From contig WGME01000018.1 of NCBI GenBank assembly GCA_016125225.1, positions 186,001 to 250,000 on the forward strand: a DNA stretch of 64,000 bases, read 5' to 3'. The notes beneath the pieces were generated by a model, which was not told where the DNA came from, ran no database searches, and worked only from the letters and a program-made list of their open reading frames with translations. Numbering within the stretch: position 1 is the stretch's first letter; the number at the start of each line of letters is the position of its first letter. Origin of the DNA: a bacterium. GTDB lineage: Bacteria > Planctomycetota > Planctomycetia > Planctomycetales > Planctomycetaceae. Shown here in pieces: positions 1 through 64,000 of the stretch. The position numbers and the translations under genes are program-made.

Positions 1-57
1 TTCAGCATTCGCGGCCATCATCGACCTCGCAGAGAAACGGTCTCTGCAGAATAGCAG

Positions 58-87
58 AAAGCCCGGAGAAAACAGCCTCCGGGCTTT
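58..87 (-). terminator. Hairpin terminator downstream of the DUF3352-like gene
   Basis: Two 11-base arms, AAAGCCCGGAG and CTCCGGGCTTT, are perfect reverse complements around an 8-9 base loop. The hairpin lies about 30 bases past the stop of the minus-strand gene ending at 116. The T tract is short on either strand, so termination may be weak or bidirectional. The arms and position are seen; the function is inferred. Confidence 0.65.
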
Positions 88-115
88 CGATTAACATTTC
101 AGAGCCGACCGCCGC

Positions 116-1831
116 TTACTCGTCAGACAGCGAGAAACCGACGAACAGGACGCCCTTTTCATCGGGTACCGTGTAGCTCCCCGTGGGCTTGAAGTACTTC
201 TGTAACACTTCAAACTCAGGAAGTTTGCTGAGATCGAAGCCCTCGATTTCCCCAGCAGCCTGGTTTTTGGCCATCTCGTAGGCGGTCTTCGCCGATTGGT
301 CCTGTTGCTGGAATCCAATCATCGAAGTTTTGGCCGGGAAATGAGCGGTCAAATCTTTCCAGTCTTCGGAATCGACGAGGCTGTCGGTGAATTTGCCCCG
401 AATGATTTCTTCCAGCAGTTCGACCTTCGAAGTGATATAGAGGTAATCGCCCACCACTCCGACAGTCATGTTCTGCTCACCGTCCATCGGAATTTCGTAC
501 AGCGTTTGCCCTTCGAACTCACGTGTACGCCCAGGGAAGCCATCGGAATCCGCCGCTTTCGCCAGCGTGTCTTTCATAACCGAAGCACTCTTCAAGCCGA
601 CAGCAAAGGTCGCCAAAGGAGTCGGCGGAGCGGCTTCTTCATCGTCTTCCGCGGCTTCCGGAGCCAGGGTCGAGATATGAATCTCTCCCGTCAGGTTATC
701 GATGACGTCCTTTTTCGGATGGATCATGGGACCGTCGTCGCTGGTGGCAACCATATCGACCAACCGGGCGAGAGCCCCTGGCCCCTGGAAGGAATCGACG
801 AGGGATTCAATCGAGAGATAGGCTTCCATCACGTTCCAGTTCATCCCGGCATACATGGAAGCATCGGCCGAAACCCAGGCAGGGGGAGTCTGTGACGTCG
901 TCGGAAACTGGAATGCTCCCAGCAGACCTGCTGGTGGCTGTTCCACATAGATGAAGGCCTTGTTGACGGTTTCGAAGTCACCAACACCAACATTGATGCC
1001 GCCGCCCATGCCCTTCAGGCCGTCCAAACCGAGAATGGGCAGGAAGCCCAGAACCATGCCCGCCTGGGGCATTTCGCCTTGGACGGTGCTGACACCGGAC
1101 TTGATCAAACCGATGAGGTCGACATACCACTTAATGGCCGGTTCTTCATCTTCGGTGCTGCACTTTTCAAAGATATAGGAGAAGACTTCGGCTTCCCCCA
1201 GGGTTTGCGTGCTGTCACCATCCCAGCGGGTCAGCACGGCTTCCAAAGCCGCCACATCGGAGGCCGCCACGAAATACCCTTCGCTGGTGAAGTAGGCCAG
1301 CTTGTTGTAGGGATTCTGATCAGTCTTCGGAAATTCAAAGATCTGCACTTCGACATCGGCGATCGTTTTTGTCGAATGATCAGCATTGGCCTTCAAAGCG
1401 GTATCCAGCTTTTCCAGTAGCTTGTCAACAGTCGCCTGGCTGTCGCCATACTCGAACATAAAGACAGCGTTCAGCTTGCGAGTCGGCTTTTCCACGATCG
1501 CAAACGTGATTTCTCCCTGGGCGAGGTCATAAAGATCTTCCAGAGTGATGCCTGCCTTCTCGGAGAGCTCTTTCGAGACTTCTTCCAGCTTGCTTTTGAT
1601 TTCGCCAATGATGGGCTGCAAGCCGGGATCGGAGAACATTTTCCCCGTTTCTGTCCCACTCACCTGTTCCACGAGATCGGGAACACTGGAGATGGAGAAC
1701 ATCAGGCGAGTTTCGGGTGGCAGAAGATACTCACCATAAACCGCATCGTCGTCTTGTGCCCAACCGGTTGTTGCCAGCCCGAGGGTCAATACGATCAGGC
1801 CAGTGAGTGGCCGACACAACAAATTCCGCAT
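116..1831 (-). CDS. Secreted DUF3352-like protein of unknown function
   Basis: A 571-residue protein with a clear N-terminal signal peptide: a basic start, a hydrophobic core around residues 10-23, and an Ala-x-Ala-like cleavage region ending in GWAQ. It therefore acts outside the cytoplasmic membrane. The mature part has no obvious catalytic motif. It alternates predicted beta strands and helices, with a repeated layout of 'amount of variation' and 'is it a real value' segments typical of planctomycete DUF3352-like proteins. That family assignment is from memory and moderate. The ATG at 1831 is preceded by an AAAGGA-like ribosome site. The gene lies downstream of the FHA gene on the same strand, with a 310-base gap, so cotranscription is possible but not shown. 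A hairpin follows the stop. Confidence 0.75.
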   Translation of the reverse strand: MRNLLCRPLTGLIVLTLGLATTGWAQDDDAVYGEYLLPPETRLMFSISSVPDLVEQVSGTETGKMFSDPGLQPIIGEIKSKLEEVSKELSEKAGITLEDLYDLAQGEITFAIVEKPTRKLNAVFMFEYGDSQATVDKLLEKLDTALKANADHSTKTIADVEVQIFEFPKTDQNPYNKLAYFTSEGYFVAASDVAALEAVLTRWDGDSTQTLGEAEVFSYIFEKCSTEDEEPAIKWYVDLIGLIKSGVSTVQGEMPQAGMVLGFLPILGLDGLKGMGGGINVGVGDFETVNKAFIYVEQPPAGLLGAFQFPTTSQTPPAWVSADASMYAGMNWNVMEAYLSIESLVDSFQGPGALARLVDMVATSDDGPMIHPKKDVIDNLTGEIHISTLAPEAAEDDEEAAPPTPLATFAVGLKSASVMKDTLAKAADSDGFPGRTREFEGQTLYEIPMDGEQNMTVGVVGDYLYITSKVELLEEIIRGKFTDSLVDSEDWKDLTAHFPAKTSMIGFQQQDQSAKTAYEMAKNQAAGEIEGFDLSKLPEFEVLQKYFKPTGSYTVPDEKGVLFVGFSLSDE

Positions 1832-2141
1832 GGAGATGCCAATCCTTTATCTGAGGTTCCGTACGGGTCTACGCTGTCCGAGACAACATCCTCCACCGTG
1901 AGGGAGTTGCCGCGCATTTTGACGCGTTTTATCTGTGCCGACAATCCCGCCTGCAGAAATCGTCAAAGGTTCAGTTGCATGCAATAAAACGAACCGTCGG
2001 CACTGCCGTTAGATGTCGAGCGCGGCTGGACCCTGCTACCCGTGAGGACGGCAGTCGGTTTCAGTTGATGAATTTGCCTTGAGGCAAATTGCAAAGAATG
2101 GCCAGCATGCGGGCTCGTCTATGAGTCGACGGCGTGGAAAG
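1832..2141. other. Intergenic gap between the DUF3352-like and FHA genes
   Basis: No convincing gene is seen. Short open frames here are antisense or out-of-frame continuations. The stretch probably holds the promoter of the minus-strand secreted protein, but no clear -35/-10 pair could be picked out. Confidence 0.5.
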
Positions 2142-2753
2142 CTAGATGCTGTCAGAAGGCATCGGCAACACATCGACCTCGTCGAGATCGACATCCAGCA
2201 TCGGAACCAACGGTCCGGAATCGTGCGAGGACTCGGTTTTTCGCCCCGAACTGACGGGACGCATTTTGCTGAAGGTGCTTTCGACGACAAACTCCGCCCC
2301 CTCTTCCGGCAAGGCGACGGGAAAATCCATGCTGGGCATGGGCCCACTGGCATCGTCTGGAAAGGTGGAGCGGACGGGAACTTTGGAATCGAGATCGACC
2401 GTGCCCGCAGCTTGTTCTCCGGAAGGCGGCGCACCACCAGCGGCCAAGGCTTCCCGCAGTTGTGCGTCTTTCTGCAGTCGAAACCGGACATCCCCAATCA
2501 TCAGCTCATCGCCCAGACGCAGTCGGCCTTCCTGTTCGATCCGATTGCCGTTGATCGAAACGCCGTTGGTACTGCCCAGATCCCGTACGACCACCGTATC
2601 GTTCACAATGGCGATGCAGCAGTGTTTCCGCGAAATTTTGCGACTGGTCGTTAATGAAACGTCGCAATCGGCCTGCCTTCCGATCAGCAGGATCGCTTTT
2701 TCCAAGGGGATCACGCACGCGCCAGCTTGCAATGGAACAAGAAAGGCCGCCAT
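2142..2753 (-). CDS. FHA domain protein
   Basis: A 203-residue protein whose first ~105 residues form a forkhead-associated domain. The signature residues are all visible: GRQ near residue 25, then SRKHC, and later the DLGSTNGV turn followed by NG. FHA domains bind phosphothreonine peptides, so this is likely an adaptor in Ser/Thr-kinase signalling, which is expanded in planctomycetes. The C-terminal ~95 residues are acidic and low-complexity with no recognised domain, perhaps a disordered tail. There is no signal peptide, so a cytoplasmic location is expected. The ATG at 2753 has a GGGAG site about 12 bases upstream. The gene is divergent from megasynthase 1. A regulatory link is possible but unproven. 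Confidence 0.88.
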   Translation of the reverse strand: MAAFLVPLQAGACVIPLEKAILLIGRQADCDVSLTTSRKISRKHCCIAIVNDTVVVRDLGSTNGVSINGNRIEQEGRLRLGDELMIGDVRFRLQKDAQLREALAAGGAPPSGEQAAGTVDLDSKVPVRSTFPDDASGPMPSMDFPVALPEEGAEFVVESTFSKMRPVSSGRKTESSHDSGPLVPMLDVDLDEVDVLPMPSDSI

Positions 2754-3180
2754 TCAAAATACTCCCGTCAATTGGGGCTTCCCAGACTATAACCCACGAG
2801 CAGACCCTTGGAAACGGGACATCTGAGCTATCTACCGAATTATTCTCGACTTCGGACTGCGAACCGCATCAGGCAATTCCGAGGGGGCAGCAGCGGCGGC
2901 GAGTCCTCATTTCATCTCTCAGTTTCGGCATAATCGTTGTTGGTCGTCAGAGTCTGCGTGTTCACCCCAATCTGTATATTTCGCATCTCAAGTCAGGAAT
3001 TCAACCACCCAGATTCTCACCCGCTCAGTGCCCAACCGCTCCCCATCCCGGTATGCTGTAGGGGCCGTGCCAGAGAGTTCTGGCCTGCGGGTGGAACACG
3101 GGCGTTAACAGAGTTTTCGCCCCGGCAACTGGCCGTAACCTCTCGATCCTGACGTCTGTTCTGGCAAAGCGCCCCGATCT
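2754..3180. promoter_or_regulatory. Divergent intergenic region between FHA and megasynthase 1
   Basis: A 427-base gap with no convincing gene. It must carry the promoters of both divergent genes. A small inverted repeat, GCCAGA-GAGT-TCTGGC, sits at 3069-3084, about 100 bases before the megasynthase start, and could be an operator or RNA hairpin. No clear Shine-Dalgarno sequence precedes the ATG at 3181. Confidence 0.4.
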
Positions 3181-6100
3181 ATGACTGACGCTCTCGCTGC
3201 CACTCCAGCCCCGTTGGCAATTGTTGGTTTAAGCTGCCTCTTCCCCAAAGCGGGTTCCGCAGAAGACTTCTGGTCGAATATCCGCCGGGGTGTCGATGCC
3301 ATCACAGAGGTCCCAGCCAGCCATTGGCGACCCGACGATTATTTCGATTCCGATCCCAAATCGCCGGATATGACCTACGCTCAGCGCGGTGGATTCCTCT
3401 CGTCGGTTGCATTCGATCCATTGGAATTTGGCATTGCTCCCAGCAACCTGGAAGCGATTGATACGTCACAGTTACTCGGGTTGGTGGCCGCCAAGCGGGC
3501 CTTGGAGAACGCCGGTTACGGTTCCGACGGACGAAAATTTGATCGCGATCGCGTCGGGTGCATTCTCGGTGTGACGGGCACCCTGGAGATGGTGATTCCG
3601 CTCGGTGCCCGGTTGGGCCATCCCAAGTGGAAGCAGGCGCTCAAAGAGGCCGGGGTTGCTGATGATGTCGCCGATGATGTCATGGCCCGCATCAGCGAGT
3701 CGTATGTCCCCTGGCAGGAAAATTCCTTCCCGGGACTCTTGGGCAATGTGGTGGCCGGGCGGATTGCGAACCGTCTTGATCTGCATGGCACTAACTGCGT
3801 GGTCGATGCTGCCTGTGCCAGTTCGCTAAGCGCGATTCATCTCGCGGCACTGGAACTCTGGTCGGGGCGCTCCGACATGGTGCTGACCGGTGGGGTCGAC
3901 ACCTTCAACGACATCTTCATGTATATGTGTTTCAGCAAGACGCCTGCCCTTTCCGCCACGGGAGATGCCCGGCCGTTTTCGGATCAGGCCGATGGCACGA
4001 TTCTCGGCGAAGGTGTAGGAATTCTGGTGTTGAAGCGCCTCGCCGACGCCGAGCGCGATGGCGATCAGATTTACGCCGTGCTGCGTGGCATCGGCACATC
4101 GAGCGATGGCGCGGGCAATGCCGTCTATGCTCCAAAGAAAGAAGGCCAGATCCGCTGCCTGCAGGATGCTTACCGCATCAGCGGTGTCACGCCGGACACC
4201 ATCGAACTCGTCGAAGCCCACGGCACCGGAACCAAGGTGGGAGATGCCACCGAGATCGCCGGGCTTACCGAGGTCTATCGCAGTTCGGGTCGCACCGGAA
4301 CCTGGTGTGCCTTGGGTTCGGTGAAGTCACAGATCGGCCATACGAAGGCCGCCGCAGGTGTTGCGGGGGTTCTGAAGGCCGTGCTGGCGTTGACCCATCG
4401 CGTGTTGCCGCCGACCATCAAAGTCGAACGGCCGCAAGAGGGCCTGCTCGCCGATGACTCGCCGTTCTATGTGAATGTGCAAGCCCGGCCGTGGCTCTCC
4501 AGTCCCGATCATCCACGCCGTGCAGCCGTGAGTGCGTTCGGTTTCGGCGGCAGTAATTTTCATGCCGTCTTAGAGGAATCCCCTGCTCCCCGGTTGGCTC
4601 CCGATTGGGATGGCGATGTGGTGATTGCCGCTTTCTCGGGTGACTCGATCGAAGCGTTGAAGTCACAGATTTCCGGCTGGAAATCGACGGCCGATTGGGC
4701 GGCCATCCGTCACCGAGCGGTCTCCACGCGGGCGGAGTTCCGCCCCGAGCAAGAGCATCGGCTCCTCTTCGTCTGGGAGCGCGATCGATCTGACGTTGCT
4801 ACGTCACTTCGTTCTGCCACAGAGTTGCTGACGAAGTATTCCGACCGCGCGCAATGGTCCACCCCCGATGGCATCTACTATGGTCGGGGAGCCCGTGCGG
4901 GAAAGGTCGCGGTGCTCTTTCCCGGACAGGGTTCGCAGTATGTCGGCATGTTGCGGGAGTTGGCCTGCCGCTTCCCGGAGATGCAGGACGTGCTCTCCGA
5001 AGCCGATGCCGCTTTCGCCGCCTGGACAGATGAAGGCGATATCGATTTCCAGTTGAGCGAGGCGATCTATCCGCTGGCATCGTTCACAGCTGATGCCCGA
5101 TCGACTCAACAGTCACGACTGACGGCGACGCAAGTTGCACAACCTGCGTTAGGAGCCGTGAGCCTGGGTGGACTCGCCGTGCTGCGGGGCTTCGGCCTCG
5201 TTCCGGAAATGACCGCCGGTCACAGTTATGGCGAACTGACCGCGTTGTGTGCCTCGAAGCGGTATCAGTCTTCGGCCCTGTATCGGTTGTCGCTGCTACG
5301 CGGTCAGTTGATGGCCGCCGCGCAGGAGGTCGATGGGGGCATGCTCGCCGTGGGCGCTCCTTTGTCACAAGTCGAAGCCGCCATCCGTGAGCATGCGGTC
5401 GACCTGGTAGTGGCCAACCACAACAGCCCGAACCAGGTCGTCTTGTCGGGCCGTTTGCCCGATATCGAACGAGCCGTGGAACTCTTCACGAAAACGAATA
5501 TCCGTGGCAAAAAGCTGCCCGTGGCCGCGGCGTTTCACAGCCCGCTTGTCGCTGCAGCGAGTGAAAAGTTCCGCCCGATTCTCGATGAAATCGACTTCGC
5601 TCCGGCGGAGGTCCCGGTCTATGCGAACAGCCATGCTGCGGTTTACCCCGAAGACCCGGCGGCCGCTCGCGATGTGCTGGCCGGACAACTGGCAAAGCCG
5701 GTCGACTTCCTGCACCAAATCGAGGCGATGTATGCCGCCGGGGCCCGCTGCTTCCTGGAAGTCGGACCGGGCAATGTGCTGACCGGACTGGTGGGTTCGA
5801 TTCTGTCCGGCCGGGAACATCGGGCGATTGCGCTGGATGCATCCTCTGGCAAGCGGTCCAGCATGGTCGACCTGGCGATGCTGTTGGCTCAATCAGCGGC
5901 CACCGGTGTGCCGGTCACGTTATCGAACTGGGACCCGACTCCGCCTTCCGTCAGCAACGCGGGCGATCGCCTGATGATTCCCATCTGCGGGGCCAACTAT
6001 GTGAAGCCCCGCACCCCGCGTCCGCCCCGTCCACAAGCCCCGGCTGCTCCTCGATCCATGAATGCCCCGATGAAGTCGACGACTGCTGCCCCCGTGATGG

Positions 6101-9100
6101 CCCCGGTTCCGGCCCCAGCCCCGATGCCCTCGGCCCAAGTGAACGGGTCGAATGGCCCCTCGCGTTCGATGCCGACGACGGTGCCCCCATCCGCGACACC
6201 CACACAAAATGGGGCAGGAATGACTTTGTCCCCGGCTCTGACCGCCTTACAGCAGATGCAGGCTGAAACGGCCCGGTTGCATCGGCAATTTCTCGAAGGT
6301 CAGGAAACCGCACTGCGAACACTGCAGTCGTTGATGCACGGCCAGTCGCCGACGGTAACACAGCCCACAGTTTCAGCAGTTGCCCCGACTCCGCGAGCTT
6401 CCACCGCTCCGTTGGCAGCCCCCGCCCCAGCTCCAATGGCCGCGCCAGCAGCCGCGGCTCCGCGTTACTCACCGCCGCCACGTGTCCAGGCTCCAGCGGT
6501 CGCTCCGCCACCGGCTGCGAAACCAACACCAGCCCTCGCCTCCGCCAGCACCGATCTCACGCCGCAGGTGATGGCCGTCGTCGCTGAGAAGACCGGCTAT
6601 CCCATCGAGATGCTCAAGCCGAGCATGAGCCTTGATCACGACCTCGGTATCGACTCCATCAAACGCGTCGAAATCCTCTCTGCCCTCCAAGAAAAACTCC
6701 CACAACTCCCGAGCGTCACGCCCGAACAACTGCAGACGTTGCATCGTCTGGAAGATGTTATTGGCTTGCTGGGAGCGACGACCGTTTCAGCACCAACGAG
6801 CATGCCAGCTGTGGCACCAGTGGCAGACCTCACTCCGCAAGTGATGGCCGTCGTAGCGGAGAAAACGGGTTATCCCATCGAGATGCTCAAGCCCACCATG
6901 AGCCTTGATCATGATCTCGGCATCGACTCCATCAAGCGCGTTGAAATCCTCTCCGCCTTGCAAGAGAAATTGCCACAGCTCCCGAGTGTCACGCCCGAAC
7001 AACTGCAGACTTTGCATCGTCTGGAAGATGTCATCGGCCTGTTGGGAGCGACGAGCACTTCAGCACCGGCAAACATTCCATCCACAGCGCCGGTGACGGA
7101 TCTTACTCCGCAAGTGATGGCCGTCGTCGCGGAGAAGACCGGCTACCCCATCGAGATGCTCAAACCGACTATGAGCCTCGATCACGACCTTGGTATCGAC
7201 TCGATCAAACGCGTCGAAATCCTCTCCGCTTTGCAAGAGAAGTTGCCACAACTCCCAAGTGTCACACCCGAACAACTCCAGACATTACACCGCCTCGAAG
7301 ATGTCATCCGTCTGCTCGGTGGAGCCACTGCAAACGCAGTCACGGCAACCGCTGCGTTACCTGTTACCGCCGCACCAACTTCGGCCGCAGCACATGCGGA
7401 GACTGGCGACTTGATCGTTGGTCGGGTCACTACGCGACCGGTCACCCATGCCGCCGAGCGTGAACCTCTGGCTTATGCCGCGGGGAGCGAATTCTGGATC
7501 ACGGATGATGGCAGCGAACTGGCCCTGAAGCTGGCGGCGAAGTTCAACGCGGCCGGTTACAAAGCCCGCGTGGTGCAGTGGGATGACACGGCCACACCGC
7601 CGATGAATGGTCCGTTCGGCGGACTGATTCTGTTGTCGCCCCAGTCCGGCACCAGCGATGCCCATCTCTGGCGGGCCATCGAGTGGATTCAGAAGACCGG
7701 TCCCGCATTACGTCAGTCTGCCCGTCAAGGAGCCGTATTGCTGGCCACCGTCTCCTGCATTGATGGTGAATTCGGTCTGGCCACCGATGCCTCGATCCAC
7801 GATGTCACGGCCGGGGGCTTTGCCGGGCTGACGAAAACGGTCCGTCATGAATGGCCGGAACTCACCTGCAAAGCGATCGATACCCTTGATCCCGCATCAC
7901 GGTTGGCGGCTGTGGATCAACTTTTCGAGGAACTGACACATGCCGGTCCCGTGGAATGCGGACTGACCGGTGGTCAATGTCTGGAAGTGATCGCCACCGA
8001 AATGGCTTCGACCGATTCCGCAACGCAACCGTCCCTGCAACCGGGGGACCTGATGCTGGTGACCGGCGGGGCACGCGGAGTCACGGCCACTGCGGCACTC
8101 GCGGTCGCACGGGCCACTCAAGCCACGTTGATGTTGCTCGGTCGCAGTCCTGCACCGCAACCGGAACCCGATTATCTTCACGGCGTGACCGATCCGGCCC
8201 ACATCAAGCAAGCCTTGGCCACCCACGGGGCTGCCTCGACACCGAAGGCGTTGCAGCAGCAATGCCAGCAGATTCTCGCGCAGCGTGAAATCACCGAAAC
8301 GTTGGCCCAACTGCGGCAGATCGGTGTGACGGCGGAATATCATTCCGTTGATGTCCGCGATGTCCCGGCGGTCTGTAAGCTCGTCGAAGAACTGCAAAAA
8401 CTCTATGGCCCGGTCCGTGGCATCATACACGGGGCCGGTGTCCTCGCCGATCAGCGGATCGAAGACAAAACCCGCGAACAGTTCGAGAAAGTCTTCAGCA
8501 CGAAAGTCATCGGTCTGCGGAACGTGCTAGGGGCGATCGATTCGCATGAACTGCGGGCGATGGTCCTCTTCTCCAGCTTCACCGCCCGCTACGGCCGCAA
8601 AGGGCAGATCGATTACGCGATCGCCAACGAAGTTCTCAACAAGCTCGCCCAGCAATGGCAACGCAAATCGCCCGAGTGCCGCGTGCTGTCCTTCAACTGG
8701 GGACCGTGGGACGGCGGCATGGTCCAAGGTGGGTTGAAAGACCTCTTCGCAAAAGAAGGCGTCGGACTGATTCCCCTCGCCGCTGGTGGACAACTCGTCG
8801 CACAACAATTGACGACAGCGACATCGCCCGGTGTTGAACTGGTTGTATTGGGTCCGGGATCACAACCGCTGGAGCAAGCGGCTCCTGTTGAGACAATCAC
8901 ACCGGAGCCAGCAGCCCCGCGACTCATTCCCGAAGACGCCAAGCTGAGTTTTGCCCGCGAACTCTCGGTGACCACCGCTCCGTATCTGCGGTCGCATGTG
9001 CTCGGCGGCAAAGCCGTGTTACCCGTCGCGATGGTGACCGAATGGCTGTCACACGCGGTGATGCATCGCAATCCCGGGCTCGACTTCCAGGGCCTGAGCG

Positions 9101-9774
9101 GACTGCAGATCTTCAAAGGCGTGCGACTCGCCGCTGATGAAACCGTGCCCCTCGAAGTCCATGTCGGCAAACCGCGTCGCACCAATGGGCAGTTTCTGGT
9201 GTCGGCTCATCTGCTGCATCCGCAGGAATCGCGGCCGACGTTGCATGCGGCGGGCGATGTGGTCCTCGGAACCGGATTCCCCGAAGAACCCACACCGCAG
9301 CTAACCGTCTCAAAGTCAGAGGGCCGCACGCTGGCCCATCCCTATCAGCAGCTCTTCCACGGTCCGATTTTCCAGGGGATGAGCAAAGTCGAAACCTGTT
9401 CGCCGCAGGGGATCATCGTGCAATCGCGGGTCGCACCACCACCGGCGACCTGGGGACCGCAACCGCTGCGTCCGCAATGGCTGGCTGAACCGCTGGTGAT
9501 CGATGTGGCGTTGCAGGCAATCATCCTTTGGTGCCGCACCTTCCGCCAGAAGCCGTGCCTGCCCGCCGCGATGGGCGAGTACCGCCAGTACCGCCGCAGC
9601 TTCCCGAGTGAAGGGGTCCGCGTGGTGGTTCAGATCGCCGAGGCGACCGATCATAAGGTGCGCGCCGATGTCGAATTCCTCGACCCCGCCGGCCGCGTGA
9701 TCGCCACCATGACCGGCGTGGACAACATCCTCGACGAAGCCCTCGTCGCGGCATTCGGAGCGAATGCGCTGTAA
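3181..9774 (+). CDS. Megasynthase 1: PfaA-like polyketide/lipid synthase, KS-AT-ACP-ACP-ACP-KR-DH
   Basis: A 2197-residue iterative type I synthase. KS spans about 11-465, with active-site Cys212 in DAACASS, His347 in EAHGTGT and His387 in IGHTK. AT spans about 573-900, with Ser682 in GHSYGE and a later AAFHSP. A Pro/Ala-rich linker covers about 940-1120. Three ACPs follow, each with a GIDSIK site (Ser1159, Ser1250, Ser1341), exactly 91 residues apart. The KR has its structural half at about 1425-1600, a glycine-rich nucleotide loop near 1625 and catalytic Tyr1812. A double-hotdog DH runs from about 1915 to the end, with His1939 in an H-x3-G-x4-P motif and Asp2108 in a DxxxQ motif. The order matches PfaA of PUFA synthases and is close to heterocyst-glycolipid synthases. 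It probably elongates and partly reduces an acyl chain in the cytoplasm. The product is unknown. It is separated from megasynthases 2 and 3 by an A/T-rich NACHT gene and two minus-strand genes. Confidence 0.93.
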   Translation: MTDALAATPAPLAIVGLSCLFPKAGSAEDFWSNIRRGVDAITEVPASHWRPDDYFDSDPKSPDMTYAQRGGFLSSVAFDPLEFGIAPSNLEAIDTSQLLGLVAAKRALENAGYGSDGRKFDRDRVGCILGVTGTLEMVIPLGARLGHPKWKQALKEAGVADDVADDVMARISESYVPWQENSFPGLLGNVVAGRIANRLDLHGTNCVVDAACASSLSAIHLAALELWSGRSDMVLTGGVDTFNDIFMYMCFSKTPALSATGDARPFSDQADGTILGEGVGILVLKRLADAERDGDQIYAVLRGIGTSSDGAGNAVYAPKKEGQIRCLQDAYRISGVTPDTIELVEAHGTGTKVGDATEIAGLTEVYRSSGRTGTWCALGSVKSQIGHTKAAAGVAGVLKAVLALTHRVLPPTIKVERPQEGLLADDSPFYVNVQARPWLSSPDHPRRAAVSAFGFGGSNFHAVLEESPAPRLAPDWDGDVVIAAFSGDSIEALKSQISGWKSTADWAAIRHRAVSTRAEFRPEQEHRLLFVWERDRSDVATSLRSATELLTKYSDRAQWSTPDGIYYGRGARAGKVAVLFPGQGSQYVGMLRELACRFPEMQDVLSEADAAFAAWTDEGDIDFQLSEAIYPLASFTADARSTQQSRLTATQVAQPALGAVSLGGLAVLRGFGLVPEMTAGHSYGELTALCASKRYQSSALYRLSLLRGQLMAAAQEVDGGMLAVGAPLSQVEAAIREHAVDLVVANHNSPNQVVLSGRLPDIERAVELFTKTNIRGKKLPVAAAFHSPLVAAASEKFRPILDEIDFAPAEVPVYANSHAAVYPEDPAAARDVLAGQLAKPVDFLHQIEAMYAAGARCFLEVGPGNVLTGLVGSILSGREHRAIALDASSGKRSSMVDLAMLLAQSAATGVPVTLSNWDPTPPSVSNAGDRLMIPICGANYVKPRTPRPPRPQAPAAPRSMNAPMKSTTAAPVMAPVPAPAPMPSAQVNGSNGPSRSMPTTVPPSATPTQNGAGMTLSPALTALQQMQAETARLHRQFLEGQETALRTLQSLMHGQSPTVTQPTVSAVAPTPRASTAPLAAPAPAPMAAPAAAAPRYSPPPRVQAPAVAPPPAAKPTPALASASTDLTPQVMAVVAEKTGYPIEMLKPSMSLDHDLGIDSIKRVEILSALQEKLPQLPSVTPEQLQTLHRLEDVIGLLGATTVSAPTSMPAVAPVADLTPQVMAVVAEKTGYPIEMLKPTMSLDHDLGIDSIKRVEILSALQEKLPQLPSVTPEQLQTLHRLEDVIGLLGATSTSAPANIPSTAPVTDLTPQVMAVVAEKTGYPIEMLKPTMSLDHDLGIDSIKRVEILSALQEKLPQLPSVTPEQLQTLHRLEDVIRLLGGATANAVTATAALPVTAAPTSAAAHAETGDLIVGRVTTRPVTHAAEREPLAYAAGSEFWITDDGSELALKLAAKFNAAGYKARVVQWDDTATPPMNGPFGGLILLSPQSGTSDAHLWRAIEWIQKTGPALRQSARQGAVLLATVSCIDGEFGLATDASIHDVTAGGFAGLTKTVRHEWPELTCKAIDTLDPASRLAAVDQLFEELTHAGPVECGLTGGQCLEVIATEMASTDSATQPSLQPGDLMLVTGGARGVTATAALAVARATQATLMLLGRSPAPQPEPDYLHGVTDPAHIKQALATHGAASTPKALQQQCQQILAQREITETLAQLRQIGVTAEYHSVDVRDVPAVCKLVEELQKLYGPVRGIIHGAGVLADQRIEDKTREQFEKVFSTKVIGLRNVLGAIDSHELRAMVLFSSFTARYGRKGQIDYAIANEVLNKLAQQWQRKSPECRVLSFNWGPWDGGMVQGGLKDLFAKEGVGLIPLAAGGQLVAQQLTTATSPGVELVVLGPGSQPLEQAAPVETITPEPAAPRLIPEDAKLSFARELSVTTAPYLRSHVLGGKAVLPVAMVTEWLSHAVMHRNPGLDFQGLSGLQIFKGVRLAADETVPLEVHVGKPRRTNGQFLVSAHLLHPQESRPTLHAAGDVVLGTGFPEEPTPQLTVSKSEGRTLAHPYQQLFHGPIFQGMSKVETCSPQGIIVQSRVAPPPATWGPQPLRPQWLAEPLVIDVALQAIILWCRTFRQKPCLPAAMGEYRQYRRSFPSEGVRVVVQIAEATDHKVRADVEFLDPAGRVIATMTGVDNILDEALVAAFGANAL
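6553..7371 (+). repeat. Three tandem 273-bp repeats encoding the ACP domains
   Basis: Three consecutive copies begin at 6553, 6826 and 7099, exactly 273 bases apart. Each encodes one ACP plus its linker. The encoded ACP cores differ by only a residue or two, while many third codon positions differ. This indicates duplication followed by silent drift under protein-level constraint, or gene conversion. Tandem ACPs are normal in PfaA-type synthases, where the copy number affects product yield. Confidence 0.95.
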
Positions 9775-9909
9775 ATCGAACATCGACTTTACAGCAAATC
9801 ACCCTCGCATCCCGATCAAAAATAGTCGAATGAAGAGTACGTCGACAGACAGAATTTCCAAAAAGCAATCTAGTTCGCGACCCACAGTTAGTCACATGGA
9901 GCAATCCGA

Positions 9910-11775
9910 ATGCCTGTAGACCCCGTTACTATTTCCTTTTCGAACGAAGCTGCAAAATCCGCTATCAGCATAATCGTAAAAGATCTCTACGGATTAGCCA
10001 AAACGAAGACCGCATCGCTGTACAACCGATTTGCAGCCACATGGAAGATTCAAACTGTCTGCAAAAATCTATCGTCGGTCCGAAAGGTCAAAACGATCTT
10101 TCAGCTAGAAAAAGACGTGGACATCAAGCACTTCTATTACACGTCTCGCATCAGAATTGGTAAGGAGCCAAAGTCGATTTCTTCGCTATCAGACATCCCC
10201 TTTGACGGTAATATCGTAATCGAGGGAACAGTCGGCCAAGGAAAGTCCACGTTCCTTAGATATCTTACTTGGGCCGAAGCGACGAAGGGGAAAGCAATCC
10301 CTCTTTTTATTGAACTCAGAAAGTACGATGCCAAAGAGGACGCTATCAAACTAATACAGTCACAGCTCGTAACATTCGGCCTGCCGACAGACGAAGATGT
10401 TCTTGTTTTTCTCCTCGATTCTGGAAAGATTTGGCTATTTTTAGACGGATTTGACGAAATTGCTGATCGCAACCGATCAAGTGTTGTTACTGCACTCGAG
10501 TCATTAGCAACACGATTTCCTAACACCCGCATGATAATTACATCACGGCCTGATTCAGATATCCAATCGTCTGCGTTTTTCAGAGTACTTGCGTTGTGCC
10601 CTCTACGCCCTGGAGAGTACAAGCAATTGATCCGACGAATGTGCACTAACGCAAGCATTGCAGACCGTTTAATAAACCAAACAGAAACTGCGGACCAATT
10701 GGCCTCAGATGGAAGATCAATAACCGGGCTTTTGAATACGCCGCTAATGGTTGCCTTGCTATTAGTCAAGTTCAACATTGAACAATCTGTACCGGAAAAC
10801 CTCTGCGATTTCTATCGAGAATTATTCATCTTACTCCTCCAACGCCATGACAAATCAAAGGCGGGCTTCAGGCGGGAACGACAATCAAAACTATCCGACG
10901 ACGACATCCAAGCAGTCTTTGATTCACTTTGCTTTCAAATGCGCAAGGACGGACTTTCTGCCATATCGAAGACTCGTCTTCGCCTTGTATTGAAGTCAAT
11001 TTGCGAAGATGAAGATCTGACAGCCGACTCCGCATGTGTTTTATCTGACATCACAAAAATCACCTGCCTGCTGCTCGAAGATGGTGGTGAGTTCCATTTC
11101 GTCCATCGAAGCGTTCTTGAATTCCATGCAGCCAGACACGTTGCCTCGCAACCGGAAGAGCATGCGAGCATATTTTACGACACCGTTCAACCTATATGGC
11201 ATTTGTGGCTGGAAGAAATCAACTTTCTGTCAGAACTGGACCCCTACCGTTTCCATAAATTCTTTGAAATGCCTGACATCGAGAATGTATTGGAGAAACT
11301 AGGCAGTAAGAAACCGCACATTAAGTCTTCAAACGAGCTCCGGTTGTTTACAGGTGATTTAGAAGGTGAACTGAAGATCGCCCCCGATCAGAAATTTACC
11401 CGATGGATTCGCGTCTCTCCACAGTCGACTTGGACGGGGTTCAAAGCATTTGGCCGTAGGTGGCAGAGCCTAGTTGGACCACTTGGTAAGGCGATTTTAA
11501 CGAAGACTATTATCGAAGACGCAAAGAAAAAAACGCAAAGCTGGACTCGTGTTTTTTTGTGGAAACACTCGGCAGATTCTGAACCACCGCTCATACTAAA
11601 TGTATGCGGTCTATTGGATGCTGGGCGTCTTGACTACAAGATCTTCCAATCTCTTGAAAGTGAAGTCGACTGCCTGAGAGAGAGACTAGCAATCCTGAAG
11701 CGACAAGTAAAAACCAAGGAATCAAAAAAGACAAGATTCGATTTCAATCAAAACGGTAATGGTAAGAAACATTAA
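9910..11775 (+). CDS. NACHT-family STAND NTPase, candidate defence protein
   Basis: A 621-residue protein. After an ~95-residue helical N-terminus comes a NACHT NTPase: Walker A GTVGQGKST at about residues 105-113, Walker B with WLFLDGFDEI at about 175-184, and a TSRPD sensor motif near 215. The later FVHRSVLEFHAA stretch near residue 397 is the F-x-H-x-S-x-x-EF-x-AA motif common in bacterial NACHT proteins. No recognisable leucine-rich or TPR repeats follow, and the C-terminus is basic. Bacterial NACHT proteins include antiphage defence proteins; that role here is inferred. Codon use is visibly richer in A/T than in the neighbouring megasynthases, suggesting transfer. A GGAG site lies about 12 bases before the ATG. 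It stands alone between megasynthase 1 and minus-strand genes, with a possible repeat fragment just downstream. Confidence 0.85.
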   Translation: MPVDPVTISFSNEAAKSAISIIVKDLYGLAKTKTASLYNRFAATWKIQTVCKNLSSVRKVKTIFQLEKDVDIKHFYYTSRIRIGKEPKSISSLSDIPFDGNIVIEGTVGQGKSTFLRYLTWAEATKGKAIPLFIELRKYDAKEDAIKLIQSQLVTFGLPTDEDVLVFLLDSGKIWLFLDGFDEIADRNRSSVVTALESLATRFPNTRMIITSRPDSDIQSSAFFRVLALCPLRPGEYKQLIRRMCTNASIADRLINQTETADQLASDGRSITGLLNTPLMVALLLVKFNIEQSVPENLCDFYRELFILLLQRHDKSKAGFRRERQSKLSDDDIQAVFDSLCFQMRKDGLSAISKTRLRLVLKSICEDEDLTADSACVLSDITKITCLLLEDGGEFHFVHRSVLEFHAARHVASQPEEHASIFYDTVQPIWHLWLEEINFLSELDPYRFHKFFEMPDIENVLEKLGSKKPHIKSSNELRLFTGDLEGELKIAPDQKFTRWIRVSPQSTWTGFKAFGRRWQSLVGPLGKAILTKTIIEDAKKKTQSWTRVFLWKHSADSEPPLILNVCGLLDAGRLDYKIFQSLESEVDCLRERLAILKRQVKTKESKKTRFDFNQNGNGKKH

Positions 11776-11842
11776 ACTCTTTCGCATGAAATAGGGTGGC
11801 GGCGCTGCGCGAATACAGGCCCTTGGGGTCAAAGGCAATCCA

Positions 11843-11875
11843 TCGGGGCTTCCTTTCGGAGCGCCCCCGCAACCA
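11843..11875 (+). repeat. Diverged copy of the 'CGGAGCGCCCCCGC' repeat
   Basis: This stretch shares CGGAGCGCCCCCGC and a preceding TCGG..GGCTT with the better conserved copies at 55340-55390 and 57321-57371, with small gaps. It lies between the NACHT gene and the aldose epimerase, at the edge of an A/T-rich islet. The similarity was judged by eye and is partial. Confidence 0.4.
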
Positions 11876-11918
11876 AACGGGGCTCGGCGTGAGGTCACTC
11901 TGATTCCCTGTGAATCAC

Positions 11919-13184
11919 CTACTTCGCCACCGAAAACTTATGCACCGTCGTTTGCCGGTAGGTTTCGCCGGGTTTGAGTTCGGTGGTCGGGAAGTCGGGA
12001 TGGTTGGGTGAGTCCGGGAAGTGCTGGGCTTCGAGGCAGAAGGCCGATTGCTTGATGAAGCCGTTCGTATCGGGGGTGCCGTTCAGGAAGTTGCCGGTGT
12101 AAAGCTGGATGCCGGGTTCGGTGGTTAAGACTTCCATCACGCGGCCGGAAGCGGAATCGACCACTTTCGCCGCCGGTCGCAGTTCGCCATAGGTGCCATC
12201 GACGACATAGCAATGGTCGTATCCCCCGGCTCCATTCACCGTCTGCTCGATACGCGTGCCGATCTTTTCGGGCTTCAGGAAATCCATCGGGGTGTCCTCG
12301 ACCGTCGCGAGTTCCCCCGTCGGGATGGCGTTCTCATCGACCGGGATATACCGGCTGCAGAAAAGCGTCAGGTTGTGATCGAGAATGGTGCCGACACCGG
12401 CTCCGGCGAGATTCCAGTAGCAGTGGTTCGTGACGTTCAGAACGGTCGCCTTGTCGGTGGTGGCGCTGTAGTCGATCTTGAGTTCGTTCTGATCGTTGAG
12501 CGAATAGGTCACCACCACGGTCAACGCACCGGGATAACCTTCCTCGCCATCGGGGCTGGTATAGGTGAAGCGGACGGCGTTCTGATCAGCAAGCGGTTCG
12601 GCCGCCCAGACCTTCTTGTTAAAGCCCACCTTGCCACCATGCAGATGTCCCGGCGGGTTGTTGGCAGCGAGCGTGTATTCCTCGCCATCCAGCGTGAACT
12701 TGCCGAGGGCGATGCGGTTGGCATAGCGGCCGCAGATGCCGCCGAAATAGGGCTTGTTCTCGAGATAGCCCGCGAGATCGGGCCAGCCGAGATTGATGTT
12801 CGCCAGCCTGCCGTCGCGGTCGGGCGTTTCGACCTTGGTTACCGCTGCTCCGAAGTTGATGAGACCGACTTTCAGACCATTGGCATTGGTGAGTTCGTAG
12901 TGGGTGATTTCGGCTCCGTCGGGAGTCTGGCCAAAAGATTGCGTGGCAATCGTGGGCATCGCGGCGTCTTTCGCAGGTGTCGGTTCGCTGGCAGGAGAGT
13001 CCGAAACGGCAGATGATACCGGGTCGGCTGAAGTCGGAGCGGGGGCGGCAGACGGTTCGGCCGTCGAGGGGAGCGAATCTCCCGAACCACCGCATCCTAA
13101 CAGACTGGCCGCCAGACAGGACGTGAGTGAAAACCGCCGCCAGAAGCGGTAGTTCCATCGATTTAGAGATACGTTCCGAATCAT
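11919..13184 (-). CDS. galM: Aldose 1-epimerase (mutarotase), lipoprotein form
   Basis: About 421 residues from the ATG at 13184. That start is chosen because AGAGGG lies seven bases upstream; a TTG at 13211 would extend it. An N-terminal hydrophobic segment ends in a lipobox (LLGC), followed by a Ser/Pro/Ala-rich linker of about 50 residues. It is probably a lipid-anchored protein outside the cytoplasmic membrane. The galactose mutarotase fold follows, with LHGG, the catalytic histidine in NHCYWNL near residue 250, and a catalytic glutamate in CLEAQHF near 385. The enzyme interconverts alpha and beta anomers of aldoses. It follows the sulfotransferase on the minus strand with a short gap. 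The usual cytoplasmic enzyme is about 340 residues; the extra length is the anchor and linker. Confidence 0.9.
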   Translation of the reverse strand: MIRNVSLNRWNYRFWRRFSLTSCLAASLLGCGGSGDSLPSTAEPSAAPAPTSADPVSSAVSDSPASEPTPAKDAAMPTIATQSFGQTPDGAEITHYELTNANGLKVGLINFGAAVTKVETPDRDGRLANINLGWPDLAGYLENKPYFGGICGRYANRIALGKFTLDGEEYTLAANNPPGHLHGGKVGFNKKVWAAEPLADQNAVRFTYTSPDGEEGYPGALTVVVTYSLNDQNELKIDYSATTDKATVLNVTNHCYWNLAGAGVGTILDHNLTLFCSRYIPVDENAIPTGELATVEDTPMDFLKPEKIGTRIEQTVNGAGGYDHCYVVDGTYGELRPAAKVVDSASGRVMEVLTTEPGIQLYTGNFLNGTPDTNGFIKQSAFCLEAQHFPDSPNHPDFPTTELKPGETYRQTTVHKFSVAK

Positions 13185-13250
13185 CGCCATCCCTCTCCGC
13201 AGCGCACTCAAAGGTGATTGCGGACAGTGTGCGACGCGGAACGCAGGCGG

Positions 13251-14507
13251 TCAAGTCGCCGTGGCTGCCATCTCGGTGGGCGGCCAGTAACCTTCAAAGC
13301 ACCGATCGATATCGGCATTCGACAGGCCGAACTGTTCGAGTTCGTATTTATGGGCACCGTGCTTGCCCTGCGGGTTGTTCGCCAGCCACTGTTTCATGCC
13401 GGCTTCCATGGCATCGGAATATTCATACCCGAAGCGTTCGTAAATGCCTTTGACCGTGCCGATGGGATCCTTCACGAGGTTATCGAAGACCACATCGGTC
13501 ATGCGATCGCCAAATTTCTCCTTGGCTTTCTTCGAGTTCTCGATGGCAATCGACATCCGCTCCGCGAGTTCGGGGCCCGACTTCTGAATGTCGAGGTGAT
13601 CGGAAAAAATGCCGCGGGTCATGCAGATCAGGCTGCAACAGGACGGCACAACCTTTTTAGGATCGCGATGCGTCTGAATGATGTTCGCTTCAGGGATGGT
13701 TTCCATCAACGGAGCGAGCGTGGCCTGATGGACCGGTGACTTGAGAATCCAGTGCTTCTTCTGCTCACCCGCCTGCAAGAGTTGCAACTGTTTTTTGTAA
13801 TAGTCGTAGACTTCCAACTGCCGTTCGTCGGACATGTTCTTGTAGTAATCGAAGTAGCGCGGCAGCACCGCATCGAGCAGGAACATCAAACTGACGAACG
13901 AGTTGTTCATCAGCCAACCACATTCCTCAGGGGAATCGGGCTCAATCGCATGGACCTGCTTCAGATTTGGTGCCAGACGGTTCATGGCCTTGACAGCGAA
14001 GTTGGCTTTCCAGCGACGGTAGCTATCATTCTGCTTCCGCTCTTCTTTCGGGGAGAGGGCCGGATAGAGCGTTTCCCACACCATGAGCGGGCGGGAATTC
14101 GGGTCCTGGCTGAGGAGGTTATACAGTAACGTGGTCCCGGTCCGGGGCATCCCGACGACATACAGGGGCCGATTCAGTGGCTGTGTCAGGAATTCGGGGT
14201 GTCGCTTCCAGGCGTCTTCCACCAGCAAGCGATTGGAAGCATGCTGCACGAGCAAACGATTCATGCAGTAATGCCCGAAAGGATGCAGCTTGGCAGAGTT
14301 TTCAAATTCCTCACAGAGGATTTGCAGAGGTTCCAGAAAATCGTCGCGGCCGTAATCTTTGAGGCCCGTAGCACTGCGGCCTGCGGCCAGCACCCGATCC
14401 ACAGTGATAGTCCGTTCGCCACCCAGGTTACGGACAACCCCTCCGATCCCATTGAACAGTTTGACTCCCACGGGGCGGAAAGGTTGATTCAGCGTGTAGT
14501 TCGTCAT
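13251..14507 (-). CDS. PAPS-dependent sulfotransferase family protein
   Basis: A 418-residue protein of the Sulfotransfer_3 type. The 5'-phosphosulfate loop is visible as VVGMPRTGTT at about residues 115-125. The 3'-phosphate motif, with THRDP then VVPS, lies at about 275-290. It has no signal peptide and is probably cytoplasmic. Family members move sulfate from PAPS to hydroxyl groups of lipids, sugars or small molecules. It lies divergently from megasynthase 2 across a 1.1-kb gap and between two parts of the lipid locus, so it may sulfate the product; this is an inference from position only. It ends 67 bases before the start of the epimerase gene on the same strand, so the two may be cotranscribed. 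Confidence 0.88.
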   Translation of the reverse strand: MTNYTLNQPFRPVGVKLFNGIGGVVRNLGGERTITVDRVLAAGRSATGLKDYGRDDFLEPLQILCEEFENSAKLHPFGHYCMNRLLVQHASNRLLVEDAWKRHPEFLTQPLNRPLYVVGMPRTGTTLLYNLLSQDPNSRPLMVWETLYPALSPKEERKQNDSYRRWKANFAVKAMNRLAPNLKQVHAIEPDSPEECGWLMNNSFVSLMFLLDAVLPRYFDYYKNMSDERQLEVYDYYKKQLQLLQAGEQKKHWILKSPVHQATLAPLMETIPEANIIQTHRDPKKVVPSCCSLICMTRGIFSDHLDIQKSGPELAERMSIAIENSKKAKEKFGDRMTDVVFDNLVKDPIGTVKGIYERFGYEYSDAMEAGMKQWLANNPQGKHGAHKYELEQFGLSNADIDRCFEGYWPPTEMAATAT

Positions 14508-15584
14508 GAATTTAGGGTGCTTACGTCAGTTCGGGTATCAGGATTGCGAGTCCAAGAGCCAGACTGCGACTACCATGCCGCTACAGCCCATCTCCAGACG
14601 GTGATCGCGGCACTCTGGAAGTTCTCAGCGGAAAAATCGGAAATTCTGCCCGATTCCGTCCAATTCAGTCTGAACAGTCGGCAGAGATTTTCCAAGTGGG
14701 TACTGGAAAGAAGTTGCTGCTGTACTAAGCAATCCTGTTGTTAGAATCGGCACAAGCCGCAACGGCAGAGACATCCCATTTTATCTACTCTACCGACTTG
14801 TCACAGGTCGATGGTTGTGTCGGCGGTAAGCTTTAATGTCGAAAAGCCTGCCAAAATCGCCGTCAGACTGACGACACACTGTCCTACCTCTGATGGCGCT
14901 TTGACAGGCCGCGGAATCGGTTCTCGCAATTCTTGCCGAGAATACCACCCCACCAGCTGTGAGGCGACTGGCCAGAAAACGGCACGATGAGAAATCGTTC
15001 GGCAACGTTTGCCAGACTAGGCACAGCGTTTGCCTCAATCGCGCATCAGGAGGAGGAGACAGTCCTGACACGAGGTAAAGCCAGTCATTCGTGATGCAAG
15101 CCTGCATCAGTGAAGATGCTGAGGAATAAGAATGGTTTTTCAGCGAATTCAAAGAATGGCTGCGGTTGCTCCTTGGCAGGATTGGTGGTTTAGGATTGAA
15201 TGATGAGACCTACCAAGAAATCGTTACCTGTGTAGTCTTCTTCCACGAGCCATCGTGGCCACTGACTTAGCAGAGTAACTGACGGAATTGGCTCCGCAGG
15301 CAATTGAGGCCCGCCTTGACACCGATTCGACCGAGGAGATCTTCGGCACCGAATCCCAGCCCGACATCGTTTGGAACGTGCCGCTTCCATTCAGTGTCTC
15401 ACCCAGGTTCATAACACGAGTTGTGAACAACCAGAATACATGTTGTCAAAGCATCGGAGAGTGACGCACTGAAAAGTGTTGCGCTCAGCGTTCCTACGCC
15501 GTTCCGACTTATTCAATTGTTTGCGAAGGCTTGTGGTGCCGGAGAAGTTACCTCCGACACCCAGTCGAAGAGGAATCGATCGCC
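14508..15584. other. Long gap between sulfotransferase and megasynthase 2, possible gene remnant
   Basis: Over 1 kb without a convincing gene. Open frames at 14790-15152 (minus, 120 codons) and 15190-15430 (minus) lack recognisable domains and good starts. On the minus strand, 15190-15390 ends in a peptide with WLVEEDYTGNDFLVGLI before its stop. Adjacent text in another frame (GLGFGAEDLLGRIGVKAG) looks protein-like, so a decayed, frameshifted envelope-protein gene is possible. The region must hold promoters for both divergent genes; no strong -35/-10 pair was found. Confidence 0.4.
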
Positions 15585-18500
15585 ATGGATGCCAGCCCCG
15601 AGTTCCAATACCGCGGTGACCTCGACATTGCCATCGTGGGGATGTCCTGCATGTTCCCCAAATCGCCCAATTTGCGGGCGTATTGGGAAAGCATCATGAA
15701 TCGTCTCGATTGCATTCAGGAAGTTCCTGAGACTCGCTGGAAGATCTCTGACTACTTTGATGACGATCGTTTCGCTCGGGACAAAGTTTATTCCAAATGG
15801 GGCGGTTTTCTCGAATCCATTCGCTTTGATGCGATGAAATGGAAGATCCCCCCGGCCAGCCTGCTCAGTATCGACCCCATTCAACTTCTGTCGCTGGAAG
15901 TCGCGGCTCAGGCGTTTGAAGACGCCGGATTTGATAAACGCCCCTTCCCGAAAGAACGCACGGGTGTGCTCTTCGCTTGTGCCGGTTCGCATGACGTGGG
16001 TTCGGACTATGCCTTCCGCACCATGCTGGGCCATTATCTGCCGCGGGTGAAAGACCTGACCCCGGAAATGCGGCAGCACATCACCGACGAAATCAACGCC
16101 ACCCTGCCCGAGTGGACGGAAGACTCGTTTCCCGGGTTCTTGATGAACGTGATCGCAGGCCGTATTGCGAACCGTTTCGACTTGGGTGGGCCGAACTATG
16201 TGGTCGATGCGGCGTGTGCTGCCTCGCTGGCGGCTTTGCATGCCGGGATCGCACAGCTTCGGTTAAAGACCGTCGATGCCATGTTGATCGGGGGGGCCGA
16301 TGGCACTAACAATCCATTCTGTTATATGAGCTTTGCCAAGACGCATGCGCTTTCGCCCCAAGGCCGGTCGCGACCGTTCGATAACGGAGCGGACGGCATC
16401 GCCCTCGGTGAAGGTATCGCCGCCATCATGGTGCGTCGGTTGGAAGATGCCGAACGCGATGGCGACAAGATTTACTGCGTGATCAAAGGGATCGGTGCCT
16501 CGAGCGATGGTCGCAATCGCAGCATGACGGCCCCATTCCCTCCTGGCCAAATTATGGCCATGCAGCGGGCCTACGAGGATGCCGATGTGCCAGCCGCCAG
16601 TGTTTCGCTGGTGGAAGCCCACGGGACCGGCACTGCCGTCGGGGACAGCACGGAAATTACCTCGCTGCACACCCTGTTCTCGCAAGCTACCAAAGACGAA
16701 CAGTACGCCGCGGTCGGTTCCGTCAAATCGATGATTGGCCACACCAAGACCTGTGCCGGGTTGGCCAGTCTGGTGAAGACCGCGTTGGCGATCAAGCAGA
16801 AAGTCTTGCCGCCGACCATCAACGTCGAAAAACCGAACGAGATGGTCGACTTCCGGCACAGCCCGTTCTACATCAACACCGAAACGCGTCCCTGGTTTGA
16901 AGAAATCGGCGAGCATCCCCGTCGTGCGGGTGTGAGTGCTTTCGGATTCGGTGGCACGAACTTCCACGTCGTGATGGAAGAGTACACCAAACCGGGGCCG
17001 TCACAATTCGATCTCGACTTCTCGCCCCGAGCCGCAGAAATCTGTATCTGGCAGCGATCCAGCAAAACTGAATTGACTCAATCGCTGAAAGATCTGCAGG
17101 CTCAGCTCGAAGGCCTGCCTACCAAAAATCTCGCGCAGTTGGCGAACTCGCTCCGGGAAGATGAACGGCAACGTCCCGCCGGAAACTCCGCCGTGCGGCT
17201 CGCGATTGTCGCGACAACCGTGGAGGACTTCCGGACGAAGTTGCAGAAAACTCTGGATCAGTTGGGCAACAAATCGTCGCTCAACGATCCCACCGGAATC
17301 TACTATTCCGAAGCGGCTGCGATTACTCAGGATAAGGTCGCTTTTCTCTATCCCGGCCAAGGCTCGCAAGCGGTCAACATGCTGCGTGATACGGCTGTGG
17401 TGAGCCGCTGGGCTCAAGGCCTCTTTACCCAGGCCAACCGTGTGCTCGGTGAGTTCTTCCCGATCGCCATCACACGCATGATCTATCCGCCTCCGGTCTT
17501 CTCGAACGACGAAGATGTCGAACGAAAAGAACGCCTCAACGACACCAAAGTCGCACAGCCCGCCTTGGGTGTGGCGGAAGTCTTCGGTACCGAATTGCTC
17601 AAGCGGTTCGGCATCGCTCCCGGCGGTGTAGCGGGACACAGCTATGGCGAATACGTGGCCTTGTATGCCGCTGGTTCGCTCAACCTGGATGACTTGTTAA
17701 CCGTCTCAGCCCACCGGGGACAAGTGGCCGCGGCAGCGAGCCAGACTTGCCCGGGTGCCATGGCGGCCGTCATGAGCAACGCGGCCGATACTCAGAAATT
17801 CCTGGACGACAATCAACTCAAGGTCTATCTGGCGAACCTGAATGGTCCTGACCAGACCATCATCGCCGGAACGGAGGAGTTAATCGTCCACACCGTCGCG
17901 CAAATGAATGCCAAGGGCATGCGGGCAAAACGGATTCCTGTGACGGCGGCGTTCCACACGCCTTGCCTGGCAACGGCCGCTCAACCGCTGAGCGTCGTCC
18001 TCAAGAACACGCGGCTTGAATCACCAACACTGCCGGTTTACAGCAACACGCTCGGTGCGGCGTATCCCACAGATCCCACGGAGATTCGGCAGCTTCTGCA
18101 ACGCCATATCGTCGAGCCGGTCCGGTTCGAAGAAGAAATGCGACAGATGCGGGCGGATGGTTACGAAGTGTTCGTGGAAGTGGGTCCGGGACGCGTGCTA
18201 TCGGGCCTGCTGGGTCGGATTTTTGCAGGGAATACCCCGACGGTCTTGTCTCTGGAAGCGAATGGTCGCGATGGCGTGAGCCAATTGGCCCATGTGCTGG
18301 CTCAACTGGCCGTCCTGGGTCTGCCGGTGAATTTGGACCCCTGGTTCGAAAATCGTGGCCTGAACGCCACTTCGGTCACGGAGTTCGCCCAGCAGGTGCA
18401 AGACACAGCCCAGCCGAAAAAGACCGACTGGATCCTGTCGGTCCAAGGTGCGGTCCCGGTTACTCCGCTGCCCAAACGGAAAGGTTTGCCGGGCGATGGG

Positions 18501-20081
18501 CTCCGAGCAAAGTTTTCCGGCAAATCCGGCACAAACGGTACCACGCCTGCCGCAATCCCGGAAACCGCTCCTCCCGCGCTGAACGGCTCCTCCGTGAAAG
18601 CCGATACGATTGGACGGACACCAGCCCCGGCAACAAAGCCGGAATCGACGAGCACGGTCACACAGCCGACCCCGGCTGCGAAGCCGATTTCTGTCGGTTC
18701 CAACCACGTTGCCGATGCCGTCCGGCCTGCTCCGGCACCGCTTCCCGCCACCGCTCGATTCCGCTTGCCTGTTGCAGCGGAAATGAACAATGGTGCCAGC
18801 AACGGGCATGCAGTGAATGGCCACAACAATGGTACTCATACCAATGAGCACCCGGCGGCCAAGAACGGGACATCGCTGAACGGAAAGCATACTAAGCAAG
18901 CTGGGCAACCTGCCTCGGCCCCAGCCGCTGCAACAAATAACGCTCCTGTGATTATTCCGGGAAGTTCGGTGCCTTTGGCACCTTGTTTGCCGGTAGTCAC
19001 CGACTGGAATCAGGTGTCGCTGGGTTCAACCCCGGCTCAGCCGACTCTTACAACTTCAAGCCCCTTGCAACACCCCATGAGGTTTGCCGTGTCGACGCAA
19101 CAGACTTCTCCCGATCAAGGTTCCAGCATGAATCCCGCGTCCGCTCAGTTACTCCTGCAATCGCAGGCCCTCATGATGCAGATGCTCGACTTGCAAAAGT
19201 GGCAGCAACAGGTCGCTTTGAAGTTCGTCGATACGCATCAAATGCTGGTGCACGGGCTGTCTGGACAAACGCTGGAACTGCCCGCTGCCGCTCCGACACC
19301 AATGATTGCCACCGCCCTGCCGACACCGGCTCCGGTTCAGCCGATGGCAGTCGCTGCTCCCCAACCGATGGCCGCTCCGGCTCCGCAACCTGTGGCTGCA
19401 CCGCAGCCAGTTGCTGCTCCAGCAGCTGTGGCCGCGCCTCAACCGGTAGCTGCCCCGGCCGCAGTCGCCAAGCCTGCCCCGGTCGCCTTAGCACCGGCGG
19501 TGAAAGCAGCTCCGGTCCCCGTGGGTGCCCGTCCCGCGGCTGTCCCCACCAACCGCATCGCTCAGGTCCCTGTGGCTCCGGTTCGCCCGGCCCCGACGAA
19601 CGGTGCCCCGGCGGCGATTTCGACGGCGGCTCCGGCTCCGGTCGCGAAAGCTCCGGAAGCGGGTTCCACCGATCACATTCCCACACCCGAATCGTTCCGC
19701 GTGGACCTGCTCAATGCGGTCAGCGAACGAACGGGCTATCCCATCGAGATGCTCGATCTCGAACTCGCGATGGAAGCTGGCCTGGGGATCGACTCGATCA
19801 AGACGGTTGAAATCTTCAGCAACCTGAAGGCGTACCATCCGTACTTCCAGCAGGATGATCAGGACGAAGAAGAAGCCCTGAAGGAATTCACCAAGTTGAA
19901 GACCCTCGGTGACATCATCAGTGCTTACGAACTCCGCTACCAGGCTGTCACCTCGGGGGGAAAGGCCCCAAAGGCGGCCGCCAAGGAAGCCGCCCCCGGT
20001 GAGGCCGTCGAACGCTACTCGCTGGAAGCGGTTGAGTCCTCTGCGAATGGGCAAAAAAAAACTTCCCACGTGAGCAACTGA
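15585..20081 (+). CDS. Megasynthase 2, zero-frame part: KS-AT-ACP
   Basis: From ATG 15585, chosen because AGGA lies about ten bases upstream and the KS begins soon after; a TTG at 15531 in frame has no such support. The zero frame encodes 1498 residues. KS spans about 10-460, with Cys211 in DAACAAS, His346 in EAHGTGT and an IGHTK histidine. AT spans about 580-900, with Ser686 in GHSYGE and AAFHTP. A very long Ala/Pro/Asn-rich linker runs to about 1365. One ACP follows, with Ser1404 in GIDSIKT. The frame then ends at TGA 20079-20081, just after a run of nine A. Open sequence continues in the -1 frame with a complete KR, so the real product is probably one KS-AT-ACP-KR protein of about 2005 residues (see the next entry). 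It is the first gene of a plus-strand run that continues to the exporter genes. Confidence 0.92.
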   Translation: MDASPEFQYRGDLDIAIVGMSCMFPKSPNLRAYWESIMNRLDCIQEVPETRWKISDYFDDDRFARDKVYSKWGGFLESIRFDAMKWKIPPASLLSIDPIQLLSLEVAAQAFEDAGFDKRPFPKERTGVLFACAGSHDVGSDYAFRTMLGHYLPRVKDLTPEMRQHITDEINATLPEWTEDSFPGFLMNVIAGRIANRFDLGGPNYVVDAACAASLAALHAGIAQLRLKTVDAMLIGGADGTNNPFCYMSFAKTHALSPQGRSRPFDNGADGIALGEGIAAIMVRRLEDAERDGDKIYCVIKGIGASSDGRNRSMTAPFPPGQIMAMQRAYEDADVPAASVSLVEAHGTGTAVGDSTEITSLHTLFSQATKDEQYAAVGSVKSMIGHTKTCAGLASLVKTALAIKQKVLPPTINVEKPNEMVDFRHSPFYINTETRPWFEEIGEHPRRAGVSAFGFGGTNFHVVMEEYTKPGPSQFDLDFSPRAAEICIWQRSSKTELTQSLKDLQAQLEGLPTKNLAQLANSLREDERQRPAGNSAVRLAIVATTVEDFRTKLQKTLDQLGNKSSLNDPTGIYYSEAAAITQDKVAFLYPGQGSQAVNMLRDTAVVSRWAQGLFTQANRVLGEFFPIAITRMIYPPPVFSNDEDVERKERLNDTKVAQPALGVAEVFGTELLKRFGIAPGGVAGHSYGEYVALYAAGSLNLDDLLTVSAHRGQVAAAASQTCPGAMAAVMSNAADTQKFLDDNQLKVYLANLNGPDQTIIAGTEELIVHTVAQMNAKGMRAKRIPVTAAFHTPCLATAAQPLSVVLKNTRLESPTLPVYSNTLGAAYPTDPTEIRQLLQRHIVEPVRFEEEMRQMRADGYEVFVEVGPGRVLSGLLGRIFAGNTPTVLSLEANGRDGVSQLAHVLAQLAVLGLPVNLDPWFENRGLNATSVTEFAQQVQDTAQPKKTDWILSVQGAVPVTPLPKRKGLPGDGLRAKFSGKSGTNGTTPAAIPETAPPALNGSSVKADTIGRTPAPATKPESTSTVTQPTPAAKPISVGSNHVADAVRPAPAPLPATARFRLPVAAEMNNGASNGHAVNGHNNGTHTNEHPAAKNGTSLNGKHTKQAGQPASAPAAATNNAPVIIPGSSVPLAPCLPVVTDWNQVSLGSTPAQPTLTTSSPLQHPMRFAVSTQQTSPDQGSSMNPASAQLLLQSQALMMQMLDLQKWQQQVALKFVDTHQMLVHGLSGQTLELPAAAPTPMIATALPTPAPVQPMAVAAPQPMAAPAPQPVAAPQPVAAPAAVAAPQPVAAPAAVAKPAPVALAPAVKAAPVPVGARPAAVPTNRIAQVPVAPVRPAPTNGAPAAISTAAPAPVAKAPEAGSTDHIPTPESFRVDLLNAVSERTGYPIEMLDLELAMEAGLGIDSIKTVEIFSNLKAYHPYFQQDDQDEEEALKEFTKLKTLGDIISAYELRYQAVTSGGKAPKAAAKEAAPGEAVERYSLEAVESSANGQKKTSHVSN

Positions 20082-21601
20082 TTCTGCTGCTTGGTGAAGC
20101 TGCAGAACTGACGTCAGCCGTAGCGGCTGGCCTCACGCAGGAAGGTTATCGGGTTCGACAAATCCTGCCGGGGAATACCACCCGGCAGGTCTCCAGCAGC
20201 ACATTCGAAGTCGACTTCGGTCAGCCAGAAGCCCTGCAGCAACTGCGGCCGCTCCTGGTTGGCTCTCAGCAAGAACCGATTGGTGCTGTCCTCAATTTTC
20301 TCGGCATCAGCTCTGGCTTCTCTGCCCCCGGCTGCGTTAGCCCGGAAGCGGCTCAGCAAGTCACGCTCTGGTCCTTCAATTTCCTGAAGGAGTATGCCGC
20401 CGACCTCACCAATGCCGCCAAATCGGGGGGCGGCTGGGTGATGAATCTCACCGGCCTCGACGGTCAGTTCGGACTGTCGGGTTCAGGGGGACGGATGGCC
20501 TTGACCTCCGCGGGATTGTGCGGGCTCTTCAAATCCTTCCGCCAGGAATACCAGACCGTCCACACGAAAACGGTCGATCTCGATCTCACGGCCCCCAGCG
20601 CGATCCTGGCCGGACGCCTCATCGAAGAGCTGGCCCTGGATGATCGCTCTTATGAAGTGGGACTGACCACCACCGGACGCTGGACGCTCCGCCTGAACAA
20701 CACCACGCCGCATGCGTCGCAGCTGGGGGCCTTCCCCTTCGACAAAGAATCGGTCGTGCTGATCACCGGCGGGGCCTATGGCATCACCTGCGATATTGCC
20801 CAGCGGATCGCTGATTTGTCCAAAGGCAAACTCGTCCTTGTCGGTCGTTCCCCCCTGCCCGATGAAGAGCCGGAAGAAACTCGCTCGCTCGATGCGGCCA
20901 AGCTGCGGATGCACCTGATTGCGGAGCGAAAGGCGTCTGGTCAGCCGTTAGTTCCTGCCCAGATTGAGCAGAATCTCAAACGGATGCTGAAAGATCGTCA
21001 AATCCTCGCGAATTTGCAGGCGTTAGAAGCGACTGGCGCCACGATTGAGTATCATTCGCTCGACGTACGCGATGAAGAAGCGTTCGGCGGATTGATTGAC
21101 GATGTTTACGCCCGGTTTGGCCGACTGGACGGAGTCATTCACGGGGCCGGTGTGATTGAAGACAAGCTGATGCGCGACAAAACGCCGCAGTCCTATGCCA
21201 ACGTCTTCTCAACCAAGGTCGATAGCGCCATGGTTCTGGCCAAGCGTCTGAAACCGGAACAATTGAAGTTCCTGGTCTTCTTTTCGTCGGTGTCTGGCCG
21301 CTTTGGGAATAACGGGCAGTGCGACTACAGCTCCGCCAATGAATTCCTCAACAAGCTGGCCGACGATCTCGACCGCAAGTGGCCGGGTCGGGTCGTGGCG
21401 ATCAACTGGGGAGCCTGGGATGCGGGCATGGTGTCCGACGAACTCCGTCGGATTTATGCCTCCCGCCAGATCTATCTCATTCCCGTGCCGGAAGGGGTGC
21501 GGTTCCTCGAACAGGAACTGCGCTTAACCGGCCATCGGGAGCCGGAAGTCACAGTGGCCTGCAGCGTGCCTCAGTTGGCACGCATGGTGGCTGGCGAATA
21601 A
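20036..21601 (+). CDS. Megasynthase 2, -1 frame part: ketoreductase domain
   Basis: The -1 frame is open from 20036 to the stop at 21601. It reads PREQLILLLGEAAEL straight after the A run, then a KR structural half, and then the catalytic half with a TGGAYGI nucleotide loop near 20760, FFSS, and the catalytic Tyr in CDYSSANE near 21325. There is no ATG, GTG or TTG in this frame between 20036 and GTG 20438. That GTG falls inside the KR fold, so separate translation would give a truncated domain. The same domain order occurs uninterrupted in megasynthase 1. I read this as the C-terminal part of one protein reached by a -1 shift, or as a disrupted gene. KR reduces 3-ketoacyl-ACP with NADPH. Megasynthase 3 starts 62 bases after the stop. 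Confidence 0.85.
   Translation, partial: VLCEWAKKNFPREQLILLLGEAAELTSAVAAGLTQEGYRVRQILPGNTTRQVSSSTFEVDFGQPEALQQLRPLLVGSQQEPIGAVLNFLGISSGFSAPGCVSPEAAQQVTLWSFNFLKEYAADLTNAAKSGGGWVMNLTGLDGQFGLSGSGGRMALTSAGLCGLFKSFRQEYQTVHTKTVDLDLTAPSAILAGRLIEELALDDRSYEVGLTTTGRWTLRLNNTTPHASQLGAFPFDKESVVLITGGAYGITCDIAQRIADLSKGKLVLVGRSPLPDEEPEETRSLDAAKLRMHLIAERKASGQPLVPAQIEQNLKRMLKDRQILANLQALEATGATIEYHSLDVRDEEAFGGLIDDVYARFGRLDGVIHGAGVIEDKLMRDKTPQSYANVFSTKVDSAMVLAKRLKPEQLKFLVFFSSVSGRFGNNGQCDYSSANEFLNKLADDLDRKWPGRVVAINWGAWDAGMVSDELRRIYASRQIYLIPVPEGVRFLEQELRLTGHREPEVTVACSVPQLARMVAGE
20053..20061 (+). other. A9 slippage site joining the two frames of megasynthase 2
   Basis: Nine consecutive A sit inside the only 43-base window (20036-20078) where both the zero frame and the -1 frame are open. 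A one-base backward slip here changes CAA-AAA-AAA-ACT into AAC-TTC and fuses the ACP part to the KR part without gap. A stem-loop follows at 20082-20107: TTCTGC pairs with GCAGAA and GCTT with AAGC, with a GGTG loop and one T-T mismatch. It starts about 20 bases after the run, farther than usual for a ribosomal frameshift stimulator. Ribosomal slippage, RNA polymerase slippage, a true mutation or a sequencing error are all possible. Confidence 0.75.
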
Positions 21602-21663
21602 ATCACGTCGACACAATTTCGATATTTCAGAGACCATAGGACCAGGGCAGGGAATACGTCAGG

Positions 21664-24600
21664 ATGAACAACCGGGATCTTGCCATCGTCGGGATGGGGT
21701 GCGCCTTTCCTCAAGCGCGGAATGTGCGTGAGTATTGGCAGAATGTCATCAACGGGGTCGACAGTGTTGAAACGCCCCCAGCTCCCCGATTTCAGCATGC
21801 ACGCGACTTCACGTTCATTGAAGAAGCCATGGCTGTTCATAGGGGCGGTTTCCTGCCGAAAGATCTGTCGATCGATCCCCAACACTTCGGAATTCTGCCC
21901 AACGCCATCAAGCATGGGGAAGCCGACCAGTTTCTGATGCTGCTCGTCACCGACGCTGCCTTGAAAGACGCAGGGTTTGCCGCGAATGATCCGCGGCGGA
22001 AGCGTACCGATGTGTTGATCGGGCGCGGCGCGTACCCCGGTGCCAAACACTGCGAATTGTGGCTGCGGGGCGAGATCTACGACACGGCATTGGAACTCAT
22101 CGACCGCAAGTTTCCGGAGATGATGCCGGGCAGCAAACGGAGCGAAGTCGAGGCCTGGCTGCGTCAAACCTTGCCGCCGAATGAAGTCGATTCATTGGCC
22201 ACGGCGATTCCCAACATTGTAGCCAGTCGTGTCGCAAACCGACTCGACTTGGGTGGTTTGGCGGAAACCGTCGACGGAGCCTGTGCGTCCAGCCTGCTGG
22301 CTCTGGAACATGCGGGTGACCGGCTGCGTTCCGGGCGATCGGACGTGGCCATCGTCGGCGGCGTTTTTCTCGCTCAGGTCCGTCCGTTTCTGCTGGTTTT
22401 CAATCGCCTGCATGCGGTTTCGAAATCAGGAGTGATTCGCCCGATGGACCGCCGGGCCGATGGTCTCGTCATCGGTGAGGGCGCGGGAGCGATTGTGCTC
22501 AAGCGACTTGAAGATGCCGTCGCTGATGGCGATCGCATTTATGCCATTGTGAAGGGAACAGGGTCCGCCAGCGATGGCCGTCATCTCGATGTGCTCGCCC
22601 CGGCCTGGCAAGGTCAGGTTGAGGCCTGTCACCGTGCCTATGCCGATGCGAAGATCGATCCCGCCCAAATCGGCTATCTCGAACTGCATGGCACGGGCAC
22701 CGTCGCGGGGGATACGGCGGAAATCACCACCATCCGCGAGATCTTCGGCACCTCGAAACATCCTCCCACCTCGCGTGCCATGGGGTCGGTCAAATCGCAG
22801 ATTGGCCATCTGATGCCCGCTGCGGGGATGGCGGCTCTCATTCGAACGGCGTTGTCACTGTCAAACAAGCTGCTGCCTCCCAGCCTGCACTGCGAAGAAC
22901 CCCGCGAAGAATTGCTGGAATCGCCGTTCTATCTCAACCCGTATACCCGGCCGTGGGTGCAGAATGAAAGCCGTGGCCCGCGCCATGCTGCCATCAACGC
23001 GTTCGGCTTCGGCGGGATCAACGTCCACGCGATTCTGGAAGAAGTACAGCCCACGAAGATTGCTGAAAAGACTCAGGTGTCAGTCCCGCGACCCCTGGTC
23101 CCCGATCTCAAGCGGCCATCGGAACTCGCCCTGTTCTCGGCGGCGTCAACCAAAGAACTGGTATCGCAGATTCAGCAACTGCTGACGTTCATCGAGAACG
23201 ATCAACAGAATGTCACAGCGACCGATCTTTCCAAGTCGCTGGTGGCGACTCTGCAGTTCAACCAACCCGTCAAGCTGGGCGTGGTGTATGAATCGATCGC
23301 AGAACTGGTCAAGAAGTTGAGCGTGGTGCTCACCGAGCTCGCGAAGCCCACGCCGAAATTCATCGACGACACCATCTACTATGCGACCGACGTCGCACAG
23401 CATCACGGCAAGATTGGTTTCATTTTCCCCGGCATGGGTTTCCCGGGGCTGATCGGCAACTATCCCGACCATCTGATGGAACTCTGCCTGCACTATCCCG
23501 AATTGCGAGCCGAGTTCGATTTCTTCGAAGAACGCGATCGTAATCCCGATGATGATGTCCCGACGAGTTCGGTCTTCGTGCCACCGGCGTCGCTGCCCGA
23601 AGAGTACCGCACCAAGCTGAAGAACCGCCTGGGGCCACCCAAGGACACCGACTTCCTGGAAGATCAAAAGCCGGAAGAACGGTACCTCTCGGCGATGGGG
23701 GTCACGCTCGCCAACTGGATCAGTTGGACCCTGCTGAAGCAGTTCGAGATTCCGGTCGATGCCGCCGCCGGTCAAAGCCAGGGGGAAATGGCCGCCATTT
23801 GTGCGGCCGGCATGGGCGATTTCCGGGAAACGGCCCCGGCCTACTGGCGTGTGCTCAACATCACACCGAAATACGAAAACACCGGCCGGCTCGCATTCAC
23901 CTGGGCGACGGAAGAGCAGGTTGCCCCGTTAGTCGCACAGAATCCGAACACGTACATCGCCATGTATGTCGGCCCCAGCGCGATCATTCTGGGGGGAGAC
24001 CGCGAAGGTCTGGTGCGCATTACCGACGCTCTGAAAAAAGAACGGGTGCTGGCTTCGATTCTGCCCTATCCGGCGATCCATACGCCGATGCTGAGTCACC
24101 TGCGGAAAGAACTCGACGAAGCCCTTGAAGATGAGCCGTTCGCGATCAAGCCGGCCACAATGACTTTATATTCGTCGATCACCACGGAACCCTATCCGTT
24201 GGATGAAGACGGCGTCCGACACACACTGGCCTTGAATCTCGATCATCCGTTGCGCGTCTGGCAAACCATTCTGCGCATGTACCAGGATGGCATTCGCATC
24301 TTCGTCCAGGTAGGCGGCGGTCACATGGCGGCCCGCGTGCAGGACTTCACCAGCGATGCGGAACCCGCTGTTTCCGTGGCCCTGGATGTCGACAACCGCA
24401 ATCCGATCACGCAATTGAATCACCTGCTGGCCACATTGTTCGTCACCGGCGTGCCGTTCAATCCACAACCGCTGTTCAACAACCGCATCGCCACCGTGCT
24501 TGACCTGACTCAACCACGGGGCGAAGCCGCGAAGCCGAAAATGCTGTTACCATTGCGGATCGAATGGACTCCGCTGACTCACCCGTCGGTGCCTCCTAAG

Positions 24601-26520
24601 CCGATCACCGAAACAGCTCCGGAAGCAAAGACAACCGCCGAAGCCACCCCGGTAACAAAGAGCGTAGAACCGCCTTCAAAGCCGGAGTTGGCCGCTCCCA
24701 TGGAAAGCACACCGACAGCTGTCGCCCCAACCAAAACCATCGAAGACTGCAACGATTGCAGCCATGGCTTCTTCGAAGGGGTCGACTTCGAGCAGAATTC
24801 CGCCGTCGTGGAATTTGAAGGCTCATCGTTGCCGGTGCTGATCAATGGCCGCGTGACTCGTTATGTCGAAGGCCAGGAACTGTTGATCGAGCGCGTCCTC
24901 GATGCGGAGCAGGACCGATACATCTACGATCACCTGTTCATCACTTGCCCGCCCAAGGCACCGCGGCACTGCCTGCCTATCGTGCCCATGACCATGAGCC
25001 TTGAGTTCATCGCCGAGACCGCGGCCCTGCTTTGCCCTGGTCTCGGGGTCATTGGTTACGAGAACGTGAAAGCCATGCGCTGGATCGGTCTGGAAGACCG
25101 TCTGCAAGTGCTGCTGTTTCTGGACGCGAAGGTGTTCTCGGTTGATGAAGAGACCGGCGAAACCCGGGTCGATGTGACGATCTCATTCCAAGATAAGCGG
25201 GCCTTTGCCGGTCGCGTGGTGCTCGGCACGGCCTATACCCAAAACCTGCAGATGGAATGGCCCGATCTATCCGACGCCCCCGCCTGGCCCGTGGAAATTA
25301 CGGAGGCCTATGAAGGCCGTCGCATGTTCCATGGCCCATCATTCCATGTGATGACCCATCTCGACGCCTTCTCGAATCCAGTCGCGACGGGCAAACTGCG
25401 GGTCTTGCCGAAGAATGAATTGTTCCAGGGTCTCCCCGAGCCCAACCTGCTCGTCGATCCCTGCCTGCTCGACGGCATCGGTCAATTCGTCGGTTTGTGG
25501 TGCCAGATGCACGATTGGCACATTCTGCCCATCGGCGTGGAAAAGGTCGAGTTGTATGGCCCCACGCCCCCGGTCGGCACCGACTGCCCCATCAAAATGA
25601 TGGTGACCACGTTCGATGTCGACACGAAGCAACTGAAAGCGAACTTCGAAATTGAAGACGGTTCCGGCAATGTCTGGATGCGTTTCTACGGCTGGGGTGA
25701 CTGGATTTTCCGCTGGACGCCCGAGTTCCTCGATTTCAACCGCTACCCCACGCAGTTCCCACTATCCAAGGAAATTGCCCTGCCAGGGTTGCCCGAAGGA
25801 GCCCTCGCGGTCTTTATGGAAGAACGGCACTTCGTCGGTGTCGATCCCCTCTGGATCGCGCGGGCGTCGCTGACCAATGCAGAAATCGCCGAATTACGCC
25901 AATATGAATCCGCCAAGCAGATGCGGAAGTATCTGCTGTCGCGCATGGCCCTGAAAGATGCGATCCGCCTGTGGCGCAGCCGCGTGATGAGTGCCGGCTT
26001 GACCCATCCGGCGGAGTATCACATCGATCACGACGAACTCGGTAAGCCCTATGTGGTGGGAATCACCGATGAATTTGTCCCCTGCATCACGGTGACGCGC
26101 AAAGATAATGTGGCGGTCGCGATTGCCTCGTGGCAGCCGCTGGGAGTTGATGCCGAACCCGCGGATCGTGATACCCGTTCGATTCTGGACTCGTTTGCGA
26201 CTCCGCAGGAAATCGAACTGGTGGACCAACTGGCAGCCAGCCAGCCCGAAGCCGGCTGGGAAACCCGATTCTGGTGTGCCAAAGAAGCGGCAGGCAAAGC
26301 CCGCGGCACAGGCCTGAACGGATATCCCAAGCGGTTGCAGGTGAAGGAAGCCGACGAATCGGGTCGCATGGTCGTCCAGGACACGGAAACTTCACACCAT
26401 TTTGAAATTCAAACAACACAATGGGACGCAGTGCTCATCGCGACAGCCGTGCCCTTGGCGGAACTGAACTCCGCTGCGGAAGGGACCGTTGGTGCGGGTC
26501 ACGACGGTCATGCCGGTTAG
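21664..26520 (+). CDS. Megasynthase 3: KS-AT-DH with C-terminal phosphopantetheinyl transferase
   Basis: A 1618-residue synthase. KS spans about 4-460, with Cys207 in DGACASS, His342 in LHGTGT and a histidine in IGHLM, so the triad is intact. AT spans about 580-920, with nucleophile Ser705 in GQSQGE, where Gln replaces the usual His; AIHTPM supplies the second catalytic His. A Pro/Lys-rich linker follows, then a hotdog dehydratase region at about 1075-1350, with His1090 and Asp1270 in a DxxxQ motif. From about 1400 the C-terminus is a 4'-phosphopantetheinyl transferase: GVDAE with Asp1496, then the WCAKEA motif (Lys1540, Glu1541). This domain would activate the four ACPs of megasynthases 1 and 2. 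Overall it recalls PfaC plus PfaE. No enoyl reductase domain is present. The HlyD gene starts 190 bases downstream. Confidence 0.92.
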   Translation: MNNRDLAIVGMGCAFPQARNVREYWQNVINGVDSVETPPAPRFQHARDFTFIEEAMAVHRGGFLPKDLSIDPQHFGILPNAIKHGEADQFLMLLVTDAALKDAGFAANDPRRKRTDVLIGRGAYPGAKHCELWLRGEIYDTALELIDRKFPEMMPGSKRSEVEAWLRQTLPPNEVDSLATAIPNIVASRVANRLDLGGLAETVDGACASSLLALEHAGDRLRSGRSDVAIVGGVFLAQVRPFLLVFNRLHAVSKSGVIRPMDRRADGLVIGEGAGAIVLKRLEDAVADGDRIYAIVKGTGSASDGRHLDVLAPAWQGQVEACHRAYADAKIDPAQIGYLELHGTGTVAGDTAEITTIREIFGTSKHPPTSRAMGSVKSQIGHLMPAAGMAALIRTALSLSNKLLPPSLHCEEPREELLESPFYLNPYTRPWVQNESRGPRHAAINAFGFGGINVHAILEEVQPTKIAEKTQVSVPRPLVPDLKRPSELALFSAASTKELVSQIQQLLTFIENDQQNVTATDLSKSLVATLQFNQPVKLGVVYESIAELVKKLSVVLTELAKPTPKFIDDTIYYATDVAQHHGKIGFIFPGMGFPGLIGNYPDHLMELCLHYPELRAEFDFFEERDRNPDDDVPTSSVFVPPASLPEEYRTKLKNRLGPPKDTDFLEDQKPEERYLSAMGVTLANWISWTLLKQFEIPVDAAAGQSQGEMAAICAAGMGDFRETAPAYWRVLNITPKYENTGRLAFTWATEEQVAPLVAQNPNTYIAMYVGPSAIILGGDREGLVRITDALKKERVLASILPYPAIHTPMLSHLRKELDEALEDEPFAIKPATMTLYSSITTEPYPLDEDGVRHTLALNLDHPLRVWQTILRMYQDGIRIFVQVGGGHMAARVQDFTSDAEPAVSVALDVDNRNPITQLNHLLATLFVTGVPFNPQPLFNNRIATVLDLTQPRGEAAKPKMLLPLRIEWTPLTHPSVPPKPITETAPEAKTTAEATPVTKSVEPPSKPELAAPMESTPTAVAPTKTIEDCNDCSHGFFEGVDFEQNSAVVEFEGSSLPVLINGRVTRYVEGQELLIERVLDAEQDRYIYDHLFITCPPKAPRHCLPIVPMTMSLEFIAETAALLCPGLGVIGYENVKAMRWIGLEDRLQVLLFLDAKVFSVDEETGETRVDVTISFQDKRAFAGRVVLGTAYTQNLQMEWPDLSDAPAWPVEITEAYEGRRMFHGPSFHVMTHLDAFSNPVATGKLRVLPKNELFQGLPEPNLLVDPCLLDGIGQFVGLWCQMHDWHILPIGVEKVELYGPTPPVGTDCPIKMMVTTFDVDTKQLKANFEIEDGSGNVWMRFYGWGDWIFRWTPEFLDFNRYPTQFPLSKEIALPGLPEGALAVFMEERHFVGVDPLWIARASLTNAEIAELRQYESAKQMRKYLLSRMALKDAIRLWRSRVMSAGLTHPAEYHIDHDELGKPYVVGITDEFVPCITVTRKDNVAVAIASWQPLGVDAEPADRDTRSILDSFATPQEIELVDQLAASQPEAGWETRFWCAKEAAGKARGTGLNGYPKRLQVKEADESGRMVVQDTETSHHFEIQTTQWDAVLIATAVPLAELNSAAEGTVGAGHDGHAG

Positions 26521-26710
26521 AACTGGTCATATCGATCGAACTGGCAACGCCGTGTATCGCTGTCGCAAGGAATGCTACGATTTGAACCGACTTTGTTGCC
26601 GATGGAGCAGCATCCGATCGTCCGATCGGACACGATCAGTCAACGGCAGAATCTGCCCGATGCCCGGTTAAGGCACGTCAGATTCCCGCCGTGTACGGAG
26701 ACATGGACTC

Positions 26711-28078
26711 ATGGCCGATACGTCTTCCCCCAACACAGGCTCACCGGCGATTTCCGCCCTGAGGCTGCCAGACACTGAACGCGTCACCAGCGGTGGCTCG
26801 TCGCGTCTGGTGCGGTTCATAGTCTGGTCGGGAATTTTAGTGGTGGTGGTGGTGGGTGTCGGTGCCTACCGCCGCAATCCCCCGTGGCTGCAGGAAATTC
26901 GGGCTTCGGTTCTGGGGAATAGTGTCGAATTCGATACTGCCACGGTCGCCGCCAAGGGTCGCGAAGAAGTCGCCCTGGAAGTCTCCGGCTTCGTCGTTCC
27001 CTACCGAGTGCTCAATGTCTCGCCCCGCATCCCCGGCCTCATCACCAAGCTGAATTTTGAAGTCGGGCAGAAGGTCAACAAAGGCGATGTCCTCGCCCAG
27101 CTCGATGACTCCAGCTATCAGTATGATCTGCAACAGGCCGAAGCAGCCGTGCAGGCCTCGCACAGCCGCCTGGAAGAAGCAACCAACGGGGCTCAACCCG
27201 AGGAAATCAACCAGGCCCGCATCGCGGTCAATGTTGCGAAATCAAAGCTCGAACTCGTTTCCAACGAACTCAAGCGAGCCGAAATGCTCGGCGATTCAAC
27301 AACCGACGCCGAAATGGATCAACTGACTTCTGCCAAAAGCGATGCCGAAGCTCAGGTCGCTTCATTACAGGACAAGCTGAAACTGATCGAACAAGGCCTG
27401 CGACCGGAACGGATGAAGGCCATCGAAGCGGAAGTCAAGCAGACGGAAGCTCTCGTCAACAAAGCCAAATACTTCCTGGAAAATACAAAGATCCTCGCGC
27501 CGCTCAATGGCACGGTGCTGGAGAAAAATGCGGAAGTCGGCGAAATTCTGCGTCCGGAAGTGCTCTCGGTCAGCCTGTGCAAACTGGCCGACATGAGCGT
27601 GATGGAAGTCGAAATCGATGTCCAGGAACGCGAACTGTTCAAGATCGAGATCGGCCGTGAGTGCGTCATCATTCCCGATGCCTATCAGGACAAAAGCTAT
27701 GCGGGCAAAATTGACCGCCTGCAACCGATGGTGAATCGTCAACGAGGTGTCGTGCGGGTCACCATCCGCATTGAGAACCCCGATGAATACCTGTTGCCGG
27801 AAATGAATGTCCGCGTGAAGATTCTGAATCCACCGGAAACTGAATCCTCGGATGAGACATTATGGATTCCTGAGGCGGCGGTGAAAAAGGAAGGCGACAA
27901 AGCGTATGTGTTCATGGTCGTGAACGACGCCGCCAAGGAGACAGATATCGAACTGGGTGCCAAGGAAGGTCGCCGGGTGGAAGTGAAATCGGGACTGGCC
28001 GCGGGAGACGTGGTCGTCATTCCGGGTGATAAACGCGTGGTGGAAGGCCAACAGATCCGCACCAAAGCGGGTAAGTAG
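26711..28078 (+). CDS. HlyD-type membrane fusion (periplasmic adaptor) protein, DevB-like
   Basis: A 455-residue adaptor. One membrane segment of hydrophobic residues (Val/Ile-rich) lies at about 37-57, near the N-terminus. It is followed by a lipoyl-like half (VSPRIPGLI, then VGQKVNKGDVLAQLDD), a long helical hairpin of about 130 residues rich in Glu, Ala and Lys, the second lipoyl half (NTKILAPLNGTV), and a beta-barrel region. Adaptors of this kind link an inner-membrane ABC exporter to the outer envelope. The ATG has GGAGA about 10 bases upstream. Directly downstream are the ATPase and two permeases, making a tripartite exporter. The arrangement matches cyanobacterial DevBCA, which exports heterocyst glycolipids, and MacAB. 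Export of the megasynthase product is inferred from position. Confidence 0.9.
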   Translation: MADTSSPNTGSPAISALRLPDTERVTSGGSSRLVRFIVWSGILVVVVVGVGAYRRNPPWLQEIRASVLGNSVEFDTATVAAKGREEVALEVSGFVVPYRVLNVSPRIPGLITKLNFEVGQKVNKGDVLAQLDDSSYQYDLQQAEAAVQASHSRLEEATNGAQPEEINQARIAVNVAKSKLELVSNELKRAEMLGDSTTDAEMDQLTSAKSDAEAQVASLQDKLKLIEQGLRPERMKAIEAEVKQTEALVNKAKYFLENTKILAPLNGTVLEKNAEVGEILRPEVLSVSLCKLADMSVMEVEIDVQERELFKIEIGRECVIIPDAYQDKSYAGKIDRLQPMVNRQRGVVRVTIRIENPDEYLLPEMNVRVKILNPPETESSDETLWIPEAAVKKEGDKAYVFMVVNDAAKETDIELGAKEGRRVEVKSGLAAGDVVVIPGDKRVVEGQQIRTKAGK

Positions 28079-28130
28079 TCTGGTCGACTTCGGTTCGTCT
28101 CCTGATTTCCCCGCGCAGAATGGCCGACCC

Positions 28131-28877
28131 ATGTCCGATGCGATTGTGACCGTTGATAACTGCACGAAAACCTATTCCCGCGGAGCGGAACGGGTGGAAG
28201 TGCTGAAAGGGGTTTCGCTGCAGATTCTGCGTGGCGAATTCGTCGCCCTGATTGGTCCTTCGGGCTCTGGCAAGACCACACTGCTGAACCTGATTGCGGG
28301 ACTGGATCAACCGACCACCGGTCGGGTGATTGTCGCCGAGCGCGACATCAGCCGGATGGATGAGTCACAACTGGCCCGCTGGCGGACGACGGCGATCGGC
28401 TTCGTGTTCCAGTTCTACCATCTCATTCCGGTGTTGACGGCCTATGAGAATGTGGAACTCCCCCTTCTGCTGCTCAACATGACGGCCAAACGTCGCCGGG
28501 AACAGGTGCTGACGGTGCTCCATCTCGTGGGATTGCAGCACCGGTTAACCCACCGGCCCGGCCAGCTTTCGGGTGGAGAACAGCAACGCGTGGGGATTGC
28601 CCGGGCTCTCGTCACCGATCCCGCACTCGTGGTCGCCGATGAACCGACGGGGGACCTCGATGGTCGTAAGAAGGAAGAAATTCTCGACCTGCTCGAGAAC
28701 CTGCAACGTGGTTTGAACAAGACCATTCTGATGGTGACGCACGACCATGTCGCGGCCGCGCGGGCTCACCGTCTCACCCGCATCAGCGATGGCCTGCTGC
28801 TCGAAGAACGGGCCGACACGAAAGAAGAAGCCCTGGCGTTGGCCTTTCCAGATGCCAAGATCCGGGGCAACGATTGA
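28131..28877 (+). CDS. ABC transporter ATP-binding protein, LolD/MacB/DevA type
   Basis: The start at ATG 28131 (MSDAIVTV) is preferred over an in-frame upstream ATG at 28026, which overlaps the HlyD gene and would add 35 non-conserved residues. The product is 248 residues, the usual length for this family. Visible motifs are Walker A GPSGSGKTT at about 43-51, the Q loop in VFQFYHL, the signature LSGGEQQR, Walker B with LVVADEPTGDLD, and the switch histidine in THDH. The phrase 'FYHLIPVLTAYENVELPLLL' region is typical of the o228/LolD subfamily that pairs with FtsX-fold permeases. It powers the exporter formed with the flanking adaptor and permeases, in the cytoplasm at the inner membrane. 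Confidence 0.94.
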   Translation: MSDAIVTVDNCTKTYSRGAERVEVLKGVSLQILRGEFVALIGPSGSGKTTLLNLIAGLDQPTTGRVIVAERDISRMDESQLARWRTTAIGFVFQFYHLIPVLTAYENVELPLLLLNMTAKRRREQVLTVLHLVGLQHRLTHRPGQLSGGEQQRVGIARALVTDPALVVADEPTGDLDGRKKEEILDLLENLQRGLNKTILMVTHDHVAAARAHRLTRISDGLLLEERADTKEEALALAFPDAKIRGND

Positions 28878-28928
28878 TCGACAGCATCGTCTGATTTTCC
28901 TGAACCTGCACGCCTGATACCACAATTC

Positions 28929-30104
28929 ATGCTCTTCAAATTCGCCATCCTTGTCGTCAAAAGCCTCGGCCGGAATAAAGTCCGGACCGGGTTGACGAGT
29001 CTGGGCGTGATGGTGCTGGTGGCGATTTTTTCGGTGGTCACCAACGTGACCTCCGTGGTGAAAAGCAAAGTCAACGCCCAAGGCGAGCAAACGCGGCTCA
29101 TCGTGTCAGAGCGTTGGACCATGCCCAGCCGTGTGCCGTTGCGTTATATCCCGGAAATCGCGGGACAGGACGGTGTCGCTGACTGGACCACCATGAACTT
29201 TCTCATGGGCTTTCTCGACGAATCGCGGCGGCGCGATCGGCAGGCCATCGCCATTGCCACACGTCCCGATAACCTGCGGGAAATGCACGAAGGGGCTCGC
29301 GGCATCGACGATGATTCTTACGATGCCTTCCTGACACGCAAAGACGCGGCGCTCGTGGGTCCGGGCCTGCTCAAGACGATGAATTATCAGGTGGGCGACA
29401 GTTTCACCCTGCTCGCGGCCCGGTTTCCACCCATCGATATTGAATTCACCATCGTGGGCGTCTTGCCACCGGGAGAAATGTCGAACGGTTTTTTCTGTCG
29501 CCATGATTACTACATGGAAGCCACCGACGACCGCGATGCCGTGAATTGTATTCTGGTGGAAATTGAAGGGGCCGAGCGAGCCAAGGAACTGGCGGCAGGA
29601 TTAACGCTGGATTACGAAAACCGTCAGCCTTCGCTGAAGGTCGAAACCGAATCGGCCGGTGTGGCTCGTTTCGCGGCCCGTAGTCAAGCTGTGCTGCAGA
29701 TTATCGACGGTGTCGTCGCGATTCTGCTGATCGACATGATCATCATCCTGTCGAACAGCATCAGCATTTCGGTTCGCGAACGGCGTGTTGAAATGGCGGT
29801 GCTTAAAGTGCTCGGTTTCCAACCGTTGCACATCACCTTGATGATTATTGCCGAGGCGATGCTGGTGGGTGGTGTCGCGGGGTTGCTCGGAACGGGGATG
29901 GTCTGTGGACTGTCTCAATTGACCATCCACGAAGTGATTCCTGTGATGGCCTGGAACAAGTTTCTGCTGCAGTTTCCCGTGCCCTGGTCGGCCGCGATCT
30001 GGGGCATGCTGATTGGTGCGGGCGTGGGACTGACCGGCAGCGTCATACCCGCATCGTCCGCAAAAAGTGTTAAAGTGTCCGACGTGTTTTCGAGAATTGC
30101 GTGA
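28929..30104 (+). CDS. FtsX/MacB-type ABC permease 1
   Basis: A 391-residue permease. An N-terminal membrane segment lies at about 14-40 (LGRNKVRTGLTSLGVMVL context), followed by a periplasmic domain of about 220 residues (MacB_PCD type). Three more hydrophobic segments lie at about 265-285, 310-335 and 355-380, with the cytoplasmic signature VRERRVEMAVLKVLGF between the first two. The topology and length match DevC and MacB-fold permeases, which transmit ATP hydrolysis mechanically rather than forming a classical channel. It is 52 bases downstream of the ATPase gene and 92 bases upstream of a second, distinct permease. It probably forms a heterodimer with that one. Confidence 0.9.
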   Translation: MLFKFAILVVKSLGRNKVRTGLTSLGVMVLVAIFSVVTNVTSVVKSKVNAQGEQTRLIVSERWTMPSRVPLRYIPEIAGQDGVADWTTMNFLMGFLDESRRRDRQAIAIATRPDNLREMHEGARGIDDDSYDAFLTRKDAALVGPGLLKTMNYQVGDSFTLLAARFPPIDIEFTIVGVLPPGEMSNGFFCRHDYYMEATDDRDAVNCILVEIEGAERAKELAAGLTLDYENRQPSLKVETESAGVARFAARSQAVLQIIDGVVAILLIDMIIILSNSISISVRERRVEMAVLKVLGFQPLHITLMIIAEAMLVGGVAGLLGTGMVCGLSQLTIHEVIPVMAWNKFLLQFPVPWSAAIWGMLIGAGVGLTGSVIPASSAKSVKVSDVFSRIA

Positions 30105-30196
30105 GAGAAAGAGGTTTCAGGCATCACGTTCGCAGCTACCGGTGAAATCGGCATTCCCTCACACCGTAGCCCTGACTCCTGAGACCTTTCCCAACC

Positions 30197-31348
30197 ATGA
30201 TCCCTCTGAAATACAACGCTCGAAACCTGGTGGTACGGTGGAAGACGACGCTGATGACTGCGTCGGGTTTCACGCTGGTTGTCGCTGCGCTGGTCGTCAT
30301 GCTCGCCTTCGTGGAAGGGGTTCAGAAAGTCTGTACCACCAGCGGCGAACCGGAAAACGTGATCGTACTCGCCAAGGGAAACAACGACGAAGTCTTCAGT
30401 CAGATTGATACACGCCTTGCCAGCGAACTCGAAAACTCGCGCGGAGTGGGACGGAATGATGCCGGGGTCCCGTTAGCCAGCCGCGAAATCTTCCTGGTGG
30501 TGCATCGTCGGTTGGAACAGGAAGGGGTCTTCAAGTTCCTGCAGATTCGTGGCGTGCAACCCATCGCGTTTGATGTGCATACACAAATCCGCATCATCGA
30601 TGGCAGCCCGTTGAGGGCGAGTCAAAGCGAAGTCATCATCGGCAAAGGCGTCCAGCGCGAACATCAGTTGAACGTGGGCGACGAAATTGAAATGGGCCGC
30701 AAATCGTGGAAAGTCGCGGGTGTGTTTGAGGCCGGTGGCTCGGCCTTTGAATCGGAAGTCTGGGCCGACTTACCGGAACTGTCGAGTCAGTTCCGGCGAG
30801 AAGGCGTCTACAGCACGATGGTCCTGCGCACCGAAGGACCGGAAGCGGCGAAGGAGCTGATGACCCAACTGGAATCGAGCCGGTCCATCTCCTGCAATCC
30901 CAAGACGGAACCCGAATACTACGCCAAGCAGGCGGAACAAACGCAGATGATTACCTCAGCCGCATGGATTATTGCCTGGTTCATGGGGATCGGGGCCATC
31001 TTCGGCGTGATGAACACCATGTTCGCCGCAATCGGTCAGCGTCGCAAAGACATCGCCGTGTTGCGCATCATCGGCTTCAAAGCCCACGAGATTCTGATTT
31101 CGTTCTTGCTGGAAGCCATCCTGATCTCAATCATCGGGGGCTTTCTGGGCATTGGCTTCGGCATGAGCGTGAATGGCTTCAGCCGCAGCACAGCCATCGG
31201 GGCCGCCCGCGAGGTCGCGTTCGCCTTCAGTGTCACCGAAGGCTCAATCATTTTCGCGGCCTGTTTCAGTCTGGCGATGGGCGTGGTGGGCGGGTTACTG
31301 CCGGCGTTGTCCGTGGTCCGCATTCAACCCCTGGAAGCATTGCGCTAA
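30197..31348 (+). CDS. FtsX/MacB-type ABC permease 2
   Basis: A 383-residue permease with the same layout as the preceding one. One membrane segment lies at about 15-38, a periplasmic domain at about 40-255 and three membrane segments at about 260-380, with the signature QRRKDIAVLRIIGF after the first. It is only moderately similar to permease 1, so a heterodimeric exporter is likely, unlike DevC, which is usually single. It is the last gene of the plus-strand run that began with megasynthase 2. Its stop is 32 bases from the end of a convergent AAA ATPase gene, leaving little room for a terminator. Confidence 0.9.
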   Translation: MIPLKYNARNLVVRWKTTLMTASGFTLVVAALVVMLAFVEGVQKVCTTSGEPENVIVLAKGNNDEVFSQIDTRLASELENSRGVGRNDAGVPLASREIFLVVHRRLEQEGVFKFLQIRGVQPIAFDVHTQIRIIDGSPLRASQSEVIIGKGVQREHQLNVGDEIEMGRKSWKVAGVFEAGGSAFESEVWADLPELSSQFRREGVYSTMVLRTEGPEAAKELMTQLESSRSISCNPKTEPEYYAKQAEQTQMITSAAWIIAWFMGIGAIFGVMNTMFAAIGQRRKDIAVLRIIGFKAHEILISFLLEAILISIIGGFLGIGFGMSVNGFSRSTAIGAAREVAFAFSVTEGSIIFAACFSLAMGVVGGLLPALSVVRIQPLEALR

Positions 31349-31380
31349 GACCTGCGCCACACTGCGTCGCCGAACATGCA

Positions 31381-32364
31381 TCAGGCGTCATCCTCTTCGT
31401 CTTCGAACTCATCGTCGTCTTCGTCGTCATCCTGTAGCGCATCGGGATGCAACGGATCGTCGGGATCAAAGAAGAAGTCGCCGAGTCCCATGGGAACATT
31501 TTGTCCGCCGAGTGTCCGCTGCCGGCGTTCAGACTCCCGCTGCAGATCGGCGGCTTCATCTCCCAGGCAAGCCACAAGCGCTTCCGCCCAGAGCCTATCT
31601 CGCCCCGCGGGATGTGACGGATCTTGCACGAGCCGCTTCATGGCATACCGTAAGACATGGATACCATCCCGCGTGGAATAATCGAGATTCAGTTCATGGG
31701 CCTGCTGCAGAAATGCCACCGTCAGGTTCAGCATTTCCGCCTCCGCAAACGGAAGGTGATACCGCAAGATACGCAGTTCATCATCGCGATTGGGATGGCC
31801 CAACGTCAGCTTGGGTTGTAGCCGACTGAGGATGTAATCCGGAATTTCAAAGGTCGATTCATCATCGTTCATCGTCACGGCACAACGGAAATCACGATGA
31901 GCATGAATCGTAATGCCCGCGACGATCGATTCGACATACCGGCGATGATCGAGCAGCGGCGCCAGGCTCGCCCACGACTTCTCGTTCATGCGATTGCCTT
32001 CATCCAGGACGCAGATGCCCCCCTGCACCATCGCAGTCACCAACGGGGATGCGTGGTACTTGATTTTGCCATCTTCCGCGAGGACAGGTGTCACGAGCAG
32101 ATCTTCCGGGCGAGTATCAGCGGTGCATTGATAGATGTAAACGTGCTGCTGCCGCGTGCGACCTGCGGAAACAGCCAGAGTCGTTTTCCCAATTCCGGGC
32201 GCTCCGACGATGCGGGGCGACAAGGGGAAATCTTTCTCATCGATGGTCAGCCAGCAGGCGAGCAACTGCTGCAGGATTTCGTCTTGGCCGATCCACGTGC
32301 CAGCAGAATCATCGGGCTTGCTGAGGAACAGCCGGACACCATCAATCTCCACGTGCTCTATCAT
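31381..32364 (-). CDS. MoxR-type AAA+ ATPase
   Basis: A 327-residue AAA_5/MoxR-like protein. Walker A is GAPGIGKTT at about 53-61. Walker B is [11 protein letters not shown] at about 118, which replaces the usual DEx with DEGNR as in MoxR proteins. Sensor 1 is near VTMNDD at about 165, and an arginine follows in LSRLQPK. The last ~30 residues are almost entirely Asp and Glu, probably a disordered acidic tail. MoxR ATPases usually act with VWA-domain partners to remodel or mature proteins; none is seen next to it here. It is convergent with the exporter operon and divergent from the LOG gene. Confidence 0.88.
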
Positions 32365-32511
32365 TCACAACGATCCTGAGGTACAGAAGGTGCCGGCACA
32401 GGTTGCAGATAGCGGGGAACAGGCTGCAGAATCGTCATTTGGCCCAAGCCCCAGCATCTTTGTCACGATCACAAGACCAGCATAACCACTCACACCAGCG
32501 ATCTCACCCCC

Positions 32512-33285
32512 ATGAGCACACTTGAAGAACCACCGGCACGGCGGCGCATTCCTCCGGCGCATCCAAGGCATCTGGAAAGCGACCGTCGCCTGCTGGCCGG
32601 CCCACGGTCTCGGACCAACGAATTCCTGCGGGTAGTCCGCATCTGCTACGAATTCATCCGCGGCTTTCAAGCCTTGCACTGGTTGGGCCCCTGTGTAACC
32701 GTGTTCGGTTCCGCGCGGTTCCACGAAGACCATCGGTTCTACAAACTGGCCAGAGAATGCGGGCAACGCATCGCCGAGTCGGGATTCGTTGTGATGACAG
32801 GGGGCGGTCCGGGAATCATGGAGGCCGCCAATCGTGGTGCGAAAGATGTCGGCGGCAAGTCGGTCGGCTGCAACATCATTTTGCCCAAGGAACAAAGCGC
32901 GAATCCCTACATCGATAAGCTGGTCACGTTCCACTATTTCTTTGTCCGTAAGGTGATGCTGGTCAAATATTCGCAGGCCTTCATCATCTTTCCGGGTGGG
33001 TTCGGCACGCTCGATGAAGCCTACGAAGCCGCCACGTTGATTCAGACGGGCAAGATCACCAACTTCCCGCTCATCTTCGTCGGTCGCGACTACTGGAAGC
33101 CGCTGTTCGACTTCATGCGGGAGACATTGGTCACGGAAGAAACCATCAATGCCAGCGACTATGACGGCCTGATTTTGACTGATTCAATCGACGAGGTTGC
33201 CGCCGCACTCGAAGAATGCCCGTCCATACCGCACCATCGCATCGGCCGCCGCTGGACATCCCGGCTGTGGAAGCTGTCACATTAG
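32512..33285 (+). CDS. LOG family protein (putative nucleotide phosphoribohydrolase)
   Basis: A 257-residue Rossmann-like protein of the LOG/TIGR00730 family. The diagnostic motifs are visible: GGGPGIMEAANRGA near residue 101 and PGGFGTLDE at about 163-171. Plant and bacterial LOG proteins cleave nucleoside 5'-monophosphates to base and ribose 5-phosphate; some make cytokinins. In planctomycetes the cellular role is not established. An N-terminal extension of about 50 residues, rich in Arg and Pro, precedes the core. It is cytoplasmic and probably monocistronic. A short acidic protein follows on the same strand with a 133-base gap. Confidence 0.9.
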   Translation: MSTLEEPPARRRIPPAHPRHLESDRRLLAGPRSRTNEFLRVVRICYEFIRGFQALHWLGPCVTVFGSARFHEDHRFYKLARECGQRIAESGFVVMTGGGPGIMEAANRGAKDVGGKSVGCNIILPKEQSANPYIDKLVTFHYFFVRKVMLVKYSQAFIIFPGGFGTLDEAYEAATLIQTGKITNFPLIFVGRDYWKPLFDFMRETLVTEETINASDYDGLILTDSIDEVAAALEECPSIPHHRIGRRWTSRLWKLSH

Positions 33286-33418
33286 CGATGATTGAGAGCA
33301 AAGCGGCCGGTCCTAGCGGATTGGAAACCGTTCCTGGCCTTACTGGTCTGTGAAGATCCCGTGTCGCGACAAGAGTGCTGAGAGCCGTTACAATTCGAGC
33401 AGTTTTGAGGACAACTTA

Positions 33419-33805
33419 ATGCCTACTGCGCGAACCGAACCCATGCTGGCCGACCAACTGCTGGATACTCTGAACGATCTCCTGCTTGACGCCGAGTCGC
33501 AAGCCAAACCTTTGGAAGTCGACCCGTTCCGTTCCCGGGTATTTGAGTTGTTCGTGACGGCTCACGGGGCTGGCTACCTGAAAGCCGGGGCTCCCGACGA
33601 TCTGACGGCCGATGGACTCTGCCGCGAGTTCGGCGAGCGTTGGGGGTTAGCCGATGCCCTCCGCGGAACTGCTGAACCGAGTGCGGCCATCAAGTCCGAT
33701 CATGTCGCCAAGCTGCGATTGCTCTGGTCGCTGATGCGCTTGTGGATGGAATGGAGCTACGCCTGGGATCGTTGGGAAGAGTTTCATCAGAGCGAAGCCA
33801 ACTGA
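33419..33805 (+). CDS. Small acidic protein of unknown function
   Basis: A 128-residue protein from ATG 33419, chosen because a GAGGA site lies about ten bases upstream; an earlier in-frame start at 33350 would add a poor, non-conserved leader. The sequence is helical, acidic and rich in Leu and Trp at the C-terminus (LWSLMRLWMEWSYAWDRW). It has no signal peptide and no domain I recognise. Its codon use matches its G/C-rich neighbours, which supports it being real. It precedes the 2-oxoglutarate dehydrogenase genes but is separated from them by about 400 bases. Confidence 0.7.
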   Translation: MPTARTEPMLADQLLDTLNDLLLDAESQAKPLEVDPFRSRVFELFVTAHGAGYLKAGAPDDLTADGLCREFGERWGLADALRGTAEPSAAIKSDHVAKLRLLWSLMRLWMEWSYAWDRWEEFHQSEAN

Positions 33806-34203
33806 GTGCTCAAGAGCGCGTAGCGTTGAGTTGTGCCATGCAGTCAGTGGCTTGGTTTTCCGATACAGACATTCCGATGGCCTGAAATCAGGGCTCTGCC
33901 ACACAATAAACACGTGCACACTTGCCTTGAATTTGGCGATTTGACCTTAAGAATCCGACAGACGAACGTCCGTGGCCGGATTTCTCTGCGATAATACTTG
34001 CTGAGCGCGTCAAAACTTCGGCAATCCGTAGGATTTCCCAGGAAAGATCTGTTCGCGCGACACGGCGAAACTTGCTACGCTAGGACATTATTGGATTTTC
34101 CGATAGGTTCTCCCTTACGGCGGTTTTCGCGATGACACGGACGTCTGCTACATCGCTGCAGATTCCCACCCCATAACCGCCTTCCTCCCGAAGTCGAGCC
34201 ATC
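33806..34203. other. Intergenic gap upstream of sucA
   Basis: About 400 bases without a convincing gene, more A/T-rich than the flanking coding regions. It probably holds the promoter for the 2-oxoglutarate dehydrogenase genes. GATAAT at 33990-33995 resembles a -10 box, but no good -35 partner is placed correctly. Confidence 0.45.
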
Positions 34204-37116
34204 ATGAGTGCTGCTGAGCTGGCTGCTCCCATTCGTTCTTCTCGATCCTCTTCGACCAACGGCCGCCAGGAAATGACTCCCGCCGCTTCCACCAACGGAA
34301 CCGTCACGGCTGTCGACACTTCCAACCTGTCGTATGTCGAGGGACTTTATCAGGAGTACCTGAAGTCGCCGGATCTCGTGAGTCTGGAATGGCGCGAGTA
34401 CTTTCAGCACATTTCCGACGCCTCGCAGGTTTCTGGCTCGGATAACTCGAACTACTTTCGTCCGCAGCGCATCGGCAGCACGGGCATGGTCAGCCCCGTG
34501 GAACTCGACGCCGCCATCTGGCAGGAACGGGTCGGCCGCCTGATTCGCAACTACCGGGCCATGGGACACTATGCTGCTCAGATCGATCCGCTCGGGCGCA
34601 CGCGTCCGGAAGTCAAAGAACTCGAACTGAGTGCCTGTGACCTGACAGAAGCGGACCTCGACCGCACCTTCTCGACCGTGACCGCCGGAGGCCCGAACCT
34701 CCGCACCCTCCGCGAAATTCTGCAGTGGCTGAAGAACACCTACTGTCGCTCGATCGGCGTGCAGTTCATGCACATCGATGACATGCGGGTGCGTGAGTGG
34801 CTGCAGAACCGCATGGAAGCCACGGAAAACCGTCTGTTCCTGAAGCGGGAACAACAACTGCGCATCCTCAAGCGGCTCAGTGACGCCGTCGTCTTTGAAG
34901 AGTTCATTCAGAAGAAATTCCAGGGGAAGAAGACGTTCTCGCTGGAAGGGGCGGAAACGCTGATTCCGCTGCTCGATCAGGCGATTTATCACGGCGCCGA
35001 ACAGGGCGTGGAAGAAGTAGTGCTGGCAATGGCCCACCGCGGTCGCCTGAATGTGCTCACCAGCATCATGGGCAAAAGCCCGCGAGCGATCTTCCGCGAA
35101 TTCGCCGATCTCGACCCGCAATTGCATGTCGGTCGGGGCGATGTGAAATACCACCTCGGTTTCAGCAACGACTGGCACTCGGGCGATGGTAAACGGGTCC
35201 ACCTGTCGTTGTGCTTCAATCCCAGCCACCTCGAATTCGTCAACCCGGTGGGGATGGGCCGCGTCCGGGCCAAGCAGGATCGCCGGGGCGACGCCAACCG
35301 CGAAAAGGTGATGTACCTGCTGGTTCACGGCGACGCCGCCTTCGCAGGGGAAGGGGTCGTTCAGGAAACTCTGAACATCAACGCGCTCGATGCCACGAAG
35401 ATTGGCGGTACGGTGCATGTGGTTGTGAACAACCAGATCGGGTTCACGACCTCGCCGATTCAGGGGCGATCAACCGCCTACTGCACCGACGTCGCCAAGA
35501 TGCTGCAGATTCCAATTTTCCATGTGAACGGCGAAGACCCCGAAGCCGTGGCCCAATGCGTGCAACTGGCCCTCGATTTCCGCCGCGAGTTCAAGCAGGA
35601 TGTCGTCATCGACATGCTCTGCTACCGCCTGAGAGGCCACAACGAGCAGGACGAACCGGAATTCACGCAGCCGATTATGTACCGCGAGATCCGGGCTCGC
35701 AAAAACGTGGTCACGGCTTACTACGAACGCCTGGCTCAGATGGGCGAAGTCTCGCAGGATGAAGTCGACGATCTGATTCACAAGCATCGGCAGCAGTTGG
35801 AATCGGAACTCGAAGTTGCCAAAAGTGCCGAATATGTCCACAAGTGGGACATGTTGCACGGTGTGTGGCAGGGCTACAAAGGCGGTTATGAGAACGAAGT
35901 CCAAGACCTTGAAACTGGTGTCCCCGTCGCCAAGCTCTCGGAACTGATGACCAGCCTGACGACCATTCCGCCTGACTTCACCCCCCATCCGAAAATCGAC
36001 AATGGCGGTCAGGCGAAGAAGATGGAGGGCCTGTACCAGAAGCGGGCCAACATGGGCCGTGGCGAAACCCCGCTCGATTGGGGTGCGGCAGAAATGCTGG
36101 CCTATGCCTCACTGGCGGCTGAAGGCTATCGCATCCGGCTACATGGACAGGATTGTGAACGCGGCACATTCTCCCACCGCCATGCGGTCATCTTCGACAA
36201 CGCCACTGGCAAGCCGTACTGTGCTCTGAAGCAGACCGCTCCCGACCCGAAGAAAATCGAGATTTTCAACAGTGCCTTGTCCGAAACCGGGGTGCTCGGT
36301 TTTGACTACGGCTACAGCCTCGACTGTCCGGATGGCCTCGTCGTCTGGGAAGCTCAGTTCGGGGACTTCGTGAATGCCGCCCAGGTGATCATCGATCAAT
36401 TCATCGTCTCGGCCGAAGACAAATGGAACCGGCTGAGTGGGTTGGTGATGTTGCTGCCACACGGTTTTGAAGGGGCGGGACCGGAGCACTCCAGTGCTCG
36501 CTTGGAACGGTTCCTGACCCTCGCCGCCGAAGACAACATTCAGATCTGCTACCCCAGCACCCCGGCTCAACAGTTCCATCTGTTGCGTCGCCAAGTACTG
36601 CGGAAATGGCGGAAACCACTGATCGTCATGACTCCGAAGCAACATCTGCGACCGCCCAACGGTTTCAGTTCCTCGCTGGAAGATCTGGCGACGGGAACCT
36701 TCCAACGGGTCATTGGCGATCAGTCGAACGTACCAGCGGCGGCCATTCGGCAAATCATCCTATGTACCGGGAAGATTTATCGAGAGTTGGAACAGCAGCG
36801 GGAACGCCTGGGTCGCAAAGACATTGCCATCCTGCGGGTCGAGCAACTCTATCCGCTGCCGAATGAAGCGCTCCAGGCCGAACTGGCAAAGTACAACGAA
36901 GGCATCCCCGTCACCTGGGTCCAGGAAGAGCCAGAAAACATGGGTGCCTGGCGGTTCTTCCGCGTCCACTGGGGAGAGCGGCTGTTTGGCCGTCATCCTT
37001 TCAAGGGAATTTGTCGCCCGGCCTCTGCCAGCCCGGCCACTGGTTCGTTCCACAGCCACGAGAACGAACAACAGGCGATTCTGCGTGAGGCCATTGGCGA
37101 AATCGATCCGGCATAA
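34204..37116 (+). CDS. sucA: 2-Oxoglutarate dehydrogenase E1 component
   Basis: A 970-residue thiamine-diphosphate-dependent decarboxylase, slightly longer than E. coli SucA. The N-terminal ~48 residues are Ser/Thr-rich, then the conserved E1 start YVEGLYQEYLKSPDLVSLEW appears. MAHRGRLNVL near residue 277, HGDAAFAGEGVVQE near 376-388 and VNNQIGFTT near 407 are hallmark stretches, the last two in the thiamine-diphosphate/magnesium region. It decarboxylates 2-oxoglutarate and passes the succinyl group to the lipoyl arm of E2 in the TCA cycle. E2 and E3 genes follow on the same strand, giving the whole complex in one place. A 254-base gap separates it from E2. Confidence 0.97.
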   Translation: MSAAELAAPIRSSRSSSTNGRQEMTPAASTNGTVTAVDTSNLSYVEGLYQEYLKSPDLVSLEWREYFQHISDASQVSGSDNSNYFRPQRIGSTGMVSPVELDAAIWQERVGRLIRNYRAMGHYAAQIDPLGRTRPEVKELELSACDLTEADLDRTFSTVTAGGPNLRTLREILQWLKNTYCRSIGVQFMHIDDMRVREWLQNRMEATENRLFLKREQQLRILKRLSDAVVFEEFIQKKFQGKKTFSLEGAETLIPLLDQAIYHGAEQGVEEVVLAMAHRGRLNVLTSIMGKSPRAIFREFADLDPQLHVGRGDVKYHLGFSNDWHSGDGKRVHLSLCFNPSHLEFVNPVGMGRVRAKQDRRGDANREKVMYLLVHGDAAFAGEGVVQETLNINALDATKIGGTVHVVVNNQIGFTTSPIQGRSTAYCTDVAKMLQIPIFHVNGEDPEAVAQCVQLALDFRREFKQDVVIDMLCYRLRGHNEQDEPEFTQPIMYREIRARKNVVTAYYERLAQMGEVSQDEVDDLIHKHRQQLESELEVAKSAEYVHKWDMLHGVWQGYKGGYENEVQDLETGVPVAKLSELMTSLTTIPPDFTPHPKIDNGGQAKKMEGLYQKRANMGRGETPLDWGAAEMLAYASLAAEGYRIRLHGQDCERGTFSHRHAVIFDNATGKPYCALKQTAPDPKKIEIFNSALSETGVLGFDYGYSLDCPDGLVVWEAQFGDFVNAAQVIIDQFIVSAEDKWNRLSGLVMLLPHGFEGAGPEHSSARLERFLTLAAEDNIQICYPSTPAQQFHLLRRQVLRKWRKPLIVMTPKQHLRPPNGFSSSLEDLATGTFQRVIGDQSNVPAAAIRQIILCTGKIYRELEQQRERLGRKDIAILRVEQLYPLPNEALQAELAKYNEGIPVTWVQEEPENMGAWRFFRVHWGERLFGRHPFKGICRPASASPATGSFHSHENEQQAILREAIGEIDPA

Positions 37117-37370
37117 GCCCCTGAGACATCTCAGGTCCCCTGATCTCAACGAAGTCCCAAAATCGTCATGAGATCATCGAACCGGACGGTTGTCTCCCGG
37201 TCCGAATCTCGCGAGAATTTGGGCACCATGCGGTCAGGCGTGAATTGGCCGGCTTTGACCTTCACGGTCAGGGTTTTGGAGTAACCACCCGGACGTACAC
37301 CGTTCCACCTTGCGAGTGAACCGACTGAGAGACAGCCGCACATCGCACATCGAGAAAGTGCAATAGTTCC

Positions 37371-38573
37371 ATGGCCGTTGAAGTTGTGGTGCCATCGGTT
37401 GGCGAGTCGATTGCCGAAGTTTTGTTGTCTGATTGGAAGAAGAAGGTTGGCGAACGCGTGGAGGTCGACGAACCTCTCGTGGAGTTTGAAAGCGAAAAGG
37501 CCACGCAGGATATTCTGGCTCCTGTGGCCGGGGTGTTGACGGAAATCCTGAAACCCACGGGCGAAACCGTCGCCATTGGCACCGTGATCGCGATGGTTGA
37601 TCCCGCTGCCGTCCCCGCGGCTCCAGCCAAACCGGCTGCTGCACCCGCCGCTGCTCCCACAAACGCTCCGGCTGCCACCGCACCACATGTTATGCCCGCC
37701 GCCCAGCGACTGGCCGCCGAAACCGGCGTCGCAACATCCCAGGTTTCCGGCAGTGGCCCCGGCGGTCGTGTGCTGAAAGAAGATGTGCAGAAGGCCGCCT
37801 CGGCTCCGAAACCGGCCCCCACGCAGGTGGCTGCCGCCCCCGCTCCTGTCGCCACTGTTCGAGTCCCCGGCGACCGTAGCACGCATCGCAAGCCGATGAC
37901 ACCCATCCGCCGGACCATCGCCCAGCGGTTGGTCGAAGCGCAGCACAATGCCGCGTTGCTCACGACATTCAACGAATGTGATATGTCGGGGATTATGTCC
38001 CTGCGCAAGCAGCATCAGGATTCGTTCACCGAACGGCACGGCATCAAGCTAGGGTTCATGTCGTTCTTCGTGAAAGCCGCCGTTGACGCTCTGCAAGCCT
38101 TCCCGCAGATCAATGCCCAGATTCATGGCAACGAAGTCGTCTACTTCGATTACTGTGATATCGGCATCGCCATTGGTGGCGGTAAAGGTCTGGTAGTCCC
38201 CGTGCTCCGCAATGCCGAAACGATGACTTTCGCTCAGATTGAACAGGCCATCGCCGATTATGGTAAGCGAGCCCAGAACGGTCAGATCAGCCCGGAAGAA
38301 CTCAAGGGTGGCACGTTCACCATCAGCAATGGCGGCGTGTACGGTTCACTGTTGTCGACCCCCATCGTCAACCCGCCGCAAAGTGGCGTGCTGGGGATGC
38401 ATGCAACTCAGGAACGCCCCGTGGTCCGCAACGGGCAAATCGTGATCGCCCCCATGATGTACCTGGCCCTCACCTATGACCATCGCATCGTCGATGGCCG
38501 CGAAGCCGTCACCTTCCTGAAGCGCATTAAAGAATGCATCGAAAACCCGGTGCGCCTGCTGCTGGAAGTGTGA
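37371..38573 (+). CDS. sucB: Dihydrolipoamide succinyltransferase E2 component
   Basis: A 400-residue E2 protein. The N-terminal lipoyl domain (about 1-77) carries the lipoylated Lys43 in FESEKATQD. An Ala/Pro-rich flexible linker follows, then the E1/E3-binding domain (about 105-140, RLAAETG, then [11 protein letters not shown]). A second linker leads to the catalytic domain (about 175-400), with His371 and Asp375 in DHRIVDG. It transfers the succinyl group to CoA. The single lipoyl domain and overall length match SucB rather than pyruvate dehydrogenase E2, as does the upstream sucA. The gene is followed by a large palindromic repeat before the E3 gene. Confidence 0.95.
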
Positions 38574-38580
38574 TGGAAAG

Positions 38581-38696
38581 CTAAGGGCTAAGTGCTGAGA
38601 GCTAAGTGATCAGACCGCGGTTGAACGGTCAATCGCTTGGCACTAAGCACTCACCACTTAGCTCTTAACCCTAGGCACTTAGCCCTAAACCCTCAG
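38581..38696. repeat. Large imperfect palindrome between sucB and lpd
   Basis: The left arm (38581-38608) is made of CTAAGTGCT-like units. The right arm (38641-38695) contains their reverse complements, CACTTAGCTCT and CACTTAGCCCT, separated by a few extra bases. The element fills almost the whole intergenic gap. It could act as a terminator or RNA-stability element, or be a mobile palindrome; the structure resembles the insertions found in the DUF1549 gene but with different unit sequence. Confidence 0.85.
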
Positions 38697-38710
38697 CCCG
38701 AGTTTGTTAA

Positions 38711-40093
38711 ATGCCTCAACATGATGTGGTTGTGATTGGTGCTGGCCCTGGTGGGTATGTCGCCGCAATTCGGGCTGCTCAAAACGGCCTGAATGTCGCC
38801 TGCGTGGAAGTCGAAGGGGCACTCGGCGGCACCTGTCTGCGGGTCGGTTGCATCCCCAGCAAGGCGTTGCTCGAATCGAGCGAACTCTACCGCATGGCCC
38901 GCGACCACTTCGCCCAGCACGGCATCGAAACCGGCGGCGTGCAGGTCGATCTGTCGAAGATGCTCGCCCGCAAAGACCAGATCGTCACCGGCCTGACCAA
39001 AGGCATCGAAGGCCTGTTCAAGAAGAATAAGGTCACCCGCTACAAAGGTCTCGGCAAGATTACCGGCCCCAACACCGTCGTCGTGGAAGGCACCGAATCG
39101 ATCGAGTTGCAGGCGAAATCGATTGTGATCGCCACCGGCAGCAAGTCGGCTCCACTGCGGGGTGTCGAAGTCGATGGGGATCTCATCGGGACCAGCACCG
39201 AAGCCCTCTCGTTTCCTGCCGTGCCCGGTCATCTGGTGGTCATCGGCGCGGGAGTCATCGGGCTGGAACTCGGTTGTGTGTGGGCCCGTCTCGGGGCCAA
39301 GGTCACGGTACTCGAATATCTGCCTCGCATTCTGCCGGGCATGGATACTGAAATCGCCACCGAAGCCCAGAAGATTCTCACCAAGCAGGGCTTGGAGTTC
39401 CGCCTCGGCAGCCGCGTGACTTCCGCCAAAGTGGTCGATGGCAAATGCGTCGTGGAATGTGACGGGGCCGAACCCATCACTTGCGATCGCGTGTTGCTCG
39501 CCGTTGGTCGTTTGCCGAATGTTGATGGCCTGGGACTCGATGCGGCTGGTGTCAAACTCGATGAGCGCGGCCGCGTCGCCGTCGATGATCACTTCCGCAC
39601 GAATATCCCCGGCATCTATGCCATTGGCGATGTCATCGCCGGGCCAATGCTGGCCCATAAGGCCGAAGAAGAAGGGGTTGCCGTCGCCGATATTCTGACC
39701 GGCCGTTATGCCCATGTGAACTACGATGCCATTCCGGGCGTGGTGTATACCGAACCGGAAATCGCCACGGTCGGCAAGTCGGAAGATCAGCTCAAGCAGG
39801 CAGAAATTCCTTATCGCAAGGGCATTTTCCCGTTCATGGCGAACGGCCGTGCGAAAGCCCTCGCGCATACCGAAGGCCGGGTGAAAGTCCTCGCCCATGC
39901 CGAAACCGATCGCGTGCTGGGTGTGCACATCATCGGACCACGGGCCGGGGACATGATCGCTGAAGCTGCTGTGGCGATTGAATTTGGTGCATCCGCCGAG
40001 GATATCGCCCGCAGTTCGCATGCTCACCCCACCCTCGCCGAGTGCATCAAAGAAGCGGCTCTGGCAGTCGATGGCCGGGCGATTCATTTCTAA
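38711..40093 (+). CDS. lpd: Dihydrolipoamide dehydrogenase E3 component
   Basis: A 460-residue FAD-dependent disulfide oxidoreductase. An N-terminal FAD-binding GAGPGGY loop starts at about residue 11. The redox-active disulfide Cys42/Cys47 lies in GGTCLRVGCIPSK. A second GAGVIGLELG loop near 180 binds NAD. The catalytic His439 and Glu444 pair is in HAHPTLAE. It reoxidises the dihydrolipoyl arm of E2 with NAD. It lies downstream of sucA and sucB and presumably serves the 2-oxoglutarate complex; it may also serve pyruvate dehydrogenase or glycine cleavage if no other copy exists. Confidence 0.97.
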   Translation: MPQHDVVVIGAGPGGYVAAIRAAQNGLNVACVEVEGALGGTCLRVGCIPSKALLESSELYRMARDHFAQHGIETGGVQVDLSKMLARKDQIVTGLTKGIEGLFKKNKVTRYKGLGKITGPNTVVVEGTESIELQAKSIVIATGSKSAPLRGVEVDGDLIGTSTEALSFPAVPGHLVVIGAGVIGLELGCVWARLGAKVTVLEYLPRILPGMDTEIATEAQKILTKQGLEFRLGSRVTSAKVVDGKCVVECDGAEPITCDRVLLAVGRLPNVDGLGLDAAGVKLDERGRVAVDDHFRTNIPGIYAIGDVIAGPMLAHKAEEEGVAVADILTGRYAHVNYDAIPGVVYTEPEIATVGKSEDQLKQAEIPYRKGIFPFMANGRAKALAHTEGRVKVLAHAETDRVLGVHIIGPRAGDMIAEAAVAIEFGASAEDIARSSHAHPTLAECIKEAALAVDGRAIHF

Positions 40094-40198
40094 TTCCCCG
40101 ACTGGGATCTCGCTATTCGAGATTTCTGCGTGATATGCTCCCCTCTGCGTCGCCTGTAACGCAACAGGCTACGCAACCTCGCCGGGGAGCGAATCACA

Positions 40199-41311
40199 AT
40201 GGCACATCTCAAAACCACCGCGGGCGACCGAAATCGCGGCCCGTGGTGGCACCGCTGGGCGTTACGACTCTGCACACTGGTTCTCTTTGGCCTCCTCTAC
40301 AAAACCATCGGCTTTCTGACCGATGATATCTGGCGGATCGATGGCCCCGACTTCGCCGTCATCGAAGAGAAGTTTCTGGATGCCGACCTCCTCAAGCAAG
40401 AAGAGGAACTGCAGCAACGGTCGGAACAACTCGAACGGCAATTGCGTGACCAGACCACGCAGCAATTGCAACATCGGGAATTGACCGCGACCTCGCAAAA
40501 AACCTGGACCCAGCTCGTTGAGTTTCGCAAACTTGCCGTCGAAAAGAACCAGCAGCTTTCCGATGCCGAACAACGGGCGCTCGATCAGGCTCAGGAACTC
40601 TTTCTCCAGAATCAGCAGGCCGAACTGGCGGTGCAGGAGCGGATTGGGCAATTAACCAGCCAAACTCATCAGGCGCGCGATGCCTTGCAGGATCTGCATC
40701 CACAACTGCAAAAGCAGCGGGATCTGGCGCAAGAAGAGTATGCGAACCTCTGGGAAAGCCACCGTCGCTGGCTCGGCTGGATGCAGTTATCGGTGCTCAT
40801 TCCCTCACTGCTGATTTCGGCCTGGCTGTTGTATGCCTTCCGCAACAGTCCCTGGAAACCCTTCTCGCATGCCTTAGCCGGGGCGGTCTTCCTGAAGGTC
40901 TGGGCGACGCTGAATGAGCACTTTGCCTTTGATGTGCTGATTTATCCGCTGGTTGCCACCGGCCTGCTCGTGGTGGGGGCTATGCTCTGGGGTTTGATTC
41001 GCACGCTCACGCGCCCCAAAACCTCGTGGTTGCTGCGGCAATACCGCGATGCCTATGAATCGTATCTTTGCCCGGTTTGCGACTACCCGATTCGACGGGG
41101 GCCCATGACCTACCTCTACTGGACGCGGAAGACCTTGAAGAAACTCACGTCCAGCACCACTGACCTGCCCCCCAACGAACCCTACACCTGCCCCTGTTGT
41201 GCGACGGCTCTGTTTGAAGAATGCCCGTCATGCCACAAGACACGTCATTCCCTGCTGCCCGCCTGTGAATGTTGCGGTGAGGTGAAGGATATGTCCACCA
41301 CCCCGGCGTAA
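40199..41311 (+). CDS. Membrane protein with coiled coil and C-terminal zinc ribbons, unknown function
   Basis: A 370-residue protein. A membrane segment lies at about 22-40, followed by a long Gln/Glu-rich coiled coil (about 60-190), then two hydrophobic segments near 197-217 and 240-265. The C-terminal ~90 residues hold cysteine pairs CPVC, CPCC, CPSC and CECC, which suggest two zinc ribbons. The coiled coil probably lies between the membranes or at the surface while the zinc ribbons are in the cytoplasm; topology is inferred. I recognise no family. It sits between lpd and ribH on the same strand, with 105- and 161-base gaps. Confidence 0.8.
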   Translation: MAHLKTTAGDRNRGPWWHRWALRLCTLVLFGLLYKTIGFLTDDIWRIDGPDFAVIEEKFLDADLLKQEEELQQRSEQLERQLRDQTTQQLQHRELTATSQKTWTQLVEFRKLAVEKNQQLSDAEQRALDQAQELFLQNQQAELAVQERIGQLTSQTHQARDALQDLHPQLQKQRDLAQEEYANLWESHRRWLGWMQLSVLIPSLLISAWLLYAFRNSPWKPFSHALAGAVFLKVWATLNEHFAFDVLIYPLVATGLLVVGAMLWGLIRTLTRPKTSWLLRQYRDAYESYLCPVCDYPIRRGPMTYLYWTRKTLKKLTSSTTDLPPNEPYTCPCCATALFEECPSCHKTRHSLLPACECCGEVKDMSTTPA

Positions 41312-41430
41312 AGTCCACGCCATCCGCACAATCGTTGTGATGTGATCTCAGGCGAGACGGGAATCCGTTTCATCGATAGCGATACCGGGGAACTGTCGTC
41401 TAAACTATCTGAAGTCGGCCCGCTTTCCCA

Positions 41431-41465
41431 TGATTTTCGACATTCGGATTTCGTCATTCGGACTT
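41431..41465 (+). repeat. Short direct-repeat tract upstream of ribH
   Basis: Units TTCGACATTCGGA and TTCGTCATTCGGA are repeated in tandem immediately before the lumazine synthase start. It resembles one arm of the palindromic elements elsewhere in this window but lacks a complementary arm. It leaves little room for a normal ribosome site before ATG 41473. Confidence 0.55.
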
Positions 41466-41472
41466 TTGACCC

Positions 41473-41949
41473 ATGCAGATCATTGAAGGCCAGTTGCTCG
41501 CCGGAGACGACCAGTTCGCCATTGTAGTGTCACGGTTTAACGACCTGATCACCAAACGGCTACTGGAAGGAGCCATTGATACGCTTCGTCGGCATGGGTT
41601 GGCCGAGTCCGGCATCACCGTGGTCCATGTGCCCGGGTCATTCGAATTGCCGCTCATCGCGCAGCGACTCGCCCACGGCGGCAAGTTTCATGCAGTCATC
41701 TGCCTCGGTGCAGTCATCCAGGGCGAGACCACACATCACGAATACATCAATCATCAGATGGCCGGGGGTATCCTGCAGGCCAGCCTGACCAGCGGAGTCC
41801 CCGTCTCGTTCGGCGTCCTCACCTGCCAGTCGATGGACCAGGCCCTTGACCGCGCCGGCGGCAAAGCCGGCAACAAAGGCGTCGAAGCCACCCTCGCCGC
41901 CATCGAAATGGTCAACGTCCTGCGTGAACTTTCCGCCAAGGGGCTGTAA
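41473..41949 (+). CDS. ribH: 6,7-Dimethyl-8-ribityllumazine synthase
   Basis: A 158-residue protein of normal length. [10 protein letters not shown] at about 17-26 forms part of the substrate pocket. VPGSFELP at about 55-62 and [14 protein letters not shown] near 78-91, with the catalytic histidine, are diagnostic. [18 protein letters not shown] near 115 is the conserved C-terminal site. The enzyme condenses 5-amino-6-ribitylaminouracil with 3,4-dihydroxy-2-butanone 4-phosphate in riboflavin synthesis and usually assembles into a 60-mer or decamer. No other riboflavin genes or FMN riboswitch are seen nearby. Confidence 0.97.
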
Positions 41950-41967
41950 CCGGTCTCCCCCCAAAGT

Positions 41968-42372
41968 TTATGCCGGTGCCCCCCAAGACTGTTCAATCAG
42001 CCGGGCCACCAGTTCGATCGTGTAGATCGATTCCAGATCGACTTTATCGAGCTGCGTTTTTCCTAAACTCGAAACCGCTTCTCGCAAAACCGGCTGTTGC
42101 GACAGGAACTGTTGCACGGCAGAGGACTCCACCTGCCCTTGCGACTCCAGCAGCACTCGGCCCAAATCCATCAGCGGTGCTAGTGGTCTGTTGATACCGA
42201 AGGCTCGTTCACAGCGGAACGACAAGTCGAGGTCATCAATCGACTCACCATCCAGATCGAATCGAAAATTGGCTTCCGGTGTGACGTCGTCCTCATCGAC
42301 GCCCACACATTCCGCGACAATCGGCTTCAGTGCCTGAAGAATATCGGAATGGGTCCATTGAGTTGCCGGCAT
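41968..42372 (-). CDS. Acyl carrier protein with internal insertion
   Basis: A 134-residue protein. The first ~60 residues match an ACP: FRFDLDGESIDDLDL contains the serine that would carry phosphopantetheine, though Glu replaces the usual Asp before it. Instead of finishing in 80 residues, the fold is interrupted by about 55 residues (with FLSQQPVLREAV) before the last ACP helix, YTIELVARLIEQ. Planctomycete ACPs with an insertion at this place are known to me as a group, function unclear. The ATG overlaps the stop of the upstream recombinase gene as TGATG, implying translational coupling. It is not near fatty-acid genes, so its partner enzyme is unknown. Confidence 0.85.
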   Translation of the reverse strand: MPATQWTHSDILQALKPIVAECVGVDEDDVTPEANFRFDLDGESIDDLDLSFRCERAFGINRPLAPLMDLGRVLLESQGQVESSAVQQFLSQQPVLREAVSSLGKTQLDKVDLESIYTIELVARLIEQSWGAPA

Positions 42373-43046
42373 CAGTTTTCCTTTGATGTAACCGTGGGAC
42401 GAAAAGCCAGGCCGACCACATCGGCAATGGCACAAGGATCTTCTTCAACGAACTGAGCGTAGATGGCCGTCACCATCGGGTGTGCGTGCCCCAATTGCTT
42501 CTGCACGAACAGCAGATTGCCCCCCGTCTGCTTATAGGCGAGATAGCCATAAGTGTGTCGCAGCAACTGCACACTCGCCCGCTCACCTAACCCGGCTGCG
42601 GTGAGAATGCGTAACACGCGACGGTAGAGAGCCGTGCGCTCATAGGCATTGCCGCGCTCATTGACAAACAATGCATCCTGAGACGTTAGCGATGCAGTCG
42701 TGGATTTTGAGACCAACTGCGGCCGAACTTCTGTCACGTACCAGGACAGCCGCTGAACCAACCAAGTCGGAAGGTAGACCTGTCTGGTGTTCTGTAATGT
42801 CTCATGAACATTCAGCACAGCAACACCGTCCGCACATTGAAAATCTTCCACCCGCAAACGGCAGAACTCCGTGTTCTTGATCCCGGAAAAGAGGAGCAAC
42901 TCGATGATGAGGCCATCAACAATCGCGGTCATCCGATCTCTGCCGCTCCCCGATTCATGGAAGCAGCGGACATGCTGCAACAGCGCTCCGACTTCAGTTT
43001 CGGAGAGGAACATGTCCCGAGTAATCTGCCAAGGCTGCCGACTCAT
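42372..43046 (-). CDS. Tyrosine recombinase-like protein with altered active site
   Basis: A 224-residue protein covering only the catalytic domain of the phage-integrase family; the usual N-terminal core-binding domain is reduced or absent. LLRHTYGYLA, KQLGHAH and the tyrosine in TAIYAQF are clear. However, the first catalytic Arg (in a TGLR-like site) is Lys in SGIKNTEF, the His two before LR in HxLRH is Gln (QLLRH), and the beta-hairpin Lys is not obvious. It may be inactive, or a DNA-binding protein derived from a recombinase. It is translationally coupled to the ACP gene. An 8-base inverted repeat lies 12 bases before its start. Confidence 0.82.
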   Translation of the reverse strand: MSRQPWQITRDMFLSETEVGALLQHVRCFHESGSGRDRMTAIVDGLIIELLLFSGIKNTEFCRLRVEDFQCADGVAVLNVHETLQNTRQVYLPTWLVQRLSWYVTEVRPQLVSKSTTASLTSQDALFVNERGNAYERTALYRRVLRILTAAGLGERASVQLLRHTYGYLAYKQTGGNLLFVQKQLGHAHPMVTAIYAQFVEEDPCAIADVVGLAFRPTVTSKEN

Positions 43047-43058
43047 CGCATATTTACC

Positions 43059-43086
43059 TATCTGATATGTTGTGACGAATCAGATA
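43059..43086. promoter_or_regulatory. Inverted repeat TATCTGAT-N12-ATCAGATA
   Basis: Perfect 8-base arms with a 12-base spacer, in the A/T-rich divergent gap between the recombinase and the GntR gene. It lies 12 bases before the recombinase start and about 120 bases before GntR. It could be a GntR operator, given the ATCTGAT half-site, or a binding site for the recombinase-like protein. The repeat is seen; its function is inferred. Confidence 0.5.
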
Positions 43087-43136
43087 CTATCGCATCCCCA
43101 CAGGTAAGTAAAGATATGTAACAGCAGGGCATTTTG

Positions 43137-43166
43137 TTGACAATTGACATTCAACATCCATATCCT
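43137..43166 (+). promoter_or_regulatory. Candidate sigma-70 promoter for the GntR operon
   Basis: TTGACA at 43137-43142 and TATCCT at 43161-43166 are separated by 18 bases, and the GntR start is about 40 bases further on. The -35 box is perfect and the -10 box matches four of six positions. Confidence 0.45.
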
Positions 43167-43207
43167 GCTGGGTTATTGGATTTTAGAATCCCCCTGCGAG
43201 ACCAACC

Positions 43208-43810
43208 GTGGCGCTGCTTTATCGCAATCTGCGCGAACAAATCGTGGAACAACTGCGGCGTGACGTCCTTAGTGGAGAACTGCCTGCCGGTGAGCCCTTG
43301 CGGGAAGAGTCGTTGGCAAAACGCTTCGGTGTCAGCCGGGGACCGATTCGCGATGCCTTGCTGCAACTGTCTCAGGAAGGCTTACTGGTCACACTGCCGA
43401 ATCGTGGCTCCAAAGTGGGCCCTGGTCCCAGTACGGTCATTCAACCGCTGGTGGTCAGCATCCGTCGGCAGATCGAGGCTTTCGCGTTGCGGCAAATCTT
43501 TGCTTCACTCACCGCAGAAGATCTCTCAGCTATCGCCACAATTCTCGAAGCATTTCATACCTCGGCGATCAAGGGCGACCTCGCCAGCACCGTCGAGCAG
43601 GACATGGCCTTTCATCGCTGGTTCGTGGAACGCGTAGGCGATCCCGATCTCACCGCCATGTGGTTGAACACCATTCTCCGTATGCGACTGCGGTACACAC
43701 GGCACGCTTCGTTGCTCGATTCCTATGACGAACACGTCGCCGTGCTGGAGGCGTTGCGTCGCCACGATCTCGAAGCCGCCGTTGCTTTGCTGGAGGCGAA
43801 CATCCTATGA
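43208..43810 (+). CDS. GntR-family regulator, FCD (FadR) subfamily
   Basis: A 200-residue regulator starting at GTG 43208. The N-terminal winged helix (about 1-70) has LREESLAKRFGVSRGPIRDALLQL, typical of GntR proteins. The helical FCD ligand domain covers about 85-195; the histidine in MAFHRWFVE and downstream HVAVLEAL match metal/ligand positions of the family. It probably binds an organic acid or sugar acid. Its TGA overlaps the next gene's ATG (ATGA), so it is cotranslated with the PSCyt1 protein and likely controls this operon and perhaps the divergent recombinase. No specific ligand can be named. Confidence 0.9.
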   Translation: MALLYRNLREQIVEQLRRDVLSGELPAGEPLREESLAKRFGVSRGPIRDALLQLSQEGLLVTLPNRGSKVGPGPSTVIQPLVVSIRRQIEAFALRQIFASLTAEDLSAIATILEAFHTSAIKGDLASTVEQDMAFHRWFVERVGDPDLTAMWLNTILRMRLRYTRHASLLDSYDEHVAVLEALRRHDLEAAVALLEANIL

Positions 43811-46806
43811 AATCATGCTCCAATATCATTTTGGTAGCGTTCGGGATCGGCGTCGTGCTGAGTCCTATCTCGGCCGCGGAAGCTACCGAAGCGGAAATCC
43901 TGTTTGCGACACAGGTGCAGCCGTTGCTGGTCGAAAAGTGTCTCGCATGTCATGGCGATAAGGCCGACGACATTCAGGGGGGGCTCGATCTGCGTGCGTT
44001 GTCATCCACGTTGAAGGGGGGGGAATCGGGAGAGGCGGCGATCGTGCCACAACATCCCGAACAAAGCTCTCTCTTTCGTGCGGTCACCTGGGATGACGAG
44101 GCACTTCAGATGCCCCCCAAGGAGAACGATCGGCTGACGTCCGAACAAGTTGCCCTTGTCAAACGATGGATCGAAGCAGGTGCTGCGTGGCCGAATGATG
44201 AACGCATCCAGGAGATTCAGAAGTCGAGTGACAAATGGACGACAGCGGCTGGGATTCAAGTTGTCACCAGTGGCGGACTTTCAGAAACCTGGACAAACCG
44301 CCGGTATGATCCGGCGAATCTGTGGGCGTATCAACCGCTCTGGAAAGCGGAAAGCGGAGGGCAGAAAGCAGAGAGCCCATCCATCGATGCGGCCATCGAA
44401 CATCGACTTGCCAACGCGGGTCTCGCTGCCGCACCTACTGCGAATCGCCGCACGCTGATTCGCCGGGTGACGTTCGATCTGATCGGACTGCCGCCGACAC
44501 CGGCTGAGATTGATGCGTTCGTCGATGATCCCGCCGAGGATGATATCGCCTGGGCCATGGTCATCGACCGTTTGCTAGCATCGCCGCACTATGGAGAGCA
44601 GATGGCCCGGCACTGGCTCGATGTCGTGCGTTATGCGGATTCCTCGGGCTTTGCCAACGACTATGAACGGGGCAATGCCTGGCGGTATCGCGACTATGTC
44701 ATCCGTGCCTTCAACCACGACAAGCCCTATGACCAATTCATCATCGAACAACTGGCGGGCGACGAAGTGGTGGAGGCAAGGCAGAAGGATGAAGGCGGAA
44801 GGAGGAATGAAGACAGTGACAGCACAAACCCTAGTCTTCCTCCTTCTTCCTTCAACCTTCATCCTTCCAACTCGGAACTGCTCATCGCGACTGGTTTCCT
44901 GCGGATGGGGCCGTGGGAACTCACAGGCATGGAAGTCGCCAAGGTAGCCCGTCAGCGGTTTCTTGATGATGTAACCGACGCCGTGGGACAGGTCTTTCTC
45001 GGGCATATGCTGCAATGTGCCCGATGCCACGATCACAAGTTCGATCCCGTCCCGACACGTGATTACTATTCGATTCAAGCCGCCTTCGCGACCACGCAGT
45101 TAGTGGAGCGTGAGGCGGAGTTTCTGCCGGAGGAAAACGTCAGCGGGTTTGAGGAACGGAAGTATCTCGACCAACGCCGCGAGTTTTATGATCGAGTGCT
45201 CGCACAACTTGATCTTAAGCAAACGCTCGAAGCCGCGAGGGCATGGTTCCGGGAGACCGGTAAAGATTCGTCCGCCTTTGAACGCATCATTCAACAGTTG
45301 GCGAACAGGTCGAAACCTGCCGAAGCCATCTCGCTCGCCATGGTTCGACAGGCCATGCAGAAGCAGAAGATCGACCCGGAATTGATCCCGCCCAAGCATA
45401 CAGGTTTTGCACCGCAAGACTTTGGAATGGAACGCGTCGCACGGAAGGGTCTGGAACGCTTGAAGTGGCGCTACGACCGCTATGAACCGTTTGCCCTGAG
45501 TGTCTACAGCGGCCGCACGCCAGAGATGAAAGCGGTGTACAACCCGCTCCGCATGCCTGAAAACCGGATGCAGGCCGGTGAACTCGAACAGACGTGCATC
45601 CTCGCCGGCGGCGATCCGTTTGCGCCGTCGACACCGGTGAGCCCCGGCGTGTTGAGCGCGGTGGCAAACAAGGAGGAAGGCAGAAGGATGAAAGAGGAAA
45701 ATGCGACAGCCGCTTCCTTGATTCCACCTACATCCTTTAACCCTCATCCGTTCCAAATCACCGGCCGTCGGTTAGCTCTCGCAGGCTGGATCGCTTCTTC
45801 CGACAATCCGCTCACAGCGAGGGTGATGGTCAATCGCATCTGGCAATGGCATTTTGGTCGAGCCATTGCGGGCAACCCGAATAACTTTGGGGCCACCGGT
45901 AAAAAGCCAACGCATCCGGAACCGCTCGATGATCTGGCTCGCTCGTTCATCACCAATCAGTGGTCGATAAAACAGTTGCACCGTCAGATTCTGATGACGC
46001 AGGTGTACCGCCGATCGACTCAGCATCCACAACCGGAACTGGTCGCTGAGAGAGATCCGCTGGGTGAGTTATATGCGACCTTCCAACCTCGGCGGCTGAC
46101 CGCGGAAGAATTGCGAGACGCGATGCTATTCGTCTCCGGCGAACTCAATCTCGAAATGGGTGGCATCCCCGTGCGACCTGAGATGAATCTCGAAGCAGCC
46201 TTGCAACCCCGTATGGTGATGGGAACCTTCGCGGAGGCCTGGCAACCGTCGCCGCTGCCGTCACAGCGTCACCGCCGATCGATCTATGCCCTCAAGCTGC
46301 GTGGGCAACGCGATCCATTTCAGGAAGTCTTCAATTCGCCCACACCCGATTTGTCCTGTGAAGCGAGGGAAGCCTCGACCGTTACACCACAGGTCTTTGC
46401 CCTTTTCAATAGTGAAGCTACGCTCGATTGGGCGGTGGCGTTGAGTCGAGAGTTGGGAGACGAGAGTCCAGTGCCGGAAAAAGAAGTGACAATTCAGCGA
46501 TTGTTTTTGAAACTGTTGGGCCGCAAACCATCATCTGTTGAAGTCTCGGCGACGTTGGCTCATTGGGAAAAGATGACGGAGCGACATCGCTCGTTGCAGT
46601 TCGCATCCTCTCTGACGCCGCGTGAAGTCTTACGGGAAGCGGTCGAGGAGAACACCGGCGAAAAGTTCTCTTTCACGGAGCCACTCGAAGCGTATGCCGA
46701 TTTTGTTCCAGATAAAAAGCTGTCGGATCTGAGTCCGGAGTTACGCGGCCTGGCGGAAGTGTGCCTTGTGTTATTGAACAGCAATGAATTTGCTTACATC
46801 TACTAA
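43807..46806 (+). CDS. PSCyt1/DUF1549/DUF1553 secreted protein
   Basis: A 999-residue protein with a signal peptide (hydrophobic residues about 7-24). A Planctomycete cytochrome-C-like domain follows, with C45-L-A-C48-H49 as the haem-binding site. DUF1549 starts near residue 190 and DUF1553 near 655. These proteins are usually paired with DUF1501 partners, as here, and are thought to work outside the membrane, possibly in polysaccharide breakdown; the reaction is unknown. Four repeat-derived inserts lie in frame within this gene: near residues 179-191, 325-354, 622-650 and 879-888. They encode low-complexity peptides between conserved parts and do not break the frame. The start overlaps the GntR stop. 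Confidence 0.9.
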   Translation: MKSCSNIILVAFGIGVVLSPISAAEATEAEILFATQVQPLLVEKCLACHGDKADDIQGGLDLRALSSTLKGGESGEAAIVPQHPEQSSLFRAVTWDDEALQMPPKENDRLTSEQVALVKRWIEAGAAWPNDERIQEIQKSSDKWTTAAGIQVVTSGGLSETWTNRRYDPANLWAYQPLWKAESGGQKAESPSIDAAIEHRLANAGLAAAPTANRRTLIRRVTFDLIGLPPTPAEIDAFVDDPAEDDIAWAMVIDRLLASPHYGEQMARHWLDVVRYADSSGFANDYERGNAWRYRDYVIRAFNHDKPYDQFIIEQLAGDEVVEARQKDEGGRRNEDSDSTNPSLPPSSFNLHPSNSELLIATGFLRMGPWELTGMEVAKVARQRFLDDVTDAVGQVFLGHMLQCARCHDHKFDPVPTRDYYSIQAAFATTQLVEREAEFLPEENVSGFEERKYLDQRREFYDRVLAQLDLKQTLEAARAWFRETGKDSSAFERIIQQLANRSKPAEAISLAMVRQAMQKQKIDPELIPPKHTGFAPQDFGMERVARKGLERLKWRYDRYEPFALSVYSGRTPEMKAVYNPLRMPENRMQAGELEQTCILAGGDPFAPSTPVSPGVLSAVANKEEGRRMKEENATAASLIPPTSFNPHPFQITGRRLALAGWIASSDNPLTARVMVNRIWQWHFGRAIAGNPNNFGATGKKPTHPEPLDDLARSFITNQWSIKQLHRQILMTQVYRRSTQHPQPELVAERDPLGELYATFQPRRLTAEELRDAMLFVSGELNLEMGGIPVRPEMNLEAALQPRMVMGTFAEAWQPSPLPSQRHRRSIYALKLRGQRDPFQEVFNSPTPDLSCEAREASTVTPQVFALFNSEATLDWAVALSRELGDESPVPEKEVTIQRLFLKLLGRKPSSVEVSATLAHWEKMTERHRSLQFASSLTPREVLREAVEENTGEKFSFTEPLEAYADFVPDKKLSDLSPELRGLAEVCLVLLNSNEFAYIY
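44341..44377 (+). repeat. Purine-rich repeat arm in the DUF1549 gene
   Basis: Tandem units like GGAAAGCGGAAAGCGGA and GCAGAAAGCAGAGAGC occur between the cytochrome and DUF1549 regions and encode a KAESGGQKAES-like peptide. Only one arm is present, with no complementary arm nearby. It is one of several repeat inserts in this gene. Confidence 0.6.
44781..44868. repeat. In-frame palindromic insertion 1 in the DUF1549 gene
   Basis: The left arm (44781-44813), starting GCAGAAGGATGAAGG, and the right arm (44834-44868), ending CCTTCATCCTTCC, are imperfect reverse complements of about 33 bases around a 20-base loop. The element keeps the reading frame and encodes a low-complexity peptide containing EGGRRNED and PPSSFNLHPS. 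Confidence 0.85.
45671..45755. repeat. In-frame palindromic insertion 2 in the DUF1549 gene
   Basis: A diverged relative of insertion 1: the left arm (45671-45702) contains GGCAGAAGGATGAAAGAGG and the right arm (45711-45755) contains its partial reverse complement. It also keeps the frame and encodes EGRRMKEEN and PPTSFNPHPF, closely resembling the peptide encoded by insertion 1. The shared peptide shows the same orientation and frame of insertion twice. Confidence 0.8.
46442..46469 (+). repeat. GAGTCGAGAGT-type repeat tract in the DUF1549 gene
   Basis: Units GAGTCGAGAGT and GAGACGAGAGT in tandem encode an LSRELGDES-like peptide near the C-terminus. Only one arm is seen. It is a fourth repeat-like tract inside the same gene. 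Confidence 0.5.
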
Positions 46807-46808
46807 CG

Positions 46809-47081
46809 ATGGAACAAACCATGAGCACCATTCAGGATCTCGCCAGACGCTGGTTGCCGAAATCGTGGGCGGACTCGATGGAGCAGGAGTCACGGCACTG
46901 GATCATTGAGTGTCCCGAATGCGGTAACTACAAATCGGTCTGGGATGCGGGCGGCATCCGCTGGAAGGCCAAATCGTACGGCAAACGCATTCGCACACAC
47001 TGTTCGCAATGCGGCCAAACCGTCTGGGCCACTGTCGATTACTATGCGGAACTCCCTGAAGACGAAACGACCACGGTATGA
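46809..47081 (+). CDS. Small zinc-ribbon protein
   Basis: A 90-residue protein with CPEC at about 35-38 and CSQC at about 64-67, a four-cysteine zinc ribbon, plus several Trp residues. No signal peptide is evident, so it is probably cytoplasmic. It starts three bases after the DUF1549 stop and its own stop overlaps the next ATG (ATGA), so it is fully embedded in the operon. An alternative ATG at 46821 would shorten it by four residues. Function unknown; the position suggests a role tied to the DUF1549/DUF1501 pair. Confidence 0.8.
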   Translation: MEQTMSTIQDLARRWLPKSWADSMEQESRHWIIECPECGNYKSVWDAGGIRWKAKSYGKRIRTHCSQCGQTVWATVDYYAELPEDETTTV

Positions 47082-48460
47082 CCATCCATCGTCGCGATTT
47101 TCTGTATGGTCTCGGTGCGACACTCGGCACGGTGGCATTCAATGCGCTGGCTCAGGCCGAGTCGCGATCGCCCACGGCTCCGCGGGCACAGCAGGTTGCA
47201 GGCCGGGCGAAGAACTGCATCTTCCTGATGATGGAAGGCGGACCATCGCATATCGACACGTTCGATCCCAAGCCGAAACTCAAGGAACTGCATCTGCAGG
47301 AGTTTGTCCGTCAGGGTGAGATGAAGTCGGCGATGGAATCGGGCAAGCGGTACTACGTGCAGAGCCCGTTTGCCTTTCACAAGGCGGGGGAATGCGGGGC
47401 CGACATTGCCACCAACTGGGAACATCTGGCCGGTTGTGTCGACGACATCTGTTTCTATCGCGGTTGCCAGGTTGATTCGGTGAATCATCCCACCGCGATG
47501 TATCAGATGAATACCGGCAACCGCTTCGGAGGTGATCCGGCGATTGGTGCCTGGGTGACCTATGGCCTGGGCACTTTGAATCAGAATCTGCCCGGGTTCA
47601 TGGTGCTGCCTGAGGTATCGTATGCGCAAGGCGGGGCCGCGAACTGGGGCAATGGGTTCCTGCCTGCCCACTATCAAGGGACGCCGCTGCGACCCAAGGG
47701 TTCGCCGATTCTGGACCTGTCACCCCCAGCCGGCATCACGCGCGAGCATCAGCGGGAGAATCTGGATTTCCTCGCGACATTGAATCAGCAGCATGCGGCC
47801 CTGCATCCGGAGCATGCCGACTTATCCGCCCGCATGGAGGCCTACGAACTGGCGTTCCGGATGCAATCCCAGGTGCCTGGGCTGCTCGACATCACCCAGG
47901 AAACTCCACACACATTGGCGATGTATGGCGTCGATCAGGAACCGACGGACGCTTTCGGTCGTCGCTGCCTGCTGGCCCGACGGCTCATCGAACAAGGTGT
48001 GCGGTTCGTACAGTTGTATGCAGGGACATGGGACTCGCACGATTACATCGCCCGGGCACATGGCAATCTTGTGCGGCAAGTCGATCGACCGATTGCGGCT
48101 TTGCTCACCGATCTGAAACAACGGGGCTTGCTCGACGAAACCCTCATCGTCTGGTCTGGCGAGTTTGGTCGCTCCCCCGATAACGGCGTGCGTGGCGGCA
48201 CCGCCTACGGTCGCGATCATAATCCCCACGCGATGACAATCTGGTTGGCGGGCGGGGGAGTGAATGCCGGTCACACTATCGGCGCTACGGACGAGATGGG
48301 TGCGACCGCCGTGGAGTGCGTCCATCATGTTCGCGACCTGCATGTCACCCTGCTCAAGCTGCTCGGACTCGACGACAACAAGCTCACCTACTTCCACGGC
48401 GGCCGGTTCAAACAACTCAGCCAGTTCGGCGGCCAGGTGATTGATGAATTGCTGAGTTAA
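47078..48460 (+). CDS. DUF1501 family protein with Tat signal
   Basis: A 460-residue protein with a twin-arginine-like leader (RRDFLYGLGATLG), so it is probably exported folded. The DUF1501 hallmarks are visible: FLMMEGGPSHIDTFDPKP near residue 50, later GEFGRSP and GRDHNP near 365-385. The fold is related to sulfatases and alkaline phosphatases, and His/Asp metal ligands are present, but the substrate is unknown. It is the usual partner of DUF1549/DUF1553 proteins. It is the last gene of the coupled GntR operon. Confidence 0.93.
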   Translation: MTIHRRDFLYGLGATLGTVAFNALAQAESRSPTAPRAQQVAGRAKNCIFLMMEGGPSHIDTFDPKPKLKELHLQEFVRQGEMKSAMESGKRYYVQSPFAFHKAGECGADIATNWEHLAGCVDDICFYRGCQVDSVNHPTAMYQMNTGNRFGGDPAIGAWVTYGLGTLNQNLPGFMVLPEVSYAQGGAANWGNGFLPAHYQGTPLRPKGSPILDLSPPAGITREHQRENLDFLATLNQQHAALHPEHADLSARMEAYELAFRMQSQVPGLLDITQETPHTLAMYGVDQEPTDAFGRRCLLARRLIEQGVRFVQLYAGTWDSHDYIARAHGNLVRQVDRPIAALLTDLKQRGLLDETLIVWSGEFGRSPDNGVRGGTAYGRDHNPHAMTIWLAGGGVNAGHTIGATDEMGATAVECVHHVRDLHVTLLKLLGLDDNKLTYFHGGRFKQLSQFGGQVIDELLS

Positions 48461-48944
48461 CCAGCTGCTGAACATTCGCGAGGCATCCGCCGCAAGTCAT
48501 CTGCAGCGAAAGATGTCATCACAATCACTACTTTATGCGCATGTGCAACATCCCTGTCGAAATGCCTCACACGTATGTGAACATTCCGTCACTGCGAATG
48601 CATGCATAGACTGGAAAAAACACACCGGCCATTCGCTGACTCCCTTCGCAAATCCTGCTGAATTAACAGGCGGTACAGCTACCTGAGCCCCAAGCAAATC
48701 TGCTGCGATTGACCCGCCTGTGGGCAGTTTTTCAAACCATGATTGTTCAAAACTGGTTAACGATTCGCATGCTTTGTCTGTCATTCCCACCTCAGTTCAC
48801 CAAAGTAATGCGAAATGGAACGCAATGTGCCTAGGTATCATCCCGTACGTCTTGCCGTAGATCCCGCCTCGATTCCTACCTGACGTTACCTCGCTTTCCA
48901 GTTGGTTCCATTTATTCCTGTCCGTTAGAAATGGATGTGGTCTC
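48461..48944. other. Gap upstream of the DUF1559 gene
   Basis: About 480 bases with no convincing gene. A minus-strand frame at 48533-48790 has no recognisable domain. It probably contains the terminator of the preceding operon and the promoter of the DUF1559 gene, but no clear examples of either were identified. Confidence 0.45.
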
Positions 48945-49922
48945 ATGCCGAAGGTCCATCGTCGATCGGGTTTCACCCTGATCGAACTGCTCGTGGTGAT
49001 TGCGATTATCGCCATTCTGATCGCGCTCCTCTTGCCCGCCGTGCAGCAGGCCCGAGAAGCCGCGCGACGCACTCAGTGCAAGAACCAGATCAAGCAACTC
49101 GGCTTGGCGTTGCACAACTATCACGACACTTACAACGTCTTCCCCTACGCCGTGGCCAACCAGGGCTATAGTGCTTCGGGACAGAATGTGACCAACCATA
49201 AGGGGTTCATCGGCCTGCTGCCTTATTTCGATCAGGCCAACCTGTTCAATCAGTTCAACCTGAGTTGGGCAACCGGCACGCATAACAACAGTGGCGGTAT
49301 CGTCGCTGGGGGAACCAGTCCCACCACGAACACGAATCTGAATCTCACGACGAAGATTCTGCCGATGCTGATCTGTCCGTCGGATGGTGGTGCCCAGTTC
49401 GAAGCATCGAACGGCGCAACTTATGGGTGTGGTGTGGCCAATTCGGCTCGCTCTTCTTACCAGTTCAGCATCGGTATTACCGGTTGGGCAGCCTTTCCAG
49501 GAAACAATTGGGACACGGAAGGCATCAACACCCGCCGGATGTTCGGTTGCAACTCGCGTTCGAATGTTCGCGACGTCAAAGATGGATTGAGCAATACGGT
49601 CGCCATTTCAGAAACCACTCTGGAAGTCGATGACGGCAAGACTGGTAACTGGGCCTGTGCATCTCACGTGGGCTATGGGGTCGACTTTGGCACTGGCTAC
49701 GGGATCAATAACTACACTTGCTGCACTTGGCGGTCCCCGCCGAATGCCCAATTCCAGATTGGCCGTAATGGCGAACACAGTTCGCCCGGTAGCACGCACG
49801 ATGGGGGTTGCCATGTGTTGATGGGCGATGGGGCCGTCCGGTTCATCAGCCAGAACATCGACAGTTCGACTCGCACACGCTTGGCCGCTATTGCTGACGG
49901 CCAGGTCGTGGGTGAATTCTAA
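48945..49922 (+). CDS. DUF1559 protein with prepilin-type N-terminal methylation motif
   Basis: A 325-residue protein. After a short basic leader comes the type IV prepilin motif [21 protein letters not shown], with cleavage expected before Phe in G-F. The following [18 protein letters not shown] and [12 protein letters not shown] stretches, plus [17 protein letters not shown] near the C-terminus, are hallmarks of the DUF1559 (SBP_bac_10) family, which is greatly expanded in planctomycetes. It probably forms pseudopilus-like or surface structures. A small lipoprotein gene follows after a strong hairpin, the common arrangement for this family. Confidence 0.96.
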
Positions 49923-49947
49923 ATTTGAGATGCGATTATCAGCCTGT

Positions 49948-49978
49948 GGTTGCACGGTGGTCTGTTCACCGTGCAACC
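49948..49978 (+). terminator. Hairpin between DUF1559 and lipoprotein genes
   Basis: Twelve-base perfect arms, GGTTGCACGGTG and CACCGTGCAACC, around a 7-base loop. No T tract follows, so it may be an attenuator or mRNA stabiliser that lets the surface protein be made at a higher level than the downstream lipoprotein, rather than a full terminator. Confidence 0.6.
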
Positions 49979-50037
49979 CGTGCTGACTCACTTGATGCAA
50001 TCGACCGTTTTCTGAAGTTTTCCTGGACGAAGAATCC

Positions 50038-50541
50038 ATGACCATGCCCGTGTTTCATCAACTTTTTGACTCAGCTCGATACCGAAGCTGGGTGTCCGGC
50101 GTGCTGCTGGCATTGGGCCTCGTTCAAATCACTGGCTGCGGCGGCAGTAGCGAAACCATTCCCGAATTGGTAACCGTCACAGGGACAGTGCTGGTCAATG
50201 GCCAGCCACTGCAAGGTGTTTCGCTGAATTTTGTCCCCCAGGACCAGACCAAAGGGACTGGTGCCTTTGGTGGAACCATGGCGGATGGTAGCTATGAATT
50301 GATGCATCGGAGTCGTGCCAAGGGCATTGAACCCGGAACGTATTATGTCACGTTCTCACGCTATGCCATGCCCGATGGATCACCCATCCCGGAAGGCAAA
50401 AACGTGACCGATGTGGGAGCCAGGGAGTCGTTCCCGCCGGCTTTGGTCAGTCCCGAACCGTCCCGGGCGAAGCATGTCGTGACCATCCTGGCCGACAAGC
50501 CACAGACGTTTGATTTCGATCTCGAGGTCAAAAAGAAATAA
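50038..50541 (+). CDS. Carboxypeptidase-regulatory-like lipoprotein
   Basis: A 167-residue protein. An N-terminal hydrophobic segment (about 18-33) ends in a lipobox ITGC, so it is probably lipid-anchored in the envelope. The mature part starts with a transthyretin-like beta-sandwich: VTGTVLVNGQPLQGVSLNFVP, then a DGSYEL turn and GTYYVTFSR. These are features of the small lipoproteins encoded after DUF1559 genes throughout planctomycetes. The function is unknown; an accessory or structural role at the surface is likely. Confidence 0.9.
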   Translation: MTMPVFHQLFDSARYRSWVSGVLLALGLVQITGCGGSSETIPELVTVTGTVLVNGQPLQGVSLNFVPQDQTKGTGAFGGTMADGSYELMHRSRAKGIEPGTYYVTFSRYAMPDGSPIPEGKNVTDVGARESFPPALVSPEPSRAKHVVTILADKPQTFDFDLEVKKK

Positions 50542-50549
50542 GTGAAAGC

Positions 50550-50610
50550 GGCGACGTTCGATACTACTGTTCCACGCTATGTCAGAGAGTAGTGGACCTC
50601 TGACGTCGCC
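50550..50610. terminator. Possible convergent terminator
   Basis: GGCGACGT (50550-50557) and ACGTCGCC (50603-50610) are perfect inverted 8-base arms in the gap between the lipoprotein gene and the convergent YggU gene. The long spacer makes this a weak candidate. Confidence 0.35.
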
Positions 50611-50640
50611 ATGATCGTCCGCGATAGTAACATAAGACGA

Positions 50641-50946
50641 TCAACTGCCCACGAGTTTCATGATCCGCTCATCAAGCTCTTGGTGAGACATGCCCGTGAC
50701 CAGGAATTTCTTCAGCGGATTAGTAGCTCCACTGACTAGTTGCAGTTGACTGGGTTTCAAATCCAGCGCCTCGGCCAAGACGGCTGCAATGGCATCGTTC
50801 GCTTTGCCTTTCTCGGCGACTTGCGTCACCGCCACTTTCAAGCGGCTGTCGTGGACCCCGGTGACGGCGTTTTTCCGGCTGCCCGGTTGAGCGCGGACCG
50901 GCAGAATCACGCCGTCGGCAGTGCTTTCCAGTGCGACCGTCGCCAA
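50641..50946 (-). CDS. DUF167 / YggU family protein
   Basis: A 101-residue protein. VRAQPGSRKNAVTG near residue 17-30 and the KGKANDAIAAVLAEAL stretch near 47-62 are typical of the YggU/DUF167 family, followed by LVSGATNPLKKFLV. The fold is small alpha/beta, with no signal peptide; function is unknown, though it is widely conserved. It overlaps the upstream part of the divergent open frame of the asparagine-synthetase-like gene, which supports the later ATG (51030) for that gene. Confidence 0.92.
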   Translation of the reverse strand: MATVALESTADGVILPVRAQPGSRKNAVTGVHDSRLKVAVTQVAEKGKANDAIAAVLAEALDLKPSQLQLVSGATNPLKKFLVTGMSHQELDERIMKLVGS

Positions 50947-51029
50947 TTGTCCCCCTCTCGTTTGCTGAGACCGTCCGACGTCTCTATCGTAACGGAATAC
51001 CGGACAAACGCACGGCAGGGAACGCGCTC

Positions 51030-52358
51030 ATGGATCACACGGCCCCTATGGAACGCCTGATCGACCTCACCGACCCCACGCTGAATGTCTTCCTCAATTT
51101 GACGGCCGAGGAAGCCCGGCAGCGGTTGGCCTCGGGGCGATCCGAACTGGTTCGCGAAATTGATGGCCAGTTCGCGATGGCCCACCGCTCAGGGAAAATC
51201 ATTCGGCTGGCCAGGTCGTTGGGACGGCCGTTGCGGTATTTCATCGCCAAGCGGGTCGCCGGGCCAGTGCTGATCGTCGCTGACCGCATGGACCAGATCG
51301 CCGACTATCTGAATGCCGAAGGTTTAGGCGATCAGTTCCATCCCAGCTACACGCGGATGGTGCCGGCTCATCACATCGTCGAAATCGCGCTCATCGGCTG
51401 TCCCGATCCGAACCCGACCTACATTCGCTTCTTCACCCCGGAGCGCAACCGCTGGTCGACCGATCTCGATGACATCGGCCGCCGCTATATCGGGGCATTA
51501 TCTGTCGAGATTCACCGTTGGCTCGACACGCTCAGCCCACGCGAACCCCTCGGCGTGTTGTTCTCCGGCGGGATCGACAGCGGTTCGGTCTTTGTCACCC
51601 TGTATCGTGCCCTGCTCCAACGGGGCGAATCACCGGCACGGCTCAAAGCCTTCACACTTGAGATTGATGCTCAGGGCGCCGACGCCGATCAGGCCCAGCA
51701 ATTCCTCGATGCTCTCGATCTGGGTTTCTTCCTCGAACGCATTAATGTCCCCGCTTCCGCCATCGATCTCGACGAAACCATTCGCGTGGTGGAAGACTAC
51801 AAGCCGCTCGATATTCAGGCGGCCGCGGCCGGGTTGGCGTTGTGCCGGGGCATCCGCGCCCGTTATCCCGAATGGAAGTGGTTGATTGATGGCGACGGCG
51901 GCGATGAGAACCTCAAAGATTATCCGATTGAAGAGAACCCGGAACTGACGATTCGGAGCGTCCTCAACAACCTGATGATCTATCAGGAGGGTTGGGGCGT
52001 CCACTCGATCAAACACTCGCTCACTTACTCCGGTGGTCAAAGTCGCGGTCATGTGCGGACCTATGCCCCGGCGGCGAGTTGCGGTTTCCGCGGATTCAGT
52101 CCGTATGCCTTGCCGAACGTGATTGAAGTCGCCGAAGGCATCCCGTTCATCGAACTGACAAACTGGGACCATGAGAAACTGTATGCCCTCAAAGGCGAAA
52201 TTGTGCGGCGGGGTGTGGAAGCGGTAACCGGCCTGACCATGCCAGTCTTTCCGAAGCGACGCTTTCAACACGGGGCCTTTAGCGAAACGGAAACCGCATC
52301 GCCGTTCCCCAGTCACCCGGCCGCTTATCGCCGCAAGTTCGAGAAATTATTCGCATAA
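51030..52358 (+). CDS. Asparagine synthetase-like protein lacking the glutaminase nucleophile
   Basis: A 442-residue protein from ATG 51030, chosen for its AGGGA site and because the longer frame runs into the divergent YggU gene. The N-terminal ~150 residues resemble the structural part of a class-II glutaminase domain (FLNLTAEEAR, DGQFAMAH), but there is no Cys after the start Met, so no ammonia from glutamine is expected. The synthetase half has the PP-loop FSGGIDSGS near 170 and GDGGDENL near 289, so ATP-dependent acyl-AMP chemistry is likely. Substrate unknown. The 3-dehydroquinate synthase gene follows on the same strand. Confidence 0.85.
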   Translation: MDHTAPMERLIDLTDPTLNVFLNLTAEEARQRLASGRSELVREIDGQFAMAHRSGKIIRLARSLGRPLRYFIAKRVAGPVLIVADRMDQIADYLNAEGLGDQFHPSYTRMVPAHHIVEIALIGCPDPNPTYIRFFTPERNRWSTDLDDIGRRYIGALSVEIHRWLDTLSPREPLGVLFSGGIDSGSVFVTLYRALLQRGESPARLKAFTLEIDAQGADADQAQQFLDALDLGFFLERINVPASAIDLDETIRVVEDYKPLDIQAAAAGLALCRGIRARYPEWKWLIDGDGGDENLKDYPIEENPELTIRSVLNNLMIYQEGWGVHSIKHSLTYSGGQSRGHVRTYAPAASCGFRGFSPYALPNVIEVAEGIPFIELTNWDHEKLYALKGEIVRRGVEAVTGLTMPVFPKRRFQHGAFSETETASPFPSHPAAYRRKFEKLFA

Positions 52359-52485
52359 TATCATGCGACACATGGTGCGTGTTGATGCTGCGGATTAACG
52401 AGACGCCAAGGGATTGCCATCCCTGGGCATCCGTGTTGTGTTCATGCATAAAACTTGAGAATCATCTACAGAGTGGGAGTTTTCG

Positions 52486-53622
52486 TTGACGATTGCCGAA
52501 CAAACCGTCTGTGTCAGTCTGGGGCCGCGGACCTATGAGATTCTGATTGGCCCCGAGTTGCTGCCGCGCACGGGCGAATTGATTTTCCGCTGGTATGTGC
52601 AACATGCCGGCAAGCCGCCGCAAAAGCCGCGCGGGCTGGTCGTGACGGATAGCAACGTCGGCCCGATCCATGGCGAAACCGTCCGCCGCAGCCTCGAAGC
52701 CGCTGGCTGGTCGATGGACCTGATTGCATTGCCGGCCGGTGAAGCCTCGAAATCTCTTGATGTCGTCACGCAGGTCTATGACCGTTTGATCGACCAACAG
52801 GCCGATCGTCAGACCACGATCTTTGCCGTCGGCGGCGGGGTCGTGGGTGATGCCGCCGGGTTCATTGCCTCGACTTACACACGCGGGGTCCCGTTCATCC
52901 AGATTCCGACCACGCTGCTGGCCGACGTTGATAGCTCCGTCGGTGGCAAGGTGGGCGTCAACCATCCCCGTGCGAAGAACATGATCGGTGCGTTCTATCA
53001 ACCGTTCGGCGTGTTGATCGATACCTCGGCTTTGGCAACGCTTCCCGATCGCGAATACCGCAGCGGTCTTGCCGAAGTGGTGAAGTATGGCGTGATCCTC
53101 GATGCGGAATTCTTTACGGAACTGGAAGCCCACGCCGACGCCTTGAATGTCCGCGATCCGGAATTCCTGGCGAAAGTGATCGCCCGCAGTTGCCGGTTGA
53201 AAGCCGACATCGTTGAGAAAGATGAATACGAACGGACCGGCTTACGGGCCATGCTCAATTATGGCCACACCTTCGCTCACGCCTTCGAAGCCCTGTGCGG
53301 TTATGGCGAACTGCTGCATGGCGAAGCGGTCTCCATCGGCATGGTCTGTGCCAGCCGGTTGGCCGAACGCCGGGGGTTGATTGACGCGTCGGTCACCCAA
53401 CGGCAAGTTGATCTGCTGACGAAACTGCAGCTACCGATCACGTTGCCCGCGCCCATCGGCTTCACCGCAGCCGATGCCATCGGTCGCATGCGGCTCGATA
53501 AAAAAGCCGTGGCCGGGCAATTGCGGTTCGTATTGCCGACCCGCATGGGCTATGTCGAAACCATCGCCAATGTCCCCGAAGCCGACGTCGCAACGGTCCT
53601 CGCCGAGATCAATGTGAGGTAA
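52486..53622 (+). CDS. aroB: 3-Dehydroquinate synthase
   Basis: A 378-residue enzyme starting at TTG 52486, with GTGGGAG upstream. VGGGVVGD (about 112-119), DSSVGGKVGVNH with KNMIG (about 150-168), LAEVVKYG near 195 and the zinc ligands in YGHTFAHAFE and HGEAVSIGM are all intact, so it should be active. It converts DAHP to 3-dehydroquinate, the second step of the shikimate pathway, using bound NAD and a divalent metal. An N-terminal FRWYVQHAG insert is a minor difference. It lies after the asparagine-synthetase-like gene; whether they cooperate is unknown. Confidence 0.95.
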   Translation: MTIAEQTVCVSLGPRTYEILIGPELLPRTGELIFRWYVQHAGKPPQKPRGLVVTDSNVGPIHGETVRRSLEAAGWSMDLIALPAGEASKSLDVVTQVYDRLIDQQADRQTTIFAVGGGVVGDAAGFIASTYTRGVPFIQIPTTLLADVDSSVGGKVGVNHPRAKNMIGAFYQPFGVLIDTSALATLPDREYRSGLAEVVKYGVILDAEFFTELEAHADALNVRDPEFLAKVIARSCRLKADIVEKDEYERTGLRAMLNYGHTFAHAFEALCGYGELLHGEAVSIGMVCASRLAERRGLIDASVTQRQVDLLTKLQLPITLPAPIGFTAADAIGRMRLDKKAVAGQLRFVLPTRMGYVETIANVPEADVATVLAEINVR

Positions 53623-53846
53623 TTCTTTATCGATTATGACGGCGAATCTTGATGGGTGACGGATGGAACCCAGTGAAGCTGCGAGTCATAGTCAGGTTGG
53701 GTAACAAAAGCGTCGAAGACTTATTATGATGGCTGCGTGTTAGACGCCGTGGTTTCTGCCCGGTGTTCACCCCCGATTCTGCCCTTGTCCCACCTGTTTT
53801 CATCCAGATCCCTAGCGGTCTGCGTGCTGGATTTGAGGATTTCACC

Positions 53847-54560
53847 ATGATGCTGCGTACCTGCGTTTTCGGTCTCTCTGCTGTCGCGATGTTGCTGGCT
53901 ACTGGCTCCGTGGAAGCGGGCGCGAAGCGTTGTGCCCCGTGTGCCACCACGACCAACAACTGCTGCTACGTCTTCCCGCTGACCTATCCGGAAGCGCTCA
54001 AGCGGGCTAAAGACGCCGATGTCGCTGAAGCCCAATTGCAAGAGTTGCAAGCACAATTGGCGAGTTTGCAGAAAGAACTCGAAGAGACGAAGTCGGCCCG
54101 CGACGCCGCCGAGAAGCTTGCCTCGGACATGACGACCAAGGCCAACGAGATGGAAGCCGAAGCGACCGCTGCCAAGAAGCGGGCCGCGAACCAGAAGAAA
54201 ATGGCCGACGCTGCCAAGGCGGAAGCCGAAGCCGCGAAGAAAGCCGAAGCAGAAGCCAAGGACGTTGCGGCCAAGAGCCAGGCGGCTGAGAAAGCTGCTG
54301 TTGAAGCCAAGGCCAAAGCCGAAGCCGAGACCAAGACTGCTACCGAAACCGCCACGGCTGCGAAGCAGGCTCAAGAAAAGGCCGAAGCTGAACTGACCGC
54401 CACGAAAAAGGCACTCGCCGACACCGAAGCCAAGCTGAAGGCGGCGACGAGCACGGAAGACGCCAAGAAAGAAGACACTCCGAAAGTCGAAGAGGAAAAG
54501 AAGGACGAGAAGACTCCGGAAGAACCCAAGCCGGAACCTGCTCCAGAAAAGGCCGAATAA
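53847..54560 (+). CDS. Secreted Ala/Lys/Glu-rich coiled-coil protein
   Basis: A 237-residue protein from ATG 53847 (or 53850), with TGAGGA just upstream. The upstream in-frame extension to 53763 lacks support. The signal peptide (about 5-24, ending in Val-Glu-Ala) is followed by a Cys-rich segment (KRCAPC, NNCCY), then a coiled coil of about 150 residues made almost only of Ala, Lys, Glu and Thr, and a charged Glu/Lys/Pro tail. It probably forms a long rod outside the membrane. A strong terminator follows. No family is recognised; the low-complexity composition makes homology searches unreliable. Confidence 0.82.
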   Translation: MMLRTCVFGLSAVAMLLATGSVEAGAKRCAPCATTTNNCCYVFPLTYPEALKRAKDADVAEAQLQELQAQLASLQKELEETKSARDAAEKLASDMTTKANEMEAEATAAKKRAANQKKMADAAKAEAEAAKKAEAEAKDVAAKSQAAEKAAVEAKAKAEAETKTATETATAAKQAQEKAEAELTATKKALADTEAKLKAATSTEDAKKEDTPKVEEEKKDEKTPEEPKPEPAPEKAE

Positions 54561-54592
54561 TCTTCTGCTCAACGAGATCTGATCAAACGAAA

Positions 54593-54620
54593 ACACCCCG
54601 CTGGAGATCCAGCGGGGTGT
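54593..54620 (+). terminator. Rho-independent terminator
   Basis: Twelve-base perfect arms, ACACCCCGCTGG and CCAGCGGGGTGT, with an AGAT loop, followed by six T. It ends the coiled-coil gene 30 bases after its stop. This is the best terminator in the window. Confidence 0.92.
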
Positions 54621-54678
54621 TTTTTATTGTCATTATCTCATGAAGCCCAAGGAACGCTTTCCATGGGTCTCTGTCAGA

Positions 54679-54906
54679 TCACACGGCGGCGGGTTCGCCC
54701 TTGCGGGTCTTGCGGTCCAGCAGTTCGACGAGGTGGCGGATTTCGCCCAACTCATCGCGACGCTGAATCTCGGCCTTCTCTTCGTCGCCCGATTTATCCT
54801 GCAGATCGCGAAACTCCATCATGCGGCTGCTGCGGACATACCGCAGGCCCTTCAGGAGAATATCACGCTGAAAATCGCTCAATTCGATGTGCAGAGGTTC
54901 GCTCAT
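54679..54906 (-). CDS. Small conserved-looking protein of unknown function
   Basis: A 75-residue acidic, helical protein (MSEPLHIELSDFQRDILLKG start). A GGAAG site lies about 13 bases before the ATG. A longer plus-strand frame (54640-55155) covers the same DNA, but its amino-acid content looks like antisense shadow and it has no good start. The phrase RDILLKGLRYVRSSR resembles small planctomycete proteins of unknown role. It has no signal peptide and no named domain. Confidence 0.65.
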   Translation of the reverse strand: MSEPLHIELSDFQRDILLKGLRYVRSSRMMEFRDLQDKSGDEEKAEIQRRDELGEIRHLVELLDRKTRKGEPAAV

Positions 54907-55432
54907 CGGTTGGTCTCTTCCACGGGAGGAGGCGAGGCAGCCACGGCAGCCTTACCGGACGTCTCGCTAATAAAAATGGTACCGATCCCCGGAGCCGGTC
55001 TCAAGCTGTCAAGGGCAAAATCTGTGCCGACCGGCCGAGGTTCCGCCCGCCCCGCGTTCCCGCACGAGCCGGGCCTCATCGCGATTTCCCGAAGAATTCC
55101 GGAGAAACACGCTGTCCCGCCCCCATCATCGAACCATTCCGGGTCAGGAATTTGACCGATCGGTCTCCGGCCGCGGACCCGTCACAGCCGCCCAACTCCC
55201 CCGCAATCGGCATTTTTTGCCGGGCAGGCGGGGTGACAGGCCGAGAAGGAGTAGAATCGCAGAGTTTGCGGAGAGACGCGGAGCAGAGATCGGGAAGTCC
55301 CCGGAAGTAAAAGCAGGCGGCGTTTCTGCCGTGAATACCGACCGCGCAAATCGGGAGGCTTGCTGACGGAGCGCCCCCGCCACCCTGCCGCAGGGCAGGC
55401 TCTTCAAGGCTTCCACTCCATGCCCTCGGCCA
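54907..55432. other. Gap with repeat, next to the exonuclease islet
   Basis: About 525 bases without a convincing gene. It contains the first 51-base direct repeat (55340-55390) and a GCAGGGCAGGC-rich stretch just after it. Composition is G/C-rich and then drops sharply where the exonuclease gene begins. Confidence 0.5.
55340..55390 (+). repeat. 51-bp direct repeat, left copy
   Basis: Matches 57321-57371 at 46 of 51 positions by eye. The core reads TCGGGAGGCTTGCTGACGG in both. It lies on the downstream side of the two-gene A/T-rich islet. Both copies are in the same orientation. Confidence 0.85.
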
Positions 55433-56683
55433 TCAATCAACATCAACACCGATCATCCGCCAGAAAACAGCATCTGCAAGAATACGAGTACCATATTGTC
55501 TCGCTTTCTTTGCCTTTCCGGACTGCGTATTTGGATCTGCTACCACGAGCAGATCGAGTTTTTTCGTCACATTACTGACTACATTCAACCCAGATTTCAT
55601 CGCGAGGGCTTCCGCAACGTCACGAGTAATTGTATGGCCACCGATTGTTGCTTGCAGTTCTCCAGTAAAGCACACACTCTGACCTGAAACGCTACTGTCA
55701 CTGTTTTTCGAGCTCTGAATACTGCGATTTACTCTTTCGAGTTGGCATGCTGCCCGTTCAAGTAGCAAATCAAGTGTATTGCAGTCGTGACCCAATAGTT
55801 GTGCTACTCGATGAAGATCGCGGCGCTCGGCATCTGAGATTATGCCATCCGCCAACGCTGCAACCGCAAGGTTGTTCAGGTAATGCGAATGCGCGTTACT
55901 CAGCTGTTCCTGAGACAAATGCCAAGCCGTTGCTGCCTCGACAAGAGCCTCTTCCTCATTTTGGTCAATTGTCCGATCTTCCAACACACGATCAATGAGC
56001 GCCATATATGCCAGAATATCCGGCGTTTTGGCATCAGTCTCATGATGTATCCTGGCTGCAATTCGCTGCAAGAATCGAGGATGTGCATCTTGCGCGACCT
56101 TCGCATGTTCTCGGCAGTAACAAGGTGTGTTTCGTGCCTGAATTTCGGGCCAACCCACATCATTTCTGCGATACTGATTGAGGATTGACGGATCTTCGCA
56201 GCAAAGTGAAGCGACAAGTTGTGCTGTCGCGCGTGCATCGGAAAGAGCGCGGTGCGGCATACCCTCGAAACTTATGCCAAGTTCTCTGCAGCAGGCTTGA
56301 AGGCTTCCCCTCCCAAATAATCGACATGTGCAAAGGAGCGGTATTTCTGGCAATTTGACACCGACCCGCTCATATTCGTGAACGAGAAAACGGCTGTCAA
56401 AGCTAATATTATGCCCTGCGATTACTGGAATTTTTGAGAGAATTGCAGCGATGTCACCAGCCACATCTTCAAATACCGGTGCCTGCAGAATATCGAGAGC
56501 CTGGATCTGATGAATACCTGTTGCACCCAAATCCCTGTTGGGATTTATCAGGGTTTCATACTCGAACTGAATTTCACCTTCAGAAGACATCACCACGATC
56601 CCAATCTCAACAATCCGATCGTGTCGCTTCGGAAAAAGCCCCGTGGTTTCCACGTCGATAACTGCGATGTAATCAGACAACAT
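55433..56683 (-). CDS. DEDDh exonuclease-TerB-BRCT protein
   Basis: A 416-residue protein. The N-terminal 3'-5' exonuclease domain (about 1-170) has DVETTG, GHNISFDSRF, and HRALSDA, giving the DEDDh residues. A helical middle (about 215-300) with DGIISDAERRDLHRVA resembles a TerB-like domain. The C-terminal BRCT domain (about 330-416) has FTGEL and VSNVTKKLDLLVVAD, the pattern seen in DnaQ-like and NAD-dependent ligase BRCT domains. It probably acts in DNA repair or defence against foreign DNA. Codon use is A/T-richer than most neighbours. The preceding minus-strand gene ends 10 bases upstream, and GAGG lies just before the ATG, so the two form one operon. Confidence 0.9.
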   Translation of the reverse strand: MLSDYIAVIDVETTGLFPKRHDRIVEIGIVVMSSEGEIQFEYETLINPNRDLGATGIHQIQALDILQAPVFEDVAGDIAAILSKIPVIAGHNISFDSRFLVHEYERVGVKLPEIPLLCTCRLFGRGSLQACCRELGISFEGMPHRALSDARATAQLVASLCCEDPSILNQYRRNDVGWPEIQARNTPCYCREHAKVAQDAHPRFLQRIAARIHHETDAKTPDILAYMALIDRVLEDRTIDQNEEEALVEAATAWHLSQEQLSNAHSHYLNNLAVAALADGIISDAERRDLHRVAQLLGHDCNTLDLLLERAACQLERVNRSIQSSKNSDSSVSGQSVCFTGELQATIGGHTITRDVAEALAMKSGLNVVSNVTKKLDLLVVADPNTQSGKAKKARQYGTRILADAVFWRMIGVDVD

Positions 56684-56693
56684 AACAAAAACC

Positions 56694-57146
56694 TCAAGCC
56701 GGCTTGTTGACTTGCCTCTCTACCTGTCGTTGAAATGCCATAGAAAGCAGTGCCAAGCGCCCTAATTCGTCATGACTACACTCCTCACGATCTCGCCTCA
56801 AAATCATGTAATCAATTAATCTGTCAAAATCTTTGTGCTGGGTAATCCTGTCAATTCTCTGGCCTGAATCCGGTGACAATTCTACAAATCTCCAAGCCAG
56901 GCGCTCATCGATTTTGGGCAACATTGTGTTGATCAAGTCCACCCATAAATCGACGTTTCGTTTGAATCGTTTTTCAGTTTCCGAATCGTCTTTCACCTTG
57001 CGTACTTTTCGCGATGGGTCAAAGTTTCGTCGGTAACGTGCTGGCAAGTCATCATCATCAGTGAAGTCAATAGCCAACCGATGGGCTGCTTTTGATACTC
57101 GTGGATCTACCGCTAACGAGTTCGTCGGACTACTTGCTGACATCAC
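56694..57146 (-). CDS. Unknown protein paired with the exonuclease gene
   Basis: A 150-residue protein, charged and helical (DDDDLPARYRR, FDPSRKVRKVKDDSETEKRFKRN). I recognise no domain; there is no signal peptide or membrane segment. It is A/T-rich like the exonuclease gene 10 bases downstream, with which it forms an apparent operon inside the islet bounded by the 51-base repeats. A partner or regulator of the exonuclease is a reasonable guess, nothing more. Confidence 0.75.
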   Translation of the reverse strand: MMSASSPTNSLAVDPRVSKAAHRLAIDFTDDDDLPARYRRNFDPSRKVRKVKDDSETEKRFKRNVDLWVDLINTMLPKIDERLAWRFVELSPDSGQRIDRITQHKDFDRLIDYMILRRDREECSHDELGRLALLSMAFQRQVERQVNKPA

Positions 57147-57561
57147 CCTTCCCCATTACTGGAGTCCACCCGCATCCTATTCAGTTAATTCGTAACTCAG
57201 AATAACCTTTCAGAGGAAGACGTCAACGGCGGTTATGCTTGTTCCACATTCCGCGTTCGGTTCCCCCCGCTCGCGGCAGGTGGCAGTGGCGCTCAGTGTG
57301 ACCGGAAGCCCTTGAAGACAGACCTCGCAAATCGGGAGGCTTGCTGACGGAGTACCCCCGCCGCTCTGCCGAAATTGATGCCAATTCTTTTGCGGCTTTG
57401 GTGCAACTTTGTGGTGCAATTGTTCTTCTTAGCGCGATCAGGAATGCCCGCCACTCGGCGGTGGTGGCTTTCTTATGAACCGGGGTTACTCTCCGCGACT
57501 CTCGGTGAACTCCGCGTTAAAATCTCCTTGAATCGATCATCAATCAATGAGGACCATGCCG
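57147..57561. other. Gap with right-hand repeat copy
   Basis: About 415 bases without a convincing gene, holding the promoter of the minus-strand islet operon and the second 51-base repeat. No clear promoter pair was found for the methyltransferase. Confidence 0.5.
57321..57371 (+). repeat. 51-bp direct repeat, right copy
   Basis: Second copy of the repeat at 55340-55390, same orientation, with five mismatches. Between the copies are exactly the two A/T-rich genes. Confidence 0.85.
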
Positions 57562-58242
57562 ATGTTGCCGCGGGTGTTGGAGCCGGAGGTGATGGACACC
57601 GCTGAAGAGGCGGAGGATTATGACCGCATGGATCACGGCACGGTCAATCAGACGTTCGTGGCGGACTTCCTCGCGGCAGTGGCCACACACGGCGTTGCCC
57701 TTGATGCTTCCATGCAGATCTTGGATGCCGGGACTGGGACGGCACTGATTCCCATTGTGCTGGTGCAAGCGGGTTGTGCGGCGCACATCGTCGCGGCGGA
57801 TGCCGCGGAAGAAATGCTGAAGCTGGCTGCCGTGAATATCGCACGAGCCGGGTTATCCTCGCAAATCACGCCGGTGCTGCGGGATTGCAAGGCGTTGCCG
57901 GAAGCGGATGGCACGTTGGCGGCCGTGATGTCGAACAGCATCATTCATCACATTCCCGAACCGTCGGCGGTCTTCGCGGAGTGTTGGCGGATTCTGCAAC
58001 CCGGCGGATTATTGTTCGTGCGTGATCTGGCGCGGCCAGAGTCTGCCGACGACGTCGAGCATCTCGTTCGCACTTACGCCGGTGCAGAATCGCTTCGGCA
58101 GCAGCAGCTCTTTCGACAATCCCTGCACGCGGCTTTGACCGCCGAGGAAATCGCGGAGATGCTGCAACCGTTGGGCATCGCGACAACTGCCGTGACAATG
58201 ACAAGCGATCGGCACTGGACGGTTTCGGCACGGAAGCCGTGA
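57562..58242 (+). CDS. Class I SAM-dependent methyltransferase
   Basis: A 226-residue protein from ATG 57562, chosen because GAGGA ends eight bases upstream; ATGs at 57547 and 57556 overlap or crowd that site. Motif I, ILDAGTGTALIPI, at about 52-64 binds S-adenosylmethionine; VAADAAEEML is motif II, and SNSIIHHIPEP with CWRILQPGGLLFVRD marks the later motifs. The substrate is unknown. The N-terminal RVLEPEVMD start is familiar from planctomycete methyltransferases. It stands alone between the islet and the convergent PDZ gene. Confidence 0.92.
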   Translation: MLPRVLEPEVMDTAEEAEDYDRMDHGTVNQTFVADFLAAVATHGVALDASMQILDAGTGTALIPIVLVQAGCAAHIVAADAAEEMLKLAAVNIARAGLSSQITPVLRDCKALPEADGTLAAVMSNSIIHHIPEPSAVFAECWRILQPGGLLFVRDLARPESADDVEHLVRTYAGAESLRQQQLFRQSLHAALTAEEIAEMLQPLGIATTAVTMTSDRHWTVSARKP

Positions 58243-58264
58243 TTTCTGCCACGACGGGGCAAGA

Positions 58265-59308
58265 TCAGGGAGCGACTGCTGTTTGCGATTCGATTTTTGG
58301 TTCTGATGGGGGGACACAATCGCACTCAGCAGTCAGATAGTCGCTGCCACAGCGCAGCACTACAGAATTCTTTGCATTCCTCCAACCAATTTCCATTTCG
58401 ATCAGATCTCCCGCAGAGTGGCGGGCTAAAACTTCGTCGACATCACGCAAAGTCGAAATGGGCCGTTGTTCGATGCGCAGCAAACGGTTGCCCGGTTGTA
58501 GACCTGCTCGCGCAGCCGGGCCGTCTGGGACCACATGGCTGATGACCAGGGCATCACTCGCGGGATTGGGATCGAACGCCATGCCCAGACAGGGAGCACT
58601 CGGAAATCGGGCATGCAGACTGCGACGGGTGACGACCAGTTCACGAAGGGCGGCTTCCGTGACGGGCGCATCGGCCGTGACATACAACGAGACAAGTCGC
58701 CCCGGATGCAACCGCAAAACCTGCTTCAGGCCCGCATCGCCGCCTGTCCAAGTTTGATTGATCACAATTTTGTACTGATCCAGCGAGCTACCCGAGTTCA
58801 TGAAGGCTGCAGGAACGCCCAATATTTTTGGATCAGACTGATCCTCGACGAGAATGCCTCCATCCCGTACGAACTGAGTGGCGGCCCGCGCATGCCGCAG
58901 GGCAGAGTTCCGGAACAACACGCGAAAGGCATCGTTGGCGATGTGGAATTCGGGAGAACGGCCCAATTCTTCGAGGGCGGCTTCTGCGGCTTCCGATGTC
59001 GCGAGGTCATCCGAGAGCAGAAATTCCTCCAACACGCTGCAGATCATCCGCCGATGATACCGACGCACTTCCTGAGCGCGAGCCACCAGCGTGGGAATCA
59101 CCACCGTTCCTCGCGAGACCAGTTGACGCCAGGCATCCTGCTCAACGGCTTCGCTGTCATTCGAGAGAAGATTGACCAGCTCTAATGTCGCGGGTCCATG
59201 GTCTTTTCGAGACGAGGCTTCCGGTGGCGTCGGCATCCAGGCGACATAGACCACCAAGCCGGCCAGTCCCAACCAGAGCAGACTGCGGATTGACAGGAAG
59301 CGTCGCAT
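58265..59308 (-). CDS. Membrane-anchored PDZ-domain protein
   Basis: About 347 residues from ATG 59308, placed right before the hydrophobic anchor (MRRFLSIRSLLWLGLAGLVVY); an in-frame ATG at 59332 would add eight residues. The middle part (about 30-230) is helical, recalling HEAT-like repeats (LVSRGTVVIPTLVARAQEV). The C-terminal PDZ domain, about 230-320, has a GLQPGNRLLRIEQRPI core. It probably binds protein C-termini outside the membrane; no protease domain is present. It lies downstream of the P-type ATPase gene on the same strand with a 60-base gap, suggesting cotranscription. Confidence 0.8.
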   Translation of the reverse strand: MRRFLSIRSLLWLGLAGLVVYVAWMPTPPEASSRKDHGPATLELVNLLSNDSEAVEQDAWRQLVSRGTVVIPTLVARAQEVRRYHRRMICSVLEEFLLSDDLATSEAAEAALEELGRSPEFHIANDAFRVLFRNSALRHARAATQFVRDGGILVEDQSDPKILGVPAAFMNSGSSLDQYKIVINQTWTGGDAGLKQVLRLHPGRLVSLYVTADAPVTEAALRELVVTRRSLHARFPSAPCLGMAFDPNPASDALVISHVVPDGPAARAGLQPGNRLLRIEQRPISTLRDVDEVLARHSAGDLIEMEIGWRNAKNSVVLRCGSDYLTAECDCVPPSEPKIESQTAVAP

Positions 59309-59370
59309 GGCGGCATCCCGAGGCGAGCCCATTGATCAGAGTGACATCCAAGACGACTAAATTCAGCCTA

Positions 59371-62300
59371 TCAGGGATTCGTGGTGTTGGGAATGGGAAG
59401 GCTGGCCGGCAATGGCAAGGACTGTGGCAAGGGGTTCGGTCCATCCGTGATCCACCACTGCTGATGTTCGACAGCCGCCGGGTCGATGATGGTCAGCGGC
59501 CGCCCCTGTAATTCGAGCAGAACCTGCTTCCAGAACAACTGCGACCAGGTGAGCTGGCTGGCAGCTTGATACGGCACAACGATCGCCTGCAGCCGTGACG
59601 CTCGTTGCTCTGCGAGGGATACGGTTTCTGCAGCACTGGCCGTCGCGGCTTCCCAACGGGCCGCGGCATCTCCCGACAGTCGATGGGGAAACTCGGTGGC
59701 CGGTTTTAACCAGGACCGCCACAGTTCCGCAGGAATGGGAGCGTCGCGCGCTGGCTGTTGCTGCCATTCATTCCAGGCGGTTTCACCCACGGCATTGAGC
59801 AGCACGCGTTCGGCATCGGTCTCGGCGGTGTGACGCAGTTGCTCCTGCTGTTCCAGGGCATTCGCGACATCCCGATAGTCGGATACCACCGGTCGCGGCG
59901 GATGCACATCGAGGAATTGCACATCGACCAGTTCGATTCCCAGATCGAGCTTCAACAACCGCGATCGCAACGCATCGGTGGCGTACGCTTCCAGTGTCGC
60001 CCGTTGATCGGTCAGCCAGTCATCGAGTCGATACCGGGTGGCCAGATCGCGAAGCACTCCTTCGAGTTCCGCGAGCAAGATTGGATCAGGCTGCTGACCG
60101 CTGCGAAAGACATACCTGGGCAGATCACTGATGCGGTACTGCAATTCGGCCGTGACATCAACCAGCATTTCATCGGCCGTGAGCAGCAGACCCGCAGGGG
60201 TCAGCGATAACTCGCCCGCGTCGGCATGCTCGCTGGTCCATTCAATGACATCCGCATCGGACTCGGCACTCCGTAACGGATCACCCAGCACCACGGCTCG
60301 CAATTCTGCCGGGCGATCAATCACCACAGTTTCAAACGGCCACGGCCAGCACCAGTGCCAACCGGCTTCCAGTGTGGTGTGATACCGGCCGAAGCGTGTG
60401 ACCACGGCCTGTTGATCGCTCGTCAGGAAGACAATCTGCGAACCGAGCCAGACCAGCAGCAACGACAGCACGGCCAGTTGCGAGGTCAATCGCCACCGCG
60501 AGACCAAGGCCAGCACCCATGCTGATGGCGACAGCCAACTCAGCACCAGTTCAAGCCGCGCCGTCCAGTGGATGGTGCTGGGAACGGCCCGATCATCGGC
60601 CGAAATCTCACGAGGCGTTTCCTGGAACCAGAGCAACCGCAAGGCATTGACCATCACGCCCAACGACGCCACTTCATGAAACAGGGCGGCGGTCACGGGA
60701 TCGAGCCAGCCCGCCACGCAGGCCAGCACGCCGAGCCCATTCACCCCGGCGGCGAAGCCGAGCATGCTGATCTGAATGTTCTGCACCAATGCCCGCGATA
60801 ACTCGACCAACCCCGGCAAGGCCTGCAACGGATCGGACAACAAAATAACATCGCCCGCTTCGGCGGCGAGATCGGCTCCGGATCGAGCGACCACGATACC
60901 GACATCGGCTGCAGCAAGTGCCGGGGCATCATTCACGCCATCGCCGACCATCACCACGTAGTCGCCGGCTTGCTTCCGTTGCGTGATCCAGGCGGCCTTC
61001 TGTTCCGCCGTCTGCTCGACCGCCACTTCGCCAATGTGATCGAGTTCCCGCAACACCGCGGCGGCTGGTTGAGCCCGGTCTCCCGTCAGGACAGCGAACC
61101 GTTCGATGCCGAGTTGCTTGAGCGCGTGCAAAACGGCTCCCGATTCGGTCCGCACGGCATCACGGACACCAATCACCCCGAGGCACTGTTCATCGAGACC
61201 CACATACAGAATCGACTGCCCGTCCGTCGTGAGTCGCAAAGCCGCCTGTTGGATCGCCTCGGAGATCTGGCAGGCGGAATCGTCGAACTGCCGCAGATTA
61301 CCGACGATCAACCGCCGTTCGACCGGTTGCTCGGGACTTGCCCAACGATTGTGGGCGATGCCTGTGAGGGCCGTCGATCGCAGCACGGCGATGACACCCG
61401 CTCCCGGTTGTGCCGTGAATTGATAAGGCGCGGGCAGGAACAAACCACGGGCCTCTGCAGCTTCGACCAACACGCGTGCGAATAGATGTTCGCTACGACG
61501 TTCGGCAATGGCGGCAAGTTGCAACACATCGCTGTCTGAGAGTCCTGCCACAGGCACGATGTCGCCGAGTTCCACCTCGCCGCGCGTCAACGTGCCCGTC
61601 TTGTCAAAGGCAAACACCGTCGCTTGGGCCAACCGCTCCAGGGCAGCGGAACCTTTCACCAGAATGCCCCGTCGAGCCAACCACGACAGGGCGGCCATCA
61701 CGGCACACGGTGTCGCCAAAACTAGGGGACACGGGCAGGCCACCACCAGCACTGCGAGTGCGGGCAACGCCCCGGCTCTCCAGGAGCCCGTGCCGATCCA
61801 CCAGCCGACAAAAGTGACAGCGGCCACCAGCAGCACAGCGGGCAGAAACCATTGAGCCCAACGATCGGCAAGGCGTTCCTGATCGGCTTTCCGCGCCGCG
61901 GCTGTTGCGACCAGATCGGTCATGCGGGCCAGTTGCGTGGCATCGCCGACACGCTCGGCCGCAATGGTCAGCGAGCCATGCTGGTTCAACGTTCCAGCAA
62001 AAACGGGTTCTCCCACCGTCTTGCCAACCGGCAGGCTTTCCCCGGTGAAAGCACTTTCATCGACCGCCGACTGTCCCGCAACCACTCGGCCATCGACAGG
62101 AATTCGCTCTCCCGGCCGCACCAGGAGTTCATCGTTCACGCGGACGTCAGCGATCGGAATGTCGCGTTCATGTCCTGCGTCACTCAGATGAGCGATCGGC
62201 GGCTGCAGGGCAAACGTTTCCTGAAAGGCTCTTCGTGCCCGATCGACCGTGAACCCCTCGAGAGATTCCCCGATGAGGCTGATGAGCACGACAATCGCCG

Positions 62301-62640
62301 CCGTCTGATGTTCGCCCAACGCAATCGCCGCGAGACAAGCCACGCTGAGCGCGAGGTCGGCTCCAAAACGGCCGGAAGCAACGCCATCCAGCGTGTGATA
62401 GAGAATCCGTGACCCACCGAGCAACGCCGCCGCCAGAGCCCAGCGATACCCCAGCGGCAACGACCAGCTCACCACGCGGTAGCCGTGCAACACATCAATG
62501 AGCAAGAGTGCCGTTACAGCCAAAGTGAGGGCATAGAGCGGTGCACTGCGGTAATGAAACTCGCGACGGGCCAAGTCGGCGGCCTCCCGCGTGGGATCAG
62601 ACCGCAGCAACTCGCACATCGATTCAGGAACGTAATGCAT
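59371..62640 (-). CDS. P1B-type metal ATPase fused to an SPFH (HflK-like) domain
   Basis: A 1089-residue protein from ATG 62640; in-frame sequence upstream of it to 62835 is low-complexity and crosses the REPIN-like repeat. The first ~720 residues are a heavy-metal P1B ATPase: TGES near 210, the ion motif CPC in [13 protein letters not shown] near 300, phosphorylated Asp in DKTGT near 340, and GDGVNDAP near 560. The nucleotide-domain motif normally SEHP reads SEHL here. No N-terminal metal-binding CxxC domain is present. From about 730 a further membrane segment leads into an SPFH domain ([12 protein letters not shown], then a HflK-like core) to residue ~950 and a helical tail. The fusion could anchor or organise the pump in membrane microdomains. 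The metal is not identifiable; copper or zinc are typical. Confidence 0.88.
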
Positions 62641-62981
62641 TCGAAGACAACAACCTTCGCCACCAACTGCCGCAGCAGGCAGAGATTCCCCCTGCGGACC
62701 AACTCTACTGTAAACCCCTGCTCCCCCCGCGTGCCAGTGGGGAGTTTTGCAGGTGGACGGCAGTTGAATGCATCCCGTCTTAGCCGCCGGTGAGTCACCG
62801 GCGGTCGAATGCTCTGCTTGGCATCGGTGATTCATTGCCCCCCGGTCAATGACCGGGGGCTAAGACTCTGGAATTCCGGCATGAGGCCATTTTTTGTTGA
62901 TAGAGTACCGGAACTGGCGTTTATCATGGTTAGCGCCAGCGCTATTCCCATCGTTTCAACTCCACTTCCGGGTGCTTTGCC
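62641..62981. promoter_or_regulatory. Divergent gap with REPIN-like element
   Basis: About 340 bases between divergent genes. Apart from the compound palindrome at 62777-62866, no gene is seen. Promoters of both genes must lie here. Confidence 0.5.
62777..62866. repeat. Compound palindrome of two hairpins (REPIN-like)
   Basis: An outer inverted repeat, GTCTTAGCC (62777-62785) and GGCTAAGAC (62858-62866), encloses two hairpins: CCGCCGGTGA/TCACCGGCGG (62784-62804) and CCCCCGGTCA/TGACCGGGGG (62839-62859), each with a perfect 10-base stem and one-base loop. This is the geometry of paired REP sequences (REPIN), usually moved by a RAYT transposase in trans. Confidence 0.9.
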
Positions 62982-64000
62982 ATGGTCCGTTATCTGACTA
63001 CCATTGCGGCCTGTCTGCTGATGAGCTCACTAGTCGCCGCGGCTGAGCCGGCGAAGTGGCAGTCGGTCGTGAAGGAAATTGACCCAGGGCGTGATGCCGT
63101 CGCGGGAACGTGGCAGGTGACCGACGGCGGACTGCAGGTGAATGCCGTAAGCGGAGCCCGACTGGCATTGCCGGTGACGGCTCCAGCAGAGTACGACCTG
63201 AAGGTGGACTTCACTCGTCACACCGGGGTCCATTCGGTGGGACTGGTCATCGTTCAGGGAGGACATCAAGTTGCATTCGAAGTTGATGCCTGGGGGGGCC
63301 ATCTCGCCGGGTTTCAGGATATCGGCGGACAAACGATTCAAACGAACGTGTCCCGCAAGAACGACATCTCGCTGGAAAACGGCCGCCGATACACTCTCAC
63401 GGTGGAAGTCCGGAAGAATCAATTGCGTGGGTTGCTTGAAGATCGTGAAATCAGTCTTGTGAAGACCGATGGTCATGATCTGTCATTATCGAATCTGTGG
63501 ACCATGCGATCGCCCCAACAAGTCGGCCTCCTCGCTTGGGACAGTGAAACGACATTTCATACCGTCGAAATGCGGACTCCGATGGGAACACCGATCGCCA
63601 TCGCGGCCCGGTCGCTTCCAGACACTCGCCCCACTCCGACCTCACCCAGGCCGATGCCAAACCCCGCTCCGGCGGTCAATGGAAATGCTCGCGGCAAACG
63701 CGTGCTGATCGTGGTGGCCAACTATCACTTCTTCTATCGGGAATATGGCGAACCACGTGAAGAACTGGAGCGGGCTGGAATTCGCGTGACGGTGGCTGCG
63801 GGTCGACGGGGAATATGCCGTCCGCATGATGGCTCCGGTCAGGGTCCCGATGGTGGCAACGTCACGGCGGAGGTCGCACTCACCGATGTCAATGCCGATG
63901 ATTACGACGCAATTCTGTTCTCCGGCGGTTGGGGAGCCTCGGCATATCAGTACGCTTTCACGGGGCGGTATCTGGACCCCGGTTACAACGGCGACCGGGC
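62982..64000 (+). CDS. Secreted protein with C-terminal DJ-1/PfpI domain (partial)
   Basis: The frame opens at ATG 62982 and is still open at the window end, so it is cut off after about 339 residues. A signal peptide (about 4-20, ending in Ala-Ala-Ala) is followed by a beta-rich region (about 25-205, with VDFTRHTGVHSVGLVI and AFEVDAWGG) resembling LamG/DUF1080-type carbohydrate-binding sandwiches. A Pro-rich linker follows, and from about 228 a DJ-1/PfpI-like Rossmann domain begins (GKRVLIVVANYHFFY, then LFSGGWGAS). The nucleophile region lies beyond the edge. Function unknown; the combination suggests an envelope protein acting on sugars or small molecules. It is divergent from the P-type ATPase. 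Confidence 0.8.
   Translation, partial: MVRYLTTIAACLLMSSLVAAAEPAKWQSVVKEIDPGRDAVAGTWQVTDGGLQVNAVSGARLALPVTAPAEYDLKVDFTRHTGVHSVGLVIVQGGHQVAFEVDAWGGHLAGFQDIGGQTIQTNVSRKNDISLENGRRYTLTVEVRKNQLRGLLEDREISLVKTDGHDLSLSNLWTMRSPQQVGLLAWDSETTFHTVEMRTPMGTPIAIAARSLPDTRPTPTSPRPMPNPAPAVNGNARGKRVLIVVANYHFFYREYGEPREELERAGIRVTVAAGRRGICRPHDGSGQGPDGGNVTAEVALTDVNADDYDAILFSGGWGASAYQYAFTGRYLDPGYNGDR

Follow-up and report, generated by a model that had tools for sequence, protein, structure and literature searches.

The second megasynthase gene of the window (the whole 64,000-nucleotide stretch of planctomycete DNA analysed here) is divided between its ACP and KR domains at a run of nine A (A9), and this run is very probably a programmed slippage site of an iterative PKS or fatty-acid-type megasynthase, through which KS-AT-ACP and KS-AT-ACP-KR would both be made from one gene. 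Expression that proceeds unslipped would end at the stop at 20079 and yield KS-AT-ACP; if one A is added by RNA polymerase, turning A9 into A10 in the mRNA, or alternatively if the ribosome moves back by one base, the KR frame would be entered and KS-AT-ACP-KR produced. In this way one gene would supply both a KR-less and a KR-bearing form, possibly in a set ratio. The features concerned are the following:

15585-20081, + strand: zero-frame open reading frame of megasynthase 2, from ATG 15585, encoding the short form KS-AT-ACP (1498 aa)
20053-20061, + strand: A9 run, candidate slippage site, containing an in-phase A_AAA_AAA heptamer (zero frame CAA AAA AAA ACT)
20060-21601, + strand: −1 frame, entered at the A9 run, encoding a pseudo-KR half and the ketoreductase (513 aa)
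20079-20081, + strand: zero-frame stop TGA, 17 nt past the A9 run
20082-20107, + strand: stem-loop, common only to the window and a same-genus relative
21664-26520, + strand: megasynthase 3, KS-AT-DH-PPTase, the next gene of the operon, in synteny throughout the clade
26711-31348, + strand: exporter genes belonging to the cluster (HlyD, two MacB/FtsX), for the most part retained across the clade

The zero frame reads GGG CAA AAA AAA ACT TCC CAC GTG AGC AAC TGA across the site, and the short-form tail TSHVSN that it encodes is not conserved in the clade comparison. An earlier sequence-only reading had placed the A9 run, the zero-frame stop and a −1 frame open over 20036-21601, and had found no −1-frame start before 20438; all of this was reproduced, the first ATG, GTG or TTG of the −1 frame being GTG 20438, 125 codons past the run. 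The product lengths counted from ATG 15585, 1498 aa truncated and 2005 aa fused, also agree with that reading, as does its remark that megasynthase 1 (3181-9774; KS-AT-ACPx3-KR-DH) is uninterrupted, unlike the split megasynthase 2. The sequence itself shows the site, its conservation and the selection on the shifted frame; that slippage occurs, its frequency, the use of both forms and the machine that slips are inferred.

Megasynthase 2 has the PfaA-type order KS, AT, ACP, KR, with KS (Pfam E 1.9e-64), AT (E 1.3e-41) and the full KR of the −1 frame (E 3.9e-38) well over the Pfam cut-off and the ACP weak: its single motif, LGIDSIK, was spotted by eye, and the Pfam PP-binding match (E 0.009) falls below the cut-off. 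The KR region has its N-terminal segment (V.RY.L.A..AP) in the zero frame, 5' of the A9 run, and in uninterrupted homologues both KR-region segments stand in a single frame; the long product would thus be a continuous KS-AT-ACP-KR. The operon is kept across the clade, with KS-AT-ACP and KR followed by KS-AT-DH-PPTase and then mostly by HlyD/FtsX exporter genes. A sulfotransferase gene is present in some of the clade operons.

Homologues were searched with the KR as query among relatives and in the class, which was sampled at one genome per species, so that "all" members here means all that were found. The earlier reading could have been overturned by close relatives with a single frame and no A run; the opposite was found, since A9 or A10 together with a −1 split is present in 9/9 clade members (five families, separate assemblies), whose KR identity to the window is 39-73%, and this clade-wide pattern supports slippage as the explanation of the frame split. 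Across the nine genes the zero-frame stop lies 9-31 nt past the run, and the −1 frame is open for about 510 codons past it and conserved. In a 60-row KR tree the nine split genes form one clade with support 100/100; the genes closest to it in that tree are uninterrupted and lack an A run, and scanning more widely added no member of the window's clade to the nine. These genes have a G+C content of 55-73%, AAA makes up 0.12-0.48 of their Lys codons, and the next longest A run elsewhere in them is 4-7; the chance that both Lys codons would be AAA in all nine is 6e-11, by which chance codon usage was ruled out as the source of the run. It may be added that the floor of nine A could partly reflect conserved lysines. 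Among fused planctomycete homologues passing the motif screen, none has an A run longer than six at the joint except L028/L118 (G004), of which L118, a fused gene, carries an in-frame A10 and a −1 TGA; a slip run as a general trait of KS-AT-ACP-KR genes was ruled out by the fused planctomycete homologues that have no long run.

A second set of slip sites is found in the PfaA-type genes of Bacteroidota, where all 17 of the 17 members of the KR tree have one at the ACP–KR joint. Aureispira and its relatives have A9 or A10 at the joint and are split; four Saprospiraceae-type genes have A AAA AAG with a stop directly after it or one codon on, and 9-10 nt ahead of it a GGAGGT that ranks in the top 0.2-0.6% of gene positions, as would suit ribosomal stimulation; Persicobacter is split at G GGA AAG without an A run; and Flammeovirga and five others have fused genes with an in-frame A10 and a −1 stop soon after, 3-6 nt past the run in Flammeovirga and L115-L117 and 32-53 nt past it in L113/L114. 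In these fused genes, slippage would make the short form. Across the KR tree, genes switch between split and fused while the slip site is retained, so that slippage itself seems to be the trait that is kept. The direction is −1 at each of the 18 PKS/Pfa split sites that were tabulated; the Aureispira pattern recurs in L041. On the evidence of one KR tree and of the absence of the site from the sampled intermediate groups, the Bacteroidota slip sites arose separately from the planctomycete ones.

Within the window, A9 occurs once, against a mean of 0.36 in shuffled sequences, 21 of 100 of which hold at least one; in the whole 6.35 Mb genome, 11 matches correspond to 10 distinct A9+/T9+ runs, and about 4e-5 would be expected on one strand of a given 43-nt overlap (our own arithmetic). 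Three other A9+ runs of this genome lie at frame-switch points. The A9 of dnaX is in frame, and either the gain of one A or a shift to −1 brings up an immediate TAG; the gene for a VWA protein has A9 at its frame switch, with relatives that have A9 or A10 at a −1 switch; and a gene with an ABC ATPase and a GNAT-like part has A9 at a −1 switch between the two, where three relatives also have A9 and a fourth has A8.

For the planctomycete A9/A10 sites, RNA polymerase slippage is probably the process at work, if by a modest preference: the window has A9 and the clade A9/A10, and at least nine A or T is the published run length for efficient bacterial polymerase slippage (PMC5009743, PMC1088944); moreover, the stop follows soon after the run and the other frame is open and conserved, the arrangement sought for transcriptional slippage. 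It is quite possible, though the less favoured reading, that the ribosome makes the shift instead, or contributes to it, by −1 programmed frameshifting on A_AAA_AAA with the same products. Such a heptamer of the X_XXY_YYZ type lies in phase in the window and at every A9/A10 site, the direction is uniformly −1, and an SD-like stretch of rather good strength precedes 5/9 planctomycete sites (top 1.7-6.1% of positions); the A AAA AAG and G GGA AAG sites of Bacteroidota, too short for polymerase slippage, also speak for the ribosome, which is the more likely agent at those sites. Against the ribosome, the planctomycete PKS sites never have fewer than nine A, though seven would suffice; no SD-like site was found about 10 nt upstream of the window's A9, where 59% of gene positions are equally strong; and the A9 of the VWA gene in this genome requires +1, which the polymerase could provide by slipping but −1 ribosomal slippage could not, unless the homopolymer was miscounted there. 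As to a downstream stimulator, the stem-loop 20082-20107 named in the sequence-only reading does fold (−12.4 kcal/mol over 26 nt, the stem beginning 20 nt past the run), and the folding z after the run is −0.82 over 50 nt and −2.21 over 80 nt. It is absent from the clade beyond the same-genus relative, which leaves it without support as a conserved element; no conserved downstream structure was found in the clade, the 8-sequence alignment folding to 3 pairs, and its role as a conserved stimulator was rejected on that result.

Rather unlikely, whichever machine slips, is the reading of slippage as rescue only, in which an indel fell in the A run, enough full-length enzyme is still made and the short form is useless. 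It would agree with the fact that the complete KS-AT-ACP-KR exists only in the long form, whose N-terminal KR segment lies ahead of the run, and poly(A) rescue of disrupted genes has been described elsewhere (PMC5009743). However, a mere indel would easily be lost across such divergence, the slip site persists in the tree while split and fused states alternate, and fused Bacteroidota genes keep an in-frame A10 with a −1 stop, where slippage would produce the short form; in the tssM case, furthermore, both forms are required (PMC4256274). If both products are used, the purpose may be a mixed complex in which KR is outnumbered by KS and ACP, or partial reduction of the chain; it might also be the fusion alone, rather than the pair of products, that counts.

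The possibility that the KR is a separate protein, initiated inside the −1 frame by coupled or internal initiation, has to be weighed against the selection acting on this frame. It is suggested by the description of split Bacteroidota genes as pfaA1 and pfaA2 in PMC3098273 and PMC4882568, and by L034, which has an ATG 4 codons past its slip site. However, conservation of the −1 frame sets in 1-3 codons past the run, with the residues FPxxHLVLVxGE, and in the comparison of the window with its same-genus relative dS is 2.08 and dN 0.243 over 125 start-free codons, that is, a dN/dS of about 0.12 across 20063-20437. Judged from these substitutions, the first 125 start-free −1 codons are under purifying selection, and, as the sequences indicate, translation follows the shifted frame from the run onward; the window's first start lies only after these codons. 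In both phyla the −1-frame starts vary between species, from 4 to 125 codons past the site, and since they are not conserved a separate KR gene is disfavoured; the KR region, in addition, has its N-terminal segment encoded 5' of the run. Independent initiation of the KR, which the earlier reading had held to give a broken protein, is thus very improbable. A sequencing error or pseudogene can hardly account for the split, for although homopolymers are error-prone, the same A9/A10 and −1 split recurs in every clade member found, in nine species and separate assemblies, which excludes error as a general explanation, and the operon is intact and the shifted frame under purifying selection.

A wider proposal can be put forward tentatively, at a little under even confidence: in two phyla, slippage at the ACP–KR joint may fix how much of the KR-bearing form is made relative to the KR-less one, tuning the make-up of product or complex, and A9 slippage may be a general recoding device of Planctomycetaceae in at least four unrelated genes (those for the PKS, the VWA protein, the ABC-GNAT protein and dnaX). 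If this is true, a homopolymer can set the domain ratios of a megasynthase, and a broader A9 recoding habit in Planctomycetes is hinted at. In ARA-type PUFA synthases, the "split" KR genes would then probably be read as fusions, and cloning split genes as separate open reading frames may yield the wrong enzyme set. The very low ARA obtained with A. marina pfaA in E. coli (PMC5067506) is a possible case, and its cause may differ.

Slippage has been described in dnaX, IS elements and tssM, and no report of slippage or frameshifting in a PKS, PUFA synthase or fatty-acid megasynthase was found in the open-access literature. Split Bacteroidota genes were described as two genes by Shulse and Allen (PMC3098273) and in a later review (PMC4882568), and a word search of the searched parts of both papers found no mention of frameshifting. 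The type D pfa clusters of Aureispira and Psychroflexus resemble the present case in having pfaA1 [KS-AT-ACP] and pfaA2 [KR] in two reading frames; the window's cluster differs in its single ACP motif, without tandem ACPs, in the lack of a fused pfaBC [KS-CLF-AT-DH2], and in the KS-AT-DH-PPTase gene that adjoins, and its identity as a type D pfa cluster was ruled out. The tssM gene of Citrobacter rodentium and Yersinia pseudotuberculosis undergoes transcriptional frameshifting at a poly-A run; one of the two species obtains its long form by slippage and the other its short form, and C. rodentium needs both of its forms (PMC4256274). The PKS sites are similar in having a poly-A run at which slippage could yield a long or a short form; they differ in needing −1, whereas the +1 frame is restored in tssM, and in being kept in five families with a second origin, whereas the tssM site is uncommon among tssM genes. 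In dnaX, the A9 of Thermus thermophilus is a site of RNA polymerase slippage and the A AAA AAG of E. coli a site of ribosomal frameshifting (PMC5009743), and both site types, as well as both orientations, with the long form in the zero or in the shifted frame, are matched among the PKS/Pfa sites. The slip site lies likewise at a domain boundary and lets one protein be made in a shorter and a longer form, with the difference that the slipped product is the short form in dnaX of T. thermophilus and of E. coli and would be the long form in the window; dnaX and tssM together show that both members of such pairs can be needed (PMC5009743, PMC4256274).

Long adenine runs at points of frame change are also found in genes unrelated to polyketide synthesis in the same genome (G000), on contigs outside the window:

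C12, run at 43886-43894: VWA-domain protein gene (L097/L119), split at A9
C5, run at 51123-51131, minus strand: gene (L095/L131) in which a -1 switch at A9 separates the ABC-ATPase part from a GNAT-like one

All nine family relatives examined carry a -1 switch with A9 or A10 at the VWA-gene site, whereas the window genome needs a +1 switch there; in several other families, the gene is unsplit and read in a single frame. The ABC-GNAT gene has a switch of the same kind in relatives, with A9 in three of them and A8 in one, and in one further relative the two parts are fused in frame through A10.

Within the window, two other genes accompany the PKS genes:

9910-11775: gene for a 621-aa NTPase with a NACHT domain, in the stretch that separates the two PKS genes
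13251-14507, minus strand: sulfotransferase gene, adjoining the PKS operon

Since the sulfotransferase gene adjoins the operon and its homologues likewise adjoin the PKS cluster in two other clade members, the product of the cluster may be sulfated. Megasynthase 1 (3181-9774) contains three ACP repeats, and their near identity suggests recent duplication or homogenisation.

Two further genes carry such a run in frame:

G004 (another planctomycete genome), C115, run at 6236: L118, an uninterrupted KS-AT-ACP-KR-type gene with A10
G000, C26, run at 35752-35760: dnaX (L099), with A9 after domain III

L118 is otherwise a distant gene; its -1 frame reaches TGA two codons past the run. The slip site may have arisen here for a third time. 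In dnaX, a short gamma form could be produced by slippage at A9, because one extra A in the run immediately brings AAG TAG into frame.
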